A DNA stretch of 64,000 nt from Acidobacteriota bacterium (GTDB lineage: Bacteria; Acidobacteriota; Terriglobia; Terriglobales; Acidobacteriaceae). The position numbers and the translations under genes were made by a program. Where the stretch lies: positions 1-64,000 of the forward strand of contig JABCZC010000006.1 in assembly GCA_013289875.1 (NCBI GenBank), written 5' to 3'. Below the pieces are notes generated by a model that was given only the letters and a program-made list of their open reading frames with translations, was not told the origin of the DNA and ran no database searches. Positions within the stretch are counted from its first letter, which is position 1. Each line of letters begins with the position of its first letter. Shown here piece by piece: positions 1 through 64,000 of the stretch.

Positions 1-1
1 G

Positions 2-40
2 CAGGCGCAGCAGGAGAGCTCGGTGCAGGTGGTCGGCTAG
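2..40 (+). CDS. 3' end of an upstream gene (partial)
   Basis: One plus-strand frame reads QAQQESSVQVVG and stops at a TAG at 38-40, 34 bases before the permease start. The short tail and tight spacing fit the last residues of an upstream gene in the same operon. Twelve residues are too few to identify a family, and a chance open frame cannot be excluded. Confidence 0.3.
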   Translation, partial: QAQQESSVQVVG

Positions 41-74
41 TCCAAAGCGGGTATTTTCGGGCTGGAGGCAGCCG

Positions 75-1514
75 TTGGCAAAAATCGGGCCAAAAATCGG
101 CGGTGGCGCCAATCACACATCGAGTCTCAAGCGCGTACTGGGGCGCGGAGACCTGATTCTGCTGTTCATTGTTGCGGTCGCAAACCTCAACATGGTGCCG
201 CCCATCTCTGCCTCCGGACCGATCACTCTGTGGCTATGGGTGGCTGCCCTGCTCTTCTATTTCTGGCCCCAAGGAGCGGCCGTCACCGAGCTCTCGCAGA
301 AATGGCCGGGCGAAGGCGGCATCTATCTTTGGGCCAAGCGCAGTTTCGGCGAGCAGCACGGATTCTTCGCCGGATGGTGCTACTGGCTCTCGAATGTCTT
401 CTACCTGCCGACGGTCGTGCTTTCCTGCATCGGTGTTGGCCTCTATGTCTTCGGGCCGAACATCCAGGCGCTGGAGCATAATCCGTACTTCACCTCCAGC
501 CTGGCCATCGGGATTCTCCTCTTTCTGCTGACCCTCAACATTCGCGGGCTCTCTCTCGGCAAGTGGATCAACAACCTCGGCGGCGTGGGCACAGTGGGTG
601 GAGGGGCGGTGGTCATTCTGCTGGCCGCGCTCACGCTGCATCACCACGGCTCTGCGCTGCACCGCGCCGATCTGCACGTGGAGTTTCATGACTGGCGCTT
701 GTTCGCGGTCTTCGGAACGATCTGCTACAGCCTGGTCGGACTCGATCTCGCGTCGATCATGGGCGATGAGATTCGCGAGCCGAAGAAAAATCTACCTATT
801 GCTATCTTCTGGGGCGGTCTGGCGGCGGCGATTATCTATCTCGGAACGACGAGCGCCATGCTGATTGCCGTGCCGCACGAGGAGATCGGCATCCTCTCCG
901 GCATTCTGCAGGCGATTAATGTGATGGCGCGGCATAACGGGCTGTTGTTCATCGTTGCCCCGCTGGCGTTTCTGGAGTGCATCGCGATTCTCGGCACGGC
1001 CTCGGCCTGGTTCAGCGGCGCGGCGCGGCTACCGTTTGTCGCCGGCATCGATCGCTACCTGCCGCCGGTCATCGGAAAGATTCATCCCCGCTACAAAACT
1101 CCCTACGTCAGCCTGATCGTCTATGCCGTGCTGTCGTCACTCCTCACGTTGATGAGCTTTCTTGGCGTTTCGGTCGGCGAGGCGTATCTCACTCTGCTCG
1201 ATCTTGCCGTGATCCTGCAATTGCTGCCAACCTGCTATCTCTTCGGCTCGCTGCTCAAGCACACGCTCGACGGGAAAAGCAGGCTGAACGCGTCGAAACC
1301 TTACCTGCTGGCGAACGGAGTGGGCGGACTGCTCGCAGCCACAGTTGGGTTGATCGTAGCGTTCATCCCGTCACGCCAGGTAAATTCAATCTGGCTGTAT
1401 GAGATCAAGCTGATCGCCGGCTGTGTGCTGGTCTTTGGGTCGGCGTATCTCTTCTATCGCAACTCGCTTAAGACTGCGCCGATGGTCGAACCGCTGGCGG
1501 AGACTGCGCTCTAA
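75..1514 (+). CDS. APC-superfamily amino acid / polyamine permease
   Basis: A 479-aa integral membrane protein with about 12 hydrophobic segments. The first helix follows a short basic N-terminus (KRVLGRGDLILLF), and the helix 1-3 region with ELSQKWPGEGGIYLWAKRSFG is the conserved APC-family core (glycine-rich substrate loop, then the 'P-x-x-GG-x-Y-x-W' motif). Such permeases move amino acids or polyamines across the inner membrane by proton symport or exchange. The start is TTG, with GGAGG seven bases upstream. It lies 11 bases before an aldehyde dehydrogenase and an omega-aminotransferase on the same strand, so GABA, beta-alanine or putrescine are the likeliest substrates. That specificity is inferred from neighbours only. 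Confidence 0.8.
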   Translation: MAKIGPKIGGGANHTSSLKRVLGRGDLILLFIVAVANLNMVPPISASGPITLWLWVAALLFYFWPQGAAVTELSQKWPGEGGIYLWAKRSFGEQHGFFAGWCYWLSNVFYLPTVVLSCIGVGLYVFGPNIQALEHNPYFTSSLAIGILLFLLTLNIRGLSLGKWINNLGGVGTVGGGAVVILLAALTLHHHGSALHRADLHVEFHDWRLFAVFGTICYSLVGLDLASIMGDEIREPKKNLPIAIFWGGLAAAIIYLGTTSAMLIAVPHEEIGILSGILQAINVMARHNGLLFIVAPLAFLECIAILGTASAWFSGAARLPFVAGIDRYLPPVIGKIHPRYKTPYVSLIVYAVLSSLLTLMSFLGVSVGEAYLTLLDLAVILQLLPTCYLFGSLLKHTLDGKSRLNASKPYLLANGVGGLLAATVGLIVAFIPSRQVNSIWLYEIKLIAGCVLVFGSAYLFYRNSLKTAPMVEPLAETAL

Positions 1515-1525
1515 AGGATTTTCAT

Positions 1526-2998
1526 ATGTCTGTTACGCAAAGCAAGCCGGAAGCCATGTTTATCAACGGAGAGTGGACCGAAGGCTCGTCGAGCAATCGC
1601 ATCCCGGTCTGCGATCCGTCCAGCGAAGAAGTCATCGCCGAGATTCCCGACGCGAGCGTCGCGGATGTGGACGCCGCTGTTGCCGCCGCGCGCCACGCTT
1701 TCGACCAGGGCGGCTGGCCGCAGACAACGGCGCAGGAGCGCGGACGCATTCTGTTTCGCATCGCCGAGAAGATTCGCGCCGAGGCTCCGCAGCTTGCCGA
1801 ACTCGAATCGCGCAACACCGGCAAACCCATTGTTGAGGCAGAGTTCGATATCGCCGACGCGGCTACTTGCTTTGAGTATTACGGTGGGCTGGCCACGAAG
1901 GTTTCCGGCCTGGTCAATCCTGTGCCGGACAATGCGCTGAGCCTTTCGCTCAAGGAGCCGGTTGGCGTGGCGGGACAGATCATCCCCTGGAACTATCCGC
2001 TGCTAATGGCCGCTTGGAAACTTGCGCCAGCGCTGGCCGCCGGCTGCGCCTGTGTGTTGAAGCCCGCTGAGCAGACGCCGTTGACTGCGCTCAAACTCGC
2101 GGGATGGCTCGGCGAATGCGGTGTGCCTCCGGGCGTGATCAACATTGTCACCGGCCTCGGAGAAACGGCCGGTGCGCGCATCGTCGAGCATCCACACGTG
2201 GACAAGATCGCCTTTACAGGATCTGCCGCTGTCGGCAAGCTCATCATGAAGTCGGCAGCGGACACGCTCAAGCGCGTAACGCTGGAACTGGGTGGCAAGT
2301 CGCCGAATATTTTCTTTGCCGATGCCGACTTCGAGGCGGCGATCGACGGCGCTCTCTTCGGAGTCTTCATCAACCAGGGCGAAGTCTGTTCGGCGGGCAG
2401 TCGCGTTCTCGTCGAGCGATCGATATATCCGAAGTTTGTCGAAGCCATGACGGAAAAGGCGCGTTCTATCAAGCTCGGCCCCCCGCTGGATCGCGACACA
2501 AAGATGGGGCCGCTCGTCAGCCGTGAACAGTACGACCGCGTCTGCAAATATCAGGAGATCGGCAAGTCCGAAGCGAAGGTGGCGATCGGCGGCGGACAAC
2601 CCGCGTCCTTCGGGCGTGGCTACTACGTTGAGCCGACCATCTTTTATGACGTCGACAACTCTGCCCGCATCGCCCGCGAGGAAATCTTCGGACCCGTTGC
2701 TGCCGTCATTCCCTTCGACGATGAGGCCGACGCGTTGAAGATCGCCAACGACACGCCCTTTGGCCTCGCCGCTGCCGTGTGGTCGCGTGACATCTATCGC
2801 GCATTGCGAATGGTGAAGGCGATTCGCGCCGGCATCGTGTGGGTGAATCACATGCAACCGACGTATGTCGAAGCGCCGTGGGGCGGTTACAAACAGTCTG
2901 GATTCGGCAGGGAGCTCGGCGTTCATGGCATCGACGAGTATCTCGAAACCAAGCAGGTTCACATCAATCTCAACGAGCAGCCGATTGGCTGGTATTAG
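1526..2998 (+). CDS. NAD(P)-dependent aldehyde dehydrogenase (aminoaldehyde / betaine-aldehyde type)
   Basis: At 490 aa this has the full length of the ALDH superfamily. The glutamate motif LELGGKSPN lies near residue 255 and the catalytic cysteine in NQGEVCSAGSRV near 287. The closing region NHMQPTYVEAPWGGYKQSG is typical of betaine-aldehyde and gamma-aminobutyraldehyde dehydrogenases (PuuC/BADH-like). It would oxidise an aminoaldehyde to an omega-amino acid in the cytoplasm. The ATG at 1526 follows AAAGGA, 11 bases after the permease stop. The next gene is a class III aminotransferase that could take the product, so a polyamine or diamine route fits. The exact substrate cannot be read from sequence. 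Confidence 0.87.
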   Translation: MSVTQSKPEAMFINGEWTEGSSSNRIPVCDPSSEEVIAEIPDASVADVDAAVAAARHAFDQGGWPQTTAQERGRILFRIAEKIRAEAPQLAELESRNTGKPIVEAEFDIADAATCFEYYGGLATKVSGLVNPVPDNALSLSLKEPVGVAGQIIPWNYPLLMAAWKLAPALAAGCACVLKPAEQTPLTALKLAGWLGECGVPPGVINIVTGLGETAGARIVEHPHVDKIAFTGSAAVGKLIMKSAADTLKRVTLELGGKSPNIFFADADFEAAIDGALFGVFINQGEVCSAGSRVLVERSIYPKFVEAMTEKARSIKLGPPLDRDTKMGPLVSREQYDRVCKYQEIGKSEAKVAIGGGQPASFGRGYYVEPTIFYDVDNSARIAREEIFGPVAAVIPFDDEADALKIANDTPFGLAAAVWSRDIYRALRMVKAIRAGIVWVNHMQPTYVEAPWGGYKQSGFGRELGVHGIDEYLETKQVHINLNEQPIGWY

Positions 2999-3020
2999 AG
3001 CAGTTAGGTTCAAGAGCGAT

Positions 3021-4382
3021 ATGTCCACGATCAAACTTAAAACAGAAATTCCCGGACCCAAATCGCGCGCGCTCACCGAACGCCGCGCGCAGGCTGTTCC
3101 ACGCGGCGTGTATGCGTCTGCCCCGCTCTTTATCCGTCACGCCGAAAACGCGACTCTTGAAGATGTGGACGGCAATCGCATCATCGATCTGGCTGGCGGC
3201 ATTGGAACTAATAATGTCGGCAATCGCAATCTTCGTGTGCTGCAGGCCCTGCGCACGCAGCTCGATGCTTTTCTCCACCTCTGCTTTTCGGTCACCGGAT
3301 ACGAAGGCTATGTGGAGCTAGCGGAGAGGCTCAATGCTCTGACTCCGGGCAAATTCGCCAAGAAGACCCTCCTCGTGAACAGCGGCGCCGAGGCAGTCGA
3401 GAATGCGGTGAAGATTGCGCGCGCTCACACTGGCCGTCCGGCTGTGCTCTGCGTCGAAGACGCCTTTCACGGGCGAACCATGCTGGGCCTCACGCTCACC
3501 AGCAAGACTCAACCGTACAAGCAAAACTTCGGGCCGTTCCTGTCGGACGTTTATCGCATCCCGTTCGGGGTCCCCGCGGATTTACGCCTGCGCAGCCGCG
3601 CCCCGATGAGTCAGGAACAGGTGGAGGAGTTGCTCGATGGTGTTTTCCGTCGCGTTGTCTCCGCCGAATCAATCGCGGCTGTCGTTGTTGAGCCAATACT
3701 CGGCGAGGGCGGTTTCGTCGTGCCACCCGCGGGATTTCTGCCCGCACTGGCCGATATCTGCCACAGGCATGGCATTGTCTTCATTGCGGATGAAGTGCAG
3801 ACCGGCTTCGGTCGCACCGGCGAACTATTTGGGTGCACACATTTCGGCATCGAGCCGGATCTGATTCTTACTGCCAAGTCACTCGGCGGAGGCATGCCCC
3901 TTGCCGCCATCACCGGACGTGCCGAAATCATGGACGCTCCCGGCCCGGGCGGCCTGGGCGGCACCTTCGGGGGTAATCCCGCGTCATGCGCAGCGGCGCT
4001 GGCCGTGATCGAGGAGTTCGCCGACGGAACCCTGCTGGCGCGCGCCCGCTCACTCGGTGAGCGCTTTCAGCAACGGGCATTCAGCTGGCAACGGCAGCAT
4101 GCCTACATCCGTGATGTTCGCGGCGTTGGAGCGATGCAGGCGATCGAATTTGTGCAGGCCGATGGTGCGCCCTATGCAGCCGCTGCGAAAAAGCTCGCGC
4201 AGCACTGTCTTCGCAACGGAGTGCTGATTTTGACCGCCGGCACGTATGACAATGTCATCCGATTGCTGATGCCTCTCACCATCTCAGACGAAGAGTTCAG
4301 CGAAGCCCTTGATGTGATCGAAGGCGGACTCAATGCAGTCGCCACGGAGCTTGACTCGCAAGCGATAGCCGCCGCGCACTGA
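3021..4382 (+). CDS. gabT: Class III PLP aminotransferase, 4-aminobutyrate or omega-amino acid type
   Basis: A fold-type I, class III transaminase of 453 aa. The cofactor region is FIADEVQTGFGRTG (Asp for the pyridine nitrogen) and the Schiff-base lysine is in LTAKSLGGGMP near residue 284. The N-terminal GTNNVGN and VNSGAEAVENAVKIAR motifs match GabT. It would transfer the amino group of GABA (or beta-alanine) to 2-oxoglutarate and give a semialdehyde. The track ORF begins at 2865 inside the dehydrogenase; ATG 3021, 22 bases after that gene's stop, restores the usual GabT length. Semialdehyde dehydrogenases at 4403 and 11622 could use the product. GABA versus beta-alanine specificity is unresolved. 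Confidence 0.82.
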   Translation: MSTIKLKTEIPGPKSRALTERRAQAVPRGVYASAPLFIRHAENATLEDVDGNRIIDLAGGIGTNNVGNRNLRVLQALRTQLDAFLHLCFSVTGYEGYVELAERLNALTPGKFAKKTLLVNSGAEAVENAVKIARAHTGRPAVLCVEDAFHGRTMLGLTLTSKTQPYKQNFGPFLSDVYRIPFGVPADLRLRSRAPMSQEQVEELLDGVFRRVVSAESIAAVVVEPILGEGGFVVPPAGFLPALADICHRHGIVFIADEVQTGFGRTGELFGCTHFGIEPDLILTAKSLGGGMPLAAITGRAEIMDAPGPGGLGGTFGGNPASCAAALAVIEEFADGTLLARARSLGERFQQRAFSWQRQHAYIRDVRGVGAMQAIEFVQADGAPYAAAAKKLAQHCLRNGVLILTAGTYDNVIRLLMPLTISDEEFSEALDVIEGGLNAVATELDSQAIAAAH

Positions 4383-4386
4383 CCTT

Positions 4387-4416
4387 ACTAGAACTTGCGC
4401 GACTAGAACTTGCGCG
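4387..4416. repeat. Perfect 15-bp tandem duplication
   Basis: ACTAGAACTTGCGCG occurs twice head to tail. The second copy holds the last codons and the stop of the minus-strand mmsA; the first copy lies just beyond the stop. It fills most of the 20-base gap between the convergent aminotransferase and dehydrogenase genes. Confidence 0.9.
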
Positions 4417-5893
4417 AATGCTCTTTGGCCCAGCGCTCCACTACGATTTTTTTCTCGGTGTAGAACTCGACCGAGTCTCGGCCCTGCGCATGCATGATCC
4501 CGAAGAAGCTGTCTTTCCAGCCACTGAAGGGGAAGTAGGCCATGGGAGCGGCCACGCCGATGTTGATGCCGATGTTTCCCGCCGGTGCTTCGTAGCGGAA
4601 TCGCCTTGCCGCCGCTCCGCTTGACGTGAAGAGTGAAGCCTGGTTCCCATAGGGGCTGCGTTCCAGGAACGCCAGCGCCTCGTCCAGATCGTTGGCGTGC
4701 ACCAGGCTCAGCACTGGTCCAAAGATTTCGGTGTCCGTCAGCTCACTCGTCGCGGGAACAGCATCGAGGATCGTGGGCTTCACAAAGCTGCCCTGCTCAT
4801 AGCCGGAGATCTTCGCGCCGCGCCCATCGAGCAGCACTTTTGCGCCTTCATCTCTGCCGCGTCCCACCAGCGACTCGATGCGCGACTTGCTCTGCTGCGT
4901 AATTACAGGACCCATCTGCACGCCTTCGTCCAGACCATTGCCGACCTTCAGTTTGCTGGCAGAGTTGGCAATCGCGTCTCTAAAAGTGCGCTGTGCATCC
5001 CCGATGGTGACGGCAACCGACACAGCGAGGCAGCGCTGACCCGCGCAGCCGAAGGCGCTGTCGCTGATGATCTGCGTGGCCATCTCCATATCGGCGTCGG
5101 GCAGAACGATGACATGATTTTTCGCGCCGCCCTGGCACTGCGCGCGCTTGCCGTTGGCTCCAGAGCGAGCATAAACAGCGCGAGCCGCCGGAGTCGATCC
5201 CACGAAGCTCACGGCGCGCACTTTGGGATGATCGATGAGCGTCTCCGCCGCGGTTCGTCCGCCGTTGACCAGATTGATGACGCCTTTCGGCAAGCCGATC
5301 TTCTCAAGCAGGGCAAAAACGCGCTGCATCGTCAGCGGCACGCGTTCGGAGGGCTTCAGGACCAGCGTGTTTCCTGTGGCTATGGCGTAGGGCAGGAACC
5401 AGAACGGGATCATACCGGGGAAATTCGACGGCGTAATTACTGCGACTACTCCCAACGGTTGCCGGATCATGACCTCGTCGATGCCGCGAGCGACATCTTC
5501 AAGGTTGAAGCCCTGCATCATCATGGGAATTCCGCAGGCCACCTCGACATTTTCGATCGCGCGGCGAAACTCGGCCCTGGACTCGGTGAGGGTTTTCCCG
5601 TTTTCGCGCGTAATGACGCGGCTGAGCTCGTCGATGTTTTCTTCGAGCAGCATTTTCAGTTTGAACAACGGCTGAATCCGGTCCTCGGGAGGAGTTCTGC
5701 GCCACGCCGGGAAGGCGGCTGCAGCCGCTTCTACGGCCTTATTCACCTCTTCCGCGCCGGATAGAGGCACCCGGGCGAGAACATCGCCAGTCGCTGGATT
5801 GGGAACGTCCAGCCACTCGGTTGCTGTGGACTCAATCCACTCGCCATTGACGTACTGCGGCAATTGAAGCGGGGTTGCGACTGCCGTGCTCAT
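4403..5893 (-). CDS. mmsA: Methylmalonate-/malonate-semialdehyde dehydrogenase (CoA-acylating)
   Basis: A 496-aa member of the ALDH superfamily in the MmsA/IolA branch. The catalytic cysteine is in [11 protein letters not shown] near residue 286. The C-terminal run [21 protein letters not shown] and the motif [13 protein letters not shown] are hallmarks of this branch, which makes acyl-CoA rather than a free acid. It would convert malonate or methylmalonate semialdehyde to acetyl- or propionyl-CoA. The track ORF extends to 5959, but ATG 5893 has AGGGAG upstream and gives the normal family length. It is divergent from the MerR/XRE/cupin regulator, with 133 bases between the two starts, and convergent with the aminotransferase. 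That suggests the regulator controls it and that the pathway takes in beta-alanine as well as GABA. Confidence 0.88.
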
Positions 5894-6026
5894 AATGAAC
5901 TCCCTGCTCGAACAGAATGACTGCGAAACTAAAAGCCTACAGAAAAGATGCAATGCCAATCAAATATTGCCCTTCGTCTCCCGGGCTGCTACAAAGATAC
6001 TTTTGAGTGCTTTGCCTGGCTGCCGG

Positions 6027-6875
6027 ATGCCGAAGAACGCCACCCATCAAAAATCGTCGAGCAGGAGCAATCTGTCCTTTCGCATCTCCGAGGTTTCGAA
6101 GATGCTGAGTGTCAGCTCGTCGACCCTGCGCCAGTGGGAGAATGCCGGGTTGACGCATCCGAAGCGCACCAAGAGCGGGTATCGCACCTACACGCGCGAA
6201 GAGGTTGAGCGGCTGAAGTCGATCCAGCATCTGCGCTTTGAAAAGAATCTGAATGTTGACGCCATCCGCCACTTGATGGGCAGTGCGGCGCGGCGTGCTT
6301 CAACTAACGGCGCGGGGCGGTCTGCAAACGGGACGAACGTCGTGCCTATCGGCAACAGATTGCGCAAGCTGCGCAGAGAGCGCTCGATGACGCTCGCAGA
6401 GGCTGCCCGGGGAACTGATCTGTCCGTAAGCTTCCTCAGCTGCCTGGAACGCGGCCAGGTACACGCTTCGGTTGCCGCGCTGCAGCGGTTGGCGGTTTTC
6501 TATAAGACGAACGTGCTCTCGTTCTTTGGTGGCGCAGAGCAGTCAGGCAAGCTGGTGCGGCCCGGCCAGCGCATCGAGCTTTCGAGCGAACCGGGAGTTC
6601 ACCTTGAGCTGCTTGCCTTCGGCTCGACGGCGATGGAACCACACCTTTTTCGATTGGCACCCGGAACATCGAGCGGCGGCTCGTATCATCACGAGGGCGA
6701 GGAGTTCATTTTCGTCGTTAGCGGCAGCTGCGATGTGTGGCTGGATGAAGTCGAGCACTATCAGCTTTGCACCGGCGACAGCCTCTATTTTTCCAGCTCG
6801 CAGACCCATCGCTGGAGCAATCCCTACAAACAGCAGGCGGTGTTGCTGTGGATCAACACGCCTCCGACATTTTGA
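6027..6875 (+). CDS. Transcriptional regulator: MerR-type HTH + XRE-type HTH + cupin
   Basis: Three domains are visible in 282 aa. Residues ~15-80 are a MerR winged helix (FRISEVSKMLSVSSSTLRQW, then GYRTYTREEVERLKSI). Residues ~107-160 are an XRE helix-turn-helix (IGNRLRKLRRERSMTLAEAA...LSCLERGQ). Residues ~212-282 are a cupin_2 barrel with YHHEGEEFIFVVSG and ending LLWINTPPTF. The XRE-cupin half matches the layout of PuuR, the putrescine-responsive repressor, whose C-terminus is also TPTTF-like. The start is taken as ATG 6027, because the track start at 5886 overlaps the divergent mmsA; no strong Shine-Dalgarno precedes it. It probably controls the flanking amine-catabolism genes in response to a small amine or amino acid. 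Ligand and operator are inferred. Confidence 0.85.
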   Translation: MPKNATHQKSSSRSNLSFRISEVSKMLSVSSSTLRQWENAGLTHPKRTKSGYRTYTREEVERLKSIQHLRFEKNLNVDAIRHLMGSAARRASTNGAGRSANGTNVVPIGNRLRKLRRERSMTLAEAARGTDLSVSFLSCLERGQVHASVAALQRLAVFYKTNVLSFFGGAEQSGKLVRPGQRIELSSEPGVHLELLAFGSTAMEPHLFRLAPGTSSGGSYHHEGEEFIFVVSGSCDVWLDEVEHYQLCTGDSLYFSSSQTHRWSNPYKQQAVLLWINTPPTF

Positions 6876-6899
6876 GGCAGAGTAAGGTCTCTGTGCCTC
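6874..6899. terminator. Possible bidirectional hairpin between convergent genes
   Basis: GAGGCAGAG can pair with CTC(TG)TGCCTC, nine base pairs with a two-base bulge, at the junction of the regulator and the oppositely oriented TonB receptor. No T-tract follows, so function as an intrinsic terminator is uncertain. Confidence 0.3.
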
Positions 6900-6929
6900 T
6901 ATGAGTACTGGCGCCTGGACGCGCAGTCC

Positions 6930-9900
6930 CTACATCCTGAAGCGAAGGGCCAGCTGGATCTGGCGCGGATCGCGGGCACGCGTGATTTCGCCGAACAGCC
7001 CGCCGGCCACCGGCGTTCCGTTGGGATTCGTACTGTAGTCAAACTGCGCATCTCCCAACTGGCCGTCAGGGTTCAGGAATTGCGTGTGATTAAAGATGTT
7101 GAATACCTGGAAGACAAACTGAATTGTCCCTCTGTCACCGACAGGGGTTAGTTTCTGCACCGCCAGGTCCGTATCGGCGATCCCCGGCCCGCAGCAGATG
7201 CTGCGCGGCGCATTGCCGGCCGAGCCCAGAGCGGGAACAGCGAAGATCGAAGGATTGAAGTAGTAGCCGGTCGAGCCGTTTAACGGCGTGCGTGGATTGC
7301 GGTGCGTAAAGGGCAGGACCTGATCGGGCCGGCCTGGGTTCTCGAAGTCGGCGCTGCCTTGCAGTTCCTGATCGAGGTTGGAGTCGAAGCGAATCGGGAA
7401 ACCTGACTGGAGAGTGAGAATCCCAGAGGTCTGCCAGCCATCAAGCATTACGCCGCGTGCCCCTGAATACTTCGGCACGGGCAGATCCCACACGCCGCTG
7501 AATACGAAGCGGTTGCGGGCATCGTAGAGTGAGAGCGCGCGATCGCGTGCGAAATCCAGAGGATCGAGGCTCTGCTCGAAACTGGACGCATCGTCCACCG
7601 ATTTACTCCACGTGTAGGCGGCCAGGAATTGCAATCCGTGGGAAAAGCGCTTTTCCAGCGATGCCTGCAGCGAGTTGTACGCAGAGTTGGCGACCACATT
7701 CTGCGCGAAGATGCTGGAGAAGACCGGCACGCCGTCCGGTGGGCAATTCGCGCCGGAGATGGGATCGCAATACGGCGAAGAATATTGGCGCAGGCCGACC
7801 AGTGTAATCGGGCTCTGCACCACAGTTCCGCCTGGGATGAACGATGTCGATCCATAGGGAAGATGCAGTCCCTGCGGCGCGATCGTCTCTCCGCCTGGGA
7901 TTATGTATTCGGAATCTTCGCCGTAAGGCCCGCAGTTATAGCTCGAGTCGTTGTTGTAGGCGGATGTTGCGATTAGATCGAGACACGTCTGAGGATTGCC
8001 ATGGTTTAAGTCATAAGTCGCCAGCAGACGATGTCCCTGCGAACCGACATACCCCAGGGTCATGACCAGGTTCGTGGCCAATTGCTGCTGGATCTGAAGG
8101 TTGTACTGTACCGTGTATTGCGTTCTTAGATTAGGCTCAAGCTCACCGAACATGAGAATGGGCCGGAAGGCAGACCAGTCCACCGGCTGACCGCGCTTCG
8201 GCTCGAGAAAGCCATTGAAGGCGTTGGGGCTGACGGTGCCGGATTGACTGACGAAGGGAGTTTGAAACAGCGGCGCCGACAAACTGTTGCTGCCGCCGAA
8301 CGGTGGTTCACCCTGGAACTGCTCAAGAACTAACTGCTCCATGGGGTTGTAGAAGATGCCGAAGCCGGAGCGAACCACCAGCTTGCCCTGAAAGCTCTCC
8401 GGACTCCAAGCCATGCCGATCCGCGGCGCGAAAGCCTTGTAGTAAGTTGCGGTCAATCCGGCCGGAATGCCCTTGTCTCCGGGAACCACGAGCCCCAGCG
8501 GGAAGACAGACTCGTTCGCACTGCCCGGGCCGCAGTCAGCCGTGTCCGTACCGAGGGTCGCCTGGCTTTCGGCAGACAGCTGGCACGGAAAGATGGTGTC
8601 TGCTTGTCCGGCGCGGAAGGTCTGGACGCGGTGCGATACATCGGCGAGCGGCTGGTTCAGCTCCCAGCGCAGGCCGTAGTTGAGGGTGAGGGTTGGAGAA
8701 ATTTTGAAGCTGTCCTGTGCGAAAAGGTAGAGCGCGTTGGCGCGAATATTCTCCGTTTGCGGCGAGCCCTGCGAATAGCTGTCGGGCAGGCCGAGGTAGT
8801 AATTGCCGAACAGGTTCGACGCACCCAGGTCGTTTTCGCTCCCGCCACTGTATCCGTAAAAGCCGTTCAGGTTGTAATAAAGGGTCTGATCGAATCGCTG
8901 GTTGCGGAAGTCAACGCCAAACTTCAGGGAATGTCTTCCGATCGTCTTGGAGAAGTTATCCATGAAGGAGTAGGTATTTCCCGTCTGCGGCAGCTCGCCT
9001 TCGCTGTCGTTGCCGATCGTGAACCCGCCGCTGATGCTGATGTAAGGAAGACCTTCGCGAGCCGCGGTCAGGCCAGGTGTAATCCCAAGCTTGGGATTGT
9101 TTGGAATCGGCGTTGCATTGCCGGAATTATCGTAGGAATTGAGCGGCGTGTCGGTGTTTCCGTTGAAGCAGAAGGCCGCTGCAACTCCTGTACAGGAGGC
9201 GGTCACCAGATTCGTTCGTTGTGGATGTAGGAAGGTCATCTGGCCTTCGCGATAGTAGGTCACGCGCGCTTCGTTCTGCGTCGTAGGACTTATCGTCCAG
9301 GTTTCCGCGATATTGATCTGCTGATTCCGAGTGGCGTCGTTGCTGCCAAATCCGGGCAGAAGATTGGGGATTTCCGCCTGGAAGCGGGTGAATGGATTTT
9401 CCTCGAAGTCATCGTCAACGTAGTAGTAGCCTGTCAACGTATTCTTTTCGTTGAATGTGTGATCGATGCGCACCGTACCCTGGTTCTCACGCGCATGCTG
9501 ATTGGGCGCGCCCTCAAACTCATCGCCGGCTACGTTTGGATACGGCACATAATTGTCGACAACATTCGCTGCGACCGGGTCGAAGCAGGCAGTGGGTATT
9601 ACGTTACCCGGAAATACCCCGCTCCACGGTGCGGCATTGCCCTGCGCGACACTCACCGGATTCGGGGGAGTGCCGCCCTCGCCGGAAATGGCGGCGGCGC
9701 AGCCCGCCCGATTCTGCAGAATCGAGGCAACGGTGGCATCGGTCAGGTTGCCGGAAAACGGCGACGAGTCGTTGAAGATGCCGTCGCGCTCCTGTTGGGT
9801 AGGCACTTGCACGCGGTCGGAGCTGATGCCTTTGACAAGCTGCCGTCCTTCATAGGAAACAAAGTAGAAGGTCTTGTTTTTGCGGATGGGGCCGCCGATG

Positions 9901-10787
9901 GTAGCGCCGAACTGGAGCTGCGAGTCATCGGGCGTAGCCAGATCAAAATAGCCTTTAGAATCCATCGCCTGGTTGCGGACGTAAGTGTAGATGCTGCCGT
10001 GATAATCGTTGGTTCCCGCCTTGGTCACCACGTTGATCACTGCCCCGGAATTGCGTCCGTACTCGGCGTCGAAGGTGTTGGTAATCACGCGAAATTCGTC
10101 GATCGCGTCGGGAGACGGCTCAATTCCCGGCGCGTTCACAAACAGGTCGTTGCCGTCACCGCCGTTCACGCTGAAGTTGTTCGAGCGCCCACGGCCACCA
10201 TTCACCGAAACCGCGCCCGCCTGATCGCTGCCGTAGAACAGGTCTGAGCCGCCCACACCCGTCACGCCGGGCTGTAGCTGCAAAAGCTGATAGGTGTCTC
10301 GCTGATTGAGGGGCAGGTTCTCTACGGTCCGCGAATCCATCACTGCGCCCAACTGCGTGCTGGTTGTATCGACCAGCGGCGCTGATGCCGTCACCTCGAC
10401 TGATTGCGCGGTTGAGCCGACGCTCAAGTGAACGTCATAACTCACCGTTGCATTGAGCTGCACGTTGATCCCATCTGCGATCGATTCCTGGAAGCCTGCG
10501 GCTTGTGTCTGCAGCTTGTACTGCCCCACCGGTACGGAGAGAAAGATGTAATCGCCACTCTTCCCCGCCTCGGCCCTGAGGGCTACGCCGGAACTCGTGT
10601 TGGTCAGGGTAAGCGTGGCTCCGGGAATCACCGCGCCCGTAGGGTCGAGCACCCGGCCCTGAACGCGGCCCGCCGTGGATTGTGCAGTACATAAATGGGG
10701 AAGGCAAAACTGGAGAAGCGAGAAGAAAAGCGTGGGAGCGAGGAAGAAGAAAGAGCTCCGGCGACAGCGACCTGCGGAAAACAGCAT
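6930..10787 (-). CDS. Oar-like TonB-dependent receptor with carboxypeptidase-regulatory-like domain
   Basis: A 1285-aa outer-membrane protein. A signal peptide (to about residue 36, ending ...LCTAQS) is followed by a beta-sandwich carboxypeptidase-regulatory-like domain (GRVQGRVLDPTGAVIPGATL, ~38-120). Next come a plug-like region (SVNGGRGRSNNFSVNGGDGN, VINVVTKAGTNDYHG) and a long beta-barrel ending LALRFRM. This architecture is abundant in acidobacteria and is linked to TonB-driven uptake of large or complex ligands. The start is ATG with GAGG about eight bases upstream. It is convergent with the regulator and divergent from the GNAT gene. Substrate unknown; its position suggests peptides, amines or their polymers, but receptors of this type are often placed without regard to neighbours. 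Confidence 0.88.
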   Translation of the reverse strand: MLFSAGRCRRSSFFFLAPTLFFSLLQFCLPHLCTAQSTAGRVQGRVLDPTGAVIPGATLTLTNTSSGVALRAEAGKSGDYIFLSVPVGQYKLQTQAAGFQESIADGINVQLNATVSYDVHLSVGSTAQSVEVTASAPLVDTTSTQLGAVMDSRTVENLPLNQRDTYQLLQLQPGVTGVGGSDLFYGSDQAGAVSVNGGRGRSNNFSVNGGDGNDLFVNAPGIEPSPDAIDEFRVITNTFDAEYGRNSGAVINVVTKAGTNDYHGSIYTYVRNQAMDSKGYFDLATPDDSQLQFGATIGGPIRKNKTFYFVSYEGRQLVKGISSDRVQVPTQQERDGIFNDSSPFSGNLTDATVASILQNRAGCAAAISGEGGTPPNPVSVAQGNAAPWSGVFPGNVIPTACFDPVAANVVDNYVPYPNVAGDEFEGAPNQHARENQGTVRIDHTFNEKNTLTGYYYVDDDFEENPFTRFQAEIPNLLPGFGSNDATRNQQINIAETWTISPTTQNEARVTYYREGQMTFLHPQRTNLVTASCTGVAAAFCFNGNTDTPLNSYDNSGNATPIPNNPKLGITPGLTAAREGLPYISISGGFTIGNDSEGELPQTGNTYSFMDNFSKTIGRHSLKFGVDFRNQRFDQTLYYNLNGFYGYSGGSENDLGASNLFGNYYLGLPDSYSQGSPQTENIRANALYLFAQDSFKISPTLTLNYGLRWELNQPLADVSHRVQTFRAGQADTIFPCQLSAESQATLGTDTADCGPGSANESVFPLGLVVPGDKGIPAGLTATYYKAFAPRIGMAWSPESFQGKLVVRSGFGIFYNPMEQLVLEQFQGEPPFGGSNSLSAPLFQTPFVSQSGTVSPNAFNGFLEPKRGQPVDWSAFRPILMFGELEPNLRTQYTVQYNLQIQQQLATNLVMTLGYVGSQGHRLLATYDLNHGNPQTCLDLIATSAYNNDSSYNCGPYGEDSEYIIPGGETIAPQGLHLPYGSTSFIPGGTVVQSPITLVGLRQYSSPYCDPISGANCPPDGVPVFSSIFAQNVVANSAYNSLQASLEKRFSHGLQFLAAYTWSKSVDDASSFEQSLDPLDFARDRALSLYDARNRFVFSGVWDLPVPKYSGARGVMLDGWQTSGILTLQSGFPIRFDSNLDQELQGSADFENPGRPDQVLPFTHRNPRTPLNGSTGYYFNPSIFAVPALGSAGNAPRSICCGPGIADTDLAVQKLTPVGDRGTIQFVFQVFNIFNHTQFLNPDGQLGDAQFDYSTNPNGTPVAGGLFGEITRARDPRQIQLALRFRM

Positions 10788-10911
10788 TCTCTATACCTCA
10801 TGCGAGGAGAATAAAGACGAATCTTTGCCTGTGAACCGAATTTCGTTGGATTGCGAAAGTTTTCCGAAACGCGAACAATTGCAGGGAGCGAAAACCTTAC
10901 ATATATTCAGC

Positions 10912-10940
10912 AAGATTAGTGAAATTTTGATGGCTGTCAA
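10912..10940 (-). promoter_or_regulatory. Candidate promoter for the TonB-dependent receptor
   Basis: On the minus strand a perfect -35 TTGACA (10940-10935) is followed 16-17 bases later by a weak -10 (TAATCT/AATCTT). It would give a leader of about 120 nt before the receptor ATG. Only the -35 box is strong. Confidence 0.35.
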
Positions 10941-11068
10941 GCAAAACTTGGCGTCTCTCGCGCTTTAGGAGAGCGGCAAATGCGCAGAGAAAACAAAGCG
11001 ACTGACTCCGTTTGCGAATAACTTGCGGGTGCGAGCAACACAAGTCGAAGGGATGGGAGAATTATCCC

Positions 11069-11566
11069 ATGAGTGAGAGCAACGTGAGCATTCAGTTGGC
11101 GTCTACCCGGGACATCCCTGAGGTCGTACGTCTCTACAACGCCTACCGCGCATTTTATGGCGAAGCGCCGGACGAAGCACGAGCCTTCATCTTTATTCGC
11201 GACCGTATAGCGCTCTCCTCTGGGCAGCCCGCAGGACAGTTTTCCGTGGCCCAGTATTTTCTAGCCTGGACCGCTTCCGGCGCCGGACGCAAAGCCGTAG
11301 GCTTCATGCACCTCATGCCCTCAACCAACACACTCGCCATGCGGCCTATCTGGTTTCTGGAAGATCTCTTCGTCGATCCCTCCGCTCGCAGAAAGGGCAT
11401 TGCGACTGGTTTCCTCAAGCATGCAGAGGAATTTGCGCGCAAAACCGGTGCCGAGCGCCTTACTCTCGCGACCGCGCACGACAACCTCGCCGCACAGGGC
11501 GTTTACAGCAAGCTTGGTTACGTTCGCGAAGAGCATTTCTGGTTCTTTCATCGTCTGCTTCCTTAG
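11069..11566 (+). CDS. GNAT-family N-acetyltransferase
   Basis: A 165-aa acetyltransferase with the GNAT acetyl-CoA site: the strand WFLEDLFVDPSARRKGIATGFL carries the R/Q-x-x-G-x-G/A pyrophosphate loop (RRKGIA), and the C-terminal part LGYVREEHFWFFHRLL closes the fold. The track ORF starts at 11012; ATG 11069 with GGGAG nine bases upstream removes an unrelated N-terminal stretch. It is followed 55 bases later by gabD on the same strand. Acetylation of a diamine or amino acid would suit the locus, but the acceptor is not predictable from sequence. Confidence 0.75.
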   Translation: MSESNVSIQLASTRDIPEVVRLYNAYRAFYGEAPDEARAFIFIRDRIALSSGQPAGQFSVAQYFLAWTASGAGRKAVGFMHLMPSTNTLAMRPIWFLEDLFVDPSARRKGIATGFLKHAEEFARKTGAERLTLATAHDNLAAQGVYSKLGYVREEHFWFFHRLLP

Positions 11567-11621
11567 ATCGAATGGCATCGGCAGATCATCAGACAAAGAA
11601 AACCGAAGATTGAGAGACAGT

Positions 11622-13085
11622 ATGTTGCAACTTGACCGGAATGACCTCATCCTCGCCCACGCTTGGATCGCCAACGAGCGCGTCCCCTCTAGCGATGGAG
11701 GCACCTTCACCGTGGAGAATCCTGCCGACGGTTCTGTTATCGCCACGGTGGCCAACTGCGGAGCAGTTGAGGCGCAGGCGGCAACCGACGCAGCGTATCG
11801 CGCCTTCGCAAGCTGGCGAAAGCTTCTGGCCAGGGAGCGTTCTCAGCACCTGCAGGCGTGGCTTGCGCTGGTAAGGAAAAACCAGGAAGACCTCGCGCGC
11901 CTCATTTCGCTCGAACAAGGCAAGCCGCTCGCCGAGAGCCGGGGCGAGGTCGCTTACGGCGCGGCCTATATCGAGTGGTTTGCCGAAGAGGCCAAACGCG
12001 CCTACGGCGACGTCGTTCCTGAAACCGCGCCCGGCCGCAAGATTATCGTCACCAAAGAACCGGTGGGGGTCGCGGCTGCGATCACCCCGTGGAATTTTCC
12101 CATCGCCATGCTGGCCCGCAAAATTGCGCCGGCGCTCGCAGCAGGCTGCACCATCGTCGCCAAGCCGGCGGAAGACACGCCGCTGTCAGCCCTTGCCCTG
12201 GCTCTGCTGGCCGCCGAAGCGGGTATCCCCGTGGGCGTCGTCAATGTCGTCCCCGCTTCGCGTGAACGCGCCGCCGCCGTAGCCGATGAATGGTTGGGCG
12301 ACACGCGCGTGCGCAAACTGTCCTTTACCGGATCGACGGCCGTAGGCAAGCATCTGGCGCAGGCATCCGCGCCCACGCTCAAGCGCCTGTCGCTCGAACT
12401 CGGCGGAAACGCGCCGTTCATCGTCTTCGACGACGCCGATCTGGATGCAGCGGTAAAAGGCGTGATCGCCGCCAAGTTCCGCAACTCCGGACAGACGTGT
12501 ATTTGCGCCAACCGCATCTATGTGGCTGACGCCATCTATGATGCCTTCGCGGAACGCGTCGTTCAAGCGGTGTCGAAGCTGCGCGTGGGTCAAGCCGGCG
12601 CAGGTGAGGCGGAAATCGGTCCTCTCATCAACGCCCGCGCCCTCGAAAAAGTGGAGCGGCACGTTGCCAACGCCATCGCACGCGGCGCGCGCGTCCTCGT
12701 CGGCGGCAAACGTCATGCTCTGGGCCGATATTTCTATGAACCTACGGTTCTCGTCGACGTCGACTCCGGCATGGATGTAGCCTGCGAAGAGACCTTCGGC
12801 CCGGTGGCGCCTCTCTTCCACTTTCACAGCGAAGATGAGGTGATTGCGGCGGCGAACGGCACGCCCTTTGGTTTAGCAGCGTATTTCTACTCGCGCGATC
12901 TCGCCCGCGTCATGCGAGTGTCGGCTGCTCTGGAAGCGGGCATGATCGGTATCAACGAGGCGGCGATTTCCACCGAAGTCGCGCCCTTTGGCGGCGTCAA
13001 GGAGTCCGGTTACGGCCGTGAGGGCTCACATTACGGGATGGACGAGTACCTGCAGACCAAGTATCTATGTTTGGGCGGGCTCTAA
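11622..13085 (+). CDS. gabD: Succinate-semialdehyde dehydrogenase [NAD(P)+]
   Basis: A full-length 487-aa GabD-type aldehyde dehydrogenase. The glutamate motif LELGGNAPFIVFDDAD and the catalytic cysteine in RNSGQTCICANRIYV (near residue 291) are exactly those of GabD, and GINEAAISTEVAPFGGVKESG is the usual C-terminal signature. It oxidises succinate semialdehyde, the product of GABA transamination, to succinate for the TCA cycle. ATG 11622 is chosen over the track start at 11400 because the longer frame overlaps the GNAT gene; GAGAGA precedes it. With the aminotransferase at 3021 it completes a GABA shunt, although the two are about 8 kb apart. Confidence 0.9.
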   Translation: MLQLDRNDLILAHAWIANERVPSSDGGTFTVENPADGSVIATVANCGAVEAQAATDAAYRAFASWRKLLARERSQHLQAWLALVRKNQEDLARLISLEQGKPLAESRGEVAYGAAYIEWFAEEAKRAYGDVVPETAPGRKIIVTKEPVGVAAAITPWNFPIAMLARKIAPALAAGCTIVAKPAEDTPLSALALALLAAEAGIPVGVVNVVPASRERAAAVADEWLGDTRVRKLSFTGSTAVGKHLAQASAPTLKRLSLELGGNAPFIVFDDADLDAAVKGVIAAKFRNSGQTCICANRIYVADAIYDAFAERVVQAVSKLRVGQAGAGEAEIGPLINARALEKVERHVANAIARGARVLVGGKRHALGRYFYEPTVLVDVDSGMDVACEETFGPVAPLFHFHSEDEVIAAANGTPFGLAAYFYSRDLARVMRVSAALEAGMIGINEAAISTEVAPFGGVKESGYGREGSHYGMDEYLQTKYLCLGGL

Positions 13086-13098
13086 TTGCGGGTCTCGG

Positions 13099-13638
13099 CT
13101 ACGGCAATTTGCAGCAGTCGTCCTTCTTCGGCGGCTCATCGTTACTGGCATCGAGCGCAACCTTCCAGGTACCGTCAGCCTGTTTCTTCCACACCGTCAT
13201 GTAGCGGCCAGTCTTTGTCTTGGGCGTCCCGTCGCGATCTTTGAAGTGGCTCTCGAAGTGTCCCCAGGTGAACCCCATGTCTCCGCCGGGGCCCATGCGG
13301 CCGCCGTCCGGAGTCCATGTGAGCTGATAATCGGCAGGTGACCACGTCGCGTCCGCGGCGATCGCGGCCCTTCCAATCACCGTAGCCTGGCCGTTGTTCA
13401 GCGTCACGGCGTCGTCGGCAAACCACTGCTCGAATGCGGCGCCGCCGCGCTTTGCCGTGTCGGCCGCGAACTTCGCTTCAAGATCGAAGAGGAAAGAGAC
13501 GCCGGTTGAGTAAGACGGATTGGTCAGCGGGTTGGGGCCGGGAGCAGGCTTCGCAGCGGGATCGAGCTGCGCCCGCGCAATAGAAAAAATGGGCGAAGCA
13601 AGCAGCAGGCAAGGGAAGAGAAGGGCAAAGCGTCGCAT
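13099..13638 (-). CDS. Exported SnoaL/DUF4440-like protein
   Basis: A 179-aa protein with an N-terminal signal peptide (RRFALLFPCLLLASPIFSIARA). The rest resembles the NTF2-like DUF4440/SnoaL fold: FEQWFADDAVTLNNGQATVIGR, then TWGHFESHFKDRDGTPKTKTGRYMTVWKK and a closing GTWKVALDAS strand. Such proteins are small cone-shaped domains used as enzymes or ligand binders; no specific function is known here. The C-terminus carries a CC pair (KKDDCCKLP). ATG 13638 has GGAGG 12 bases upstream; the longer track start (13674) would bury the signal peptide. It is convergent with gabD, 13 bases away. Confidence 0.68.
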   Translation of the reverse strand: MRRFALLFPCLLLASPIFSIARAQLDPAAKPAPGPNPLTNPSYSTGVSFLFDLEAKFAADTAKRGGAAFEQWFADDAVTLNNGQATVIGRAAIAADATWSPADYQLTWTPDGGRMGPGGDMGFTWGHFESHFKDRDGTPKTKTGRYMTVWKKQADGTWKVALDASNDEPPKKDDCCKLP

Positions 13639-13727
13639 CGCTGAGGAAGCCTCCGGGTATTTGCAGGTGAGCATCGCAGGTCGAAACCGCGGACTGAAGC
13701 TGCCTGAAGCATAATGCTAGCAGCGAG

Positions 13728-15149
13728 ATGGTATTGAGTGCACACAAGCGAGGCATCGCGATTTTGATTGCGGGCGGAGTCGCGCTCTACGCCATGGGGG
13801 TGGCGATTGCTGCCGTTGGAGCTCTCCACCTGGGCATGGCATTGCGCGTGGCTGGCTTGCTCCTTCTTTCTGTTACGGCGGCGCGAAATCGCTCCCTCAC
13901 CGGCTGGATCTTTCTCGGAATGCTGGCCGGCGTGGAACTCGGTATCGACGCGCCTCGGGTCGCCCTCAGCATCCGCGTACTGAGCGATATTTTTCTGCGA
14001 CTGATCAAGGTGATTGTCGCCCCGCTGATCTTCGGCACGCTTGTAACCGGCATCGCCAGCCACGGAGAGTTGCGCGCTGTCGGACGCCTTGGCCTGAAGT
14101 CGCTCATCTATTTTGAGGTGCTGACCACTGTAGCTCTGATCATCGGACTGGCAGCCATTAACGTCTCGAAGGCCGGAGTCGGACTGAACACCGCTCAGAC
14201 CGTGGCTGTTGTCGGCGCCCATACAGATCTCCGAGCAGAAACCGGGACAGAACACGAGCCGCCGCTCTCGTGGCAGCAGTTCCTGCTGCGAATCTTTCCC
14301 GAAAACATCGCCAAGGCCGTCGCCGACAACCAGATTCTCCAGGTCGCGGTCTTCGCCATTCTTTTCGGATTGGCGCTAGGGCGGCTCAGCGAAGACGATC
14401 GCGCCCCGATGGTGCGCCTTGCCGAGTCGCTCACTGAAACCATGTTCGCCTTCACCAACCTTGTGATGTACTTCGCGCCCATCGGAGTCGCCGCAGCGCT
14501 CGCGTATACTGTGGCCCACTCCGGACTGGGCGTGATGCTCAACCTCGGCAAGCTGCTCATCACGCTCTACGTCGCGCTCATCGCATTTGCCGTGTTTGGC
14601 ATGCTGCCTGCGGCGCTGCTCGCGCGCATTCCCATTGGCGAGTTTCTGCGGTCAGTTGCCGAACCGGCAACCATTGCCTTCGCCACCAGCACCTCCGAGG
14701 CAGCGCTGCCCCGCGCCATCGAATCAATGGAAGCCTTCGGTGTGCCGCGCAATATCGTGGGCTTCGTAATTCCCACTGGCTACAGCTTCAACCTTGCCGG
14801 ATCGGCGCTCTACCTTGCTCTCGCCTCGATGTTCGTCGCTCAGGCGGCGGGCATTCATATGAGTCTCACTCAGCAGATCGTGATGCTAGGCACGCTCATG
14901 CTTACCAGCAAGGGCGTCGCCGGAGTTCCTCGCGCCGTTCTAGTGGTACTGTTGGCGACCGCTTCGATCTTCGGATTGCCCGAAGAGCCGATCTTCGTCC
15001 TGCTGGGAATCGACGCCCTCATGGACATGGGACGAACCACAATCAATGTTGTGGGGAACTGCCTCGCCTCGGCGGTGGTGGCGCGTTGGGAGGGAGAGTT
15101 CCGCTCGGAAGTGCCGTCACCTGAAGCGGTTGCGGCGTTGACGGAGTAA
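13728..15149 (+). CDS. Dicarboxylate / glutamate:cation symporter (DAACS family)
   Basis: A 473-aa membrane protein of the DAACS (GltP/DctA) family. Conserved parts are FLRLIKVIVAPLIFGTLVTGI in the scaffold, a re-entrant-loop region with FATSTSEAALPRAIESME, and the unwound helix region GYSFNLAGSALYLALASMFVAQAAG. The motif TSKGVAGVPR belongs to the second hairpin loop. It would import glutamate, aspartate or C4-dicarboxylates with protons or sodium. About 80 N-terminal residues precede the usual first core helix, an extra region containing more hydrophobic helices. Divergent from the DUF4440 gene. Glutamate or succinate import would suit the upstream GABA locus but is not proven by position. 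Confidence 0.85.
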   Translation: MVLSAHKRGIAILIAGGVALYAMGVAIAAVGALHLGMALRVAGLLLLSVTAARNRSLTGWIFLGMLAGVELGIDAPRVALSIRVLSDIFLRLIKVIVAPLIFGTLVTGIASHGELRAVGRLGLKSLIYFEVLTTVALIIGLAAINVSKAGVGLNTAQTVAVVGAHTDLRAETGTEHEPPLSWQQFLLRIFPENIAKAVADNQILQVAVFAILFGLALGRLSEDDRAPMVRLAESLTETMFAFTNLVMYFAPIGVAAALAYTVAHSGLGVMLNLGKLLITLYVALIAFAVFGMLPAALLARIPIGEFLRSVAEPATIAFATSTSEAALPRAIESMEAFGVPRNIVGFVIPTGYSFNLAGSALYLALASMFVAQAAGIHMSLTQQIVMLGTLMLTSKGVAGVPRAVLVVLLATASIFGLPEEPIFVLLGIDALMDMGRTTINVVGNCLASAVVARWEGEFRSEVPSPEAVAALTE

Positions 15150-15190
15150 CGACCGCAAACAAACTCCCCGCTGCGCTGCTTCCGGCAAGT

Positions 15191-15199
15191 TGGTATACT
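15191..15199 (+). promoter_or_regulatory. Extended -10 promoter upstream of dxs
   Basis: TGG-TATACT is an extended -10 element (TGn plus five of six consensus bases). No good -35 lies 17 bases upstream (CTGCGC). Transcription from here would start near 15206 and immediately enter the hairpin/terminator leader before dxs. Confidence 0.45.
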
Positions 15200-15231
15200 A
15201 CTTCAAAGAAGAAAGACCGTCGCCTGGCGGT

Positions 15232-15258
15232 AAAGGCCCCGGATGCGGGGTCTTTTTT
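15232..15258 (+). terminator. Intrinsic terminator, possibly an attenuator of dxs
   Basis: AAAGGCCCC-GGATGC-GGGGTCTTT forms a nine-pair stem with one G-T wobble and is followed by more T residues. It could end the symporter transcript, or act as an attenuator, because AAAGACC at 15212-15218 can pair perfectly with GGTCTTT of the terminator's 3' arm and so prevent its formation. Confidence 0.75.
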
Positions 15259-15319
15259 GATATCGGGCAACATGGTCGCGCTCGTCGGGTTCAAGTCTGA
15301 CGGGCGTCTTCACTTATTC

Positions 15320-17209
15320 ATGGGCAATTTACTCGACTCCGTCCACTCTCCGTCAGATATCAAGAAGTTTTCGATCCCGCAGCTTGAAACCCTCGCGCAG
15401 GAAATTCGCGAGAGGTTGATTCTCACACTCTCGAAGACTGGCGGACACCTCGGTCCGAATCTCGGCGTGGTCGAACTGACCCTCGCCATGCACTATGTAT
15501 TCGACACGCCCGCCGACAAGTTCGTCTTTGATGTAAGCCATCAGGCATACGTTCACAAGCTGCTCACCGGCCGTCGCGAGCGTTTTGAGACGATTCGCCA
15601 GCCCGGCGGCCTCAACGGCTTCATGCTGCGCACCGAGAGCGAGCACGACGCGTATGGAGCGGGGCACGCGGGCACGGCGCTCTCAGCCGCGCTGGGCATG
15701 GCCGTCGCGCGCGACTTGGCCGGAGGCAAAGAGCACGTAGTCGCGCTCGCCGGAGACGCAGCCTTCACCAACGGCATCTCTTTCGAGGCTCTAAACAATA
15801 TCGCCGACCAGACCCGGCGGATGATCGTCGTGCTGAACGACAACGAGTGGTCGATCGACCGCAACGTGGGGGCCATCGCACGCTACCTGCATAAGATCGT
15901 GACCAACGAGCATGTCTCGCACCTGCATGGAAGCGCTGCGCGCCTGCTCGAGCGGATTGGCGGCAAGAAGGCGATCAGTGTCGTGCGCCGTGCCGAAGAA
16001 GCCGCCAAGGGCTTGCTATGGCCCTCAGTCTTCTTCGAGGAATTTGGTCTGACTTACTACGGCCCTCTCGATGGCCACAACATGGCGCTACTGATCGAGA
16101 CCTTTCAGTTTCTCAAGCAGCAGGACAAACCAGTTGTCCTGCACCTCATTACGCAAAAGGGCCGCGGATTTCAACCGGCGCTCGACAAGCAGAAGAAGTT
16201 CCATGGGCTCGGCCCCTACGATCCGGAAACGGGAGAGACAAAACCAGTTGGCCAGCGCACCTACTCCGAAGTATTCGCTGACACCCTTGTTAAGCTCGCG
16301 AACGAGAATGAGAAGCTGGTAGCGATTACCGGAGCCATGCCCAACGGCACGGCGCTCGACCTCTTCCGTCCGCACCATCCAAAAAAATATTTCGACGTGG
16401 GCATTGCTGAGGAACATGCGGTAATCTTCGCCGCCGGCATGGCCACACGCGGCTACAGGCCCTTCTGTGCGATTTATTCCACCTTCCTGCAGCGGGCCTT
16501 CGATCCCATCGTCCACGACGTCTGCCTGCAAAACCTTCCCGTCGTCTTCTGCATGGATCGCGGCGGTCTGAGCGGCGATGACGGCGCAACACACCACGGC
16601 CTCTTCGACATCAGCTACCTGCGCGGCATTCCTAACATCATTCACATGGACCCCAAGGACGAGGACGAACTGGCCGACATGCTCTACACGGCGATGCTGC
16701 ACAACAGTCCGGCTGCGGTGCGCTATCCGCGCGGCACAGGCCCGGGAGCAGTGGTCAAGGAGCATCCGGTGGCTCTGCCCATCGGCAAGGCTGAGGTCAT
16801 CCGTGATGGGGACGAGATTGCAATCTTCGGCCTCGGCGCGCTGCTACCTATGGCCGGTGAGCTTGCAGATGCCCTCGAGCGGCAGGGCCATTCCGTGGCG
16901 GTCATCAATCCCCGATTTGTGAAACCCCTCGACCGCGATCTGCTCGCTTCGTACGCAAAACGTGTAACCACCATTGTTACATTTGAAGATCATGTTCTCA
17001 TGGGCGGTTTCGGCAGCGTGGTCCTCGAAGCGCTGAGCGAGATGGGCTTCGTCATCCCTGTCGTCCGAATAGGCTGGCCAGACCGCTTTATCGAACACGG
17101 CAAGGTGGATCAGCTGCGCGCCCGCCACGGCATCAGCGTAGAGGCCGCCATGGAGAAGCTGGCACCTCACCTGAAGCGCAGAGATTTGAGGCGTTTGGTC
17201 GCGCGTTAA
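15320..17209 (+). CDS. dxs: 1-deoxy-D-xylulose-5-phosphate synthase
   Basis: A thiamine-diphosphate enzyme of 629 aa. It joins pyruvate and glyceraldehyde-3-phosphate to make DXP, the entry step of the MEP isoprenoid pathway and a precursor of thiamine and pyridoxal. Visible are the N-terminal GGHLGPNLGVVELTLAMHYV, the ThDP/Mg site GDAAFTNGISFEALNNIAD, the transketolase middle domain with DVGIAEEHAV and MDRGGLSGDDGATHHG, and the C-terminal domain with FEDHVLMGGFGS. ATG 15320 gives the usual length; the track start adds 21 non-conserved residues. It ends four bases inside the convergent SRPBCC gene. Supply of undecaprenyl phosphate for the nearby mur genes depends on this pathway. Confidence 0.95.
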   Translation: MGNLLDSVHSPSDIKKFSIPQLETLAQEIRERLILTLSKTGGHLGPNLGVVELTLAMHYVFDTPADKFVFDVSHQAYVHKLLTGRRERFETIRQPGGLNGFMLRTESEHDAYGAGHAGTALSAALGMAVARDLAGGKEHVVALAGDAAFTNGISFEALNNIADQTRRMIVVLNDNEWSIDRNVGAIARYLHKIVTNEHVSHLHGSAARLLERIGGKKAISVVRRAEEAAKGLLWPSVFFEEFGLTYYGPLDGHNMALLIETFQFLKQQDKPVVLHLITQKGRGFQPALDKQKKFHGLGPYDPETGETKPVGQRTYSEVFADTLVKLANENEKLVAITGAMPNGTALDLFRPHHPKKYFDVGIAEEHAVIFAAGMATRGYRPFCAIYSTFLQRAFDPIVHDVCLQNLPVVFCMDRGGLSGDDGATHHGLFDISYLRGIPNIIHMDPKDEDELADMLYTAMLHNSPAAVRYPRGTGPGAVVKEHPVALPIGKAEVIRDGDEIAIFGLGALLPMAGELADALERQGHSVAVINPRFVKPLDRDLLASYAKRVTTIVTFEDHVLMGGFGSVVLEALSEMGFVIPVVRIGWPDRFIEHGKVDQLRARHGISVEAAMEKLAPHLKRRDLRRLVAR

Positions 17210-17738
17210 GTCCGGAGAGAACTGCCTCCGACCAGAATCTTTTCCAGCTGCGCCTGCCGATAGGCAAAGAGCCGTCCAATTTGCCCGGCGAAGAATATAC
17301 GATGCGCCAGTTCGACAGCGTCCCCCATCTTCATCTCGTAAACAACTTCATCGGTGATTCGTTGCCAGTCACCCCATCGCCGGATTCCTCGCGAAACCGG
17401 TGGCAGTGCTTCCAGTACGCGAACGGCCCGCTCGTTTGCTCGTCGCAGAAATGATCGTTGCGCGCGAATTCTGAAATTCTTGCCTCCCACCGCAAACGAA
17501 TCGGCAACAGAGGGAGCGGCTTAAAGCTGATCGTCACAATCGATCCGGCCCCAGCGGCAATCCCGTCAGCGTTGCCGGCGACAGAAAATCCCGGCGGAGC
17601 AACGATACGCGATTCTTCCACGCGCGCACTATTCCAGCTTGGCATTAGCTGTATCAAATTCTGAGGGTTCGCGAAAAATCCGAAAACCAGTCCAACGGGG
17701 CAGGGAATCCATTGGCTGGTGGTGAAGGTGTGGAGCAT
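17206..17738 (-). pseudogene. SRPBCC-family protein disrupted by a frameshift
   Basis: Two adjoining minus-strand frames together make one SRPBCC (START-like) domain. The first (from ATG 17738) reads MLHTFTTSQWIPCPVGLVFG and runs to GPFAYWKHCHRFREESGDG. The second supplies ITDEVVYEMKMGDAVELAHR and continues to FAYRQAQLEKIL, which is the helix end of the same fold. A single missing base (or two extra) between about 17345 and 17375 would explain the break. The SD AGGTGGG precedes ATG 17738. Such proteins bind hydrophobic ligands; no role is assigned. It may be a true pseudogene or an assembly error. Confidence 0.7.
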
Positions 17739-17771
17739 CGTCCCACCTTATCAACTTGACCAATTGGCAAA

Positions 17772-17806
17772 AAAAGAAAGGCGGGTCGACCAGGGCCCGC
17801 CTTTTG
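17772..17806 (-). terminator. Strong hairpin with T-tract on the minus strand
   Basis: AAAGGCGGG and CCCGCCTTT (17777-17785 and 17796-17804) pair perfectly around a ten-base loop. On the minus strand a T-rich run follows, so it is a standard intrinsic terminator in that direction, about 35 bases upstream of the SRPBCC start. On the plus strand only TTTT follows and the element would be weaker. Confidence 0.6.
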
Positions 17807-18097
17807 AATAATGCACACTTGGCTCGGCATGAGTGCCGTGTCAACAACACATACGATGCCGTCTTCTTCATAAAAGTTGGCTATGCTGAAGGTCGATGCG
17901 CTAAAAGATGCAACTGGATGAGCGCTGCGACGATGAGTTTCGCTCCCAATCGCACGCCTCCCACTTCCGGAAGGAAAAAAAGTCAGGCAGAATGTTGAGC
18001 GCACACAATGTGGACCAAGCGGTTATCCTGTAAAGACTTCCGCTCACTTGCCGAGCCTCAAAATTCTGAGGCAGGCGAGCGGAGAATCACACCCACG

Positions 18098-18613
18098 ATG
18101 TCCACTTCCGCCTCCGTCCAAAAACACGCCCCCGTTTCAGCAAGCGAACGATGGATCGTGGCGATCGGTATCTGGAAGCTGCTCGAAGCCGCCCTCTTCA
18201 TTCTGCTGGGCATTGGAGCGCTCAAGCTTCTGCACACTGATCTTGTAGATATGGTGACGCGCTTCATCGTTGACCTGCGCTTCGATACAGAGGGCCGCTT
18301 CGCCAGCCTCATTCTCGAGAAGGTGGCGATGATCGATCCCCACCGGCTGAAACAGATCAGCCTCGCGATCTTCGCCGCCGCTGGCCTCCATCTTCTCGAA
18401 GGCATCGGACTGGTGCTCAGAAAAGTCTGGGCCGAGTACGTCACTCTCATCCTGACCGCGTCGTTTTTGCCGTGGGAGATTTTTGAAATCATCCGTCACG
18501 TCACATGGATCAAGATCGTACTTACGCTTCTGAATATTGCTGTTGTCGTCTACCTCGTTTTTTATGTTCAAATGAAAACGCGGCAGCGAAGAGAATGCGA
18601 GGGAGAGGAATGA
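18098..18613 (+). CDS. DUF2127 membrane protein
   Basis: A 171-aa protein with about four hydrophobic segments: AIGIWKLLEAALFILLGIGAL, ISLAIFAAAGLHLLEGIGLVL, YVTLILTASFLPWEIFEI and IVLTLLNIAVVVYLVFYV. The order and the tail LVFYVQMKTRQRR match DUF2127, a family of unknown function in bacterial inner membranes. ATG 18098 with GGAGAA upstream is preferred; the track start at 18008 adds 30 polar residues and stays possible. It stands alone between the frameshifted SRPBCC gene and the mraZ promoter region. Confidence 0.7.
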   Translation: MSTSASVQKHAPVSASERWIVAIGIWKLLEAALFILLGIGALKLLHTDLVDMVTRFIVDLRFDTEGRFASLILEKVAMIDPHRLKQISLAIFAAAGLHLLEGIGLVLRKVWAEYVTLILTASFLPWEIFEIIRHVTWIKIVLTLLNIAVVVYLVFYVQMKTRQRRECEGEE

Positions 18614-18827
18614 GCGATAAAAAATGCATGTATTATCGCCAAATTTTCGCCTTACCTTGAGTTCTCCAATCTGGCAAGGGCGTTCTTCAAACCTTGAACC
18701 AAAACAAGTAACACTGTATGTTGTGCCTCACGGCGATTCTCAGCGCAACAGGTTGATGTTTCCACAAGACATCCACCAATCCCCTCTGATTCCTTTGATT
18801 TAGCCCCGAAATCTCTTGTTTTTCCGC

Positions 18828-18856
18828 TTGGACACGGCTTATTCCTGCGCTACGAT
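18828..18856 (+). promoter_or_regulatory. dcw-cluster promoter (mraZ promoter)
   Basis: TTGGAC (18828-18833), an exact 17-base spacer and TACGAT (18851-18856) make a good sigma-70 promoter. It ends just before the MraZ-type operator repeats. The mraZ leader would be about 125 nt. The remainder of the 373-bp intergenic stretch upstream shows no other clear feature. Confidence 0.7.
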
Positions 18857-18857
18857 T

Positions 18858-18887
18858 GTGGTCGAAAGCGGTCAAAAGAGGTCCAAA
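18858..18887 (+). promoter_or_regulatory. MraZ-type operator: three 10-bp direct repeats
   Basis: GTGGTCGAAA, GCGGTCAAAA and GAGGTCCAAA follow each other without a gap, consensus GnGGTCnAAA, in register with one turn of the helix. MraZ proteins are known to repress their own operon by binding short direct repeats of this kind at the promoter. Here the repeats cover the likely transcription start. A degenerate fourth unit (AGGGAG) may follow. Confidence 0.75.
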
Positions 18888-18986
18888 AGGGAGTAACAAG
18901 CTTGCTTTTGGGTCAGATTAAATCCGACAGCACGACAGACAGGCAGAGTGGGCAGTCTGAGAGCGGTTTTGACCGAATGGGAATCG

Positions 18987-19421
18987 ATGTTCCGTGGAAA
19001 TCACCCAACCCGGGTTGACGAGAAAGGACGGCTCAAGCTGCCGGCCGACTTCAAGCGCGTGGTTGAGGAGAGATACGGAACGCAGTTTTACATCACCAGC
19101 CGCGATGGCAGGGACGCGGAGATTTATCCGATGCAGGAATGGGAAAAGTTCGAACAGAAGCTGGCTGAGATTCCCAATTTCAATCCTGCCAAGAAGAAGC
19201 TGTTGAATTACGTGAATTATTACGGCCAGACGACCGAGATGGATTCGCAGGGGCGGGTGCTGTTGCCGCAGATCCTGCGCGAGAAGACGAACACGTTGGG
19301 CGATGTGCTGGTGTTTGGCATGCAGACATTTTTAAAGGTCACCAACCGCGAGGCGTTTGTCGCCAGCCTCGAGCCGATGACCGAGGCGGACGAGCGGGAG
19401 CTCGAGAATTTCAAGCTGTAA
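18987..19421 (+). CDS. mraZ: Transcriptional regulator MraZ
   Basis: A 144-aa protein with two SpoVT/AbrB-like half-domains. The first is MFRGNHPTRVDEKGRLKLPA and the second TTEMDSQGRVLLPQILREK; each contains the D-x-x-G-R loop that defines MraZ. It forms a ring and binds repeated sites in the mraZ promoter, repressing the division and cell-wall cluster. ATG 18987 matches the universal MFRG start, while the track start at 18948 adds 13 residues. The operator repeats at 18858-18887 lie 100 bases upstream. rsmH follows after 20 bases. Confidence 0.95.
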   Translation: MFRGNHPTRVDEKGRLKLPADFKRVVEERYGTQFYITSRDGRDAEIYPMQEWEKFEQKLAEIPNFNPAKKKLLNYVNYYGQTTEMDSQGRVLLPQILREKTNTLGDVLVFGMQTFLKVTNREAFVASLEPMTEADERELENFKL

Positions 19422-19441
19422 CTACCCCCAAGGGGGAGCAC

Positions 19442-20350
19442 ATGAACGAGTATGAACGCCATGTGCCGGTTCTTTTACAACAAACGATCCGATACCTGAA
19501 TGTGCGCCGGGGCGGCACCTATGTAGACGCCACCCTGGGACTGGCAGGCCACTCGAGCGCAATTGCCCGCGAATTGGGGCCGCAAGGCAAGCTGATTGCC
19601 TTCGACCGCGATCCCGAAGCGATGGTTCTCGCAAGGCAGCAGCTCGATGCGCTGCGTAACGAGCTGGGAGCGGCCATGCCCGAGGTCATCCTGCACGATG
19701 TCGAGTTTTCGCAGGCAGGGGAGCGGTTGCAGCCGGCGAGTCTGGATGGATTGCTGGCCGACTTCGGAGCCAGCTCCATGCACTTCGACGATGCGCACAG
19801 AGGATTTAGTTTTCAGGCGGACGGGCCCTTGGACATGAGGATGAATCCTCGCCAGGGCGCGACCGCCGAACAAGTGGTAAACCAGGCCGGCGAAAAAGAG
19901 CTCGCCGATCTGATTTACGAATTCGGAGAGGAAAGGAGGTCGCGGAGAATCGCCAGAGCCATTGTCAGGGCCCGGCCGATTACGACGACGGCACAACTGG
20001 CCAGAATTGTAGCGGCCGCGGCCCCGGCGATGAAACACAAGGGCGCCCGGCATTTTCTGCATCCCGCAACGCGGACCTTTCAGGCTCTCCGAATTTACGT
20101 GAACGCCGAGTTGGAGGAAATAGGCGCGCTGCTCAAGGCAGCGCCGGGGCTTCTGAAGCCCGGAGGAAGGCTGGTCGTGATCAGCTTTCACTCTCTCGAA
20201 GACCGGCTGGCAAAAGATGCACTGCGCCAAGGCGCGCAGCAAGGTGCTTATGAAGTCCTCACGCGAAAGCCGGCAACGGCCGACGCCGAGGAAACGGATC
20301 GCAACCCGCGTTCCCGCAGCGCGAAGCTGAGGGCCGCGGAGAGAAAGTAG
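19442..20350 (+). CDS. rsmH: 16S rRNA (cytosine1402-N4)-methyltransferase
   Basis: The 302-aa protein begins HVPVLLQQTIRYLNVRRGG, with the SAM site YVDATLGLAGHSSAI and the catalytic-region DGLLADFGASSMHFDDAHRGFSF. It carries the usual inserted helical domain (TTAQLARIVAAAAP...GARHFLHPATRTFQALRIYVN) and ends GRLVVISFHSLEDRL...RSAKLRAAERK, all diagnostic of RsmH/MraW. It methylates N4 of C1402 in the ribosomal decoding site. ATG 19442 has GGGGGAG just upstream. That ribosome-binding site lies inside a small C5/G5 hairpin after the mraZ stop, so translation may be coupled to mraZ. Confidence 0.95.
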   Translation: MNEYERHVPVLLQQTIRYLNVRRGGTYVDATLGLAGHSSAIARELGPQGKLIAFDRDPEAMVLARQQLDALRNELGAAMPEVILHDVEFSQAGERLQPASLDGLLADFGASSMHFDDAHRGFSFQADGPLDMRMNPRQGATAEQVVNQAGEKELADLIYEFGEERRSRRIARAIVRARPITTTAQLARIVAAAAPAMKHKGARHFLHPATRTFQALRIYVNAELEEIGALLKAAPGLLKPGGRLVVISFHSLEDRLAKDALRQGAQQGAYEVLTRKPATADAEETDRNPRSRSAKLRAAERK

Positions 20351-20416
20351 CGAGTGATCAGTCACAGTCATCAGTGATTTTGACCGTCAACTGAACACTG
20401 GCAACGAACAACAGAA

Positions 20417-20510
20417 ATCGGGCCGGGTCGTCCCACCGCACCAAATGGCGAAAGTAAATCAAGACGAACCTCGTAATCTTCCCTCCTGTACTTAGCGACC
20501 CAGGCCCGGT
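20417..20510 (+). promoter_or_regulatory. Possible structured RNA between rsmH and ftsL
   Basis: The two ends can form a 14-pair stem with one bulged A (20417-20430 with 20496-20510, core GGGCCGGGTCG / CGACCCAGGCCC). Inside are nested pairings AAGTA/TACTT and ACGA/TCGT. The element sits 64 bases before the ftsL start. It matches no riboswitch class known to me; function unproven. Confidence 0.4.
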
Positions 20511-20573
20511 CGTAAGAGGGGAAAGCAACAGGTTTCTCACGTAAGCAATGGTACCCGCACTTAGGAGAAGATC

Positions 20574-21080
20574 ATGGCGACACAGGCATTCGCGGCGCCT
20601 AACAGCATCGGCCGCAACAGCTATGACCGGATCGTGGAACGCAACACGTCGCTAATGGCCGCCCAGCAGCGTTCGCGCCGCGGACCTACGCCGGAAGTCT
20701 TCTTCGTTAAGCGGTTCGACAATTCACGGATTGTAAAGGCCGCCGATCCGGAGCGCGTCAAGGAGATGCGCACCTTCGCCTGCGCCATGGCACTGCTCTT
20801 CGGCCTCATCATGATGTACGGCTGGCAGCACCTCAGCGCCATCGAATGCGGCTACCGCATCGAGTCGGAAAAACAGCAGTTTCTGCAGCTGGAAGAACAG
20901 AACCGCCAGCTTCGCCTCACCGAAGCGCAGCTGGGCGATCCGGCACGCATCGATCAGATGGCGCGTCAGCTTGGCTTGTCGGCTCCTCATCCCGGACAGG
21001 TCGTTCGCCCCGACGCTACCGCCGATCCGAATGCCCCGGCACTGGCTCAGGTCACGCCCATGCTTCCAGCTATTCGCTAG
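20574..21080 (+). CDS. ftsL: FtsL-like cell-division protein
   Basis: The layout of this 168-aa protein is that of FtsL: a basic cytoplasmic N-terminus (~66 aa), one transmembrane helix (TFACAMALLFGLIMMYGW, ~67-85), a periplasmic coiled coil (IESEKQQFLQLEEQNRQLRL) and the LGDPARIDQMARQLGL segment typical of FtsL/FtsB. The family bridges FtsB/FtsQ and the FtsWI synthase at the septum. The N- and C-terminal extensions make it longer than the E. coli protein (about 120 aa). AGGAGAAG precedes ATG 20574. Identity rests on position between rsmH and ftsI and on this layout, since FtsL diverges strongly. Confidence 0.8.
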   Translation: MATQAFAAPNSIGRNSYDRIVERNTSLMAAQQRSRRGPTPEVFFVKRFDNSRIVKAADPERVKEMRTFACAMALLFGLIMMYGWQHLSAIECGYRIESEKQQFLQLEEQNRQLRLTEAQLGDPARIDQMARQLGLSAPHPGQVVRPDATADPNAPALAQVTPMLPAIR

Positions 21081-21178
21081 TTCTAGTCTTTCGGGAGGGG
21101 ATCGCCGCCGCAGTGAAGAGTCTTTCATTTTCTCCCGCCATCCCTTCCTCGGTTTCGAAAACAGGAGTCGTCACGCCC

Positions 21179-23458
21179 ATGAACCGCATGCGCGTGCTCA
21201 ACCTTCTCCTCCTGTTTCTCTTCTGGTCAGTCTTGATTTGCGGCCGTCTCGTGTGGCTGCAGGTTTTTCGCCATCAGGAGTTCGTCGAGCGCGCCGCGAA
21301 GCAGCAGCAGCGCGGTTTTGAGGTGGCTCCACGCCGCGGCGTTCTCTACGACCGCAACCTGCACGAACTGGCCATGACCGTGTTTGTGGACTCGGTCTAC
21401 GCGGTGCCCTCCGAAATCGGCGCGGACAGGCCGCAGACTGCCGCCGCTCTCGCGAAGATCGTTCACACCGATCCTACTGACAGCTTCACTTCTGAGCAGC
21501 AGATCCTTGCTCGCCTGAACGCCTCTCGCAACTTCGCATGGGTCGCGCGCAAGCAGGACGCGGCGATCATCGACAAGGTAAAAGCGCTGAATCTGCACGG
21601 TGTCTACGTTCAAAATGAATTCAAGCGCTTCTATCCGGATAACCAGATTGCCGCCCAGGTCCTCGGCTACGTCGGCATCGACGACAACGGATTGGGCGGC
21701 CTGGAGCAGAATTTCGACGAAGACCTGCATGGCACACCGGGACGCATGTTGACCGCTCTGGACGCGCGCAGGCATGTGCTGGGCAGCGAAGAACGCGAAC
21801 CGCTCCCCGGCGAAAATCTCGTCCTCACCATCGACGAGAACATTCAGTTCATGGCCGAGAAGGCCCTGGATCTCAACATGGAGCGGACACACGCACAATA
21901 CGGCACGATCGTGATCCAGGATCCGCACACCGGGCAGATTCTTGCTCTTGCTGTCCGCCCTACCTTCAATCCGAATGATTTCCGCCATGCAACGACAAAT
22001 CTGCTGAAAAATCACGCCGTAAGCGATGTCTACGAGCCCGGTTCCACATTCAAGCCGGTGACCTATGCGGCGGCGCTAGAAGAAAAAGCTATCACTCCGG
22101 ACACCATGGTGGATTGCGGTGGCGGCGCGCTCAGCATCGCCGGCCACACCGTCCACGATGCTCCCGGTGAGCATTTTGGGATGCTTCCGGCATGGAAGGC
22201 CCTTGCGGTTTCAAGCAACGTCTGCGCTATCCGTGTAGGCGAACGCGTGGGTCCCGAGCACCTCTACAAATACATCCGTGCATTTGGCTTTGGTGACCGC
22301 AGCGGCATTGAGCTCCCCGCCGAAACAAGAGGATTGCTGGAACCATTGAAGCACTGGGGCCCGGCCACGATGGGCGCTGTTCCCATGGGCCAGGAAATCG
22401 CTGTTACGCCCATCCAGATCGCCACCATGGTTTCCACTATGGCCAATGGCGGAGTCTACCTGCCTCCTCACATCCTTCTGGAAAGCACGGAACAGATGAA
22501 GGGCGATCCAAGGCTGAAGCCTGCGGTTTTTCATCCTGAGAACAGCTTGCCCGAACAATTGCCGGAGGGCGCGCACCGCGTGGTTTCGGAACTGACTGCG
22601 GCCGAGATGCGAAAGATGATGCAGGATGTAGTGCTCATGGGCACCGCGCACGGCGCCGTTCATCTAAACGGATACAGCGCGGCAGGCAAGACCGGGACGG
22701 CACAGAAGATTGATCCCCGCACCCACACGTATTCGAAGACTAACTTCGTCGCCTCGTTCGTTGGATTCGCCCCGGTCAACAATCCCGCTATCACGATCGC
22801 CGTTGTGATGGATTCGCCCGACCACGCCTTTCATTTTGGAGCGCAGGCCAGCGCGCCCGTTTTCCAGGATCTGGCACAACAAATACTGGAATACCTCGGC
22901 GTTCCGCACGACGAGCCCATGCTGTCTCCAGGATTAAAGCCGATAATGCAGGTCGCAGATGAAGACGTGCCCGCGGAGAACGTGGATGACCTCGATTCGC
23001 TCTTCGCCGAAGTGAACAATCTGCCCGCCGACGACCCCTTGCGTGCAGGCCCACCTGCGCAGACTCGCCTGCCTGAGTCGAAAGACGACAATGCGTCGCA
23101 GCCACTCGATCAAAAGCCGGCAGTGCCACCCCATTCGTCGCCCACGGTCGCGTCCGTGGACCTGCAATCACAACCTCAACCCGCGTTGCAGCCCGCGCCA
23201 GCATTGATCGCGCAGGCAACCCCACCCGGCAAGCCGCCATCCTTATCGTCTGACAGAGGCTCTGTGATTGTGGCTTCCGGTGCCCGTGTCGCCGTGCCGT
23301 CTTTCGCAGGCGAGCCCATCCGCAAGGTCATCGAGCAGGCCGGCGGAGTCGGCCTTGGAGTCCAGGTGTTGGGCACCGGGATCGCACGCGGACAGGCCCC
23401 TGCCGCCGGCACGATGGTTCCCGCCGGCACCGAGGTCGTCGTACGATTCGGGCGCTGA
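21179..23458 (+). CDS. ftsI: Septal peptidoglycan transpeptidase (PBP3/FtsI) with PASTA domain
   Basis: A class B penicillin-binding protein of 759 aa. The N-terminal anchor is VLNLLLLFLFWSVLICGRLV, followed by a PBP dimerisation domain starting APRRGVLYDRN. The transpeptidase motifs are SxxK in YEPGSTFKPV (~288), SSN in VSSNVCAIRVG (~344) and KTG in AAGKTGTAQKI (~502). After residue ~590 a Pro/Gln-rich linker of roughly 100 residues leads to one PASTA domain (~694-759, VAVPSFAGEPIRKVIEQAGG). It cross-links septal peptidoglycan. ATG 21179 with AGGAG 11 bases upstream is preferred; GTG 21113 behind GGAGGGG is an alternative. The track start at 20846 lies inside ftsL. Confidence 0.93.
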   Translation: MNRMRVLNLLLLFLFWSVLICGRLVWLQVFRHQEFVERAAKQQQRGFEVAPRRGVLYDRNLHELAMTVFVDSVYAVPSEIGADRPQTAAALAKIVHTDPTDSFTSEQQILARLNASRNFAWVARKQDAAIIDKVKALNLHGVYVQNEFKRFYPDNQIAAQVLGYVGIDDNGLGGLEQNFDEDLHGTPGRMLTALDARRHVLGSEEREPLPGENLVLTIDENIQFMAEKALDLNMERTHAQYGTIVIQDPHTGQILALAVRPTFNPNDFRHATTNLLKNHAVSDVYEPGSTFKPVTYAAALEEKAITPDTMVDCGGGALSIAGHTVHDAPGEHFGMLPAWKALAVSSNVCAIRVGERVGPEHLYKYIRAFGFGDRSGIELPAETRGLLEPLKHWGPATMGAVPMGQEIAVTPIQIATMVSTMANGGVYLPPHILLESTEQMKGDPRLKPAVFHPENSLPEQLPEGAHRVVSELTAAEMRKMMQDVVLMGTAHGAVHLNGYSAAGKTGTAQKIDPRTHTYSKTNFVASFVGFAPVNNPAITIAVVMDSPDHAFHFGAQASAPVFQDLAQQILEYLGVPHDEPMLSPGLKPIMQVADEDVPAENVDDLDSLFAEVNNLPADDPLRAGPPAQTRLPESKDDNASQPLDQKPAVPPHSSPTVASVDLQSQPQPALQPAPALIAQATPPGKPPSLSSDRGSVIVASGARVAVPSFAGEPIRKVIEQAGGVGLGVQVLGTGIARGQAPAAGTMVPAGTEVVVRFGR

Positions 23459-23508
23459 GCCTTCGCGGTTTTCCGCTTCCTGCCACCGTAGAATAGACGT
23501 GGTTCACT

Positions 23509-25017
23509 ATGCAGATCGAAGAGATTTTGCAGGGAGTTGAGTGTCTCCGGCGTTCAGGTGCGAGCGCCAATATCACCGGCGTTGAGTATGACTCGCGCCG
23601 CGTCGCCCCCGGTTCGCTCTTTGTCGCCATACAGGGCGAGACGACGGACGGCAATCTCTACGTCAAGAACGCAATCGACAAGGGTGCTGTGGCCGTCGTC
23701 ACCGATTCATCAGCAACTTTCAACGACCTCGCGCTTAATCACCCGCATATCGCAATCGCTGAAGTTGCACGTGGACGCAACGCTCTCGCGTCGATCGCGG
23801 CGAACTTCTTCTCGCATCCGGAAAAGCAACTCGCTTTATGCGGCGTGACAGGTACAAACGGCAAAACCACAACCGCCTTCCTGCTCGACGCGATGCTGAA
23901 CCACGCAGGCCGCAAGACCGTTCTGGTCGGAACCATCGAGTACCACGTGGCCGGCACAGTTCGCAATTCGCCTCACACTACCCCCGAGTCGCGCGATTTG
24001 CTCGAGCTCCTTCGCGATGGCGCGGACGCCGGAGCCACCGAGGCAGTAATGGAAGTCTCTTCGCACGCCCTCGCCCAGGGCCGTGTTCACGGCCTGCCCT
24101 TTGATGTGGCCATCTTTACCAACCTCACTCGCGACCACCTCGATTTTCACGGCACCATGGAGAACTACTTTGCGGCGAAGCGAAAACTTTTCGACGGCAG
24201 CCTGGTGACTCCTCCACGCGTTGCGGTTGTAAATATCGAAGATCCATTTGGTGCGCAGTTGGCGTCGGTTGCCCGCGAAGTCGGCTCGGAGATCTTCTCC
24301 TACGGCATCGGAGTAGGCGACTTCCGTGCGGGACGCATTCAGATGGCAGCCGGAGGCATGCGCTTCATGCTGGAATCCCCCGCGGGAAGCGTGCAGATTG
24401 AAACACGGCTCACCGGCAGAGTGAATGTCTACAATCTGTTGGCTGCTTCCGCTGCGGCATTTGCGCGCGGCTTGTCGCTGGAAGAGATTCACGCCGGCGT
24501 TGCATCTCTCCAGTGCGTCCCCGGAAGATTCCAGACCGTCGGCATGGGCCAACCCTTTACTGTTGTCGTCGACTACGCGCACACCGACGACGCCCTCCGC
24601 AATCTCACAAGCCTGGCTCGGGAATTCGTAACCGTTACGGGTGGAAAAGTAATCACCGTCTTCGGGTGCGGAGGCGATCGCGACAAAACCAAGCGCCCGC
24701 TCATGGGCCGCGCCGCAGGAGAGGGAAGCGATATCGTCGTTCTCACCTCGGACAACCCCCGCAGCGAGGATCCGCAAGCGATTCTTTGCGACGTGTTGCC
24801 GGGTCTTGAGATGACTGACGCACAATTCGTAACAGAAGTTGATCGATATCGCGCCATCCGCATGACTCTCAAAGCTGCCAAGCCCGGCGATATCATCCTC
24901 ATCGCGGGCAAGGGTCACGAAAAGACGCAGACGCTAAAAAATGGAACTATTCCTTTCGATGACGCTGAGGTTGCCGCAACCATCTTGAACGAATTGCAAG
25001 CGAGAGTGAAAGCATGA
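23509..25017 (+). CDS. murE: UDP-MurNAc-L-Ala-D-Glu:meso-DAP ligase
   Basis: This 502-aa Mur ligase has an N-terminal UDP-binding domain with GVEYDSRRVAPGSLFVAIQG, a P-loop GVTGTNGKTTTAFLL near residue 112, and a central part with DYAHTDDALRNLTSL. The C-terminal domain carries DNPRSEDP near 415; DNPR selects meso-diaminopimelate rather than lysine, which fits a Gram-negative-type wall. It adds the third residue of the stem peptide in the cytoplasm, using ATP. No strong SD precedes ATG 23509. The gene lies 50 bases after ftsI and overlaps murF by ATGA. Confidence 0.95.
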   Translation: MQIEEILQGVECLRRSGASANITGVEYDSRRVAPGSLFVAIQGETTDGNLYVKNAIDKGAVAVVTDSSATFNDLALNHPHIAIAEVARGRNALASIAANFFSHPEKQLALCGVTGTNGKTTTAFLLDAMLNHAGRKTVLVGTIEYHVAGTVRNSPHTTPESRDLLELLRDGADAGATEAVMEVSSHALAQGRVHGLPFDVAIFTNLTRDHLDFHGTMENYFAAKRKLFDGSLVTPPRVAVVNIEDPFGAQLASVAREVGSEIFSYGIGVGDFRAGRIQMAAGGMRFMLESPAGSVQIETRLTGRVNVYNLLAASAAAFARGLSLEEIHAGVASLQCVPGRFQTVGMGQPFTVVVDYAHTDDALRNLTSLAREFVTVTGGKVITVFGCGGDRDKTKRPLMGRAAGEGSDIVVLTSDNPRSEDPQAILCDVLPGLEMTDAQFVTEVDRYRAIRMTLKAAKPGDIILIAGKGHEKTQTLKNGTIPFDDAEVAATILNELQARVKA

Positions 25018-26405
25018 AGCTCGATCTCCACGAGATAGCCCAGTGGTCCAGCGCGGAGCTGCCTCACTCGGAAGCGAGTCTGGCCGCAACCGGCTATTCC
25101 ATCGACTCACGCACGCTCCAGAGCGGCGACCTGTTTTTCGCCGTCAAGGGCGAGCGCTTCGACGGACATGACTTCGTCGCGGCTGGGTTTCATCGCGGAG
25201 CAGTCGCCGCTGTCGTGGCGCGGGGCAAACTGACCGCGCTGCCGGAAGAGGCAGGCAAGCATCCCCTGCTCATCGTGGACGATCCACTCGCCGCGCTGCA
25301 GCAGCTCGCAATGGCGGTGCGGCGGCATTGGGCCAGGCGTGTCGTAGCCATCACCGGCTCAGCCGGTAAAACAACGACCAAGGAGGCCATTGCCAAAGTT
25401 CTCAGCGCGCGCTTCTCTGTGCTCAAGTCGCAGGGCAATCTGAACAATGCTTTTGGCCTGCCGTTGCAGCTGCTCAAGCTTGAGCAGCACCACGAAGCTG
25501 CTGTGATTGAGGTGGGCATGTCGAGCGCCGGAGAAATTGCCGCTCTCGCCCGCATCGCAACGCCCGACTGGGGCGTCGTCACCAATGTAGGAAATGCCCA
25601 TGCCGAATTCTTTGCCGATGGAATCGCCGGCATCGCACGCGCCAAATATGAACTCGTCGAAGCGCTGCCCGCGCACGGAGTTGCCTTTCTCAATTGCGAC
25701 GATGCGTATGTTTCGCAATTCGGTCGCGACTTTCGTGGCAAGGCCGTCTACTTTGGCCGGGGTCCGTGCTCCGATCCGCGGGCTGAGGCGATCGAATCCC
25801 TTGGCACTGACGGCCAGCGTATCGGAATACGCGCGGGCGACGCGCACGCGACCCTTCATCTGCATTTGCTAGGCGAGCACAATGTCTCGAACGTGCTTGC
25901 CGCAATCGCCGTAGGCATGGAAGCTGGTATCCCGGTCGAAGTCTGCTGCGATGCTCTCGCCGAACTGCGTCCCGAAGACAAGCGCGGACAGATCACTAAG
26001 GTGCGCGGCGCGACAATCATCAACGACAGTTACAATTCCAATCCCGAAGCCTTAAGAGCCATGATCAGCACGCTGGCCTCAATGAGTGTCTCAGATGGTG
26101 GCCGGCGCATTCTGGTCGCCGGCGAAATGCTCGAACTCGGATCGGAATCGGCCGCACTTCATGCCTCCAGTGGGAAGGCTGCCGCAGACGCCGGCATCGA
26201 CATCGTTATAGGAGTTCGCGGCCATGCGATTCATATCGTTGAAGCAGCGTCCCAGACTCAAGCCATTTACTGCGACTCGCCCGACCTGGCCGGACAATGG
26301 TTGCGCGAACAGCTGCGTCCCGGCGATATTGTCCTGCTCAAGGCTTCGCGCGGAGTCAGGCTTGAAAGAACCCTCGATGTTATTCAGGAAACCGGCGGAG
26401 TCTGA
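25014..26405 (+). CDS. murF: UDP-MurNAc-tripeptide:D-Ala-D-Ala ligase
   Basis: A 463-aa Mur ligase. Seen are the N-terminal YSIDSRTLQSGDLFFAVKGERFDGHDF, the P-loop ITGSAGKTTTKEAIAKVL near residue 116, and the MurF central motif NDSYNSNPEALRAMI. It completes the UDP-MurNAc-pentapeptide by adding D-Ala-D-Ala. The start ATG overlaps the murE stop (ATGA), so the two are translationally coupled. It is the last dcw gene here: its 3' end overlaps the convergent amidase by 22 bases, and mraY, murD, ftsW, murG, murC, ftsQ, ftsA and ftsZ do not follow. Confidence 0.95.
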   Translation: MKLDLHEIAQWSSAELPHSEASLAATGYSIDSRTLQSGDLFFAVKGERFDGHDFVAAGFHRGAVAAVVARGKLTALPEEAGKHPLLIVDDPLAALQQLAMAVRRHWARRVVAITGSAGKTTTKEAIAKVLSARFSVLKSQGNLNNAFGLPLQLLKLEQHHEAAVIEVGMSSAGEIAALARIATPDWGVVTNVGNAHAEFFADGIAGIARAKYELVEALPAHGVAFLNCDDAYVSQFGRDFRGKAVYFGRGPCSDPRAEAIESLGTDGQRIGIRAGDAHATLHLHLLGEHNVSNVLAAIAVGMEAGIPVEVCCDALAELRPEDKRGQITKVRGATIINDSYNSNPEALRAMISTLASMSVSDGGRRILVAGEMLELGSESAALHASSGKAAADAGIDIVIGVRGHAIHIVEAASQTQAIYCDSPDLAGQWLREQLRPGDIVLLKASRGVRLERTLDVIQETGGV

Positions 26406-27769
26406 TACCCAAACTCGCGCTCTACGCAGGCCGCAACGGCCAGTACCGCTTCATCTTCGAAAGGGCGCCCGGCAATCTGCACACCGATTGGCAATCCTTC
26501 GGGTGACCGTCCCACCGGAACCACGGCCGCAGGCGCGGCGAACAGATTAAACCACTGCGTATATCGCATGGCGTCGAGATAGCTCACCGTTTGCCCATCA
26601 ACGCTCCACACGCGCTCTCCATGTCGAAACGCCGGCACAGCGCAAACCGGGCAAAGCAGAATAGGGAACGGCTGCATTTCGGCCAGCAATCTGTGTCGAA
26701 CCATGTCGCACTCCGCCCATGCGCGCAGCAGCGAATCTGCGGACAACGGTTTCTCTGCGCGCGCGATTTCCAGAAATCCGCGAAAGATCGGACTGAGATG
26801 CCCTTCCCGCCCTTCGATGGCTTGCTGGTAAAACATCGCGCCGCACTGAACGAAGAAAATCCACCAGAGCCTGCGCGCCTCCTCGAGCGCCTTTGGACGA
26901 AAGCGCTGCACATTGAAGCCCTGCCGTTCAAGCGCCTGCGCCGCGTCGTTCACCGCCCGTCGCGTTTCCTCCGTGACGGGCGTCAGTCCATCGTCCTCAA
27001 ACCAACCGATCGGAATTCGTTTCGCGTCATCTGTCGAGATTTGCCGATAGCCCAGCGGCGCACTTCCCGGATCGAGTGGATCCTGCGTGCATAGTGTCCG
27101 GAACAGCAAAGTTACATCCGCAATCGTGCGCGCCATGGGACCGACTGCCCCAAGAATCGAGAACGGCCCAACCGATGACGGGCGATGGCCGCGCCCCGGC
27201 ACGCGCCCCGGCGTGGGCTTCAGAGAAGCGATTCCGCAAAAGTGCGCCGGCTCGCGCACCGAACCACCGCTGTCGCTGCCCAGGCCTCCCGCCGACAATC
27301 CTGCCGCAATCGCTGCCGCCTCGCCGCCGCTCGATCCGCCCGCGGAATGCTCCAGGCTCCAGGGATTGCGCGTCTTCCCATAGATCAGATTGTCCGTCTC
27401 GTACGCCATCAGAAATTCGGGACAGTTGGTTGTTCCCAACACCGTCACGCCGGCATCGCGAAGGCGCGCGACCGATTCCGCATCATCATGCGCCATGTGT
27501 CCGCGATTGAGCATGCTGCCGATCTCGCACCGGTGCCCTGTCACCTCGATCGAAGACTTGATCGTCAGCGGCAATCCGGCCAGAGGTCCGCGCTTTGCTT
27601 CGCGTGCCTGGTCGCGAACGCGCTCGGCATCGAATTCGATCAGCGCATTGAGCCGCGGATTCAACCGCGCGATCTGTCGAATGTGCTCCTCGGCAAGCTC
27701 AAGCGCAGATATTCTGCGTTGTTCCAAGAGCGCGAGTTGTTCGACCGCCGGCAGCAGCGTTATGTTCAC
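26384..27769 (-). CDS. Amidase-signature (AS) family amidase
   Basis: The Ser-cisSer-Lys triad of the AS family is present in this 461-aa protein. The lysine is in LPLTIKSSIEVTG (~70), the Gly/Ser-rich signature is EHSAGGSSGGEAAAIAAGLS (~142-146) and the nucleophile serine is in SDSGGSVREPAHFCG (~167). It hydrolyses an amide bond, but AS enzymes act on many substrates and no GatB/GatC partner is nearby. The C-terminus PVGRSPEGLPIGVQIAGRPFED is typical of stand-alone amidases. The GTG start at 27769 overlaps the upstream gene's stop as GTGA; the track start at 27859 would overlap far more. It is translationally coupled to the TPR/FG-GAP gene. Confidence 0.87.
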   Translation of the reverse strand: MNITLLPAVEQLALLEQRRISALELAEEHIRQIARLNPRLNALIEFDAERVRDQAREAKRGPLAGLPLTIKSSIEVTGHRCEIGSMLNRGHMAHDDAESVARLRDAGVTVLGTTNCPEFLMAYETDNLIYGKTRNPWSLEHSAGGSSGGEAAAIAAGLSAGGLGSDSGGSVREPAHFCGIASLKPTPGRVPGRGHRPSSVGPFSILGAVGPMARTIADVTLLFRTLCTQDPLDPGSAPLGYRQISTDDAKRIPIGWFEDDGLTPVTEETRRAVNDAAQALERQGFNVQRFRPKALEEARRLWWIFFVQCGAMFYQQAIEGREGHLSPIFRGFLEIARAEKPLSADSLLRAWAECDMVRHRLLAEMQPFPILLCPVCAVPAFRHGERVWSVDGQTVSYLDAMRYTQWFNLFAAPAAVVPVGRSPEGLPIGVQIAGRPFEDEAVLAVAACVEREFGYQTPPVS

Positions 27770-30700
27770 GGCTTGCTCGTGATCGGCTGCGACTCTGTGG
27801 GCACGTATCGGAACTGAAATCGCTGCGTGCGCTCGCCCGACTCGAAGCGATCGTTCCAATCGAGGCGGTACTGCAGCGCTGCCGCACCATCGGGATAGTG
27901 CTCACTCACCGGATACGGGTACGTGCTCATCTCGTGGAACGGCATCTGCGCCACGGTGAAAGGCAGAGCTTCGTAAAAGTCCATGTCCTTTACAAAGCCA
28001 TTCGCGTAGAAGAAGTAATCGCGCTTCCAATGCGCGGGGAGCGGAGGCAGCGGCGCCGCGCTGAATTCAGTGTCGATTTCTTCGCCGCTCCCGAAAATCA
28101 CGTAATTGTTGTCTGGCTTATCGAGCAGCGGCATTACATCGCCGTAGTGCGTATAACTGCCGCGCTGCCACTGGAATGGCCCGGTCGCGCTGATCTTGTC
28201 ATAGTGATAGGTCAGATCACCCGGAGTTTCGCCGTCCACCTGCTGCGGATATCCGCGAAACGCCAGATGGGCCATGCCCAGCGGCACTTCGGTTTGCCGA
28301 ACCTGCTTCAATTCGTCCGGACCGTTATCGACCAGCACCTGATCCCAATAAATCTGCAGATTCGTCGTGATGCGAATACGTCGCGCGCCCTCCGGCAGTT
28401 TGCCAGTCAGATCGACGACAATCGTGCGCGGCAAACCCGCTGGAAATCCCATGTCGTCGAGAATCCGCTTCCAGCTTCCATCCGGCATCTGTGCTTCCAC
28501 GTATGGCGGAATCGGCTCCAGTCCCGCCTGCCATGCCGCATACATCGAGCTGGCGCTGAAGTATTCGATGAAGCCGTGCATGAACAGCCGGAGAGGATTT
28601 TGCCGCGACCAATCTCCAAGATCGAGCGTGAGCGCATGCTTGTTCGCGTATCCCGCGTAGCTCAGATTGGTGAAATCGTGCACGTATTTATGGTCGCGTG
28701 TCGACAACAGCGCAAGCACATCGCACCCCTCGTCGTCCCACGCTCCCACCGGCGGATGCGTCGCCGCGGAAGCCACGACCGTGCGTCCCGAGGCAAACGG
28801 CGGCTCGCTCAGGAAACGCTCGTCTGGATAGACCTCGGTGCCCTCCGGATGATCGATAGCCACCAGGCGTACCTGGTCGACAAAGTTGATTTCCTCCATC
28901 GGCTCGCCGAATCGCAGGCTCAGGTATCCGTTGCGCACTTTCAGCTGCGAGCCGTCCACCTTGATCCACTCATCGGCATCGGCCTTGTTGGTCGCGGTTG
29001 GCGACACCCAATGTCCAATCACCGCCGCGCCAATTACATCGGAGACGAACTCATATTTGTCGCCATCCCATGCAAAAAGCACCGGGCAGGAGCTCCCGCG
29101 CCGGTCAAGTTCTGTGATCGCGGCGGGCTTTGCAGCAGCGAGATCGATCTCGTCCTGCGGCACGCCCGTCGGCCATAGCATCCGAACTACGTCGGCATGC
29201 TCCGCCTGTCCAAGACCCGCCAGTATCTCCGTCGAGTTCTGGCTCAAGTAGCCTGAGCCGCCTGCAATCTCAAACTTCTGCCACTTGCCGTTGGAGAAAA
29301 CCTCGACCTTGGTGCCCAGCGCTGTCTTGTTATCGGCCAGACCCGTGAATGCGAGACGCATGGAGTGATTCCGAGTTCCGCCAACATTGTGCAGCACCAC
29401 CGGGGGTAGATTAAGTTGCGTGACGATCAGGTCCGCCGCACCGTCGCCATCCACATCGGCAGCGATCACCGATCGCGGATTCGTCAGCTTCAACTTGTCT
29501 ACGCCGACTGCGCTGCTCACGTCTTCAAAACCAGCAGACCCGCGATTACGCAGAACGCGCAGCTCCGGCCCGTTGTCTGTCTCGACGATCACCGCCAGGT
29601 CGATCCAGCCATCGTTATCGATATCGACAGGAGTCAGCCCCCACGCCGCTTTAGCGTCCTTGATCGGCAGCGGAACGCGCTCGAAGTGCTTGCCATCCAC
29701 GTTGCGCCACAGGCTCACTCCGGGCGACCCGGCGTGTGTGACCGCGACATCCATCCACCCGTCTTTGTTGAAATCGAAGACAGAAACGCCAACCGTAGGA
29801 GCCAGATCCGTAGCCGTATATAGTGGAACAACCTTGAAGTGGCCCTCGCGCGCATTTTCAAAGACCGTCGGCGTATTCCCCGAACCCGTCACGACGAGAT
29901 CAACAGCGCGGTCATTGTTGATGTCGGAAAGCGTGGCTCCAATTGTGCTGCCTTCGCCCGCCAGTCCCGTGGGTCCCGTCCACTCCGTAAATGTGGAGTT
30001 CCCGTTATTGCGCCACAGCACGTTCGGTCCTGCGCCCGAATTCAGCACCGATCCGGTTACAAATAGATCGAGGTCCCCATCGTGATCAAAATCGATGAAG
30101 GTCAAGCCCGCCGGATGATTCAGCGTCTGAATGCCCGCCGCCTTTGTCGTGTCTGCAAATTTGCCTTTGCCCAGATTGTGAAAAAGAATTACGCGATCGC
30201 TCATCGCCACGGCAAGATCCGGTAAACCATCAGCGTCGTAGTCCCCAACCGTGCAGGCAACGCCGTGGCCGCTCGCGTTCAGCCCAGTCTGCGTCGCCGG
30301 AATCTCCTCGAACCCACCGTTCCCAAGATTTTTGTACGCGCGGATTGCCTGCTCTCCGTCGCCCATCACCACCAGGTCCTTATGGCCCGCGCCTTCGATG
30401 TCGACCACGCAAGCGCCGCCACCCAGCTCTTTTTCAGAACTTGCCGCCGGACCGGAAGCGGCCCCCAAAATTGGTTGTGCCACAAAACTGACCGGGATCA
30501 TCGGTCCTACAGCGGTCTCTGGCGCGAGCATATCCTGCACCGTCGCGTAGCGGCCCTGCTCGCCGTAAGCGGCGCTCAGCGGAGACGAAATCTTCTCCTG
30601 CGTCAGTTGCTGAAAACGCTTCAGGTACTCGCGAGCCTGGTCGGTTTGCCCGATCCGTTGCAGGGTTCGCGCCATGCCGAATTGCGCGGAGGCATGCACG

Positions 30701-31224
30701 GGATTTAATCGCAACGCCGCCTCGAACTCCTGCTTCGCGTGTTCGTAATCGTTCAGGCTCAGATAAAAGGTGCCCAGAAAATAGCAGGTATCCGCATCGC
30801 TCGGATCGATCTTCGCTACGCGCTGCATGTCCTCGATTGCCAGCTTGGGATTGCCGGCGTCAAGATGCAGAATGCCCAGGCTGTACCATGTGCGTGCGTT
30901 GTTCGGATCGATAGCCGCAGCTTGCTTCAGAGCCTCTTCCGCCTCCGGCAGCTTGCGCAGGTAAACCAGCGCAATGCCTTTGTTCATCAGCGGAATCGCG
31001 TTGCGCGGATCGGCCGCATGCGCCTCGTCGAATTTTGCGATCGCCTTCTCGGTCAGCTGCTGGTTCATCAGCGCTACGCCGATGTCGTTCAGGCGGGCCG
31101 CTTCCACCGGATTCGGCTGCTGGTCGGCAGACCATCCCAGCGCACATGCCGCTGTGAAGAGCACGACAAGCACTAGAAAGTTGCTCGGATAATCCTGTGC
31201 GAAGCTACGAATTTGGGAAACCAT
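27766..31224 (-). CDS. Exported TPR / FG-GAP repeat / ASPIC-UnbV protein (CRTAC1-like)
   Basis: A 1152-aa protein. A signal-peptide-like segment (NFLVLVVLFTAACALGWSA) is followed by about five TPR repeats (~25-210, e.g. ARTWYSLGILHLDAGNPKLA). Next is a seven-bladed FG-GAP/VCBS propeller (~240-620) with calcium-loop motifs such as DFDHDGDLDLFV, DVDGDGAADLIV and DFNKDGWMDVAV. Then comes an ASPIC/UnbV domain (~640-710, GTKVEVFSNGKWQKFEIAGG). The last ~440 residues (from SSCPVLFAWDGDKYEF) are a further region I cannot assign. The start could also be ATG 31290, which has AAGGG upstream; ATG 31224 is chosen for the signal peptide. Probably a periplasmic or surface scaffold; partners unknown. Confidence 0.82.
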   Translation of the reverse strand: MVSQIRSFAQDYPSNFLVLVVLFTAACALGWSADQQPNPVEAARLNDIGVALMNQQLTEKAIAKFDEAHAADPRNAIPLMNKGIALVYLRKLPEAEEALKQAAAIDPNNARTWYSLGILHLDAGNPKLAIEDMQRVAKIDPSDADTCYFLGTFYLSLNDYEHAKQEFEAALRLNPVHASAQFGMARTLQRIGQTDQAREYLKRFQQLTQEKISSPLSAAYGEQGRYATVQDMLAPETAVGPMIPVSFVAQPILGAASGPAASSEKELGGGACVVDIEGAGHKDLVVMGDGEQAIRAYKNLGNGGFEEIPATQTGLNASGHGVACTVGDYDADGLPDLAVAMSDRVILFHNLGKGKFADTTKAAGIQTLNHPAGLTFIDFDHDGDLDLFVTGSVLNSGAGPNVLWRNNGNSTFTEWTGPTGLAGEGSTIGATLSDINNDRAVDLVVTGSGNTPTVFENAREGHFKVVPLYTATDLAPTVGVSVFDFNKDGWMDVAVTHAGSPGVSLWRNVDGKHFERVPLPIKDAKAAWGLTPVDIDNDGWIDLAVIVETDNGPELRVLRNRGSAGFEDVSSAVGVDKLKLTNPRSVIAADVDGDGAADLIVTQLNLPPVVLHNVGGTRNHSMRLAFTGLADNKTALGTKVEVFSNGKWQKFEIAGGSGYLSQNSTEILAGLGQAEHADVVRMLWPTGVPQDEIDLAAAKPAAITELDRRGSSCPVLFAWDGDKYEFVSDVIGAAVIGHWVSPTATNKADADEWIKVDGSQLKVRNGYLSLRFGEPMEEINFVDQVRLVAIDHPEGTEVYPDERFLSEPPFASGRTVVASAATHPPVGAWDDEGCDVLALLSTRDHKYVHDFTNLSYAGYANKHALTLDLGDWSRQNPLRLFMHGFIEYFSASSMYAAWQAGLEPIPPYVEAQMPDGSWKRILDDMGFPAGLPRTIVVDLTGKLPEGARRIRITTNLQIYWDQVLVDNGPDELKQVRQTEVPLGMAHLAFRGYPQQVDGETPGDLTYHYDKISATGPFQWQRGSYTHYGDVMPLLDKPDNNYVIFGSGEEIDTEFSAAPLPPLPAHWKRDYFFYANGFVKDMDFYEALPFTVAQMPFHEMSTYPYPVSEHYPDGAAALQYRLDWNDRFESGERTQRFQFRYVPTESQPITSKP

Positions 31225-31301
31225 TTGCCTCAGAACGGATGCTTGAGCAGCCGGCAAATGTGCATTGCATCGATCAATTGGGAGTAACATTTTCGCCCTT
31301 C

Positions 31302-31330
31302 ATTATAGAAGAGCGCGCCTGCTTCGAGTC
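31302..31330 (-). promoter_or_regulatory. Candidate promoter of the TPR/FG-GAP-amidase operon
   Basis: A perfect -10 hexamer TATAAT lies on the minus strand at 31307-31302. The -35 region 17 bases away (GACTCG) is poor. It would give a ~70-nt leader to ATG 31224, but would start almost on top of the alternative ATG 31290, which favours the downstream start. Confidence 0.4.
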
Positions 31331-31335
31331 CGCGC

Positions 31336-31374
31336 GGAATCACCCGCGTCTGGAATCACCTGCGTCTAGAATCA
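31336..31374. repeat. 16-bp tandem repeat (2.4 copies)
   Basis: GGAATCACCCGCGTCT is followed directly by GGAATCACCTGCGTCT and a partial third unit AGAATCA. The array ends four bases before the neuC ATG, inside the region shared with the divergent FG-GAP gene. It may be a polymorphic tandem repeat or a pair of protein sites. Confidence 0.85.
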
Positions 31375-31378
31375 GTAG

Positions 31379-32521
31379 ATGCGCCGCAAGATCGCGGTAG
31401 TCACCAGCTCCCGCGCCGATTACAGCCACCTTTACTGGCCTCTGCGTGACCTGGCCGCTCATCCTGAAGTGGACCTTCAGCTCATCGTGATGGGCCCGCA
31501 TCTCTCTTCCGCCTTCGGTCTCACGGTCGAAGAGATCGAACGCGACGCCTTCCCCATCGCCGGCCGCGTCGAATGCCTGCTCAGTTCCGATACCGACACC
31601 GGTATGGCGAAGACCATCGGCGTCGCCGTGCTCGGCCTCGCCGACGTGCTGAGTCAATTGCGTCCGGATTTGCTCCTGCTCATCGCCGACCGCTATGAGA
31701 TGCTCGCGCCAGCCTCCGTGGCTCTTGCACTGCGCATTCCCATAGCGCACATCGAGGGAGGCGAAATCAGCGAAGGCGCCATTGACGACGCCATCAGGAA
31801 CGCGCTCACCAAGATGAGCCACATCCACTTTACCTCGACCCACAATGCGCGCGACCGCGTCATCGCCATGGGCGAAGAGCCGTGGCGAGTTCATCGCACC
31901 GGAGCGCCGTCGCTCGATCATCTGCGCCGCAGCACGCTGCTCACAGGCGATCAGGTGGATGAGCGGCTCAGCCTCAGCCTCGACCGGCCAACCATTCTTG
32001 TGACGTACCATCCCGTGACCCTCCTTCGCGCAACCACGCAGGAGGCAAACGCGCTCTTCGCGGCGCTCGATAAGATTCCGGGGCAGATCATCTTTACCTA
32101 CCCCAACGCCGATGCGGGCAGCCATCATCTCATCGAGCGCTCCCAGGCCTTCGCCGCATCGCACCAGAACGCCCACGTCTTCGTCAACCTCGGCGCCATC
32201 CTGTATTGGAGCCTCCTCCGGCACGTCGATATGCTTATCGGAAACTCCAGCAGCGGGATCATGGAAACTGCCTCCTTCGCTCTGCCTACGGTCGACATTG
32301 GCCTTCGTCAGATGGGCCGTGAACGCGCCCTCAACGTCCTCAACGCCGCGCCCGAGGCGAGCGCCATTCTTGAGAAAATCGCCGAAGCTCGCAGCGACGA
32401 CTTCCGCGCATCACTCATCGGCATGGAAAATCCCTACGGAGACGGCCGCGCGTCACAAAAAATTGTGCAGGTGCTGACCTCTGTCCCGCTCTCGCAGGAT
32501 CTGCTGATCAAGAGAGGTTGA
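31379..32521 (+). CDS. neuC: UDP-N-acetylglucosamine 2-epimerase, hydrolysing (NeuC-like)
   Basis: A 380-aa GT-B-fold epimerase. The N-terminus RRKIAVVTSSRADYSHLYWP and the motifs LIADRYEMLAPASVALALRI, HIEGGEISEGAIDDAIRNA and IGNSSSGIMETASFALPTVD are characteristic of the NeuC/NnaA branch. This branch releases ManNAc and UDP from UDP-GlcNAc; the non-hydrolysing WecB branch has different motifs. ManNAc usually feeds sialic-acid-type sugar synthesis by NeuB and NeuA, but neither is in this window. It starts right after the 16-bp tandem repeats and no obvious Shine-Dalgarno is seen. The 161 bases to uxaC contain no further gene. Confidence 0.85.
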   Translation: MRRKIAVVTSSRADYSHLYWPLRDLAAHPEVDLQLIVMGPHLSSAFGLTVEEIERDAFPIAGRVECLLSSDTDTGMAKTIGVAVLGLADVLSQLRPDLLLLIADRYEMLAPASVALALRIPIAHIEGGEISEGAIDDAIRNALTKMSHIHFTSTHNARDRVIAMGEEPWRVHRTGAPSLDHLRRSTLLTGDQVDERLSLSLDRPTILVTYHPVTLLRATTQEANALFAALDKIPGQIIFTYPNADAGSHHLIERSQAFAASHQNAHVFVNLGAILYWSLLRHVDMLIGNSSSGIMETASFALPTVDIGLRQMGRERALNVLNAAPEASAILEKIAEARSDDFRASLIGMENPYGDGRASQKIVQVLTSVPLSQDLLIKRG

Positions 32522-32682
32522 AGCGGATTGCCCGTGTCGACCTGGCGCGAAATCTGCGCAGCTATACCGCATAGCGGGATCGATGTCGCGAAGAAGCCCT
32601 TGCTTCTCGATCATATGAAATCATAGGATCAACTTTTTGATCGTGTCGCGTTGGCTTTGGACCCGCCCCGGTCAAGCGGCGC

Positions 32683-34107
32683 ATGTCAACCGTTGGAAGG
32701 CGAGTGCAGGCATTGACTTTGCTTCATGAAGACCGGCTTTTTCCCGCAGACTCGAACCCCCGCGCCGTCGCCCGCCGGCTCTTCGCAACGATCCGCGACC
32801 TGCCCATCCTCAGTCCGCACGGACACACAAGCGCTGCGTGGTTTGCCCACAACCAGCCCTTCCCCGACCCCGCGAAGCTCTTCGTCCAGCCCGACCACTA
32901 TGTTTTCCGCATGCTATATAGCCAGGGCGTCTCGCTTGAGGATCTCGAAATCGGCGTGCCCGAGCTAAAGGACCCGCGACGCGTCTGGCGCATTTTCGCC
33001 GATTACTATTACCTCTTCCGCGGAACCCCCACGCGCCTATGGCTCGACTATGCCTTCCAGGAGCTCTTCGGTCTGAGCGAGCGCCTCTGTTCGAAGACTG
33101 CCGACCTCTACTACGACACCATCGCCGAGAAGCTGCTCACGCCGGAGTTCCTGCCGCGCGCGCTCTACGAGCGCTTCCGTCTCGACGTCCTCGCCACCAC
33201 TGATTCGCCGCTCGAAGCGCTGGCCGATCACCAGGCCATCCGCGATTCCGGCTGGAAGGCGCGCATCATCCCCACTTTCCGCCCCGATCCCGTCGTCGAT
33301 CCTGAATTCGCCGGCTTCCGCGAAAACGTTGCGCGCCTAGGAGTGATGACCGGCGAAGATACCCGCACTTTTCCGGGATACCTGCGCGCGCTCGAAAGCA
33401 CCCGCGCCCGGTTCAAGCAGCTCGGTTGCACCGCGACCGACCACGGCCATCCCACCGCCCGCACCGCGAACCTCTCGCTCGATGGAGCCGCAAAGCTCTT
33501 TGACCTCGTCCTATCCGGGCGGGCCAGAGCCGAAGACCAGGAGCTTTTCCGCGCTCAAATGCTCTCGGAAATGGCCTGCATGAGCGTCAAGGATGGACTC
33601 GTCATGCAGATTCATCCGGGCAGCGCGCGCAATCACAACCGCCAGGTCTACGAGCGCTACGGTCGCGATATGGGCGCGGACATCCCGACTGCGACCGATT
33701 ACGTCCACGCGCTGCGCCCGCTGCTCGACCGCTACGGCAACGAACCCAATTTCACGCTCATCCTTTTCACGCTGGACGAATCCGCGTATAGCAGGGAACT
33801 CGCGCCGCTCGCCGGACATTATCCCTGCCTCCGCCTTGGCCCTCCCTGGTGGTTCCACGACAGTCCCGAGGGCATGCAGCGATTCCGCGAATACGTCACG
33901 GAGACGGCTGGTTTCTACAACACGGTAGGCTTCAACGACGACACACGCGCCTTCCTGTCCATTCCCGCGCGGCATGATGTGGCTCGCCGCACGGACTGCA
34001 GCCTCCTCGCGAAACTGGTGGTCGAACACCGCCTCGACGAAGACGAGGCCTTTGAGGTCGCGCACGATCTGACGTACAAGTTGGTTCGAAGCGCGTACAA
34101 ATTATGA
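32683..34107 (+). CDS. uxaC: Glucuronate isomerase (uronate isomerase)
   Basis: Membership of the amidohydrolase-fold UxaC family is clear for this 474-aa protein: DLPILSPHGHTSAAWFAHNQPF near the N-terminus holds the metal-binding H-x-H. RLDVLATTDSPLEALADHQAI, MQIHPGSARNHN and a final ARRTDCSLLAKLVVEHRL are further family motifs. It interconverts D-glucuronate/D-fructuronate and D-galacturonate/D-tagaturonate in the cytoplasm. The start is uncertain: ATG 32683 has only a weak SD, and GTG 32701 is possible. An MFS transporter follows after 41 bases and a LarA-like protein overlaps that, a hexuronate catabolic operon. Confidence 0.92.
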   Translation: MSTVGRRVQALTLLHEDRLFPADSNPRAVARRLFATIRDLPILSPHGHTSAAWFAHNQPFPDPAKLFVQPDHYVFRMLYSQGVSLEDLEIGVPELKDPRRVWRIFADYYYLFRGTPTRLWLDYAFQELFGLSERLCSKTADLYYDTIAEKLLTPEFLPRALYERFRLDVLATTDSPLEALADHQAIRDSGWKARIIPTFRPDPVVDPEFAGFRENVARLGVMTGEDTRTFPGYLRALESTRARFKQLGCTATDHGHPTARTANLSLDGAAKLFDLVLSGRARAEDQELFRAQMLSEMACMSVKDGLVMQIHPGSARNHNRQVYERYGRDMGADIPTATDYVHALRPLLDRYGNEPNFTLILFTLDESAYSRELAPLAGHYPCLRLGPPWWFHDSPEGMQRFREYVTETAGFYNTVGFNDDTRAFLSIPARHDVARRTDCSLLAKLVVEHRLDEDEAFEVAHDLTYKLVRSAYKL

Positions 34108-34148
34108 AGTCGTGTGAGAATGGCAGGGAATAGAGTCCGGGCGAAGTC

Positions 34149-35453
34149 ATGAATCCAAATCAGGATGTCGTGGATCAAGAGCAGGAGTCGGGCCTCACCG
34201 GCCGCCTCGGCCGTGTTCGCTGGACGATCTGCGCCATGCTCTTCTTCGCCACGTCGATCAATTACATGGACCGGCAGGTCATCGCCCTGCTCAAGCCGAC
34301 GCTTCAACAGAGCATCGGCCTTACCGAAATCAATTACGGCTACATCGTCGACGCCTTCCAGGTTGCCTATGCCATCGGTCTGCTCGTCGCCGGACGCGTT
34401 GTCGACCGGATCGGCACCCGCATCGGCTACATCATCATTATGGGCATCTGGAGCCTCTCGGCCATGGGCCACGCCCTGGCCAATACCGCCTTTGAATTCG
34501 GCATCGCGCGCTTCTTCCTGGGCATAGGCGAATCCGGCAATTTTCCCGCCGCCATCAAGACTGTGGCCGAGTGGTTTCCGCAAAGCGAACGCTCGCTGGC
34601 GACCGGCATCTTCAACTCCGGCGCCAATGTAGGAGCCATCCTTGCGCCCCTGATCGTGCCCTGGATCACCGTGCACTACGGATGGCGCGCCGCCTTCCTT
34701 GCCACCGGCGTCTTCAGCATGATCTGGATCGCCTGGTGGTACAGAAATTACCGCAAGCCCACCGACCACCCGACCCTCAGCGGGCGCGAGCTGCGCCATA
34801 TCTATAAAGAGGCTGCCGTTCAGATGGGGCCCGGCATGCCCTGGCTCAAGCTGCTCGGCTACCGGCAGACCTGGGCCTTCACCGTTGCCAAGTTCCTCAC
34901 CGATCCCATCTGGTGGTTCTATCTCTTCTGGCTGCCCTCCTACTTCAGCGCGAAATTCCACCTGAATCTCTCGCACCTCGGGCTTCCGCTCGTCCTCATC
35001 TACAACATGTCGGCAGTTGGGAGCATTGGAGGCGGCTGGCTGCCTGCGCCCTTCCGCAAGCTGGGTCTTTCGGCCTCGGGAGCGCGTCTTTCCGCCATGC
35101 TCTTCTGCGCCTGTCTCGTTGTGCCTGTCTTCACTCTCGGACACATCAGCTCGGAGTGGGCGGCCATTGGCCTGCTCGGCGTTGCCACCGGAGCCCACCA
35201 GGGCTGGTCCGCCAATCTCTTCACGACTGTTTCGGATATGTTTCCACGCAATACCGTCGGAGCAGTCGTCGGCATCGGCGGAATGGCCGGCTCAGTGGGC
35301 GGCGCTCTGCTCGCCTTCGTTACCGGGCACATTCTTGAACGGACTCATAGTTACTCGATCCTCTTTGTCCTCTCCTCCAGCGTTTATCTGCTGGCGCTGC
35401 TCATGATGCGTCTGCTCGCGCCCGGCTTAAAGAAAGTCGAGTTCAGCGCATGA
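34149..35453 (+). CDS. MFS transporter, ExuT-like hexuronate:proton symporter
   Basis: A 434-aa protein with 12 predicted helices. Membership of the anion:cation symporter group of MFS is shown by MLFFATSINYMDRQVIALLKP in helix 1, GESGNFPAAIKTVAEWFPQ in helix 4, and NSGANVGAILAPLIVPWI. This group includes ExuT and the phthalate/galactonate transporters. Lying between uxaC and the LarA-like gene, it most likely imports glucuronate or galacturonate. Its stop overlaps the next start as ATGA, so the proteins are made together. Confidence 0.87.
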   Translation: MNPNQDVVDQEQESGLTGRLGRVRWTICAMLFFATSINYMDRQVIALLKPTLQQSIGLTEINYGYIVDAFQVAYAIGLLVAGRVVDRIGTRIGYIIIMGIWSLSAMGHALANTAFEFGIARFFLGIGESGNFPAAIKTVAEWFPQSERSLATGIFNSGANVGAILAPLIVPWITVHYGWRAAFLATGVFSMIWIAWWYRNYRKPTDHPTLSGRELRHIYKEAAVQMGPGMPWLKLLGYRQTWAFTVAKFLTDPIWWFYLFWLPSYFSAKFHLNLSHLGLPLVLIYNMSAVGSIGGGWLPAPFRKLGLSASGARLSAMLFCACLVVPVFTLGHISSEWAAIGLLGVATGAHQGWSANLFTTVSDMFPRNTVGAVVGIGGMAGSVGGALLAFVTGHILERTHSYSILFVLSSSVYLLALLMMRLLAPGLKKVEFSA

Positions 35454-36721
35454 GTTTGTACATCGCCAAAGGTGGCCCCGATCTGGAGCTCTCCGCCGCC
35501 GAGCTGAAGTCGCTTCTGTTTGAAGGGCTCGGCAAACTTGGTGAGCGATGCCGCGTGCTCGTCGTCCCTCCCGATCAGACCCGCTTCCATTCGCGTGCCG
35601 GCGATCTGACGCAATACGCCTGGGAGTACTACGGTATTCGCCTCCACTCCGTGCTGCCGGCGCTCGGTACGCACGCGCCCATGTCGGCCGAACAGTTGAC
35701 GCGCATGTTCGGTCCCGTCCCGCACTCGCTCTTCCGCGTCCACAAATGGCGCACAGACGTCGAAGCCCTGGGCGAAGTACCGTCCGAATTCATCGAGAAA
35801 GTCTCAGAGGGAAAGCTCCATTACCCGTGGCCGGCGCAGACCAATCGCCTCATCTCGCGGGGCAATCACGATCTCGTCCTCTCCATCGGCCAGGTGGTGC
35901 CTCACGAGGTCATCGGCATGGCCAACTACACCAAAAATATCCTGGTGGGAGCCGGTGGCGCCGAGGGCATCAACCGCAGCCACTACCTCGGCGCGGTCTA
36001 CGGTATGGAGCGCATCATGGGACGCGCCGAAAATCCCGTCCGCGCAGTCCTCAATTACGCCTCTGATTATTTCCTCGGCAACATCCCCATCGTCTACGTG
36101 CTCACGGTCGTCGGACTGGCGCCCGAGGGGCACCTCGCTGTGCGCGGTCTGTATATCGGTGACGACGCGGAGTGCTTCCACCTCGCCTCCGACCTCAGCC
36201 TCAAGGTGAATTTCGAGATGCTGGACGCGCCCATCCACAAAGCCGTCGTCTATCTCGATCCCCAGGAGTTCCACAGCACCTGGCTCGGCAACAAGGCCGT
36301 TTATCGCACCCGCATGGCGCTGGCCGACGGTGCTGAGTTGATCGTTCTCGCGCCCGGAGTGAAGGAGTTCGGCGAAGACCCTACCATCGACCGCCTTATC
36401 CGCAAGTATGGATACCGCGGCACGCCTGCCACCCTCGCCGCCGTCGAAAACAACGCCGACCTGGCCGCCGATTTGAGCGCCGCCGCGCACCTTATTCATG
36501 CCTCCTCCGAGGGCCGATTCAACATCACCTGGTGCCCCGGCCATCTCACCCACGAAGAAGTCGAGGGCGTTGGCTTCAGCTACGGTGACCTGGCAACTAT
36601 GATGGCCCGCTACAATCCGGAAAAGCTCCAGAATGGATACAACATGATCGACGGCGAAGAAGTTTTCTTCATCGCAAATCCCGGACTCGGTCTCTGGGCA
36701 TACCGCGGCAGGTTTCAGTAA
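35450..36721 (+). CDS. LarA-like (DUF2088) nickel-pincer racemase/epimerase homologue
   Basis: The N-terminal half of this 423-aa protein matches the LarA domain. PPDQTRFHSRAG is followed by LGTHAPMSAEQLTRMFG (His ~74) and SIGQVVPHEVIGMANYTKNILVGAGG (His ~150, Lys ~161). These correspond to the histidines and the cofactor-linking lysine of lactate racemase, which uses the nickel-pincer nucleotide made by LarB, LarC and LarE. LarA homologues include racemases and epimerases of 2-hydroxy acids such as malate and gluconate. Translational coupling to an ExuT-like transporter next to uxaC suggests a 2-epimerase for a uronate or aldonate. No larBCE genes are in the window. Substrate is inference. 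Confidence 0.8.
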   Translation: MSLYIAKGGPDLELSAAELKSLLFEGLGKLGERCRVLVVPPDQTRFHSRAGDLTQYAWEYYGIRLHSVLPALGTHAPMSAEQLTRMFGPVPHSLFRVHKWRTDVEALGEVPSEFIEKVSEGKLHYPWPAQTNRLISRGNHDLVLSIGQVVPHEVIGMANYTKNILVGAGGAEGINRSHYLGAVYGMERIMGRAENPVRAVLNYASDYFLGNIPIVYVLTVVGLAPEGHLAVRGLYIGDDAECFHLASDLSLKVNFEMLDAPIHKAVVYLDPQEFHSTWLGNKAVYRTRMALADGAELIVLAPGVKEFGEDPTIDRLIRKYGYRGTPATLAAVENNADLAADLSAAAHLIHASSEGRFNITWCPGHLTHEEVEGVGFSYGDLATMMARYNPEKLQNGYNMIDGEEVFFIANPGLGLWAYRGRFQ

Positions 36722-36723
36722 TC

Positions 36724-36798
36724 ATGACGCTCGGCAAATTTTCCATCGGAGTCGTCGATCGCTTCGCCCATCAGGCCACACCTCAGCTCAAGGCTTGA
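36724..36798 (+). pseudogene. Probable 24-codon N-terminal remnant of a UxaE-type uronate (tagaturonate) epimerase gene
   Basis: Two bases after the LarA-like stop, an ATG opens MTLGKFSIGVVDRFAHQATP and four more residues, then TGA. From memory, the tagaturonate/fructuronate 3-epimerase family begins with a very similar LGK(F/Y)S-x-G-x-GDRFAHQ-x-x-AQL stretch. The match would therefore be the start of a gene now cut short, with no continuation recognisable downstream. It could instead be a real 24-aa peptide. Too short for the ORF track. Confidence 0.5.
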
Positions 36799-36893
36799 AG
36801 CTCATCCTGCAGGGCCGGCAACTTCGAGCCTATCGAGAATTGGTAACCTCACCCGCCCGTTTACGACCATTTTTGCGTTGCAATCGTTAACAA

Positions 36894-37010
36894 TCTGCTA
36901 CAAAATAAATCACTCACCACGGAATCCTGTGAGTTCGTCCCAGTTATGTTGCAGACACTCAGATTCTGCTAGAAAATGAATCACTCACCACGGAACCCTG
37001 TGGGTTCGTC
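36894..37010 (+). repeat. Two 46-nt direct repeats, 71-nt period, upstream of a TonB receptor
   Basis: Copies at 36894-36939 and 36965-37010 differ at only four positions. Each contains AATCACTCACCACGGAA and a GTTCGTC end. In copy 1 ACTCAC pairs perfectly with GTGAGT; in copy 2 one pair becomes G-T, while an inner GAACCC/GGGTTC hairpin becomes possible. They lie 89 bases upstream of the receptor start. Either tandem operators of a dimeric repressor or leader RNA hairpins would fit. The rest of the 377-bp gap (36722-37098) holds only the uxaE-like remnant and the receptor's SD. Confidence 0.85.
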
Positions 37011-37098
37011 ATAATTTTTAGAATCCACATCGGAAAGAAAACCGGCTTCCGCACCCACGACGGCAGCCGAATCTGCATTGCTTTATTTGGAGGAGATT

Positions 37099-40000
37099 GT
37101 GACGAGACAAGGTTTGCGTATAGCAGTCGTGTTTCTACTGGTTGCCTTCGCGGCTACCTCATTTTCCCAGAATGCAAACACATCGCTTCGCGGCACCGTG
37201 AAAGATCCCAGTGGCGCGGTCGTACCGGGGGCAAAAGTCACCATCACTGACCCCGACAATGGGCGTAACTTCGCAGCCACAACGAACGCGGCGGGCGAAT
37301 ATGTTTTCCAGCAGATCCCGCCTGCCAAATACACCATCACGATATTGGCGAAGGGATTCAGCAACCAGACCAAGGTCGCTGAACTGCTCGTGAATCAACC
37401 AGCCACCATCGACTTCACAGTCTCGGTCCAGGTCACCCAGGAGGTCGTAAACGTCAGCGCGGAGGCGCAGACCCTGAACACCTCTGACGCCTCCCTGGGC
37501 AATTCCATGAACAATACGCTGATCCAGGCCCTTCCCAGCGAAGGTCGCAACGTGCCCGATCTGCTTTCTCTCCAGCCTGGCGTGCTCTCGCTCGGTCAGG
37601 ATTCCGGCAGGCCCCTCAACCCCACGCTGCAAAACGATCCCCGCAGCGGCGCAGTCAATGGCGGCCGGTCGGATCAGGGCAACATCACCGTCGACGGCCT
37701 CGACGACAACGATCAGGTCAATGGTTTTGCTTTTACCGGGGTGTTGCGCGAGACCCAGGACTCGGTCGAAGAGTTTCGCGTGACCACTGGCAATGCTGGC
37801 GCCGATCAGGGCAGATCGTCCGGAGCGCAGATCAGCATGGTGACGAAGGCGGGAACCAACCAATATCATGGCGCCGTGTATTGGTACAACCGGCCCACGC
37901 TGACCGTCGCCAATGACTGGTTCAATAAGCAAGCCGAGCTGAGCAGCGGCCTCCCCAACGTGCCGCCGAAGCTCATACGCAACAACTTTGGAGCTGCAGT
38001 CGGCGGGCCCATCTTAAAAAACAAGCTCTTCTTTTTTGCGAATTACGAGGGCCAGCGTCAAGCCGAAAACCAGGTCGTGAGCCAGACCGTCCCCACCGCT
38101 ATGTACCAGCAGGGGTTCATCCAGTACCAGGGTGACGACAGCGCTGGCAACATCGTGAACGCCACGCTGACTCCCGCCCAGATCACGGCCCTGGACCAGC
38201 CCTGCATCGCAAACGGCGTCTGTCCCTGGGGGCCAGGTCCCAATCCTAACGCGCTCACGTATCTCCAGATGTTTCCGGCCGCCAACGGCACGTCCCTGGG
38301 TGATGGCCTGAACACCGGCTCATTCACCTTTTCCTCGCCAAACCCGATATACCTGAACACCAGTATCGCGCGCATCGACTTCACTCCCGACCAGAAACAG
38401 GTTGTTTTCGTCCGCGGTAATCTGCAGAAGGACACGGTCACGGGAACCGAGCAGTTCCCTGGCCAGGGACCGTCGTACGAGCAGGTATACAACAACAAAG
38501 GGCTCGCCGCCGGCTATACCTACACGTTTACTTCGAACCTCGTCAACGACCTGCGCTATGGCTACATCCGCGAGGGCTATGGCTATAACGGCCCCGGAAC
38601 CGGCGACTACACCGACTTCCGTTTCATGACGACGCTCACATCGGAGAACCGTAATACTATCTTCAGCGTGCCGGTAAACAACATCGTAGACAATCTGAGC
38701 TGGAACAAGGGCAGACATACCTTCCAGTTCGGCGGAAACTGGCGGCTTGTCCATCAAAACCGAACTTCGGGCGATAGCTCCTTCGATAGCGCCAGCACCA
38801 ATCCGTATTGGCTGGGAGGCAGTTTTCCTGACCCCTCCACTGTGGGCGGCCTGCCCGTGGACAGCGGTTTCACGAATTCCTACGCCATTGCCTATGCCAA
38901 CCTCGTGGGCACCGTACCCTCGCTTACAATCCTGTCAAACTACAACGTGACCAGTGCGACCACTGGATCCCTCCTCGCCGATGGAACTCCGTTGGCACGG
39001 CATTTCAAAGCGAACGAGTACGAGTGGTACATCCAGGATTCGTGGCGCGCACTGCCCAACCTTACGCTGACCTTCGGCCTGCGCCAGACCATCCTGCAGA
39101 CTCCCTGGGAGACACATGGCCAGCAGGTGGCTCCTACGATCGACACAGACGCCTGGTATAAGCAGCGGGAAGCTTCCGCCCTGCAGGGGCAGATCTATGA
39201 ACCGGACCTGACCTTCGCCCCGGCCGGGCCGTTCTACCATAAACCGGGTTACTGGCCGAAGCAGAAGGACAACTTCGCGCCTCGCCTGTCCGTCGCTTAT
39301 TCTCCCGATCCCAAAACTTCCATTCGTGCCGGATTCGGCATCTTCTTCGATCATTACGGCCAACAGCTGGTGAGCACCTTCGATCAGAACGGATCCTTCG
39401 GCATCAACAGCTCAGTTACGAATCCTGCGGGCGTGTACAGTTATGAGACTTCTCCTCGCTTCGTCAACCGCCGGACCTTTCCCGACATTCCCTTTACCCC
39501 TTCTCCGGCTACGATCACTTACCCCTACACCGCGCCTCAAGGAAACTTCGCCATCACCTGGGGCCTCGACAATCGACTGAAGACACCCTATTCCGAGTCG
39601 ATAGACTTCTCTGTCCAACGTCAGCTTCCTGCTGGATTCACTCTCGAGGCTAACTACGTTGGCCGCCTCGGCCGTCATCTTCTGCAAAGCCAGGATCTTG
39701 CAGAGCCCGTCGACTTCGTCGATTCGAATGGCGGCGGCGACTACTACACCGCGGGGAGCCAGCTCTCCCGGCTGGTGGATGAGAACGGCGGAAACTTCCC
39801 TGCCCCCGTGCCCGCCATTCGATTTTTTGAAGATGTATTTCCCTATATGGCAAACTTCGATTACCCGGGCGAGAGTGCAACCCAGGCGATCTACAACGAC
39901 GAATGGGCGCCCTTCCGCTCAAATCTCGGCGCAACAACTGCTTTGGGCGATCTCGACTTCTACTGCTTCAGCGGTACGCTGGGGGTGAATTACCCCTGTC

Positions 40001-40869
40001 CAGCCAATCACGTTCCCCGCTTCTGGCAGGATCAGTTCTCCTCGCTCTATGTGCTGAATACGATCGGCATGAGCTACTACAACGCCGCTCAGCTGGTCAT
40101 CCACCATCCCACGAGTTACGGCCTCAATCTCGACTTCAACTACACCTTCTCTAATTCCATTGACATGGGCTCTGACGCTGAGCGAGGCACCGAGTTCAAC
40201 AACACTGCAACTTCTGGTGGCGGCAACTTCAGCAACATCCTTAACACCTGGAAGCCATACCTGAACCGTGCCCATTCCGACTTCGACGTCCGTCACCTTA
40301 TTACCGCCGATTGGGTCTACCAGATACCGGTCGGAAAGGGAAGGAAGTACCTGGCCTCGGCCAACACTGCGGTCAACGCGCTTATTGGCGGATGGCAGTG
40401 GTCGGGTATCAACCGCTGGTCCACCGGTTTGCCCTTCAGCCTTACTGAACCCGGTTTTACCACCAACTGGCAGATCGAGAGCTTCGGTGTCGTAACCGGC
40501 AATGTCAAGATGCAAAAACACGTTGTCAACGGGGCTCCCGAGGTCTTTGCAAATCCGAACGCCATCAACAGCGGAACCACTATCGGTAGTCCCGTCCGTC
40601 TTCCTTACCCCGGCGATGCTGGGGAGCGCAACAACTTCCGCGGCGACGGAATCTTTGGCATCGATTCCGGACTGGCCAAGACCTGGCAGATCAAAGAGTA
40701 TGGTGCTCTGAAATTCGATTGGGAAGTCTTCAACATCACCAACAGTGTCCAGTTCAACTCAAACCCACTGTTTCTTGGTTCCGGACTTACGGGCGGCAAT
40801 TTAGGCGTCTACAGCGCCGTACAGAATCTGCCGCGGCGCATGCAGTTCGGCCTTCGCTACGACTTCTAA
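37099..40869 (+). CDS. Oar-like TonB-dependent receptor with carboxypeptidase-regulatory-like domain
   Basis: A signal peptide (RIAVVFLLVAFAATSFSQ) opens this 1256-aa protein, followed by the regulatory-like sandwich SLRGTVKDPSGAVVPGAKVT (~27-110). The plug region (GAVNGGRSDQGNITVDGLDD, then ISMVTKAGTNQYHG) leads to a long barrel ending MQFGLRYDF, whose C-terminal phenylalanine is the outer-membrane assembly signal. GTG 37099 sits six bases after GGAGGAG and is preferred to the track's TTG 37078, which lies before that ribosome-binding site. It follows the hexuronate operon on the same strand and may import uronate-containing oligosaccharides; that link is inference. It shares layout with the receptor at 6930 but clearly differs in sequence. 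Confidence 0.88.
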   Translation: MTRQGLRIAVVFLLVAFAATSFSQNANTSLRGTVKDPSGAVVPGAKVTITDPDNGRNFAATTNAAGEYVFQQIPPAKYTITILAKGFSNQTKVAELLVNQPATIDFTVSVQVTQEVVNVSAEAQTLNTSDASLGNSMNNTLIQALPSEGRNVPDLLSLQPGVLSLGQDSGRPLNPTLQNDPRSGAVNGGRSDQGNITVDGLDDNDQVNGFAFTGVLRETQDSVEEFRVTTGNAGADQGRSSGAQISMVTKAGTNQYHGAVYWYNRPTLTVANDWFNKQAELSSGLPNVPPKLIRNNFGAAVGGPILKNKLFFFANYEGQRQAENQVVSQTVPTAMYQQGFIQYQGDDSAGNIVNATLTPAQITALDQPCIANGVCPWGPGPNPNALTYLQMFPAANGTSLGDGLNTGSFTFSSPNPIYLNTSIARIDFTPDQKQVVFVRGNLQKDTVTGTEQFPGQGPSYEQVYNNKGLAAGYTYTFTSNLVNDLRYGYIREGYGYNGPGTGDYTDFRFMTTLTSENRNTIFSVPVNNIVDNLSWNKGRHTFQFGGNWRLVHQNRTSGDSSFDSASTNPYWLGGSFPDPSTVGGLPVDSGFTNSYAIAYANLVGTVPSLTILSNYNVTSATTGSLLADGTPLARHFKANEYEWYIQDSWRALPNLTLTFGLRQTILQTPWETHGQQVAPTIDTDAWYKQREASALQGQIYEPDLTFAPAGPFYHKPGYWPKQKDNFAPRLSVAYSPDPKTSIRAGFGIFFDHYGQQLVSTFDQNGSFGINSSVTNPAGVYSYETSPRFVNRRTFPDIPFTPSPATITYPYTAPQGNFAITWGLDNRLKTPYSESIDFSVQRQLPAGFTLEANYVGRLGRHLLQSQDLAEPVDFVDSNGGGDYYTAGSQLSRLVDENGGNFPAPVPAIRFFEDVFPYMANFDYPGESATQAIYNDEWAPFRSNLGATTALGDLDFYCFSGTLGVNYPCPANHVPRFWQDQFSSLYVLNTIGMSYYNAAQLVIHHPTSYGLNLDFNYTFSNSIDMGSDAERGTEFNNTATSGGGNFSNILNTWKPYLNRAHSDFDVRHLITADWVYQIPVGKGRKYLASANTAVNALIGGWQWSGINRWSTGLPFSLTEPGFTTNWQIESFGVVTGNVKMQKHVVNGAPEVFANPNAINSGTTIGSPVRLPYPGDAGERNNFRGDGIFGIDSGLAKTWQIKEYGALKFDWEVFNITNSVQFNSNPLFLGSGLTGGNLGVYSAVQNLPRRMQFGLRYDF

Positions 40870-40898
40870 CCAACACCGCAACCCGGCGCTCCATCCAC

Positions 40899-40925
40899 GG
40901 CCGGAGATCATCCCGATCTCCGGCC
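40899..40925 (+). terminator. Hairpin after the TonB receptor
   Basis: GGCCGGAGAT and ATCTCCGGCC pair perfectly over ten bases around a seven-base loop, 30 bases after the receptor stop. The following TTCTCG is a poor T-tract, so it may act as a terminator or as an mRNA 3'-end stabiliser. Confidence 0.6.
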
Positions 40926-41054
40926 TTCTCGTGCGCAGTCTCCTTCAACCCGGCCAGCCTGACGAATGCCCAGTCTGCGCGTTCACGCAGCAACCCCTCC
41001 TTGACTCGTTGCATCCATCTCTACGCGAGGTAAAGGAGGTAGATAGACAGAGCT

Positions 41055-41228
41055 ATGAGTACGTTCGAATTGATCACCGTGATTGACTTTAATATTGCTC
41101 GCCTGCAACAAGCCCGGGCTCTGCTTGCTGGCAAGCCGGTCCGACAGGGCTTGAGTGAACGAGGCAGACTACGAATCGCTGCAGCACAGCGGAAGAGATG
41201 GGCCAAGTATCGAAAAGCCGTAAAATAG
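41055..41228 (+). CDS. Small basic protein (57 aa), not in the ORF track
   Basis: ATG 41055 opens a 57-codon frame ending TAG at 41226. The protein begins MSTFELITVIDFNIARLQQA (helical, leucine-spaced) and ends LSERGRLRIAAAQRKRWAKY plus RKAVK. This last segment resembles the 'LS-x-x-x-R-x-RIAAAQ-x-RWAK' tail seen on many small acidobacterial and H-NS-like nucleic-acid-binding proteins. A full AAAGGAGGT lies 14 bases upstream, a long but possible spacing. The antisense ORF (41021-41242) has no such features. Role unknown; DNA or RNA binding is a guess from charge and motif. Confidence 0.6.
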   Translation: MSTFELITVIDFNIARLQQARALLAGKPVRQGLSERGRLRIAAAQRKRWAKYRKAVK

Positions 41229-42334
41229 CTGCTTAGTCGCATACGGCCAGATACTTTTCACGATGGGCCTGACCCTTTCATCGCGCTTTCCAGTCCTCCC
41301 CCCACTGAAACCTCTAACCATAGCGGAGGCTAGATTCATGTCCCCCGGATGCAGTCTAGGATTGTTACTTCGTGCGGACCAACAGGCCGCATTTGAAAAA
41401 GTCGTAGTTGCGGATGTTATGCATCAGTCAGCAGAAATTCGCGCACATCTCCGGCGAGTGGCCATGATCGTGTTTCGCGCTCGGCAGGCACATGGCGAGC
41501 ATTGCCTGGTCTGTGTCGGGGAAAGGGAATCCCCCGAAAACATGGCAGCCTGAATGTATTCGCGCGGAATCAGCCCCATTACGAAAGTGCGTCCAATGTC
41601 GCTTAGATGACCTTTCCCGCTGCAGTCTCTCAGGTAGACTCCCGCGATGTGCATGGTCGGCTCCGCTCTTGTTGATTTGTTTCATTCGGCTGTCGCAGAA
41701 TTGTCGGCCGCGCAGAGCTGCGATCGAGGTTTGGACATGCTGTCTGCGAGCCTGGTGATTCGCATTGATCGTGCCGCCCAGGATGCGATAGCTGCTAATG
41801 CCGCCGTCGAAGAGCACGGTCGCCGCTGTAGCCATTGCGGAGGCCTTCGTTGCCGCTGATGATTTCTATCTCCGCTCATTCCAATCTGAAGCCAAAGTCC
41901 CGCGCGTCGGGTAGCATGCGGAAAAGAACAAATAAGATCTGCTGGTCCCTACTGATCCCCGGCTATTTTTGCGCTGTCAAGCGCCTCTCCTCCGAGATTC
42001 ACTTCAGGCCGCTCATTCTAAAGACATAGTTGCCAAAGAAACTTGACCGGCTGATTTCCTCCACCCACTACAATAGAAATAGGCTACAAATAGAGAAAGA
42101 CAAAGGGCCCGGCCACGTGAACGCCCGCTCCTGCAAGTCCAACATCACCTGATAGATGACTGTAAGTCATTTGTTTTCTGATAAATAGCGCTAATGTGTG
42201 CGCTAAAGCCTTTAGAATCTGATACACGCCAAAACGCGGGGGTGGGGGTATGTTCCCCCAATGCGATCCAGCGCCCTGTATCCAGAGGCTCCATAACTTC
42301 GAGGTTAGAACTCGCGAGGAAAAGAGCGATCCCA
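41229..42334. other. 1.1-kb stretch without a supported gene
   Basis: Only short, overlapping frames exist here on both strands (for example 41263-41553 +, 41428-41835 -, 41492-41758 +). None shows a recognisable domain, a good ribosome-binding site or consistent codon use. A decayed gene is possible. The last ~140 bases upstream of ATG 42335 would hold the promoter of the GH57 gene, but no strong -35/-10 pair stands out. Confidence 0.5.
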
Positions 42335-44065
42335 ATGAAAAATGGACGTCCGCAAGGCTACCTGACCTTTACCCTGCACGCCCATCTGCCTTACGTCGTC
42401 CATCACGGAACCTGGCCGCACGGGTTGGAGTGGCTCCTGGAAGCCGCCGCGGAAACCTATCTTCCTCTGCTTCGCGTCCTGGGAAATCTCGAGCGCGACG
42501 GCATCGCCCTGAACGCCAATATCAACCTCTCGCCTGTCCTGCTCGAACAACTTGCTCATCCGACCTTCAAGGCGGAATTTCCCGCCTATGTGAAGCGCAA
42601 GATCCTCGCCGCCCTGGAAGACGAGAACTACTTCCGCATGGGAGGCGAGCAGCACTTCGCCGAAACCGCGGTCTATTGGCGCGACTTCTTCCTCCAGGCG
42701 CTTCAGGACTTCGAGGCTCTCGAAGGCGACATCATCGCGGGTTTCCGGCACTTCAACGATGCTGGCCTGATTGAGATCATCACCTGCGGAGCCACGCATG
42801 GTTACATGCCTCTGCTCGGCACCGACGAGAGCATCGTAGCCCAGGTCAAGACCGGAGTAGCCGCGCACCAGCGGCATCTCGGCCGCCAGCCCCGCGGCAT
42901 CTGGGCTCCGGAGTGCGGCTACCGCCCCGCCGGCCCCTGGCAGACACCAGTTACCCCCGAAGGCAGCGCCGCACCCTGGCCAACCTTCAGCCGCATCGGC
43001 GTCGAGCAAGCCCTTGCCGAGGCTGGGATCGAGTTCTTCTTCGTCGACAGCCATCTTATTGAAGAGTCCGTTCACTTCAACCCCTACGAGCCCAATATCG
43101 CAGGAGGCCCTGTCGGAGCCCCCGCGGCCATCGAGGTAGCGCTCACCGGGAGCAGCGCTTATTACCATCCCTATTACGTCGGTGAACCCCTTGCCGGCGC
43201 TCATCCTGTCTCTGCCTTCCCGCGTGACCCCAAAACCGGTTTCCAGGTCTGGAGCGGCGACCAGGGCTATCCCGGCGACGGCAACTACCTCGACTTCCAT
43301 AAGAAGCGCTGGCCCGGCGGCCACCGTTACTGGCAGGTCACCCATGCCGAGGCCGATCTCGCCCTCAAGACACCCTACTGCCCGGAGCGCGCGGCCGCCC
43401 GTACCCGAGACCACGCCGAGCACTTCGTGACCGTCGTGCAGTCGGCGCTTCAGGATTGCCTGAGCGAAGACAACCCACCCATCCTTACCTCGCCTTTTGA
43501 CGCCGAGCTCTTCGGACACTGGTGGTATGAGGGGCCCATGTGGCTGGAGCATGTGGCCCGCGCCTTCGCCCGTGAGGATATACCCATCAGCCTGATCACC
43601 TGCGGCGCCTATCTCGAGCAGCATCCGTCCTTGGGCTATCTGAGTCTGGAAGAAGGCTCCTGGGGGAAGAGCGGCACGAACGAAGTTTGGCTTAACCCCG
43701 ATACGGCATGGACCTGGACTCACATCTATCCGGCCGAAGCCAGGGTGCGCGACGTCGCAACGGGAGGCCTCTGGAATGACGGGGGTCCGGGCGAGCGAAT
43801 CGCCAAACAACTCTGCCGTGAGTTGCTCCTGCTCGAATCCTCCGACTGGCAATTCCTCATCACCACGGAGGCTGCCGCGGACTACGCCATCAAGCGCTTC
43901 AACACCCATCTGGGTCAATTCCGCGATGTCAGCGCAGCCTGGGATCAATTCGCCGCCACGGGCGGGCTCGAACCGGAGACCGAGGCGCGTCTCAAAGAAA
44001 TCGAAGAACGCGACAACATCTTTGCAGACATCGACCCCGCGCTCTGGGCCAGGAGAATAGACTGA
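42335..44065 (+). CDS. GH57 1,4-alpha-glucan branching enzyme
   Basis: A glycoside hydrolase family 57 enzyme of 576 aa. The N-terminus GYLTFTLHAHLPYVVHHG has the first GH57 motif (HAHLPY). The nucleophile glutamate is in GIWAPECGYRP (~192), the acid aspartate in TSPFDAELFGHWWYEG (~388), and a DUF1957-type C-terminal helical domain follows. These are the features of the TK1436-type branching enzymes, which make alpha-1,6 branches in glycogen. ATG 42335 restores the usual start; the track frame adds 47 unrelated residues. malQ, another glycogen/maltodextrin enzyme, is 10 kb downstream. Confidence 0.9.
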   Translation: MKNGRPQGYLTFTLHAHLPYVVHHGTWPHGLEWLLEAAAETYLPLLRVLGNLERDGIALNANINLSPVLLEQLAHPTFKAEFPAYVKRKILAALEDENYFRMGGEQHFAETAVYWRDFFLQALQDFEALEGDIIAGFRHFNDAGLIEIITCGATHGYMPLLGTDESIVAQVKTGVAAHQRHLGRQPRGIWAPECGYRPAGPWQTPVTPEGSAAPWPTFSRIGVEQALAEAGIEFFFVDSHLIEESVHFNPYEPNIAGGPVGAPAAIEVALTGSSAYYHPYYVGEPLAGAHPVSAFPRDPKTGFQVWSGDQGYPGDGNYLDFHKKRWPGGHRYWQVTHAEADLALKTPYCPERAAARTRDHAEHFVTVVQSALQDCLSEDNPPILTSPFDAELFGHWWYEGPMWLEHVARAFAREDIPISLITCGAYLEQHPSLGYLSLEEGSWGKSGTNEVWLNPDTAWTWTHIYPAEARVRDVATGGLWNDGGPGERIAKQLCRELLLLESSDWQFLITTEAAADYAIKRFNTHLGQFRDVSAAWDQFAATGGLEPETEARLKEIEERDNIFADIDPALWARRID

Positions 44066-44234
44066 ACGCACGCAACACGAATCGTGAACGCGTCGCACGT
44101 TTGCGATGGAAGTGCGCTATTTGGGGCGGCTTCGCTCCTTTATGCAGCATCCAACCAACTGGGATTGGAAAGTTGCCGCGCAGGATTCCATTTGGTACCA
44201 TCCGATTTCCGGTAACTCCAAGGAGAAGAACATC

Positions 44235-44636
44235 ATGTCTGAAGAAACTCAGTCCAGCGGATTCAGCTGGTTCCTGGCCGGCCTCGGCCTCGGCGCTCTC
44301 ATCGGCGTACTTTATGCACCCAAGGCCGGCAAGGACACGCGCGAAGAGATCGCCAGCAACGCTCGCGAGGGAACCGAGTACCTGCGCCAGCGCTCCCGCG
44401 AGGCCGCCGACCAGATCAACCAGATCGTCGACAAAAGCAAGGTGCAGGTCAACGAATACGTCGAGCGTGGCAAGGAATACGTCGAGCGCAGCCGCGCCCA
44501 GTGGGATGACTTCGTCAATCAGGGCCGTCAGTTCGTCAATGAGCAGGCCGATAAGGTGTCGGCAGCCGTTGGCGCAGGCAAGGAAGCCTATCACCAGACT
44601 GCTACCCCAAGCGAGAGCGAGCACACGCAACCCTAA
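44235..44636 (+). CDS. YtxH-domain protein
   Basis: A 133-aa protein with one membrane helix that contains the YtxH signature (WFLAGLGLGALIGVLYAPKA, then GKDTREEI). A long charged, helical tail follows (EYLRQRSREAADQINQIVDK...VERGKEYVERSRAQWDDFVN) with heptad-like spacing. YtxH proteins are small stress- or envelope-associated proteins of unknown mechanism. ATG 44235 follows AGGAGAAG; the track frame from 44106 has no such site. The next gene (DUF948-like) also has one helix plus a coiled coil, so the two may act together at the inner membrane. Confidence 0.78.
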   Translation: MSEETQSSGFSWFLAGLGLGALIGVLYAPKAGKDTREEIASNAREGTEYLRQRSREAADQINQIVDKSKVQVNEYVERGKEYVERSRAQWDDFVNQGRQFVNEQADKVSAAVGAGKEAYHQTATPSESEHTQP

Positions 44637-44684
44637 TCTCAGAGGTCCGGGGACGGCGGCAAAGACGCCGACCGGGGAGCGGCC

Positions 44685-45191
44685 ATGCATACGGAATTAC
44701 CGCCGGTCTATTACATCATTTTTACGGCTATCACCTCATTCGGTGTTCTGCTGCAGGCCTGCGTACTGCTTGCCATGTACATTGGGCTCAGGCAAACCAC
44801 GAGCAAGCTTCATGAGGTAACCGATGAGTTAAAGCAGCACGCGTTGCCCACCATTGCAACCGCTCGCGACCTGCTGCAGGATATTTCCCCGAAGCTGAAG
44901 GTCGCTTCCACCAACATCGTCGACGCAAGCAAGTCTTTGCGTTATGAGGCGGAGCACGTCAATGCGGCGATCGACGACCTGCTACACAAGACCTCCGCGC
45001 AGGCTGCTCGCGTGGACGGCATCGTGACCGCCAGTATTGACTCCGCGGCGCACGCAACCGAGGCCGTGCAGCATGCATTTGCCGTGCCCGTCCGCCAGAT
45101 TTCAGCCGTGGTCGCTGGTCTAAAGGCTGGGTTCGAGGTTCTTGTGCGTAAAAACCATGCGCCACGAGCAGAGGACGACTTCGGCGAATGA
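44685..45191 (+). CDS. DUF948-like membrane-anchored coiled-coil protein
   Basis: A single N-terminal helix (YYIIFTAITSFGVLLQACVLLAMYIGL) and a long amphipathic region (LHEVTDELKQHALPTIATARDLLQDISPKLKVAS) make up this 168-aa protein, as in DUF948 / methyl-accepting-like coiled coils. The tail ends RKNHAPRAEDDFGE. It lies 48 bases after the YtxH gene on the same strand, a common pairing in bacteria for envelope stress proteins. A weak GGGGAGCGG precedes ATG 44685. No enzymatic motif is present. The downstream mnmA is convergent. Confidence 0.6.
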   Translation: MHTELPPVYYIIFTAITSFGVLLQACVLLAMYIGLRQTTSKLHEVTDELKQHALPTIATARDLLQDISPKLKVASTNIVDASKSLRYEAEHVNAAIDDLLHKTSAQAARVDGIVTASIDSAAHATEAVQHAFAVPVRQISAVVAGLKAGFEVLVRKNHAPRAEDDFGE

Positions 45192-45213
45192 AACGACGCG
45201 GCCCGGATGATCT

Positions 45214-46332
45214 CTAGACGATCCAGCCGCCGCCTATTACCTCATCTTCATCAAAGAACACCGCTGCCTGGCCCGGTGTAACTGCGCGTTGCGGCTCGTC
45301 GAATCTTGCTTCCACTTCATCCGCTCCGCTCATTCGCAGCATTGCCCACGCCGGTTCGTGGCGATGGCGAATCTTCACCCGCACCCGCATCTCGCCCGCA
45401 AGCTCGGGGATCGAAATCCAGTTCAGTTGCCGTGCACACACCGTCTTCGCTGTTGCCTCGGCGCCGCTGCCCACCGTCACCCGATGCGCCGCGTTGTCGA
45501 TCTGCAGCACGTACAGAGGATTCGGCGAGGAGACACCCAACCCCTTGCGCTGACCAATGGTGAAATTGTGAATCCCGCTGTGATGTCCAATCACCTCGCC
45601 CGATGTGGTCACGAGTTCGCCCGCCGTATCCGGAATCAACTCGCCCTGTTCCTCCAGATAGGCGTCGATGAACTGCTTGTAGTCGCCCCCCGGAATGAAA
45701 CAGATCTCTTGCGAATCGGGCTTCGTCGCCAGTGCTAGTCCATGCTGCGCAGCTATCTCACGTACCTGCGGCTTCTGGTAGCTGCCCAGCGGGAACAGGG
45801 TCCGCGACAACTGCTCCTGTGTTAGTCCAAACAGGAAGTATGTCTGGTCCTTGCTCAGATCTGCCGGCCGCTTCAGTATCCAGCGGTTACGCACCGGGTC
45901 GTACTCATTGCGAGCATAATGGCCCGTGGCGATGCGGTCGGCGCCAATCTGCCGCGCGCGCACCAGAAGCTGATCGAACTTCAGATGGTTGTTGCACAGC
46001 GAGCAGGGAATGGGCGTCCGGCCGGCAAGATACTCCGAGACAAACGGCCGCACAACATCGCGCTCGAAGCGCTCCTGCTCATTCACCACGTAATAGGGAA
46101 TTCCCAGCGTCTCGGCCACGCGCCGCGCGTCATACACATCATCGATCGAGCAGCAGCGTCCCTGCACCTGCTCCGGCATGCCCTCGTGACCGGCCAGACG
46201 GCGCTGATTCCATAGCTGCAGCGTCAGGCCGACAAGATCGTACCCCTCGTCCTTGAGCATCGCCGCAACCGTCGAGGAGTCCACTCCTCCAGACATGGCG
46301 ATAGCAATCGTGTTGTTGTAGCTCTCTCCCAC
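45214..46332 (-). CDS. mnmA: tRNA-specific 2-thiouridylase
   Basis: MnmA, 372 aa, installs the 2-thio group on U34 of tRNA(Lys, Glu, Gln). The PP-loop IAIAMSGGVDSSTVAAML is at the N-terminus. GRCCSIDDVYDARRVAETLG, the first catalytic cysteine in IPCSLCNNHLKFDQLL, the second in KPDSQEICFIPGGDY, and the C-terminal barrel (HNFTIGQRKGLGV) are all present. The start is GTG at 46332 with no clear Shine-Dalgarno. It needs a cysteine desulfurase for sulfur, and one lies 0.9 kb upstream on the same strand (47222-48397), separated by a secreted hypothetical protein. Confidence 0.95.
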   Translation of the reverse strand: MGESYNNTIAIAMSGGVDSSTVAAMLKDEGYDLVGLTLQLWNQRRLAGHEGMPEQVQGRCCSIDDVYDARRVAETLGIPYYVVNEQERFERDVVRPFVSEYLAGRTPIPCSLCNNHLKFDQLLVRARQIGADRIATGHYARNEYDPVRNRWILKRPADLSKDQTYFLFGLTQEQLSRTLFPLGSYQKPQVREIAAQHGLALATKPDSQEICFIPGGDYKQFIDAYLEEQGELIPDTAGELVTTSGEVIGHHSGIHNFTIGQRKGLGVSSPNPLYVLQIDNAAHRVTVGSGAEATAKTVCARQLNWISIPELAGEMRVRVKIRHRHEPAWAMLRMSGADEVEARFDEPQRAVTPGQAAVFFDEDEVIGGGWIV

Positions 46333-46391
46333 TCTAATTAGTATGACAGCCCTGGCGCGATTCGCGCGAACCGCGGTCAGACCGGACGGTG

Positions 46392-47174
46392 CTATTCCGA
46401 AGAGGGAGTGAATTCTACTTTCGTAGGCTCAGCCTGCGCTCCATGGAGTGTGAAGTCCGCGACTACTTGTCCCAAGCCGCCGCAGGCGTGACATTGGGCG
46501 TCCGCTTTCTGTGCCCATGTCTTGATCTGCTGATGTTCCATACTGATCGTCCAACACCTCGTGGCAAAGGTCGCATTTGCCGGAAGCTTCTTCGCGATCT
46601 CTTTGTACACTTCATCGAAATTCAGCGCGTGTGCACCCCTGCCATCGATCCACCAATAACCATCGGTGCAGCCACCTCCGTTTCCGCCGTCTGGATCGTA
46701 GGTTGCGAGCACGGATTCGGCGTCTACGCGGACGATGCGGGCGGATTGGAGCGGTGGGTTAGAGCCACCCCACATCTGCAAGTGATAGATCTCTCGATAC
46801 TCCTCGTGCCCAACGCCGACCAGGAGGATTTTCCAGTCGGAAGGCGAAAAGAGCTTGTCATCGTCGCCGGTAATATGAGCCGTAATTTGGACAATGGGAT
46901 AACCACTCAGTGTGCCTAACGGGCTAACCTTGGTGATGGCTGTGTAATCTGCCAAGGTTAGGACCCTGCCGTCAGACGTCCGGCAACCTACGCAAAGGTC
47001 CGTGCCTTCGTCGCGCAGCAGAACGTTGCCTGTCCAATAACTCAGAGGGTGCGGCGCAGGAACGTCAGTCGTTTCTCCCTTTCCGGTGAAAACTACACGT
47101 TGCCACTGAGCATTCGCTGGAAATGTGAGCGCGAAGAATAGCAGAGCGGAGACGGCTGTGCGCCGCGGAGTCAT
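46392..47174 (-). CDS. Exported protein of unknown function
   Basis: The 260-aa sequence opens with a signal peptide (TAVSALLFFALTFPANAQ). The mature part contains LSYWTGNVLLRDEG, a CVGC pair, DWKILLVGVGHEEYREIYHL, and a cysteine-containing C-terminal half (GGGCTDGYWWIDGRGAHALN, FATRCWTISMEHQQIK, CHACGG). I do not recognise a family. The CxxC pairs would allow disulphides or metal binding in the periplasm. It lies between mnmA and the cysteine desulfurase, all on the minus strand, with short gaps on both sides (59 and 47 bases), but an export signal makes a role in tRNA thiolation unlikely. Confidence 0.62.
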   Translation of the reverse strand: MTPRRTAVSALLFFALTFPANAQWQRVVFTGKGETTDVPAPHPLSYWTGNVLLRDEGTDLCVGCRTSDGRVLTLADYTAITKVSPLGTLSGYPIVQITAHITGDDDKLFSPSDWKILLVGVGHEEYREIYHLQMWGGSNPPLQSARIVRVDAESVLATYDPDGGNGGGCTDGYWWIDGRGAHALNFDEVYKEIAKKLPANATFATRCWTISMEHQQIKTWAQKADAQCHACGGLGQVVADFTLHGAQAEPTKVEFTPSSE

Positions 47175-47221
47175 GACGAGAAGAATTTATCACGAGACGA
47201 ACGATAGTGAGGAACCTGCGC

Positions 47222-48397
47222 TCAGCCCAGCGTGCCTGCATTCACCGGCGCCAGTTCGCGCAGGCGGCGGACCGCCGCAGGCACCAGTTCGAGAGCCGCA
47301 TCGACTTCCTTTTCGGAGTTCAGCTTGGTCAGGCTGAAGCGAAGACTCGCCCGCGCGCTGGTGGAGACCAGCCCCATTGCCGTGAGCACATGGGAAGGCT
47401 CGGTTGCTCCCGACATGCAGGCCGAGCCGCCCGAAACGGCGAGGCCCTTCAGATCGAGAGCAATCACCAGCGCTTCTCCTTCGAGATTGTCGAATCGCAG
47501 ATTAGTGGTATTGGGCACGCGGGGAACTCCCGCTCCATTGACTGCGCAATCTTCGACGCGCGCAAGAATTCCCTGTTCCAGCCGATCACGCAGCGCCGCC
47601 ACTTGACTCCCCGCCGTGCCGTCCATAGTTCCATCGCGCAGCGCATCGTCCGCTATCTCTGCAGCTTTGCCCAGCCCGACGATGCCTGCAACGTTCTCCG
47701 TGCCCGCGCGGCGCTGGCGCTCATGCGCCCCGCCATAAAAGAGCGGCTCGATCCGCGTTCCCCGCCGCACATAGAGAACACCCGTTCCCTGCGGTGCATG
47801 CATCTTGTGTCCTGAGATGCTCAACAGATCGCAGCCAATAGCCTTTACGTCGATCGGCAGCTTTCCGGCCGCCTGCACCGCGTCGGTATGAAACCAGATA
47901 TCGGCATCCTGCGCAATCTGGCCAATCTCTTTAACCGGCTGGATGACTCCCGTCTCGTTATTCGCCATCATCACGCTGATGAGCGTGGTGTTCGGACGCA
48001 GCGCGCGCCTCACGTCATCGGGATCGACCCGGCCCTCACTCGACACGGGCAAAAACGTCACAACGACGCCGCGCTCCTGAAGCCTTTCTGCAGCATGCAG
48101 CACGGCGTGGTGCTCAATCGACGAAGTGATGACGTGGTCGCCCGGCTTGACCAGCCCGAACAGAGCCATGTTGTCGCTCTCCGTGCCGCCCGAGGTGAAT
48201 ACAATCTCCGACTCGCGGCAGTTGATCAGCCTCGCCACATTTTCCCGCGCATGTTCAACAGCCGCGCGCGCCTGCTGTCCATGCTGATGGATCGAAGACG
48301 CGTTGCCGAAACTCTCGAGCAGCCAGGGACGCATCGCTTCCAGCACCTCCGGAAGCAGAGGTGTAGTGGCATTCGCGTCCATGTAGATACGGCGCAT
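47222..48397 (-). CDS. Cysteine desulfurase (NifS/IscS family)
   Basis: A PLP enzyme of 391 aa, starting RRIYMDANATTPLLPEVLEA. The cofactor lysine is in SISGHKMHAPQGTGVLYVRR (~200) and the persulfide cysteine in GSACMSGATEPSHVL (~328), followed by the short loop of group I enzymes. It takes sulfur from L-cysteine for Fe-S clusters and tRNA thiolation. No iscU, iscA or iscR is adjacent, so the nearest likely client is mnmA on the same strand. The start is ATG, 48398-48526 being the divergent control region shared with the DinB gene. Confidence 0.92.
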   Translation of the reverse strand: MRRIYMDANATTPLLPEVLEAMRPWLLESFGNASSIHQHGQQARAAVEHARENVARLINCRESEIVFTSGGTESDNMALFGLVKPGDHVITSSIEHHAVLHAAERLQERGVVVTFLPVSSEGRVDPDDVRRALRPNTTLISVMMANNETGVIQPVKEIGQIAQDADIWFHTDAVQAAGKLPIDVKAIGCDLLSISGHKMHAPQGTGVLYVRRGTRIEPLFYGGAHERQRRAGTENVAGIVGLGKAAEIADDALRDGTMDGTAGSQVAALRDRLEQGILARVEDCAVNGAGVPRVPNTTNLRFDNLEGEALVIALDLKGLAVSGGSACMSGATEPSHVLTAMGLVSTSARASLRFSLTKLNSEKEVDAALELVPAAVRRLRELAPVNAGTLG

Positions 48398-48526
48398 ACT
48401 TCTATTTTACGCGGGTCGACCGAGACAATACCGACGCATCCCGGAACTCCCGCCACTGGTCACTCAGTGCAGCGCAGGGAAGCGCCTCTCTGATACGCTG
48501 GCAGCGCAGTCTAAGGAGGAAATCTC

Positions 48527-49120
48527 ATGAGCATGAAACGGTGGATGACCGCAGTTGCTTGTTGTGCGGCGTTGTCGATGCCGCTAGGCGCGTGGGCGCA
48601 GGCGGAAAAGGAAAAGCCGAAGATGGCCGTTGAGGGCACGCCAATTGCGCCCGCCGAAAGCCTGAACACAATGATGGGTCAGTTCTCCAGCGAGTTTATA
48701 GATGCGGCGGATGCCATGCCCGCCGACAAATACGACTTTGCTCCCTCCAGTGCCGGTGACTTCAAAGGGGTACGTACCTTCGGCGAGCAGGTGAGGCATG
48801 TGGCCCAAGCGAATTACTTCTTCTTCAAGGGGTGGGGCATAGCCAGCGAGATCGATCCCAAGACGCTCGACTCGCTGAAAACCAAGGACGAACTGATGAA
48901 GGCACTGCGCGATAGCTTTAAGTTCGCGAGTGACGCGATCAGTTCAATCACAACGCAGAATGCCTTTACGGCGCTGAAGGGCCCCGAGAAATACAAGGCG
49001 ACGCGCGCCTCTATGGCAGCCCTTGCGATGGCTCACTCAATGGACCACTATGGGCAACTCGTCGAGTACCTGCGCATGAACGGTATCATCCCGCCGGCAA
49101 GCCGCAAGGGCGCCATGTAA
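48527..49120 (+). CDS. Exported DinB-superfamily protein
   Basis: A 197-aa protein with a signal peptide (RWMTAVACCAALSMPLGAWA). A DinB-like four-helix bundle follows: EFIDAADAMPADKYDFAPS, then FGEQVRHVAQANYFFFKGW with the first metal histidine and MAHSMDHYGQLVEYLRMNGI with the later histidines. DinB-fold proteins are usually cytoplasmic thiol transferases or metal-dependent enzymes; an exported member is unusual but common in acidobacteria. The SD AAGGAGG precedes ATG 48527. It is divergent from the cysteine desulfurase. Substrate unknown. Confidence 0.8.
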   Translation: MSMKRWMTAVACCAALSMPLGAWAQAEKEKPKMAVEGTPIAPAESLNTMMGQFSSEFIDAADAMPADKYDFAPSSAGDFKGVRTFGEQVRHVAQANYFFFKGWGIASEIDPKTLDSLKTKDELMKALRDSFKFASDAISSITTQNAFTALKGPEKYKATRASMAALAMAHSMDHYGQLVEYLRMNGIIPPASRKGAM

Positions 49121-49261
49121 GCATTGGCCGAGAAGCCATACAGTTCGGACCCCCAACGCTGGTCCTCATGGATATGGGTTGCGAGGCTCGTCTCCGTGTG
49201 ACTTCGGCGCTCTCGCTCGGAAATCAAGGGGGCTTTCGAGCGGTGCGGTTATCATCGGATA

Positions 49262-50134
49262 GTGGACGTTTCTGCCCCGGAGCAAGAAAAATCTTTCACG
49301 CGACGCAACTTCCTGAAGCTGGCGGGGATCGCTGCTGTCGGGCTGCCGCTCTATGCTGGGGAGATTTCGCGGCACGAGATTGGTATTGAGTGGCTTACGA
49401 TCCGTTTGCCGCGTTTGCCGGAGGTTTTTCGCGGCCTGACGATCGCGCAGATTTCGGATTTCCACTACGCGGAATATACCGAGGCCTTCTTCATCAAACG
49501 GGTTGTGGAAGAGGTGAATCGGCTGAAGCCAGATGTCGTGGCCTTTACCGGGGATTACATCACCCACGGCTTCTGGTCCCTGCAGGAAACGGTCAACTTT
49601 GCCTACAAGTGTGCCGAGATATTATCCGGGGTTCAGAGTCCGCAGCGCTACGCGGTGCTGGGCAACCACGACTGCGCGCTTGTGCCGCACAAGCAACCGG
49701 TGGCGGACGCCTTGGAAACCCATGGCATTCCTGTACTCCACAATCGAGCGCTTCCACTGGAACGCGAGGGCAGGCGGCTGTGGTTTGCCGGCGCTGGCGA
49801 CGCTTATTGCCGGCAGATGAATCTGGATGAGGCGGTTCCCGCGGCTGTGACTCATGACGGCGAGCCGGTCATTCTGCTTGTCCACGAGCCCGACGTCCTC
49901 CCCGAAGTCGCACGCTACAACGTTGACCTGATGCTCTCGGGCCACACGCATGGAGGGCAGGTGCGCTTTCCGTTTTTGCCGGCAATGTTCCTGCCGGAGT
50001 TGGGCCGCAATTATATAGAAGGCCTGTTTCAACTGGGTTCGACACAGCTCTACGTCAATCGCGGCGTAGGTACGGTAAATCTTCCCTTCCGCTTCAATTG
50101 CCCTCCGGAGATTACGCTGATCACCCTGGGGTAA
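49262..50134 (+). CDS. Tat-exported metallophosphoesterase (YkuE-like)
   Basis: A calcineurin-like phosphoesterase of 290 aa with all metal motifs: AQISDFHYAEY (D-x-H), FTGDYITHG (GD), VLGNHDCAL (GNHD), and LMLSGHTHGGQVRFP (GHTHGGQ). A Tat signal (KSFTRRNFLKLAGIAAVG) is at residues 11-28, so it acts outside the cytoplasm after folding with its metals. YkuE/UDP-diacylglucosamine-type members act on phospholipid or nucleotide phosphates; the substrate here is open. The start is GTG 49262 without a strong SD. The convergent VWFA gene ends 51 bases downstream. Confidence 0.86.
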   Translation: MDVSAPEQEKSFTRRNFLKLAGIAAVGLPLYAGEISRHEIGIEWLTIRLPRLPEVFRGLTIAQISDFHYAEYTEAFFIKRVVEEVNRLKPDVVAFTGDYITHGFWSLQETVNFAYKCAEILSGVQSPQRYAVLGNHDCALVPHKQPVADALETHGIPVLHNRALPLEREGRRLWFAGAGDAYCRQMNLDEAVPAAVTHDGEPVILLVHEPDVLPEVARYNVDLMLSGHTHGGQVRFPFLPAMFLPELGRNYIEGLFQLGSTQLYVNRGVGTVNLPFRFNCPPEITLITLG

Positions 50135-50184
50135 GAACACTGGGTGAAGATCAGTTCGGGCCTGTTAACAAGCCCGATGCGGAT

Positions 50185-51753
50185 CTACTTGCCCGTCTTC
50201 GGCACCTGCAGGGGAATCTGCAAGGTTCCGAGGCGGCCGCTGGCCATATCCCATACGGCGAGATACAGATACTCGTCACCTTTTTTCAAATTGAGCCGCT
50301 GATCGAAGGCAAGCTGGACGCCGGGTTTGAGCGGCACCGCATCCGTCTTCAGAGTCAGCTTTACCTTTTCGGCCTGGCTGTCGACAGCCCGACCCTCACG
50401 GTTCAGAGCGACCGCGGCGACCCCGAAGACGACCTGTGATTTCCCGTCGATGCTCTGCTGTGTGAGCGCGTCGGCCGGCAGTGAGTAGCGGATCGAGAAC
50501 GGAACAGTTCCTTTTTTCGGAGGGGGCGCAGGCGAAGAGCCGGAGACAACCGGTGCGGAGACGACCGCCGGGTCCGACGCCGGCAGCACGCGCGCCTGAA
50601 AGATAATGGGCAGACTGCGCGTCGCGGGCAGCTCGATCTTTTCGCCGCTTGGCAACAGACGGGTCCTTGCCCCGGCTTTCTCCGGCTGTTCCACGCCACT
50701 CACACTTCCATCGGCAAAATATCCTCGGCGGTAGCTAAGCTGATAGCCATTTTCGTTCAGCGCGACCCGCACCTTGTGCCACTTGTTGTCGAAGTGCAGG
50801 TCGTGAGGTGAATAGGTCAGCGTGTAGAAGCTCCCGTCCGAACTCAGGATATGGCTGGTCATTTCCGTCAGGCCGTTATTGTCATAAAAGGCTTGTCCCC
50901 CGGTAGCCATCGCTGCCTCGTTCATCACCGCGTGCTGAGCCCATAGAAGCGGCAAGAAGCGAGGTGCCACGTTTAAAAGACCCCGTGCATCGATCGGATA
51001 AACGGCAATGCGTTCGTGCTCAAGCTCGTCGTAGAGAGCGCGCCAGGCGGCAGGGTTCTCATATACGTCGGCTATGCCGGCATCTGCGCGCAGATAAAGC
51101 GTCGACCCCCCGGAGAACCACAGGATATTTTTGCGGCCCGGCAACTGGCTGAGAAAACCCGCCACCTGGTGCAGAGTCTCGATGTCGGTGAGGTATTCGC
51201 TGCCCGTGGGCGGCAAGCGTGGAATCGCCTTATGCAGAGCGGCCATCAACAGCCCACGATCGGACGTGAAGTTCTGCACCAGGAAGCAACCGTTACCCGC
51301 ACGCAGATAAATGGCAAGCGGCTGATCATCCGGCTGCTTCTTGAAAAACTTCGTCAGCTCGTAATTAAGATACATCTGGTCCGTAATCTCGAGATTGGCG
51401 ATGTCGATGACGATGACATTCAGTACAGGCGGCAGGTGCAGCAGGTAGTCGTTGCTATAAACCCCCGCTGGCGCCGCTGCCGACTCTATCATCACCGCGG
51501 GGGCGCTGCTATGCTCCTCGAAGGTTGCGATTGCCTGCGGCTGATTGTTATCGAAAATGTGAAACATCGATTCAGGAAGGCCACGAACGGGATTTCCGTT
51601 GCGGTCGGTCACCGTCACATCGGTGAGAACCACACGTGAGTTGACGTGAAGTGTATAGGACTGGTTTGCCGGAGGCTGGTTTTGCGATTGAGGGTGCACC
51701 GGAACTGTGCAAAGCGATAAGAGAAGAACCGTCGACAAAAATCGCCAGACCAT
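50185..51753 (-). CDS. Exported VWFA-related-domain protein
   Basis: The 522-aa protein has a signal peptide (WRFLSTVLLLSLCTVPVHPQ) and a first beta-domain SRVVLTDVTVTDRNGNPVRG. The VWFA-related part includes LNVIVIDIANLEITDQMYLN (a metal-site-like D-x-A instead of DxSxS), FKKQPDDQPLAIYLRAGNG, and GRKNILWFSGGSTLYLR. This family ('VWFA-related Acidobacterial domain') is amplified in acidobacteria, and its function is unknown. The C-terminal 150 residues (from LPIIFQARVLPASD) form an added beta-rich domain. It is convergent with the metallophosphoesterase; 267 bases separate its start from the divergent PPIase gene. Confidence 0.85.
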   Translation of the reverse strand: MVWRFLSTVLLLSLCTVPVHPQSQNQPPANQSYTLHVNSRVVLTDVTVTDRNGNPVRGLPESMFHIFDNNQPQAIATFEEHSSAPAVMIESAAAPAGVYSNDYLLHLPPVLNVIVIDIANLEITDQMYLNYELTKFFKKQPDDQPLAIYLRAGNGCFLVQNFTSDRGLLMAALHKAIPRLPPTGSEYLTDIETLHQVAGFLSQLPGRKNILWFSGGSTLYLRADAGIADVYENPAAWRALYDELEHERIAVYPIDARGLLNVAPRFLPLLWAQHAVMNEAAMATGGQAFYDNNGLTEMTSHILSSDGSFYTLTYSPHDLHFDNKWHKVRVALNENGYQLSYRRGYFADGSVSGVEQPEKAGARTRLLPSGEKIELPATRSLPIIFQARVLPASDPAVVSAPVVSGSSPAPPPKKGTVPFSIRYSLPADALTQQSIDGKSQVVFGVAAVALNREGRAVDSQAEKVKLTLKTDAVPLKPGVQLAFDQRLNLKKGDEYLYLAVWDMASGRLGTLQIPLQVPKTGK

Positions 51754-52020
51754 CGCTTCACCCGGGCCACAACTCTGTGTTGACGAATAAGGCGAGCGCT
51801 AAGTTGCCGTCTTCGAACAAAATGCCGTGCCTTCCCCCTTCCCGACGAGCGACGGGTTAGTCTCGGAATCTCTCCGGTTCGCCCGGGGCAGAGCGCATCG
51901 CCATGCGGTCATTTATACTAATAAGGCTTCCTGTCAAAACCAGGAAAATCTTCTCGCGCAGCCAGGCGATGGCCCCGGAGCTGCTTGCGAGCGTTTGATA
52001 GTAAAGGTCGTACCTCATCC

Positions 52021-53997
52021 ATGATTCGCTTCCTGCAAAGCAAAGACAATCGCTTCGTAAAAGGCATTTTTATCGTTATTATTTCTGTCGCCTGTATCAC
52101 CATGGTGATCACGCTGGTGCCGGGCGTTTTCAGCGACGAGACTGCATCCGCCGATACTTATGCGACGATCGGCCGCGGCGGTCCGCTGGGACGTTTCCTA
52201 CCGGCGGTTGACGATGTCACCACTTCCGAAGTGCAGATGACGGCCGCGCGCATGATGCAGCGTCAGGGGTATCCTGATTTCTTGCTGCCTATGATGATGC
52301 AGCGCGTTGGCCAGGGAATGATTCAGCAGCACATTGAGTTGCTGGAGGCGAAGCGGCTTGGACTATCGGCCACGGATGACGATGTGCGGCGCTTTCTGCA
52401 CACGGGCATCTGGGGACAGACGCTGTTTCCAGGCGGAAATTACATCGGAGATGCGCAATACGCCGAATTTGTCTCGCAACAGTTCAACCTGACTCGCGAC
52501 AAGTTTGAGAACGAGGTTAAGAAGGAGATCGAAGAGAACCGCTTGCGCGCCCTGATCACTGGTGGCGTGACCATCTCCGACAGCGAAGTCCGGGATTCGT
52601 ATCGACAGCAGGGAACCAAGATCAAGTTCGACTATGCGGTCCTCAACTCCGACGACGTGCTGAAGCAGATCAATCCCACGGACGCGGAGCTGGAGGCCTA
52701 CTTCAAGAAAAATGCGGCCAAGTATGCGAATTCGGTTGCGGAAGCGCGCAAGATCGAATACTTCGCCTTCACTGACAGCAATCTTCCGCAGGGAGCTCCG
52801 CAAGTGACGGACGCGGAGATTCAGCAGTACTACACTCAGCACCAGAAGGATTACCAGGTCGATGACCAGGTGAAGGTGCGGCACATCCTGATCAGGGTGG
52901 ACGGCACTGATCCCAAGGCCGACGCTGCGGCAAAAGCCAAGGCGCAGAGCATCCTCGATCAGCTGCATCACGGCGGCAACTTTGCCGATCTGGCGAAGAA
53001 GAACTCAGACGATCCAGGCAGCAAGGATTCGGGCGGCGAGTTGGGCTTCCTCAGGCATGGCGCAACGGTTCCGGAATTCGACCAGGCTGCTTTCTCCCTG
53101 CAGCCGGGACAGATCTCAGGACTCGTGAAGTCCAAGTTCGGCTATCACATCATTCAGGTGGAAGAGAAGCAGACGGCGCACACCCGTCCTCTGTCCGAAG
53201 TAAAACCGACAATTCAGGCGTTGCTGACGCGGCAGAAGGAAGGCCAGCAGGAGCAGGCCTTCGCGCAGCAGCTTGCCGGCGAAGCACAAAAGAATGGACT
53301 GGCCGCAACGGCGACAGCCCATCATCTGGAGCTTGTGACGACCGACTTTCTGTCGCAGGCGTCGGTGGTTCCGGGATTGCCGGATGGATCGAAGCTGTTG
53401 GCGGAAGCCTTCACAGCCAAGAAGGGCGCAGCGCCTCAGGTGTCGACCACCGGCGAAGGTTACGCGATCTTCCAGGTTGAAGACATTCAGCCAGCTCATG
53501 CGCCGACGTTTGCCGATTACAAATCGCATATCCTGGACGACTATCGCCAGGAGCAACTGCCGCAGTTGCTGGCGCGCAAGACCAACGAGCTCGCCAATCT
53601 GGCCAAGACGGAAGATCTGGCGAAGGCTGCCAAGGCGGCCGGAGCCACCCTCAAGTCGAGCGATCTGGTAGGCCGCGATGCCCAGGTACCAGAGATAGGT
53701 GCGCTTGCCAGCGTCGCGCCACAGCTCTTCGACCTGAGCGTAGGACAACTCAGCGCGCCTATTACCACGGGCCACAGCGGCATCGTGGCGAAGATCGTGG
53801 ACAAGCAGGAGCCCACGGGCGATGAGATTGCAAAGAACTTCGACCAGACGCGGGAAACACTGCTCGAGCAGCGACGCGAGGAGATGTTTGCGGTGTTCAT
53901 TTCCACGCTTCAGCAGAAGTACGAGAAGGAAGGCCGCATCCGGATGAATCGCAAGGCGCAGCCGCCGTCTCCGCTCGGTGGACGCTCACCCATCTAG
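52021..53997 (+). CDS. Membrane-anchored peptidyl-prolyl isomerase (PpiD/SurA-like)
   Basis: A 658-aa protein with one N-terminal helix (GIFIVIISVACITMVITLVP), a SurA_N-like chaperone region (~60-280, QQHIELLEAKRLGLSATDDD, DKFENEVKKEIEENRLRALI) and a parvulin domain (~284-382, KVRHILIRVDGTDPKADAAA to FGYHIIQVEEK). A second, degenerate PPIase-like half follows and ends with basic residues. PpiD-type proteins help folding of outer-membrane and secreted proteins at the periplasmic face, which would suit a genome full of TonB receptors. ATG 52021 is preferred over TTG 51985; AAAGG lies 14 bases before it. Confidence 0.9.
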   Translation: MIRFLQSKDNRFVKGIFIVIISVACITMVITLVPGVFSDETASADTYATIGRGGPLGRFLPAVDDVTTSEVQMTAARMMQRQGYPDFLLPMMMQRVGQGMIQQHIELLEAKRLGLSATDDDVRRFLHTGIWGQTLFPGGNYIGDAQYAEFVSQQFNLTRDKFENEVKKEIEENRLRALITGGVTISDSEVRDSYRQQGTKIKFDYAVLNSDDVLKQINPTDAELEAYFKKNAAKYANSVAEARKIEYFAFTDSNLPQGAPQVTDAEIQQYYTQHQKDYQVDDQVKVRHILIRVDGTDPKADAAAKAKAQSILDQLHHGGNFADLAKKNSDDPGSKDSGGELGFLRHGATVPEFDQAAFSLQPGQISGLVKSKFGYHIIQVEEKQTAHTRPLSEVKPTIQALLTRQKEGQQEQAFAQQLAGEAQKNGLAATATAHHLELVTTDFLSQASVVPGLPDGSKLLAEAFTAKKGAAPQVSTTGEGYAIFQVEDIQPAHAPTFADYKSHILDDYRQEQLPQLLARKTNELANLAKTEDLAKAAKAAGATLKSSDLVGRDAQVPEIGALASVAPQLFDLSVGQLSAPITTGHSGIVAKIVDKQEPTGDEIAKNFDQTRETLLEQRREEMFAVFISTLQQKYEKEGRIRMNRKAQPPSPLGGRSPI

Positions 53998-54018
53998 CAG
54001 CTTGCCGTTCGTGCAACC

Positions 54019-54063
54019 GGGCCCGTGTTTTTCGAATCTTTCGAAGCGCGGGCCCATTCTTTT
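54019..54063 (+). terminator. Intrinsic terminator between ppiD-like gene and malQ
   Basis: GGGCCCG (54019-54025) pairs with CGGGCCC (54049-54055), with an inner TTCGAA-TCT-TTCGAA stem, giving a long hairpin followed by ATTCTTTT. It starts 22 bases after the isomerase stop and ends 24 bases before malQ. Confidence 0.75.
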
Positions 54064-54086
54064 GAAGTCCGCTTAGGATTATCTTC

Positions 54087-55610
54087 ATGCCTTTTGAGCG
54101 TTCCTCGGGATTACTGCTGCACATCACCTCTCTGCCTTCCTACGGCGGCATTGGCGATTTTGGCCCGGCCGCTTATGCCTTCGCGGATTTTCTCGCGGAG
54201 GCGAAGCAGCGCCTCTGGCAGGTCTTGCCGCTGAGCCCGACCGGCTATGGCAACTCACCTTACGCGGCGCTCTCGGCTTTTGCCGGAAATCCGCTGCTCA
54301 TTTCGCTCGAATATTTGTCCCAGTGGGGATGGATTTCCCGGGAGCGCATTGCGAACCTTCCTGGCCGTTCCGGCGATGTGCATTGGGAAGACGTGGTCAG
54401 CGCCAAGATGGCGCTGATCGAGGAGGCGGCGCGCAATTTTCTGCACAACCACGATCCGGAGCGGTGGTCGCGGTTTGAGGGCTATTGCCGCATGAATGGT
54501 ACGTGGCTCGAGTCCTATGCTTTATACAGCGTGCTGCGGCGCAAGTTCAATGGCGGATCGTGGAACACGTGGCCTGCGCAGCTTGCGCATCGGGAAAACC
54601 AGGCGCTTGACCAGATTCGCAGGGAACACGGCGAGGAGCTGGCGGTCGAGCAGATCATCCAGTTTGCCTTCGATGAACAGTGGCGGAATCTGCGCGCGTA
54701 CTGCGGCAATCTGGGCATCAAATTCCTTGGCGATGTCGCGATATTTGTGAACTACGACAGCGCGGATGTATGGATCAATCCAGGAATCTTTGAGCTGGGC
54801 GAAGACCTTTCCCCGATTCGCGTCTCAGGCGTGCCGCCGGATTACTTCTCGGCAACTGGACAGCGCTGGGGCAATCCGTTGTATCGGTGGGATGTTCTGG
54901 AGCAGCAGGGCTTCTCGTGGTGGGTCGATCGCATTCGCCGCGCCGAATCGCTTTACGACATTATTCGGCTCGACCATTTCCGCGGATTTGAAGCGTTCTG
55001 GGCAATCCCGGCCGAAGATGGAACGGCGGTGAACGGCGAATGGATCAAAGCCCCGGGGGCAAAGCTGTTTCAGCGCCTGCGCGACGAACTGGGTGACCTG
55101 CCATTTGTCGCGGAAGACCTGGGAGTGATTACCTCCGAGGTGGAGACCTTGCGCGAACAATTTAATTTTCCCGGCATGCGGGTTCTTCAATTTGGATTTT
55201 CGGATCGTGGCGCGCACATCCATCTGCCCCACCAGTATGTTCCGAATACGGTAGTGTACACAGGCACGCACGACAACAATACGACGCGGGGGTGGTGGGA
55301 GGATAGCGCGACCAAGGTCGAGAAAGATGCGTTGAGGATATACCTTTGTCCGGCAAAGAAAGACGTGGTTTGGGCGATGATCCGCGCCGTCGATGGATCC
55401 GTTGCCGATACCTGCATCGTGCCGGTGCAGGATGTGCTGGACCTCGGCACGGAGGGCCGGATGAACATGCCCTCGAGTTCGGGCGATAACTGGAGCTGGC
55501 GTTGTCCAGAGGGAGTTCTGACTGTCGAAATGGCTCATAAGCTGGCGGCGATTGCGGAAGTGACCGACAGGGATGTTCCGCCGAAGAAGACGGATCCGAG
55601 CCTGCCGTAG
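54087..55610 (+). CDS. malQ: 4-alpha-glucanotransferase (GH77)
   Basis: MalQ, 507 aa, shuttles maltosyl units between alpha-1,4-glucans. It opens RSSGLLLHITSLPSYGGIGD. The catalytic residues are Asp in IIRLDHFRGFEAFW (~296), Glu in FVAEDLGVITSEVE (~343) and Asp in YTGTHDNNTTRGWW (~394), with VAIFVNYDSADVW earlier. Length and motifs match bacterial amylomaltases. It carries its own ATG at 54087 without a strong SD and follows a terminator, so it has its own promoter somewhere in the terminator region or within the preceding gene. With the GH57 branching enzyme it suggests glycogen turnover. Confidence 0.93.
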   Translation: MPFERSSGLLLHITSLPSYGGIGDFGPAAYAFADFLAEAKQRLWQVLPLSPTGYGNSPYAALSAFAGNPLLISLEYLSQWGWISRERIANLPGRSGDVHWEDVVSAKMALIEEAARNFLHNHDPERWSRFEGYCRMNGTWLESYALYSVLRRKFNGGSWNTWPAQLAHRENQALDQIRREHGEELAVEQIIQFAFDEQWRNLRAYCGNLGIKFLGDVAIFVNYDSADVWINPGIFELGEDLSPIRVSGVPPDYFSATGQRWGNPLYRWDVLEQQGFSWWVDRIRRAESLYDIIRLDHFRGFEAFWAIPAEDGTAVNGEWIKAPGAKLFQRLRDELGDLPFVAEDLGVITSEVETLREQFNFPGMRVLQFGFSDRGAHIHLPHQYVPNTVVYTGTHDNNTTRGWWEDSATKVEKDALRIYLCPAKKDVVWAMIRAVDGSVADTCIVPVQDVLDLGTEGRMNMPSSSGDNWSWRCPEGVLTVEMAHKLAAIAEVTDRDVPPKKTDPSLP

Positions 55611-55713
55611 TCGAACCAGCTTTCTTCGCCGTGGCGCGAGCTTTACTTGCTGGCCGCTGGTCGACGAAAATGAGGGAAGATCAATAAATCCCACGAGCAC
55701 TTCAGGAGCCAGT

Positions 55714-55896
55714 ATGCCGCTTTCCGGCGAAGCCATTCGCATGATGAACTACGTTGACGATGTTGCCGTTACTTTGCGCCGTATTCTGGCCCTGGTGCCA
55801 ACCCTTACACCCGAAGAACGCAAGCGCGTCAGCGAATATTTGACCCAGGCAAAGCCTGGCGTAGAAACCGTGCAGACGGCATTGCAATCCAAATAA
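55714..55896 (+). CDS. Small helical protein (60 aa)
   Basis: ATG 55714 with CAGGAG eight bases upstream opens a 60-aa protein: MPLSGEAIRMMNYVDDVAVT, then LRRILALVPTLTPEERKRVS and EYLTQAKPGVETVQTALQSK. It is all-helical by composition and contains a proline-capped turn (TLTPEERKRVS) common in small regulatory adaptors. The track frame (55573) overlaps malQ's end and adds a basic non-conserved head. I do not recognise a family. It stands alone between malQ and the ABC permeases. Confidence 0.6.
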   Translation: MPLSGEAIRMMNYVDDVAVTLRRILALVPTLTPEERKRVSEYLTQAKPGVETVQTALQSK

Positions 55897-56041
55897 GCTG
55901 TTCCTCCGGCGCACTGGTCACATTTACGTCTTTAACCCTCGGGTCCCGCTCACCTGCTCCAGTTCCGGACGTCACACGGCTAACTCTATCTCCGTTCTGG
56001 CGGAACTCTCAGCGCCGGTCGCGCGTATTGGTAGATGGCAC

Positions 56042-57301
56042 ATGCAGAGTCTCGGCGATACCTTCGGGCAGGTCTTCCGCGCGATCTGGGCGAACAAGCT
56101 GCGCTCATTCCTCACCATGTTTGGCATTGCCTGGGGTGTGGGATCGATGCTGCTGCTCATCTCAGTCGGCGAAGGCTTTCGTTCGGGCAATCGCCGCCAA
56201 CTCGCCAGTTTCGGCAACGATCTCATCATGATGTGGGGCGGGACGGTCCCGGCGGTGTCAAACCAGCATACCGGGATGCGGCCGTACAACCTGACGCTGA
56301 GCGATGCCGAAGCAATCCGTACCCAGGCGCCCGATGTTCGTGCCGCCGTTGCCCTGATCAACCGGGACGATATCAAGCAGCAAAGCCAGTATCAAACCGC
56401 AGGCGGGGATGTGATTGGGACGGAACCGAACTATGTCGATATCCGCTTCCTGCCCATGACGGAGGGGCGCTTCCTGAATGCCGATGATCTGCAGAGCCGC
56501 AACCACGTCATCGTGCTGGGCCAGAAGAGCGCGCAGCTTCTGTTTCCTGGGCGTCCGGCGATGAACGAGATCGTGACCCTCAACGGCACACGGTTCCTGG
56601 TGGTGGGAGTCGCAGGGAAAAATGGCCACGGGAACAACGACAGCGAGAATCAGAAGGTCTATATCCCGCTTTCCGTCATGCTGGAGATGTTTCCTCTCAA
56701 GGGCCAGAACATCCCGCTTGATTCCGTGACGTCGATTCAATATCAGCCGCGGATTCGCGGGGATAACCTGATTGCCAAGAAACAGGTGCACCAGATCATC
56801 GCCCGCCGGCATGGGTTCGATCCCGATGCGCCGGAAGCCTTCGTCAACGAGTGGGACACCATCCGGACCGAGCAGATGGTGGGCAAGATATTCACGGCGA
56901 TGGATGTCTTCCTGGGTGGGGTGGGCATCGTGACGCTGGCGCTGGGTGCGGTCGGCATCATCAACATCATGCTGGTTTCGGTGAGCGAACGCACGCGCGA
57001 AATCGGCCTCCGCAAGGCCATCGGCGCAACCAGCCGCAGTATCCTTTTCCAGTTCTTCCTCGAAGGGCTGATCCTGACCGGCGTGAGTGGCCTGTTCGGC
57101 ATAGGGGGCGCCGCACTCTTCATGTATCTGTTGAACGCCGCGATTGGCCAGAATGTGCAGGGGTTCGATCCGCCTCGCTTGGTTCCCTGGTCGGCAGCAC
57201 TCGCGATTGTGGCCCTCAGCGTGAGCGGGATTGTGGCGGGAATCTATCCGGCAGGCAAAGCGGCGGCGCTTGAACCGGTCGAAGCGTTGCGCCGCGAATA
57301 A
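56042..57301 (+). CDS. MacB-type ABC transporter permease (1)
   Basis: A 419-aa permease with one N-terminal helix (LRSFLTMFGIAWGVGSMLLL), a periplasmic MacB core domain (~55-280), and three C-terminal helices. The coupling segment SVSERTREIGLRKAIGATSR between the second and third helices is the FtsX/MacB hallmark. MacB-like proteins work as mechanotransmitters or exporters with a cytoplasmic ATPase. Start ATG 56042. The second permease follows after 19 bases, and no ATPase gene is found in the flanking sequence. Confidence 0.88.
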   Translation: MQSLGDTFGQVFRAIWANKLRSFLTMFGIAWGVGSMLLLISVGEGFRSGNRRQLASFGNDLIMMWGGTVPAVSNQHTGMRPYNLTLSDAEAIRTQAPDVRAAVALINRDDIKQQSQYQTAGGDVIGTEPNYVDIRFLPMTEGRFLNADDLQSRNHVIVLGQKSAQLLFPGRPAMNEIVTLNGTRFLVVGVAGKNGHGNNDSENQKVYIPLSVMLEMFPLKGQNIPLDSVTSIQYQPRIRGDNLIAKKQVHQIIARRHGFDPDAPEAFVNEWDTIRTEQMVGKIFTAMDVFLGGVGIVTLALGAVGIINIMLVSVSERTREIGLRKAIGATSRSILFQFFLEGLILTGVSGLFGIGGAALFMYLLNAAIGQNVQGFDPPRLVPWSAALAIVALSVSGIVAGIYPAGKAAALEPVEALRRE

Positions 57302-57320
57302 GTAACTACAGGAGTTGCAA

Positions 57321-58559
57321 ATGCTGCTCGATCTGTGGAAACAGGCCTACGAGGCGATGGTATACAACCGCCGGCGCACGTCCATCACCATGGTTGGCAT
57401 GGCGTGGGGTATTGCCACCGTCGTGCTGCTGCTGGCCTATGGGTCGGGCTTCGGGCGGGCCATCGAGGCTATCTTCGCGCAGTGGGGCACGCAGCTCATT
57501 GGCGTCTTTCCCGGCCGGACCTCCGAACAGGCCGGCGGTTCGAAAGCCGGCGTCCAGGTGCGCTTTACGCAGGAGGACATCGACCGGCTGCAACAGACAG
57601 TCCCGGGGGTCAAACACGTTGCGGCGATCCTGGCCAAGGATGTTCCCGTGTCGAACGAGTCGCACACTTATACCTGGACGGTGAACGGCTACCACCCCAT
57701 CATCCAGGAGATCCTGGTGCTGGACGTCGACTATGGGCGCTTCTTTTCGGACGATGATGATGCCAACCGCGCTCATGTCGCCGTGATTGGGTCAGAGGCG
57801 AAGACAAAGCTGTTCGGGGGAGTGTATCCCATCGGCCAGCATATTCGGTTGAATGGCATCAGCTTCGAAGTGATCGGCGTGCTTCAAGCCAAGATGCAGG
57901 AGGATGAAAGTGACGTAAATCGCCAGATTTACGTCCCTCTGAGTTCGATGAGCGATCTTAAGGATCCGAAATACTTCGACGGCTTCTGGCTCAATTACAA
58001 CGGAGATCACGCGGCGATACAGCAGTCTATCCGCAATACGCTGGGGGCGATGCATAACTTCCGGCCATCGGATCATCAGGCGATCTTCGTGGCTGATCTC
58101 GAGCAGCAGCTTACGCAGTTCAAGATTGTGACCATCGCGCTCGAGGTGCTGCTCCTGTTTATCGGAGCGCTGACGCTGGGCATCGCTGGCATCGGCCTGA
58201 TGAATATCATGCTGGTTGCAGTGCAGCAGCGTACCAAGGAGATCGGCATCGAAAAAGCCCTCGGAGCGCGCAAGCGGCACATTCTGATTCAGTTTCTGGC
58301 CGAATCACTGGTGATCACGGGAATCGGCGGGGCGGCCGGAATCGCGCTGGCATACGCCGTTTCCATCGGCGTGGGACGCATTACCTTTTACAGCGCCATG
58401 GCCGCGCACGCCGACGCCGCGGATATCCAGCTGCTGATTTCCCCCCTCATTGTCGTGGTCGCCACCGGTATTCTGATCGTCGTGGGACTGGTGAGCGGCA
58501 TGATCCCGGCGCTCAAGGCCGCGAACCTGAATCCCATCGAGGCGCTGCGCTACGAGTGA
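57321..58559 (+). CDS. MacB-type ABC transporter permease (2)
   Basis: Built like its neighbour: a first helix (TSITMVGMAWGIATVVLLLA), a periplasmic core with LDVDYGRFFSDDDDANRAHVA, and three C-terminal helices with AVQQRTKEIGIEKALGARKR (412 aa). ATG 57321 has GGAG six bases upstream and is favoured over the track's TTG 57315. The two probably form a heterodimer. Their ATPase and any MacA-like adaptor must lie elsewhere. A weak hairpin (58588-58602) follows 28 bases after the stop. Confidence 0.88.
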   Translation: MLLDLWKQAYEAMVYNRRRTSITMVGMAWGIATVVLLLAYGSGFGRAIEAIFAQWGTQLIGVFPGRTSEQAGGSKAGVQVRFTQEDIDRLQQTVPGVKHVAAILAKDVPVSNESHTYTWTVNGYHPIIQEILVLDVDYGRFFSDDDDANRAHVAVIGSEAKTKLFGGVYPIGQHIRLNGISFEVIGVLQAKMQEDESDVNRQIYVPLSSMSDLKDPKYFDGFWLNYNGDHAAIQQSIRNTLGAMHNFRPSDHQAIFVADLEQQLTQFKIVTIALEVLLLFIGALTLGIAGIGLMNIMLVAVQQRTKEIGIEKALGARKRHILIQFLAESLVITGIGGAAGIALAYAVSIGVGRITFYSAMAAHADAADIQLLISPLIVVVATGILIVVGLVSGMIPALKAANLNPIEALRYE

Positions 58560-58587
58560 GGCGACGCCGGCCTGTCAGGCTGCTGCC

Positions 58588-58605
58588 CGCCCGGACTGGG
58601 CGTTT
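58588..58605 (+). terminator. Weak terminator after the ABC permease pair
   Basis: CGCCC-GGACT-GGGCG forms a five-pair stem followed by TTTC. Short and T-poor; listed as a possible end of the permease operon. Confidence 0.35.
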
Positions 58606-58751
58606 CTCGAAGCCCACAGAATAAGCTGGGCAGTGGCAGCGGATCCAGCGTGAGGCCCGAAACGATCATCTGAGACAATGGCTCTCGTGCTCTCGATCAT
58701 GCCATCGCGTTTTCATGCACAAGAGCAGCTGTGTGCGCCTAAGGTCGCCGG

Positions 58752-60620
58752 ATGAGCCTGAAAGACTGGTTACTCTCCGATCTTTCCCTTCCCAGTGGCG
58801 TTCACAGCGCCGCGGAGCCTGAGCACGCGTGGTGGCGTGTTATGTGCCTCACCGGCGTAGATTATTTTTCGACCCTCGGCTATCAGCCGGGCATCGCCTT
58901 CCTGGCGGCGGGAATTCTTTCTCCGGTAGCAACGCTGGTTCTCGTCTTGGTGACGCTCTTCGGAGCGCTCCCGGTATATCGCCGGGTTGCGGAAGCCAGC
59001 CCCAACGGAATGGGCAGCATTGCCATGCTCGAGAAGCTTTTTCCCCGCTGGAAGGGAAAAAGCTTTGTGCTCATTCTGCTCGGCTTTGCCACGACGGATT
59101 TCATCATTACGATGACGCTTTCCGCGGCTGATGCTGCCACGCACTTCGTTCATAATCCCGTGACACCGCCATGGATGCGAAGCCAGATGGGGGTCACGCT
59201 GATCCTCCTGTCCCTGCTGGGAGCGGTATTCCTGAAAGGTTTCAGGGAGGCAATCGGCATTGCGGTCGTTCTGGTCGGCATTTATCTCCTGCTGAACGCG
59301 ATCGTCACCGCCGACGCGATCTGGCATCTGCTCGAACACCCGCAACTCTTCTCCCGTTGGGGAGAGGCTCTTTTCCGCGCGCGTCGCAGCCCCCTGGCCA
59401 TCGTCGGCATTTCATTGATTCTGTTTCCCAAGCTGGCACTCGGCCTCTCCGGCTTTGAGACCGGGGTCGCCGTTATGCCCCTGGTGAAGGGGGCCGAACT
59501 TAAGGATCGCATTCGCAATACACGCAAGTTACTGGCGACCTCGGCTGTCATCATGAGTATTTTCCTCATGGCCACCAGCCTTGTGTCCACGCTGCTCATT
59601 CCGGCAAGGCTGTTTGAGGAGGGTGGACCCGCCAATGGCCGCGCCATGGCCTATCTGGCTCACCAATATTTAGGAAGAGGTTTCGGCTCTCTCTACGACG
59701 TCAGCACGATTCTGATCCTGGCTTTTGCCGGCGCCTCCGCCATGGCAGGCCTGCTCAATCTCATTCCCAGATATTTGCCCCGCTTCGGCATGGCTCCGGA
59801 ATGGGCGCTTGCCTCCCGTCCCCTTGTGCTCGTATTCACTGCCGTTGCCTTCACCGTAACTCTGCTTTTTAACGCGAACGTTGATGCGCAGGGCGGGGCC
59901 TACGCCACCGGAGTGCTGGTTCTCATCACTTCCGCATCCTTCGCCGTAACGATCTCTGTTTGGAAGGAGTGGCTTCGCTGGCCCTACTCCTTTATTTCAC
60001 TTCTGTTTGTTTATACGACCGCACTGAACATGGGCGAGCGTCCCGAAGGCATCAAGATCGCATCCTTCTTTATTGTCTCCATCGTCCTGGTTTCTCTGGT
60101 CTCCAGGGCAATGCGATCAACGGAACTACGCATCACGGGAATTCGATTCGACGAAGAGGTGACGGCGATGATTTGTGAAGACCCGGACCAGTTGATACGG
60201 GTGGTCGCGAACAAGCCGCAAAACGGGTCCGAGACCGACTGGGACCAGGCCGATGCGCAGATTCGCTATCTGCATAATCTTGATTCGAACGAATGCCTGT
60301 TTTTCTTCGAGGTGGAACGCAGCGATTCTTCGGAGTTCGAGAATACGCTGACCGTGTATGGACGAAGGGTGGGCAGGCACCGCATTCTTTTTGCCTGCAG
60401 CCCGGTGGTGGCAAACTCTGTAGCGGCCCTGCTCATCGAATTGGAGCGGCGAACGGGAAAGGTTCCCCACGCATACTTCAGCTGGACGGAAGGCAATCCG
60501 GTGGCAAACCTCTTTCGCTACATCTTTTTCGGCGAGGGAGATACGGCGCCGATCACCCATGAAGTGCTGCGCCGCGCCATTGCAGACCCGAAGCGGCGCC
60601 CTGTTGTTCACGTCAGTTAG
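58752..60620 (+). CDS. APC-superfamily transporter with C-terminal cytoplasmic domain
   Basis: A 622-aa protein with about 12 helices (from ~30, [20 protein letters not shown], to ~450, [20 protein letters not shown]) and a soluble tail of ~160 residues ([20 protein letters not shown] onward). The first helix [13 protein letters not shown] is a glycine-broken APC-fold substrate helix, and [18 protein letters not shown] is helix 6. It is probably an amino acid or cation/amine permease; the tail may sense nucleotide or ligand. The 192-base gap before it contains only the weak terminator. The downstream beta-propeller gene starts after 45 bases. Substrate unknown. Confidence 0.75.
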
Positions 60621-60665
60621 CGCCGTGTGACTCCAGGATGTTGTGTTAAGAGAAAGGATCAATCA

Positions 60666-61736
60666 ATGAAGATCCGACTGGTGCTCGTTCTAGGAAGTTT
60701 GGTTGCATCGACAGTGCTGAGCGCGCAAAGCACAACCGCGGGAGCACTGCTTGCGCTCTCGAAGAAAGATCACACCCTCGCTATCGTTAATCCCGCGACG
60801 TTGCAGGTGATTGCCAGAGTGCCGATCGGGAACGATCCGCATGAGGTCATTGCCTCTTCCGACGGCAAGACGGCCTACGTTTCGAATTATGGATTTGGCG
60901 CGTACAACACGCTGGCCGTGGTCGATCTGGTTGGGCAAAAGGCATTACCGGCAATTGATCTCGGGGCGCTGCGCGGTCCGCACGGCCTGGATTTCGTGGG
61001 CGGCAAGGTGTGGTTCACCGCGGAAGCCGCGAAGGCGATCGGCAGGTATGATCCAGCGACACAGAAAGTCGATTGGATCCTGGGCACGGGTCAAAACAGG
61101 ACACACATGATCTTCGTTTCCCAAGACATGAAATGGATCGTCACCACCAATGTCAGCTCCGGGACCGTCAGCATCATCGAGGAGACGGCAGGGAGACCGG
61201 GCCCTCCGCCGGGTGGTCCACCTCCGGGATCAGGCGGTCCGCCTCCAGGTCCGCCTCCAGGTCCGCCTCCTGGACCTCCGGGGGGCGATTGGAACGAGAC
61301 GGTCGTTCCGGTTGGCAATGGCTCGGAGGGCTTCGACATAACACCGGATAGCAGCCAAATCTGGGTCGCCAACGCTCAGGATGGGACCGTCTCGATTATC
61401 GATGCTGCGAAAAAGCAGGTCATTCAAACCCTCGACGTGAACGCGAAGGGTGCGAACCGCCTGAAGTTCACATTGGACGGCAAAATGGCGTTGATCTCCT
61501 CTCTTCGCGGCCCGGATTTGCTCATCCTCGACAGGGCTACACGCACGGTGATCAAACGCGTGCCGGTTGGTCACGGTGCGGCCGGTATCCTTATGGAGCC
61601 CGGTGGCGCGCGTGCCTTCGTGGCCTGCTCGCCGGATAACTACATAACCGTGATCGATCTGAAGTCTCTGTCGGCTGCGGGTCGTATCGATGTCGGCGGA
61701 AACCCGGACGGGCTTGCCTGGGCAAGTCGCCAATAG
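60666..61736 (+). CDS. Exported YncE-like beta-propeller with Gly-Pro insertion
   Basis: A signal peptide (RLVLVLGSLVASTVLSAQS) leads this 356-aa protein, followed by YVTN/YncE propeller repeats (ALSKKDHTLAIVNPATLQVI, WVANAQDGTVSIIDAAKKQV, FVACSPDNYITVIDLKSLSA). Between two blades (~180-205) sits a low-complexity collagen-like stretch (GPPPGGPPPGSGGPPPGPPP...) coded by 12-bp tandem repeats. Such propellers are periplasmic and bind peptides or DNA; function here unknown. ATG 60666 with AAAGGA upstream is preferred to the track start 60627. It may be co-transcribed with the transporter. Confidence 0.78.
   Translation: MKIRLVLVLGSLVASTVLSAQSTTAGALLALSKKDHTLAIVNPATLQVIARVPIGNDPHEVIASSDGKTAYVSNYGFGAYNTLAVVDLVGQKALPAIDLGALRGPHGLDFVGGKVWFTAEAAKAIGRYDPATQKVDWILGTGQNRTHMIFVSQDMKWIVTTNVSSGTVSIIEETAGRPGPPPGGPPPGSGGPPPGPPPGPPPGPPGGDWNETVVPVGNGSEGFDITPDSSQIWVANAQDGTVSIIDAAKKQVIQTLDVNAKGANRLKFTLDGKMALISSLRGPDLLILDRATRTVIKRVPVGHGAAGILMEPGGARAFVACSPDNYITVIDLKSLSAAGRIDVGGNPDGLAWASRQ
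61236..61271 (+). repeat. 12-bp tandem repeats coding Gly-Pro-Pro-Pro
   Basis: GGTCCGCCTCCA occurs twice in tandem, then GGTCCGCCTCCT, inside a longer Gly/Pro-rich stretch (about 61198-61283). It encodes GPPPGPPPGPPP within the beta-propeller gene. Pure tandem DNA repeats of this kind are prone to length change by slippage in multiples of four codons. Confidence 0.9.
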
Positions 61737-63185
61737 TCACAACAGGCCGCGAGCCTTGACTTCGAGATATTGGTTAATGGCGTCAGCCTTCACCGTGCCC
61801 GGGGTGGTTTCTACTACGAGTACGCCCTGGGCGCGCAGGCGCGCGAGGATTTCGCGGCGGCGCTCCAGAATTTCGGTGGCGGCGGTCGAGACGAACATCT
61901 GTTCGACATTTGCCGGGTCGCGGTTGGCAATCTGCTGCAGTTCCGGATGCCCCAACACCACCAGCAGAACCATATGCCGGCGGGCGAGATCGGCTGCGGC
62001 GTCGACGACCTCGGGGCGGCGTGCGCTGTCGGCGAGTTCAGTGATCCACAGGATCAGTCCGCGGCGTCGCTGCAGGTGTTTCAGTCGCGCGGCAGCGGAG
62101 AGGTGGCTGGCTTCAGAGCCCTCCGCTCTTACCTGCGAGAGCGAATCGACGAATTGCCGCAGGTGGCCCGCGCCGGAAGCAGGTAGAAGCTGCTGCTGGA
62201 TTCTGCGCCCATAGACGAGCAGCGCAGCCTTGTCTCCCGCCTGCATCACGGCCTGGGCGAGCGCGATCGCTGCGCCGGAGGCCTGGTCGAGCTGAGTGAC
62301 AGTAAGGAGAAAGTTGTCGTCCGACGGCCGGTCGCGAAACGACTCCTTTAGCTGGGTTGCCGCTGCTTTACGCCGAATCTCAAAGGCGGTGCGCGATAGC
62401 CGCCCGGCGTCGAGAACGATCCATACCTGCTGGCTGCGCTCGGTGGTGAATTCGCGGGTGATCAACTTGCCCCGCCGCGCCGTGGCCGGCCACGCGATGT
62501 TGCGCAGTTCGTCGCCGCGTTGATACTCCCGCAGGCTTTCGAATTCGCGTCCCAACCCCCGCAGACGCAAACGTCGTTTCTGCAGGGCGATCTGGCGAAT
62601 TCGTAACAGATACATTGCCGTATCTTCGGGCGAGCGCTCCATGGGTGGATAGAGGCGAATATTCTGTTCGAGATCGGCGGCAGCCCAGCGCTCGGCGAGC
62701 CCGAGCGCTCCGCGATAGCGAAGGTGGACCTTCCCCAGCGTGACGTCTCCACGGGTATTCGGTGCGCATTCAATCGTGAGCTGCGCAGCATCGCGCGGAT
62801 AAGCGAGCACGCGCTGCGTGGCCGGCATCGGATCGAGCGCGGGATGGAGCGCATCCGTTACCCGGATTTCGAGAATCTGGTTCGAACCCTGCGTGACTTC
62901 GATGGTGACCGCCGTGGGCTCTCCCAGGACCGGCGAATTATCGAAGCGGCGTTCGACGCTGATCTTGCCGGGCGCGGGGAGAAGCGCGGCATCGAGAATG
63001 GTCAGCAGCATAACCAATATGTCCCAGGCGAGCATGGCCCAGATCCAGCGCGGGTGAAAAAAGCCGGGAGTGGAGAGAAGACATCCGGCCGCCAGCAGCA
63101 GCAGGGCACGCGGGGTGAGCGCGTAACCCAGACGGTGCGCGCGAGCGGCAGCTCGAAGGGGCGGCGGGACGAGGGTCTGAATCAC
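61737..63185 (-). CDS. DUF58 (von Willebrand-like) protein
   Basis: Two N-terminal hydrophobic segments (LTPRALLLLAAGCLLSTPGF, WIWAMLAWDILVMLLTILDA) start this 482-aa protein. The DUF58 signature YQRGDELRNIAWPATARRGK is near residue 220, then a VWA-like region with QQVWIVLDAGRLSRTAFE. DUF58 proteins accompany MoxR ATPases, and together they form the MoxR-DUF58 module thought to help fold or insert protein complexes in the envelope. The start is GTG 63185, 21 bases after the MoxR stop, on the same strand. The beta-propeller gene ends directly opposite its 3' end. Confidence 0.85.
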   Translation of the reverse strand: MIQTLVPPPLRAAARAHRLGYALTPRALLLLAAGCLLSTPGFFHPRWIWAMLAWDILVMLLTILDAALLPAPGKISVERRFDNSPVLGEPTAVTIEVTQGSNQILEIRVTDALHPALDPMPATQRVLAYPRDAAQLTIECAPNTRGDVTLGKVHLRYRGALGLAERWAAADLEQNIRLYPPMERSPEDTAMYLLRIRQIALQKRRLRLRGLGREFESLREYQRGDELRNIAWPATARRGKLITREFTTERSQQVWIVLDAGRLSRTAFEIRRKAAATQLKESFRDRPSDDNFLLTVTQLDQASGAAIALAQAVMQAGDKAALLVYGRRIQQQLLPASGAGHLRQFVDSLSQVRAEGSEASHLSAAARLKHLQRRRGLILWITELADSARRPEVVDAAADLARRHMVLLVVLGHPELQQIANRDPANVEQMFVSTAATEILERRREILARLRAQGVLVVETTPGTVKADAINQYLEVKARGLL

Positions 63186-63206
63186 GAAAAGCTCACGATC
63201 ATCGCA

Positions 63207-64000
63207 CTATTTCGGAAGCGGCACGGCGGCCAGAATATCTCTGAGGACGCGGTCGGGATCGAAACCTTCGAGCTCGACTTCCGGCTTAAGGATGAGGCGG
63301 TGACGCAGGCAGGGAAGCGTGGCCTCTTTTACATCGTCGGGGATGAGGTAGTTGCGCCCGTCCTTGGTGGCATAACCCTTGGCCACAATGAGCAACCCGG
63401 CGGCGGCGCGAGGGCTGGCGCCGAGTGAGATGGCTGGCCACTCCCGCGTGCGGCGAACAACGGCGAGAAGGTAGTCGAACATGGCGGGCTCTACACGCAC
63501 GCGGCGCACCTCCTGCCGCGCCGCGGCAAGCTCGGCGAAGGTCACGCTTTCGAGCGGAGACTGTTCCAGGTGCGTGCCCTCAAGCGAAGCGTGGTGGCGT
63601 TCAAGCACGGTGCGCTCCTGGTCGGCAGTCGGGTAGCCGACCTGGATCTTGAGCAGAAAGCGGTCGAGCTGGGCTTCCGGAAGTGGATAAGTACCCTCGA
63701 ACTCCAGAGGATTTTGCGTGGCGAAGACGGTGAAGTATTCGTCGAGCACATGGGTTTCACCGTCCAGGGTCACCTGGCGCTCCTCCATGCTCTCCAGAAG
63801 TGCCGCCTGGGTGCGCGGCGGCATGCGGTTGATTTCGTCGGCGAGCAGAAACTGGGTGAAGACCGGTCCCTTGTGGAAGCTGAAATCGTTGGTCTTGAGC
63901 GAAAAGACGCTGGTGCCGAGGATGTCGGCGGGCATCATGTCGGGCGTACCCTGCACGCGCCGGAAGTCGAGCGACAGGAAGCGCGCGAGAGTCTTGACGG
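63207..64000 (-). CDS. MoxR-family AAA ATPase (partial, N-terminus outside window)
   Basis: About 264 residues of a MoxR AAA+ ATPase. The frame stays open to the window edge and begins [20 protein letters not shown], the canonical part just after the Walker A lysine-threonine. Visible are Walker B in [20 protein letters not shown], sensor 1 in [20 protein letters not shown], and the arginine-finger region [16 protein letters not shown], plus the C-terminal lid. The Walker A glycines lie upstream of the window. The track's start (63956) is an internal GTG. It pairs with DUF58 downstream. Confidence 0.92.

Follow-up and report, generated by a model that had tools for sequence, protein, structure and literature searches.

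A MerR-XRE-cupin regulator beside GABA-type catabolic genes in an acidobacterial contig, with a candidate operator

The gene described here raises the question of what a regulator with two DNA-binding folds in one chain recognizes, and to which signal it responds. It lies in the window (the whole 64,000-nt stretch of Acidobacteriota DNA that was analysed) and is a natural case for asking why two helix-turn-helix folds were joined and whether both touch DNA. Homologues in annotated plasmid records are mostly named "MerR family transcriptional regulator", a name that says little and points to an activator responding to metal or stress. With a function, regulon and operator predicted for them, such genes would become a testable polyamine/GABA switch, including those of symbiotic Sinorhizobium.

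Domain content of the regulator

The first-pass annotation had described the 282-residue chain as a three-part protein, and this was borne out, as the MerR, XRE and cupin domains all scored above their Pfam thresholds (Table 1). The XRE domain was matched by HTH_31 at residues 108-161 and by HTH_3 at residues 112-161 (42.8 bits, cutoff 23). The ATG start was backed by close homologues, and orthologues in two relatives (L005 and L006) shared 82-80% identity and the gene order of the window. A diverse, non-redundant alignment brought together 48 homologues of Acidobacteriota, Chloroflexota and Alphaproteobacteria, and each of them had all three domains; therefore, the fusion was not an assembly artefact.

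Table 1. Features of the regulator locus in the window.
Feature	Coordinates	Strand	Basis
APC-type amino acid/amine permease	75..1514	+	PF13520 190.5 bits
Aldehyde dehydrogenase, betaine/aminoaldehyde type	1526..2998	+	Closest TIGR01804 and NF010000, both below cutoff
GABA aminotransferase (GabT-like)	3018..4382	+	TIGR00700 538.8 bits, cutoff 506.65
mmsA, CoA-acylating methylmalonate-semialdehyde dehydrogenase, divergent from regulator	4406..5893	-	TIGR01722 558.1 bits, cutoff 448.5
Candidate operator CTACAGAAAAGATGCAA, mmsA/regulator intergenic region	5937..5953	.	YTRC-N9-GYAR dyad; conserved in L005, L006
MerR-XRE-cupin regulator gene, 282 aa	6027..6875	+	ORF; Pfam; orthologues L005/L006
MerR_1 winged-helix domain, residues 18-84	6078..6278	+	PF13411 72.6 bits, cutoff 21.6
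XRE helix-turn-helix, residues 108-161	6348..6509	+	PF13560/PF01381 above cutoff
Cupin_2 sensor domain, residues 207-276	6645..6854	+	PF07883 62.2 bits, cutoff 27.2
TonB-dependent (Oar-like) outer-membrane receptor	6930..10787	-	ORF; named from sequence character
Candidate operator TTACATATATTCAGCAA, TonB receptor vs GNAT/SSADH intergenic region	10897..10913	.	Best PWM match, window 1-16000
GNAT acetyltransferase, between operator-bearing intergenic region and SSADH	11012..11566	+	PF00583 63 bits
Succinate-semialdehyde dehydrogenase (SSADH, GabD-like)	11619..13085	+	TIGR01780 650.0 bits, cutoff 646.35

The AlphaFold2 monomer model (mean pLDDT 88.6) was confident within domains and contained, in order, a winged helix, an XRE domain and a beta barrel, the first two joined by a flexible linker (residues 95-102, pLDDT < 50), with the XRE-cupin protein 1y9q as its best fold match in the PDB. 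A helix at residues 77-93 closed the MerR part and was followed by the low-confidence linker. Because this last helix stopped at residue 93, the long coiled-coil helix through which MerR activators dimerize was missing from the model.

The MerR_1 match placed the regulator in the MerR family in the broad sense, and its XRE helix-turn-helix followed by a single C-terminal cupin is the layout of the XRE-cupin regulators. The nearest solved relatives of the MerR_1 domain were CarH, CueR and GlnR. Scores against the curated CueR, ZntR, CadR and MerR equivalogs fell far below their cutoffs. The best matches of residues 14-88 included CarH, HspR, FtsR and GlnR/TnrA, MerR_1 proteins outside the metal activators; unlike the regulator, these have no XRE-cupin half, and their equivalog cutoffs were not reached either.

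Gene neighbourhood

The regulator was found to be divergent from mmsA and to adjoin genes of omega-amino acid metabolism, as had been proposed; MmsA, the GABA transaminase and SSADH passed curated cutoffs, and the other enzymes matched broad families only. The permease, aldehyde dehydrogenase and GABA transaminase genes point towards the convergent mmsA. Curated models gave no substrate for the permease, which scored far below the cutoffs of the GadC/PotE-type families, or for the aldehyde dehydrogenase. The best solved relatives of the latter were plant BADH/aminoaldehyde dehydrogenases, and from its sequence it is a candidate aminobutyraldehyde dehydrogenase.

The window begins at the end of its contig (C6), and the end of another contig from this genome, C47 (L127:14790-15994), overlapped window positions 1-1205 over 1205 bp at 91% identity, on account of which the assembly is probably a mixture of two strains. 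C47 continued the operon with the start of the permease gene and, directly upstream, a class-III aminotransferase gene. An operon start at position 75 was rejected, as was the promoter expected just upstream of it, since the operon runs on into the aminotransferase gene. This aminotransferase scored best as glutamate-1-semialdehyde-aminomutase-like, passing only the cutoff of the broad PRK00062 subfamily; curated models gave no substrate for it, and an assignment as putrescine aminotransferase was unsupported. Divergent from it on C47 were four genes with PotD-, PotA-, PotB- and PotC-type matches, all below equivalog cutoffs. PotA, PotB, PotC and PotD form a spermidine/putrescine transporter. 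In the close relative L005, the order was aminotransferase, permease, aldehyde dehydrogenase and gabT, then mmsA, the regulator, the TonB receptor and SSADH.

The neighbourhood was conserved across homologues. A class-III (GABA-type) aminotransferase or PotB/C/D-like gene was found in the flank read at 44 among the 55 homologue loci without a fusion (Acidobacteriota 17/22, Chloroflexota 12/14, Alphaproteobacteria 15/19), compared with 0/50 control loci of XRE-cupin proteins without a MerR domain; in these counts the loci were partly dependent (several sister species), flank lengths differed and the controls came mostly from other phyla. Rhizobial regulators were divergent from annotated gabT-gabD. 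Together with the PotABCD-like transporter on C47, these conserved neighbours strengthened the link to amines and omega-amino acids that the first-pass annotation had drawn. The class of ligand is not universal, however, because some homologues adjoin other catabolic genes (ETF/purU/folD in L118/L136 and adenine-deaminase-like genes in L119).

Homologues of the TonB receptor occurred near 16 of the 22 acidobacterial regulator loci. The TonB/Oar-like receptor gene was recurrent beside the regulator in the window, L005, L006 and L101-L103, and shares the operator-bearing intergenic region; the receptor may import an amine-rich substrate.

The suggested likeness of the XRE-cupin half to PuuR, the Escherichia coli putrescine repressor, was upheld by 27% identity over 181 residues and by the tail, in which NTPPTF aligned with the HTPTTF of PuuR (TP(P/T)TF in both). 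The PuuR locus encodes a putrescine permease, an aldehyde dehydrogenase and a GABA transaminase, and the window likewise has a permease and these two kinds of enzyme. PuuR has no MerR domain, however, and the puu locus relies on gamma-glutamylation through puuA/B/D; among the genes identified in the regulator locus, none of the three was recognized. With a score of 63.3 bits against the NF007408 cutoff of 211, the extra MerR domain and no puuA/B/D recognized, the regulator was ruled out as a PuuR equivalog.

The neighbourhood also bears on whether the cupin could sense a metal or redox cue, as in classical MerR proteins, with the amine genes being incidental. In its MerR domain the regulator is similar to CueR and CadR, and Y220, H222, E226 and H261 of the cupin were invariant across the 48 homologues, which can be read as the usual cupin metal-ligand pattern with a tyrosine in the first position. 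By position, H222, E226 and H261 are three of the four usual ligands, but the first is the invariant Y220, and the MerR part is without a C-terminal metal-binding extension. Amine catabolism genes consistently adjoin the regulator, and amines are the signals of two related proteins, PuuR and PauR (PMC7901475). We therefore regarded a metal or redox signal as quite improbable and an amine-related signal as the better reading of the locus.

The candidate operator

Positions 5894-6026, where the first-pass annotation had proposed a check for palindromes, were found to hold one at 5937-5953. It is a copy of a 17-bp dyad, YTRC-N9-GYAR, that was derived by comparing intergenic regions (Table 1). A generic search for inverted repeats with arms of at least 7 in the mmsA/regulator intergenic region found nothing, because the arms of the dyad are only 4-5 bp and alignment of the orthologues was required. 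As with other XRE-cupin regulators, a palindromic site, here predicted from sequence, lies beside the regulator's own gene.

Copies of the dyad preceded regulator genes in each of the three phyla. When the 400-nt upstream regions of 63 homologues were counted, spacing 9 was found in 27, each other spacing from 3 to 16 was found in 2-6 loci, and a first-order Markov null (300 runs) gave 3.6 on average and at most 11 for spacing 9; only the 9-nt spacing was enriched. As the motif had been written after some loci were seen, a held-out count was made, and the dyad was present in 8 of 33 loci outside the motif definition (null mean 1.65; 0/2000 simulations as high). The strict dyad was missing from 36 of the 63 upstream regions, among them those of every Pro_racemase fusion tested and of most Chloroflexota loci. 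No spacing-9 peak was seen in relatives with only the XRE and cupin domains (3/64 loci).

In the same XRE-cupin-only relatives (L017-L084), YTRC-Nn-GYAR peaked at spacings 3 (17/64) and 10 (16/64), which possibly represent an operator of their own.

A position weight matrix (PWM) trained on upstream sites, with 5937-5953 in the training set and 10897-10913 outside it, ranked 10897-10913 first (17.9) and 5937-5953 second (17.2) in window positions 1-16000, against a background maximum of 10.1 over another 56 kb of this genome. A weaker match (13.9) was located on C47 between potD and the aminotransferase gene; scores of 13-14 were not decisive, because a match of 13.4 fell within the permease gene. 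In 874 kb of homologue loci, 35 matches scored at least 15, most of them preceding a regulator, mmsA, gabT, potD, TonB or SSADH gene, at distances that are approximate as they were measured to stop-to-stop frames. In L014, a second exact copy of the dyad lay 24 bp upstream of the PotD ORF.

That the dyad is present at other target genes (TonB/SSADH, potD) and not just beside the regulator gene would suit a different regulator shared by these loci, with the MerR-XRE-cupin protein binding elsewhere. Against this, the dyad recurred beside the regulator in three phyla while the neighbouring genes changed. The long acidobacterial form of the palindrome was found in 2 of 199 genomes, only in those with the regulator and in both beside it. 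A rigid rhizobial form was found in 5 of 6 genomes carrying the unfused regulator compared with 4 of 292 others, and in those 4 genomes no regulator, mmsA, gabT, potD, TonB or SSADH gene was found within the 1.5 kb read around the copies. The association was strong (Fisher about 4e-8, on a near-identical table), with the rarity of the form elsewhere being its informative part, since the form was chosen after these loci had been seen. On this evidence a separate owner of the dyad appeared unlikely, and we take the MerR-XRE-cupin protein as the candidate that would bind it.

The extended acidobacterial palindrome, AACCTTGC-TATAATNNN-GCAAGGTT, was not found in the window even with 3 mismatches allowed, the window carrying only its degenerate core. 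A 62-bp noncoding block at 10891-10952 was 97% identical to L005, compared with about 77-80% for the neighbouring genes, and holds the dyad along with a CTGTCAAG element that was also seen near other acidobacterial regulator genes.

Proposed mode of action and distribution

Published XRE-cupin regulators are local repressors that bind palindromes as dimers, and putrescine releases PuuR and derepresses PauR targets (PMC7901475). From this background and the anatomy of the locus we infer binding to the dyad, repression and the ligand class, and consider it likely that the regulator is a local repressor of the polyamine/GABA locus, released by an amine or pathway intermediate. Dimers would bind the dyad in the divergent mmsA/regulator and TonB/GNAT-SSADH intergenic regions, and probably also between potD and the aminotransferase gene, and would block RNA polymerase there. 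Uptake of putrescine, another polyamine, GABA or a semialdehyde by the cupin would then cause the regulator to leave the DNA, allowing the transport and oxidation genes to be expressed.

Promoter geometry bears on the same question. The clearest case is L103, where a TTGACG-16-TATAAT promoter has its -10 inside the dyad, and this position, with its 16-bp spacer, fits repression. In the window, a simple scan of positions 5890-6040 gave no promoter-like match, and the match to consensus around 10897 was weak. The first-pass annotation had suggested that the MerR domain could activate by bending DNA; the promoter geometry in L103 and the missing coiled coil speak against activation of the MerR type, and what the MerR domain contributes is probably specificity for DNA and not activation.

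A less likely alternative follows the proposal of the first-pass annotation. Conceivably, the two domains could read a composite operator, with an XRE dimer on the dyad and the MerR winged helices on an added half-site, in a looped or bent complex that could both activate and repress. Both DNA-binding domains were kept in all of the 48 homologues, and a TGCAA half-site lay a few nucleotides beyond the dyad in rhizobial L014, L114, L115, L133, L134 and L172. Paired dyads, 31-33 bp (about three helical turns) apart, were observed between gabT and the regulator in five loci (L169, L170, L171, L115 and L131). We treat the half-sites and paired dyads, both read from sequence, as leads towards a composite operator and not as proof. 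Against such an operator, the extra half-site was not seen in the window, L005, L006 or L008, the MerR coiled-coil helix gives way to the linker, and the L103 dyad covers the -10 instead of lying within a 19-20 bp spacer. It is a possibility, though a doubtful one, that these proteins form an undescribed, widespread class in which two DNA-binding folds of one chain jointly read a conserved composite operator, placing the uptake of polyamines and the oxidation of GABA under a single signal sensed by the cupin in three phyla.

The simpler reading, a local repressor, has parallels in Pseudomonas, where PauR controls polyamine/GABA genes including gabT2 (PMC7901475). PauR and the other Pseudomonas XRE-cupin repressors act locally at palindromic sites, and the regulator shares with them the XRE-cupin layout and a candidate palindrome; they are two-domain proteins, however, in contrast to the three-domain regulator, and the comparison covered layout and the presence of a palindrome. 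In many Proteobacteria, gabT/gabD are controlled by MocR/GabR regulators (PMC5320631), GntR proteins joined to an aminotransferase-like protein whose architecture is unrelated to MerR-XRE-cupin; the MerR-XRE-cupin protein may fill the role of MocR/GabR in those loci that link it to gabTD.

The architecture is not unique to the window, being shared by Acidobacteriota, Chloroflexota and Alphaproteobacteria. Of the Acidobacteriota genomes sampled, 15 of 396 carried the regulator (E <= 1e-60), as did 13 of 298 genomes from the order to which Ectorhizobium belongs, 13 of 201 genomes of the phylum of a Thermomicrobiales genome (1e-50) and, at high coverage, more than 120 plasmid records, mostly of Sinorhizobium, Shinella, Ensifer and Agrobacterium. 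Our literature searches on the MerR-XRE-cupin architecture found no study of such regulators. The fold types and general mode of action are already known, and what is new, as far as we searched, is the addition of a MerR domain to an XRE-cupin regulator together with a predicted operator and regulon.

Seven genomes from the rhizobial order (L149-L155) had a proline-racemase-like domain fused to the C-terminus of MerR-XRE-cupin, yielding a regulator-enzyme frame of 630-720 residues (e.g., L149:1489-3369); PF05544 scored 187 bits in the one member tested, and the others were assigned by sequence. The strict dyad was missing upstream of the 6 fusion loci that were fully read, near which a second proline-racemase gene and an aldehyde dehydrogenase gene were observed. 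At the ETF-purU-folD locus of Agrobacterium/Shinella plasmids (L118, L136, L214), the regulator was either a MerR-XRE-cupin or an XRE-cupin protein, and because either type occurs there, a gain or loss of the MerR domain at this one type of locus is possible.
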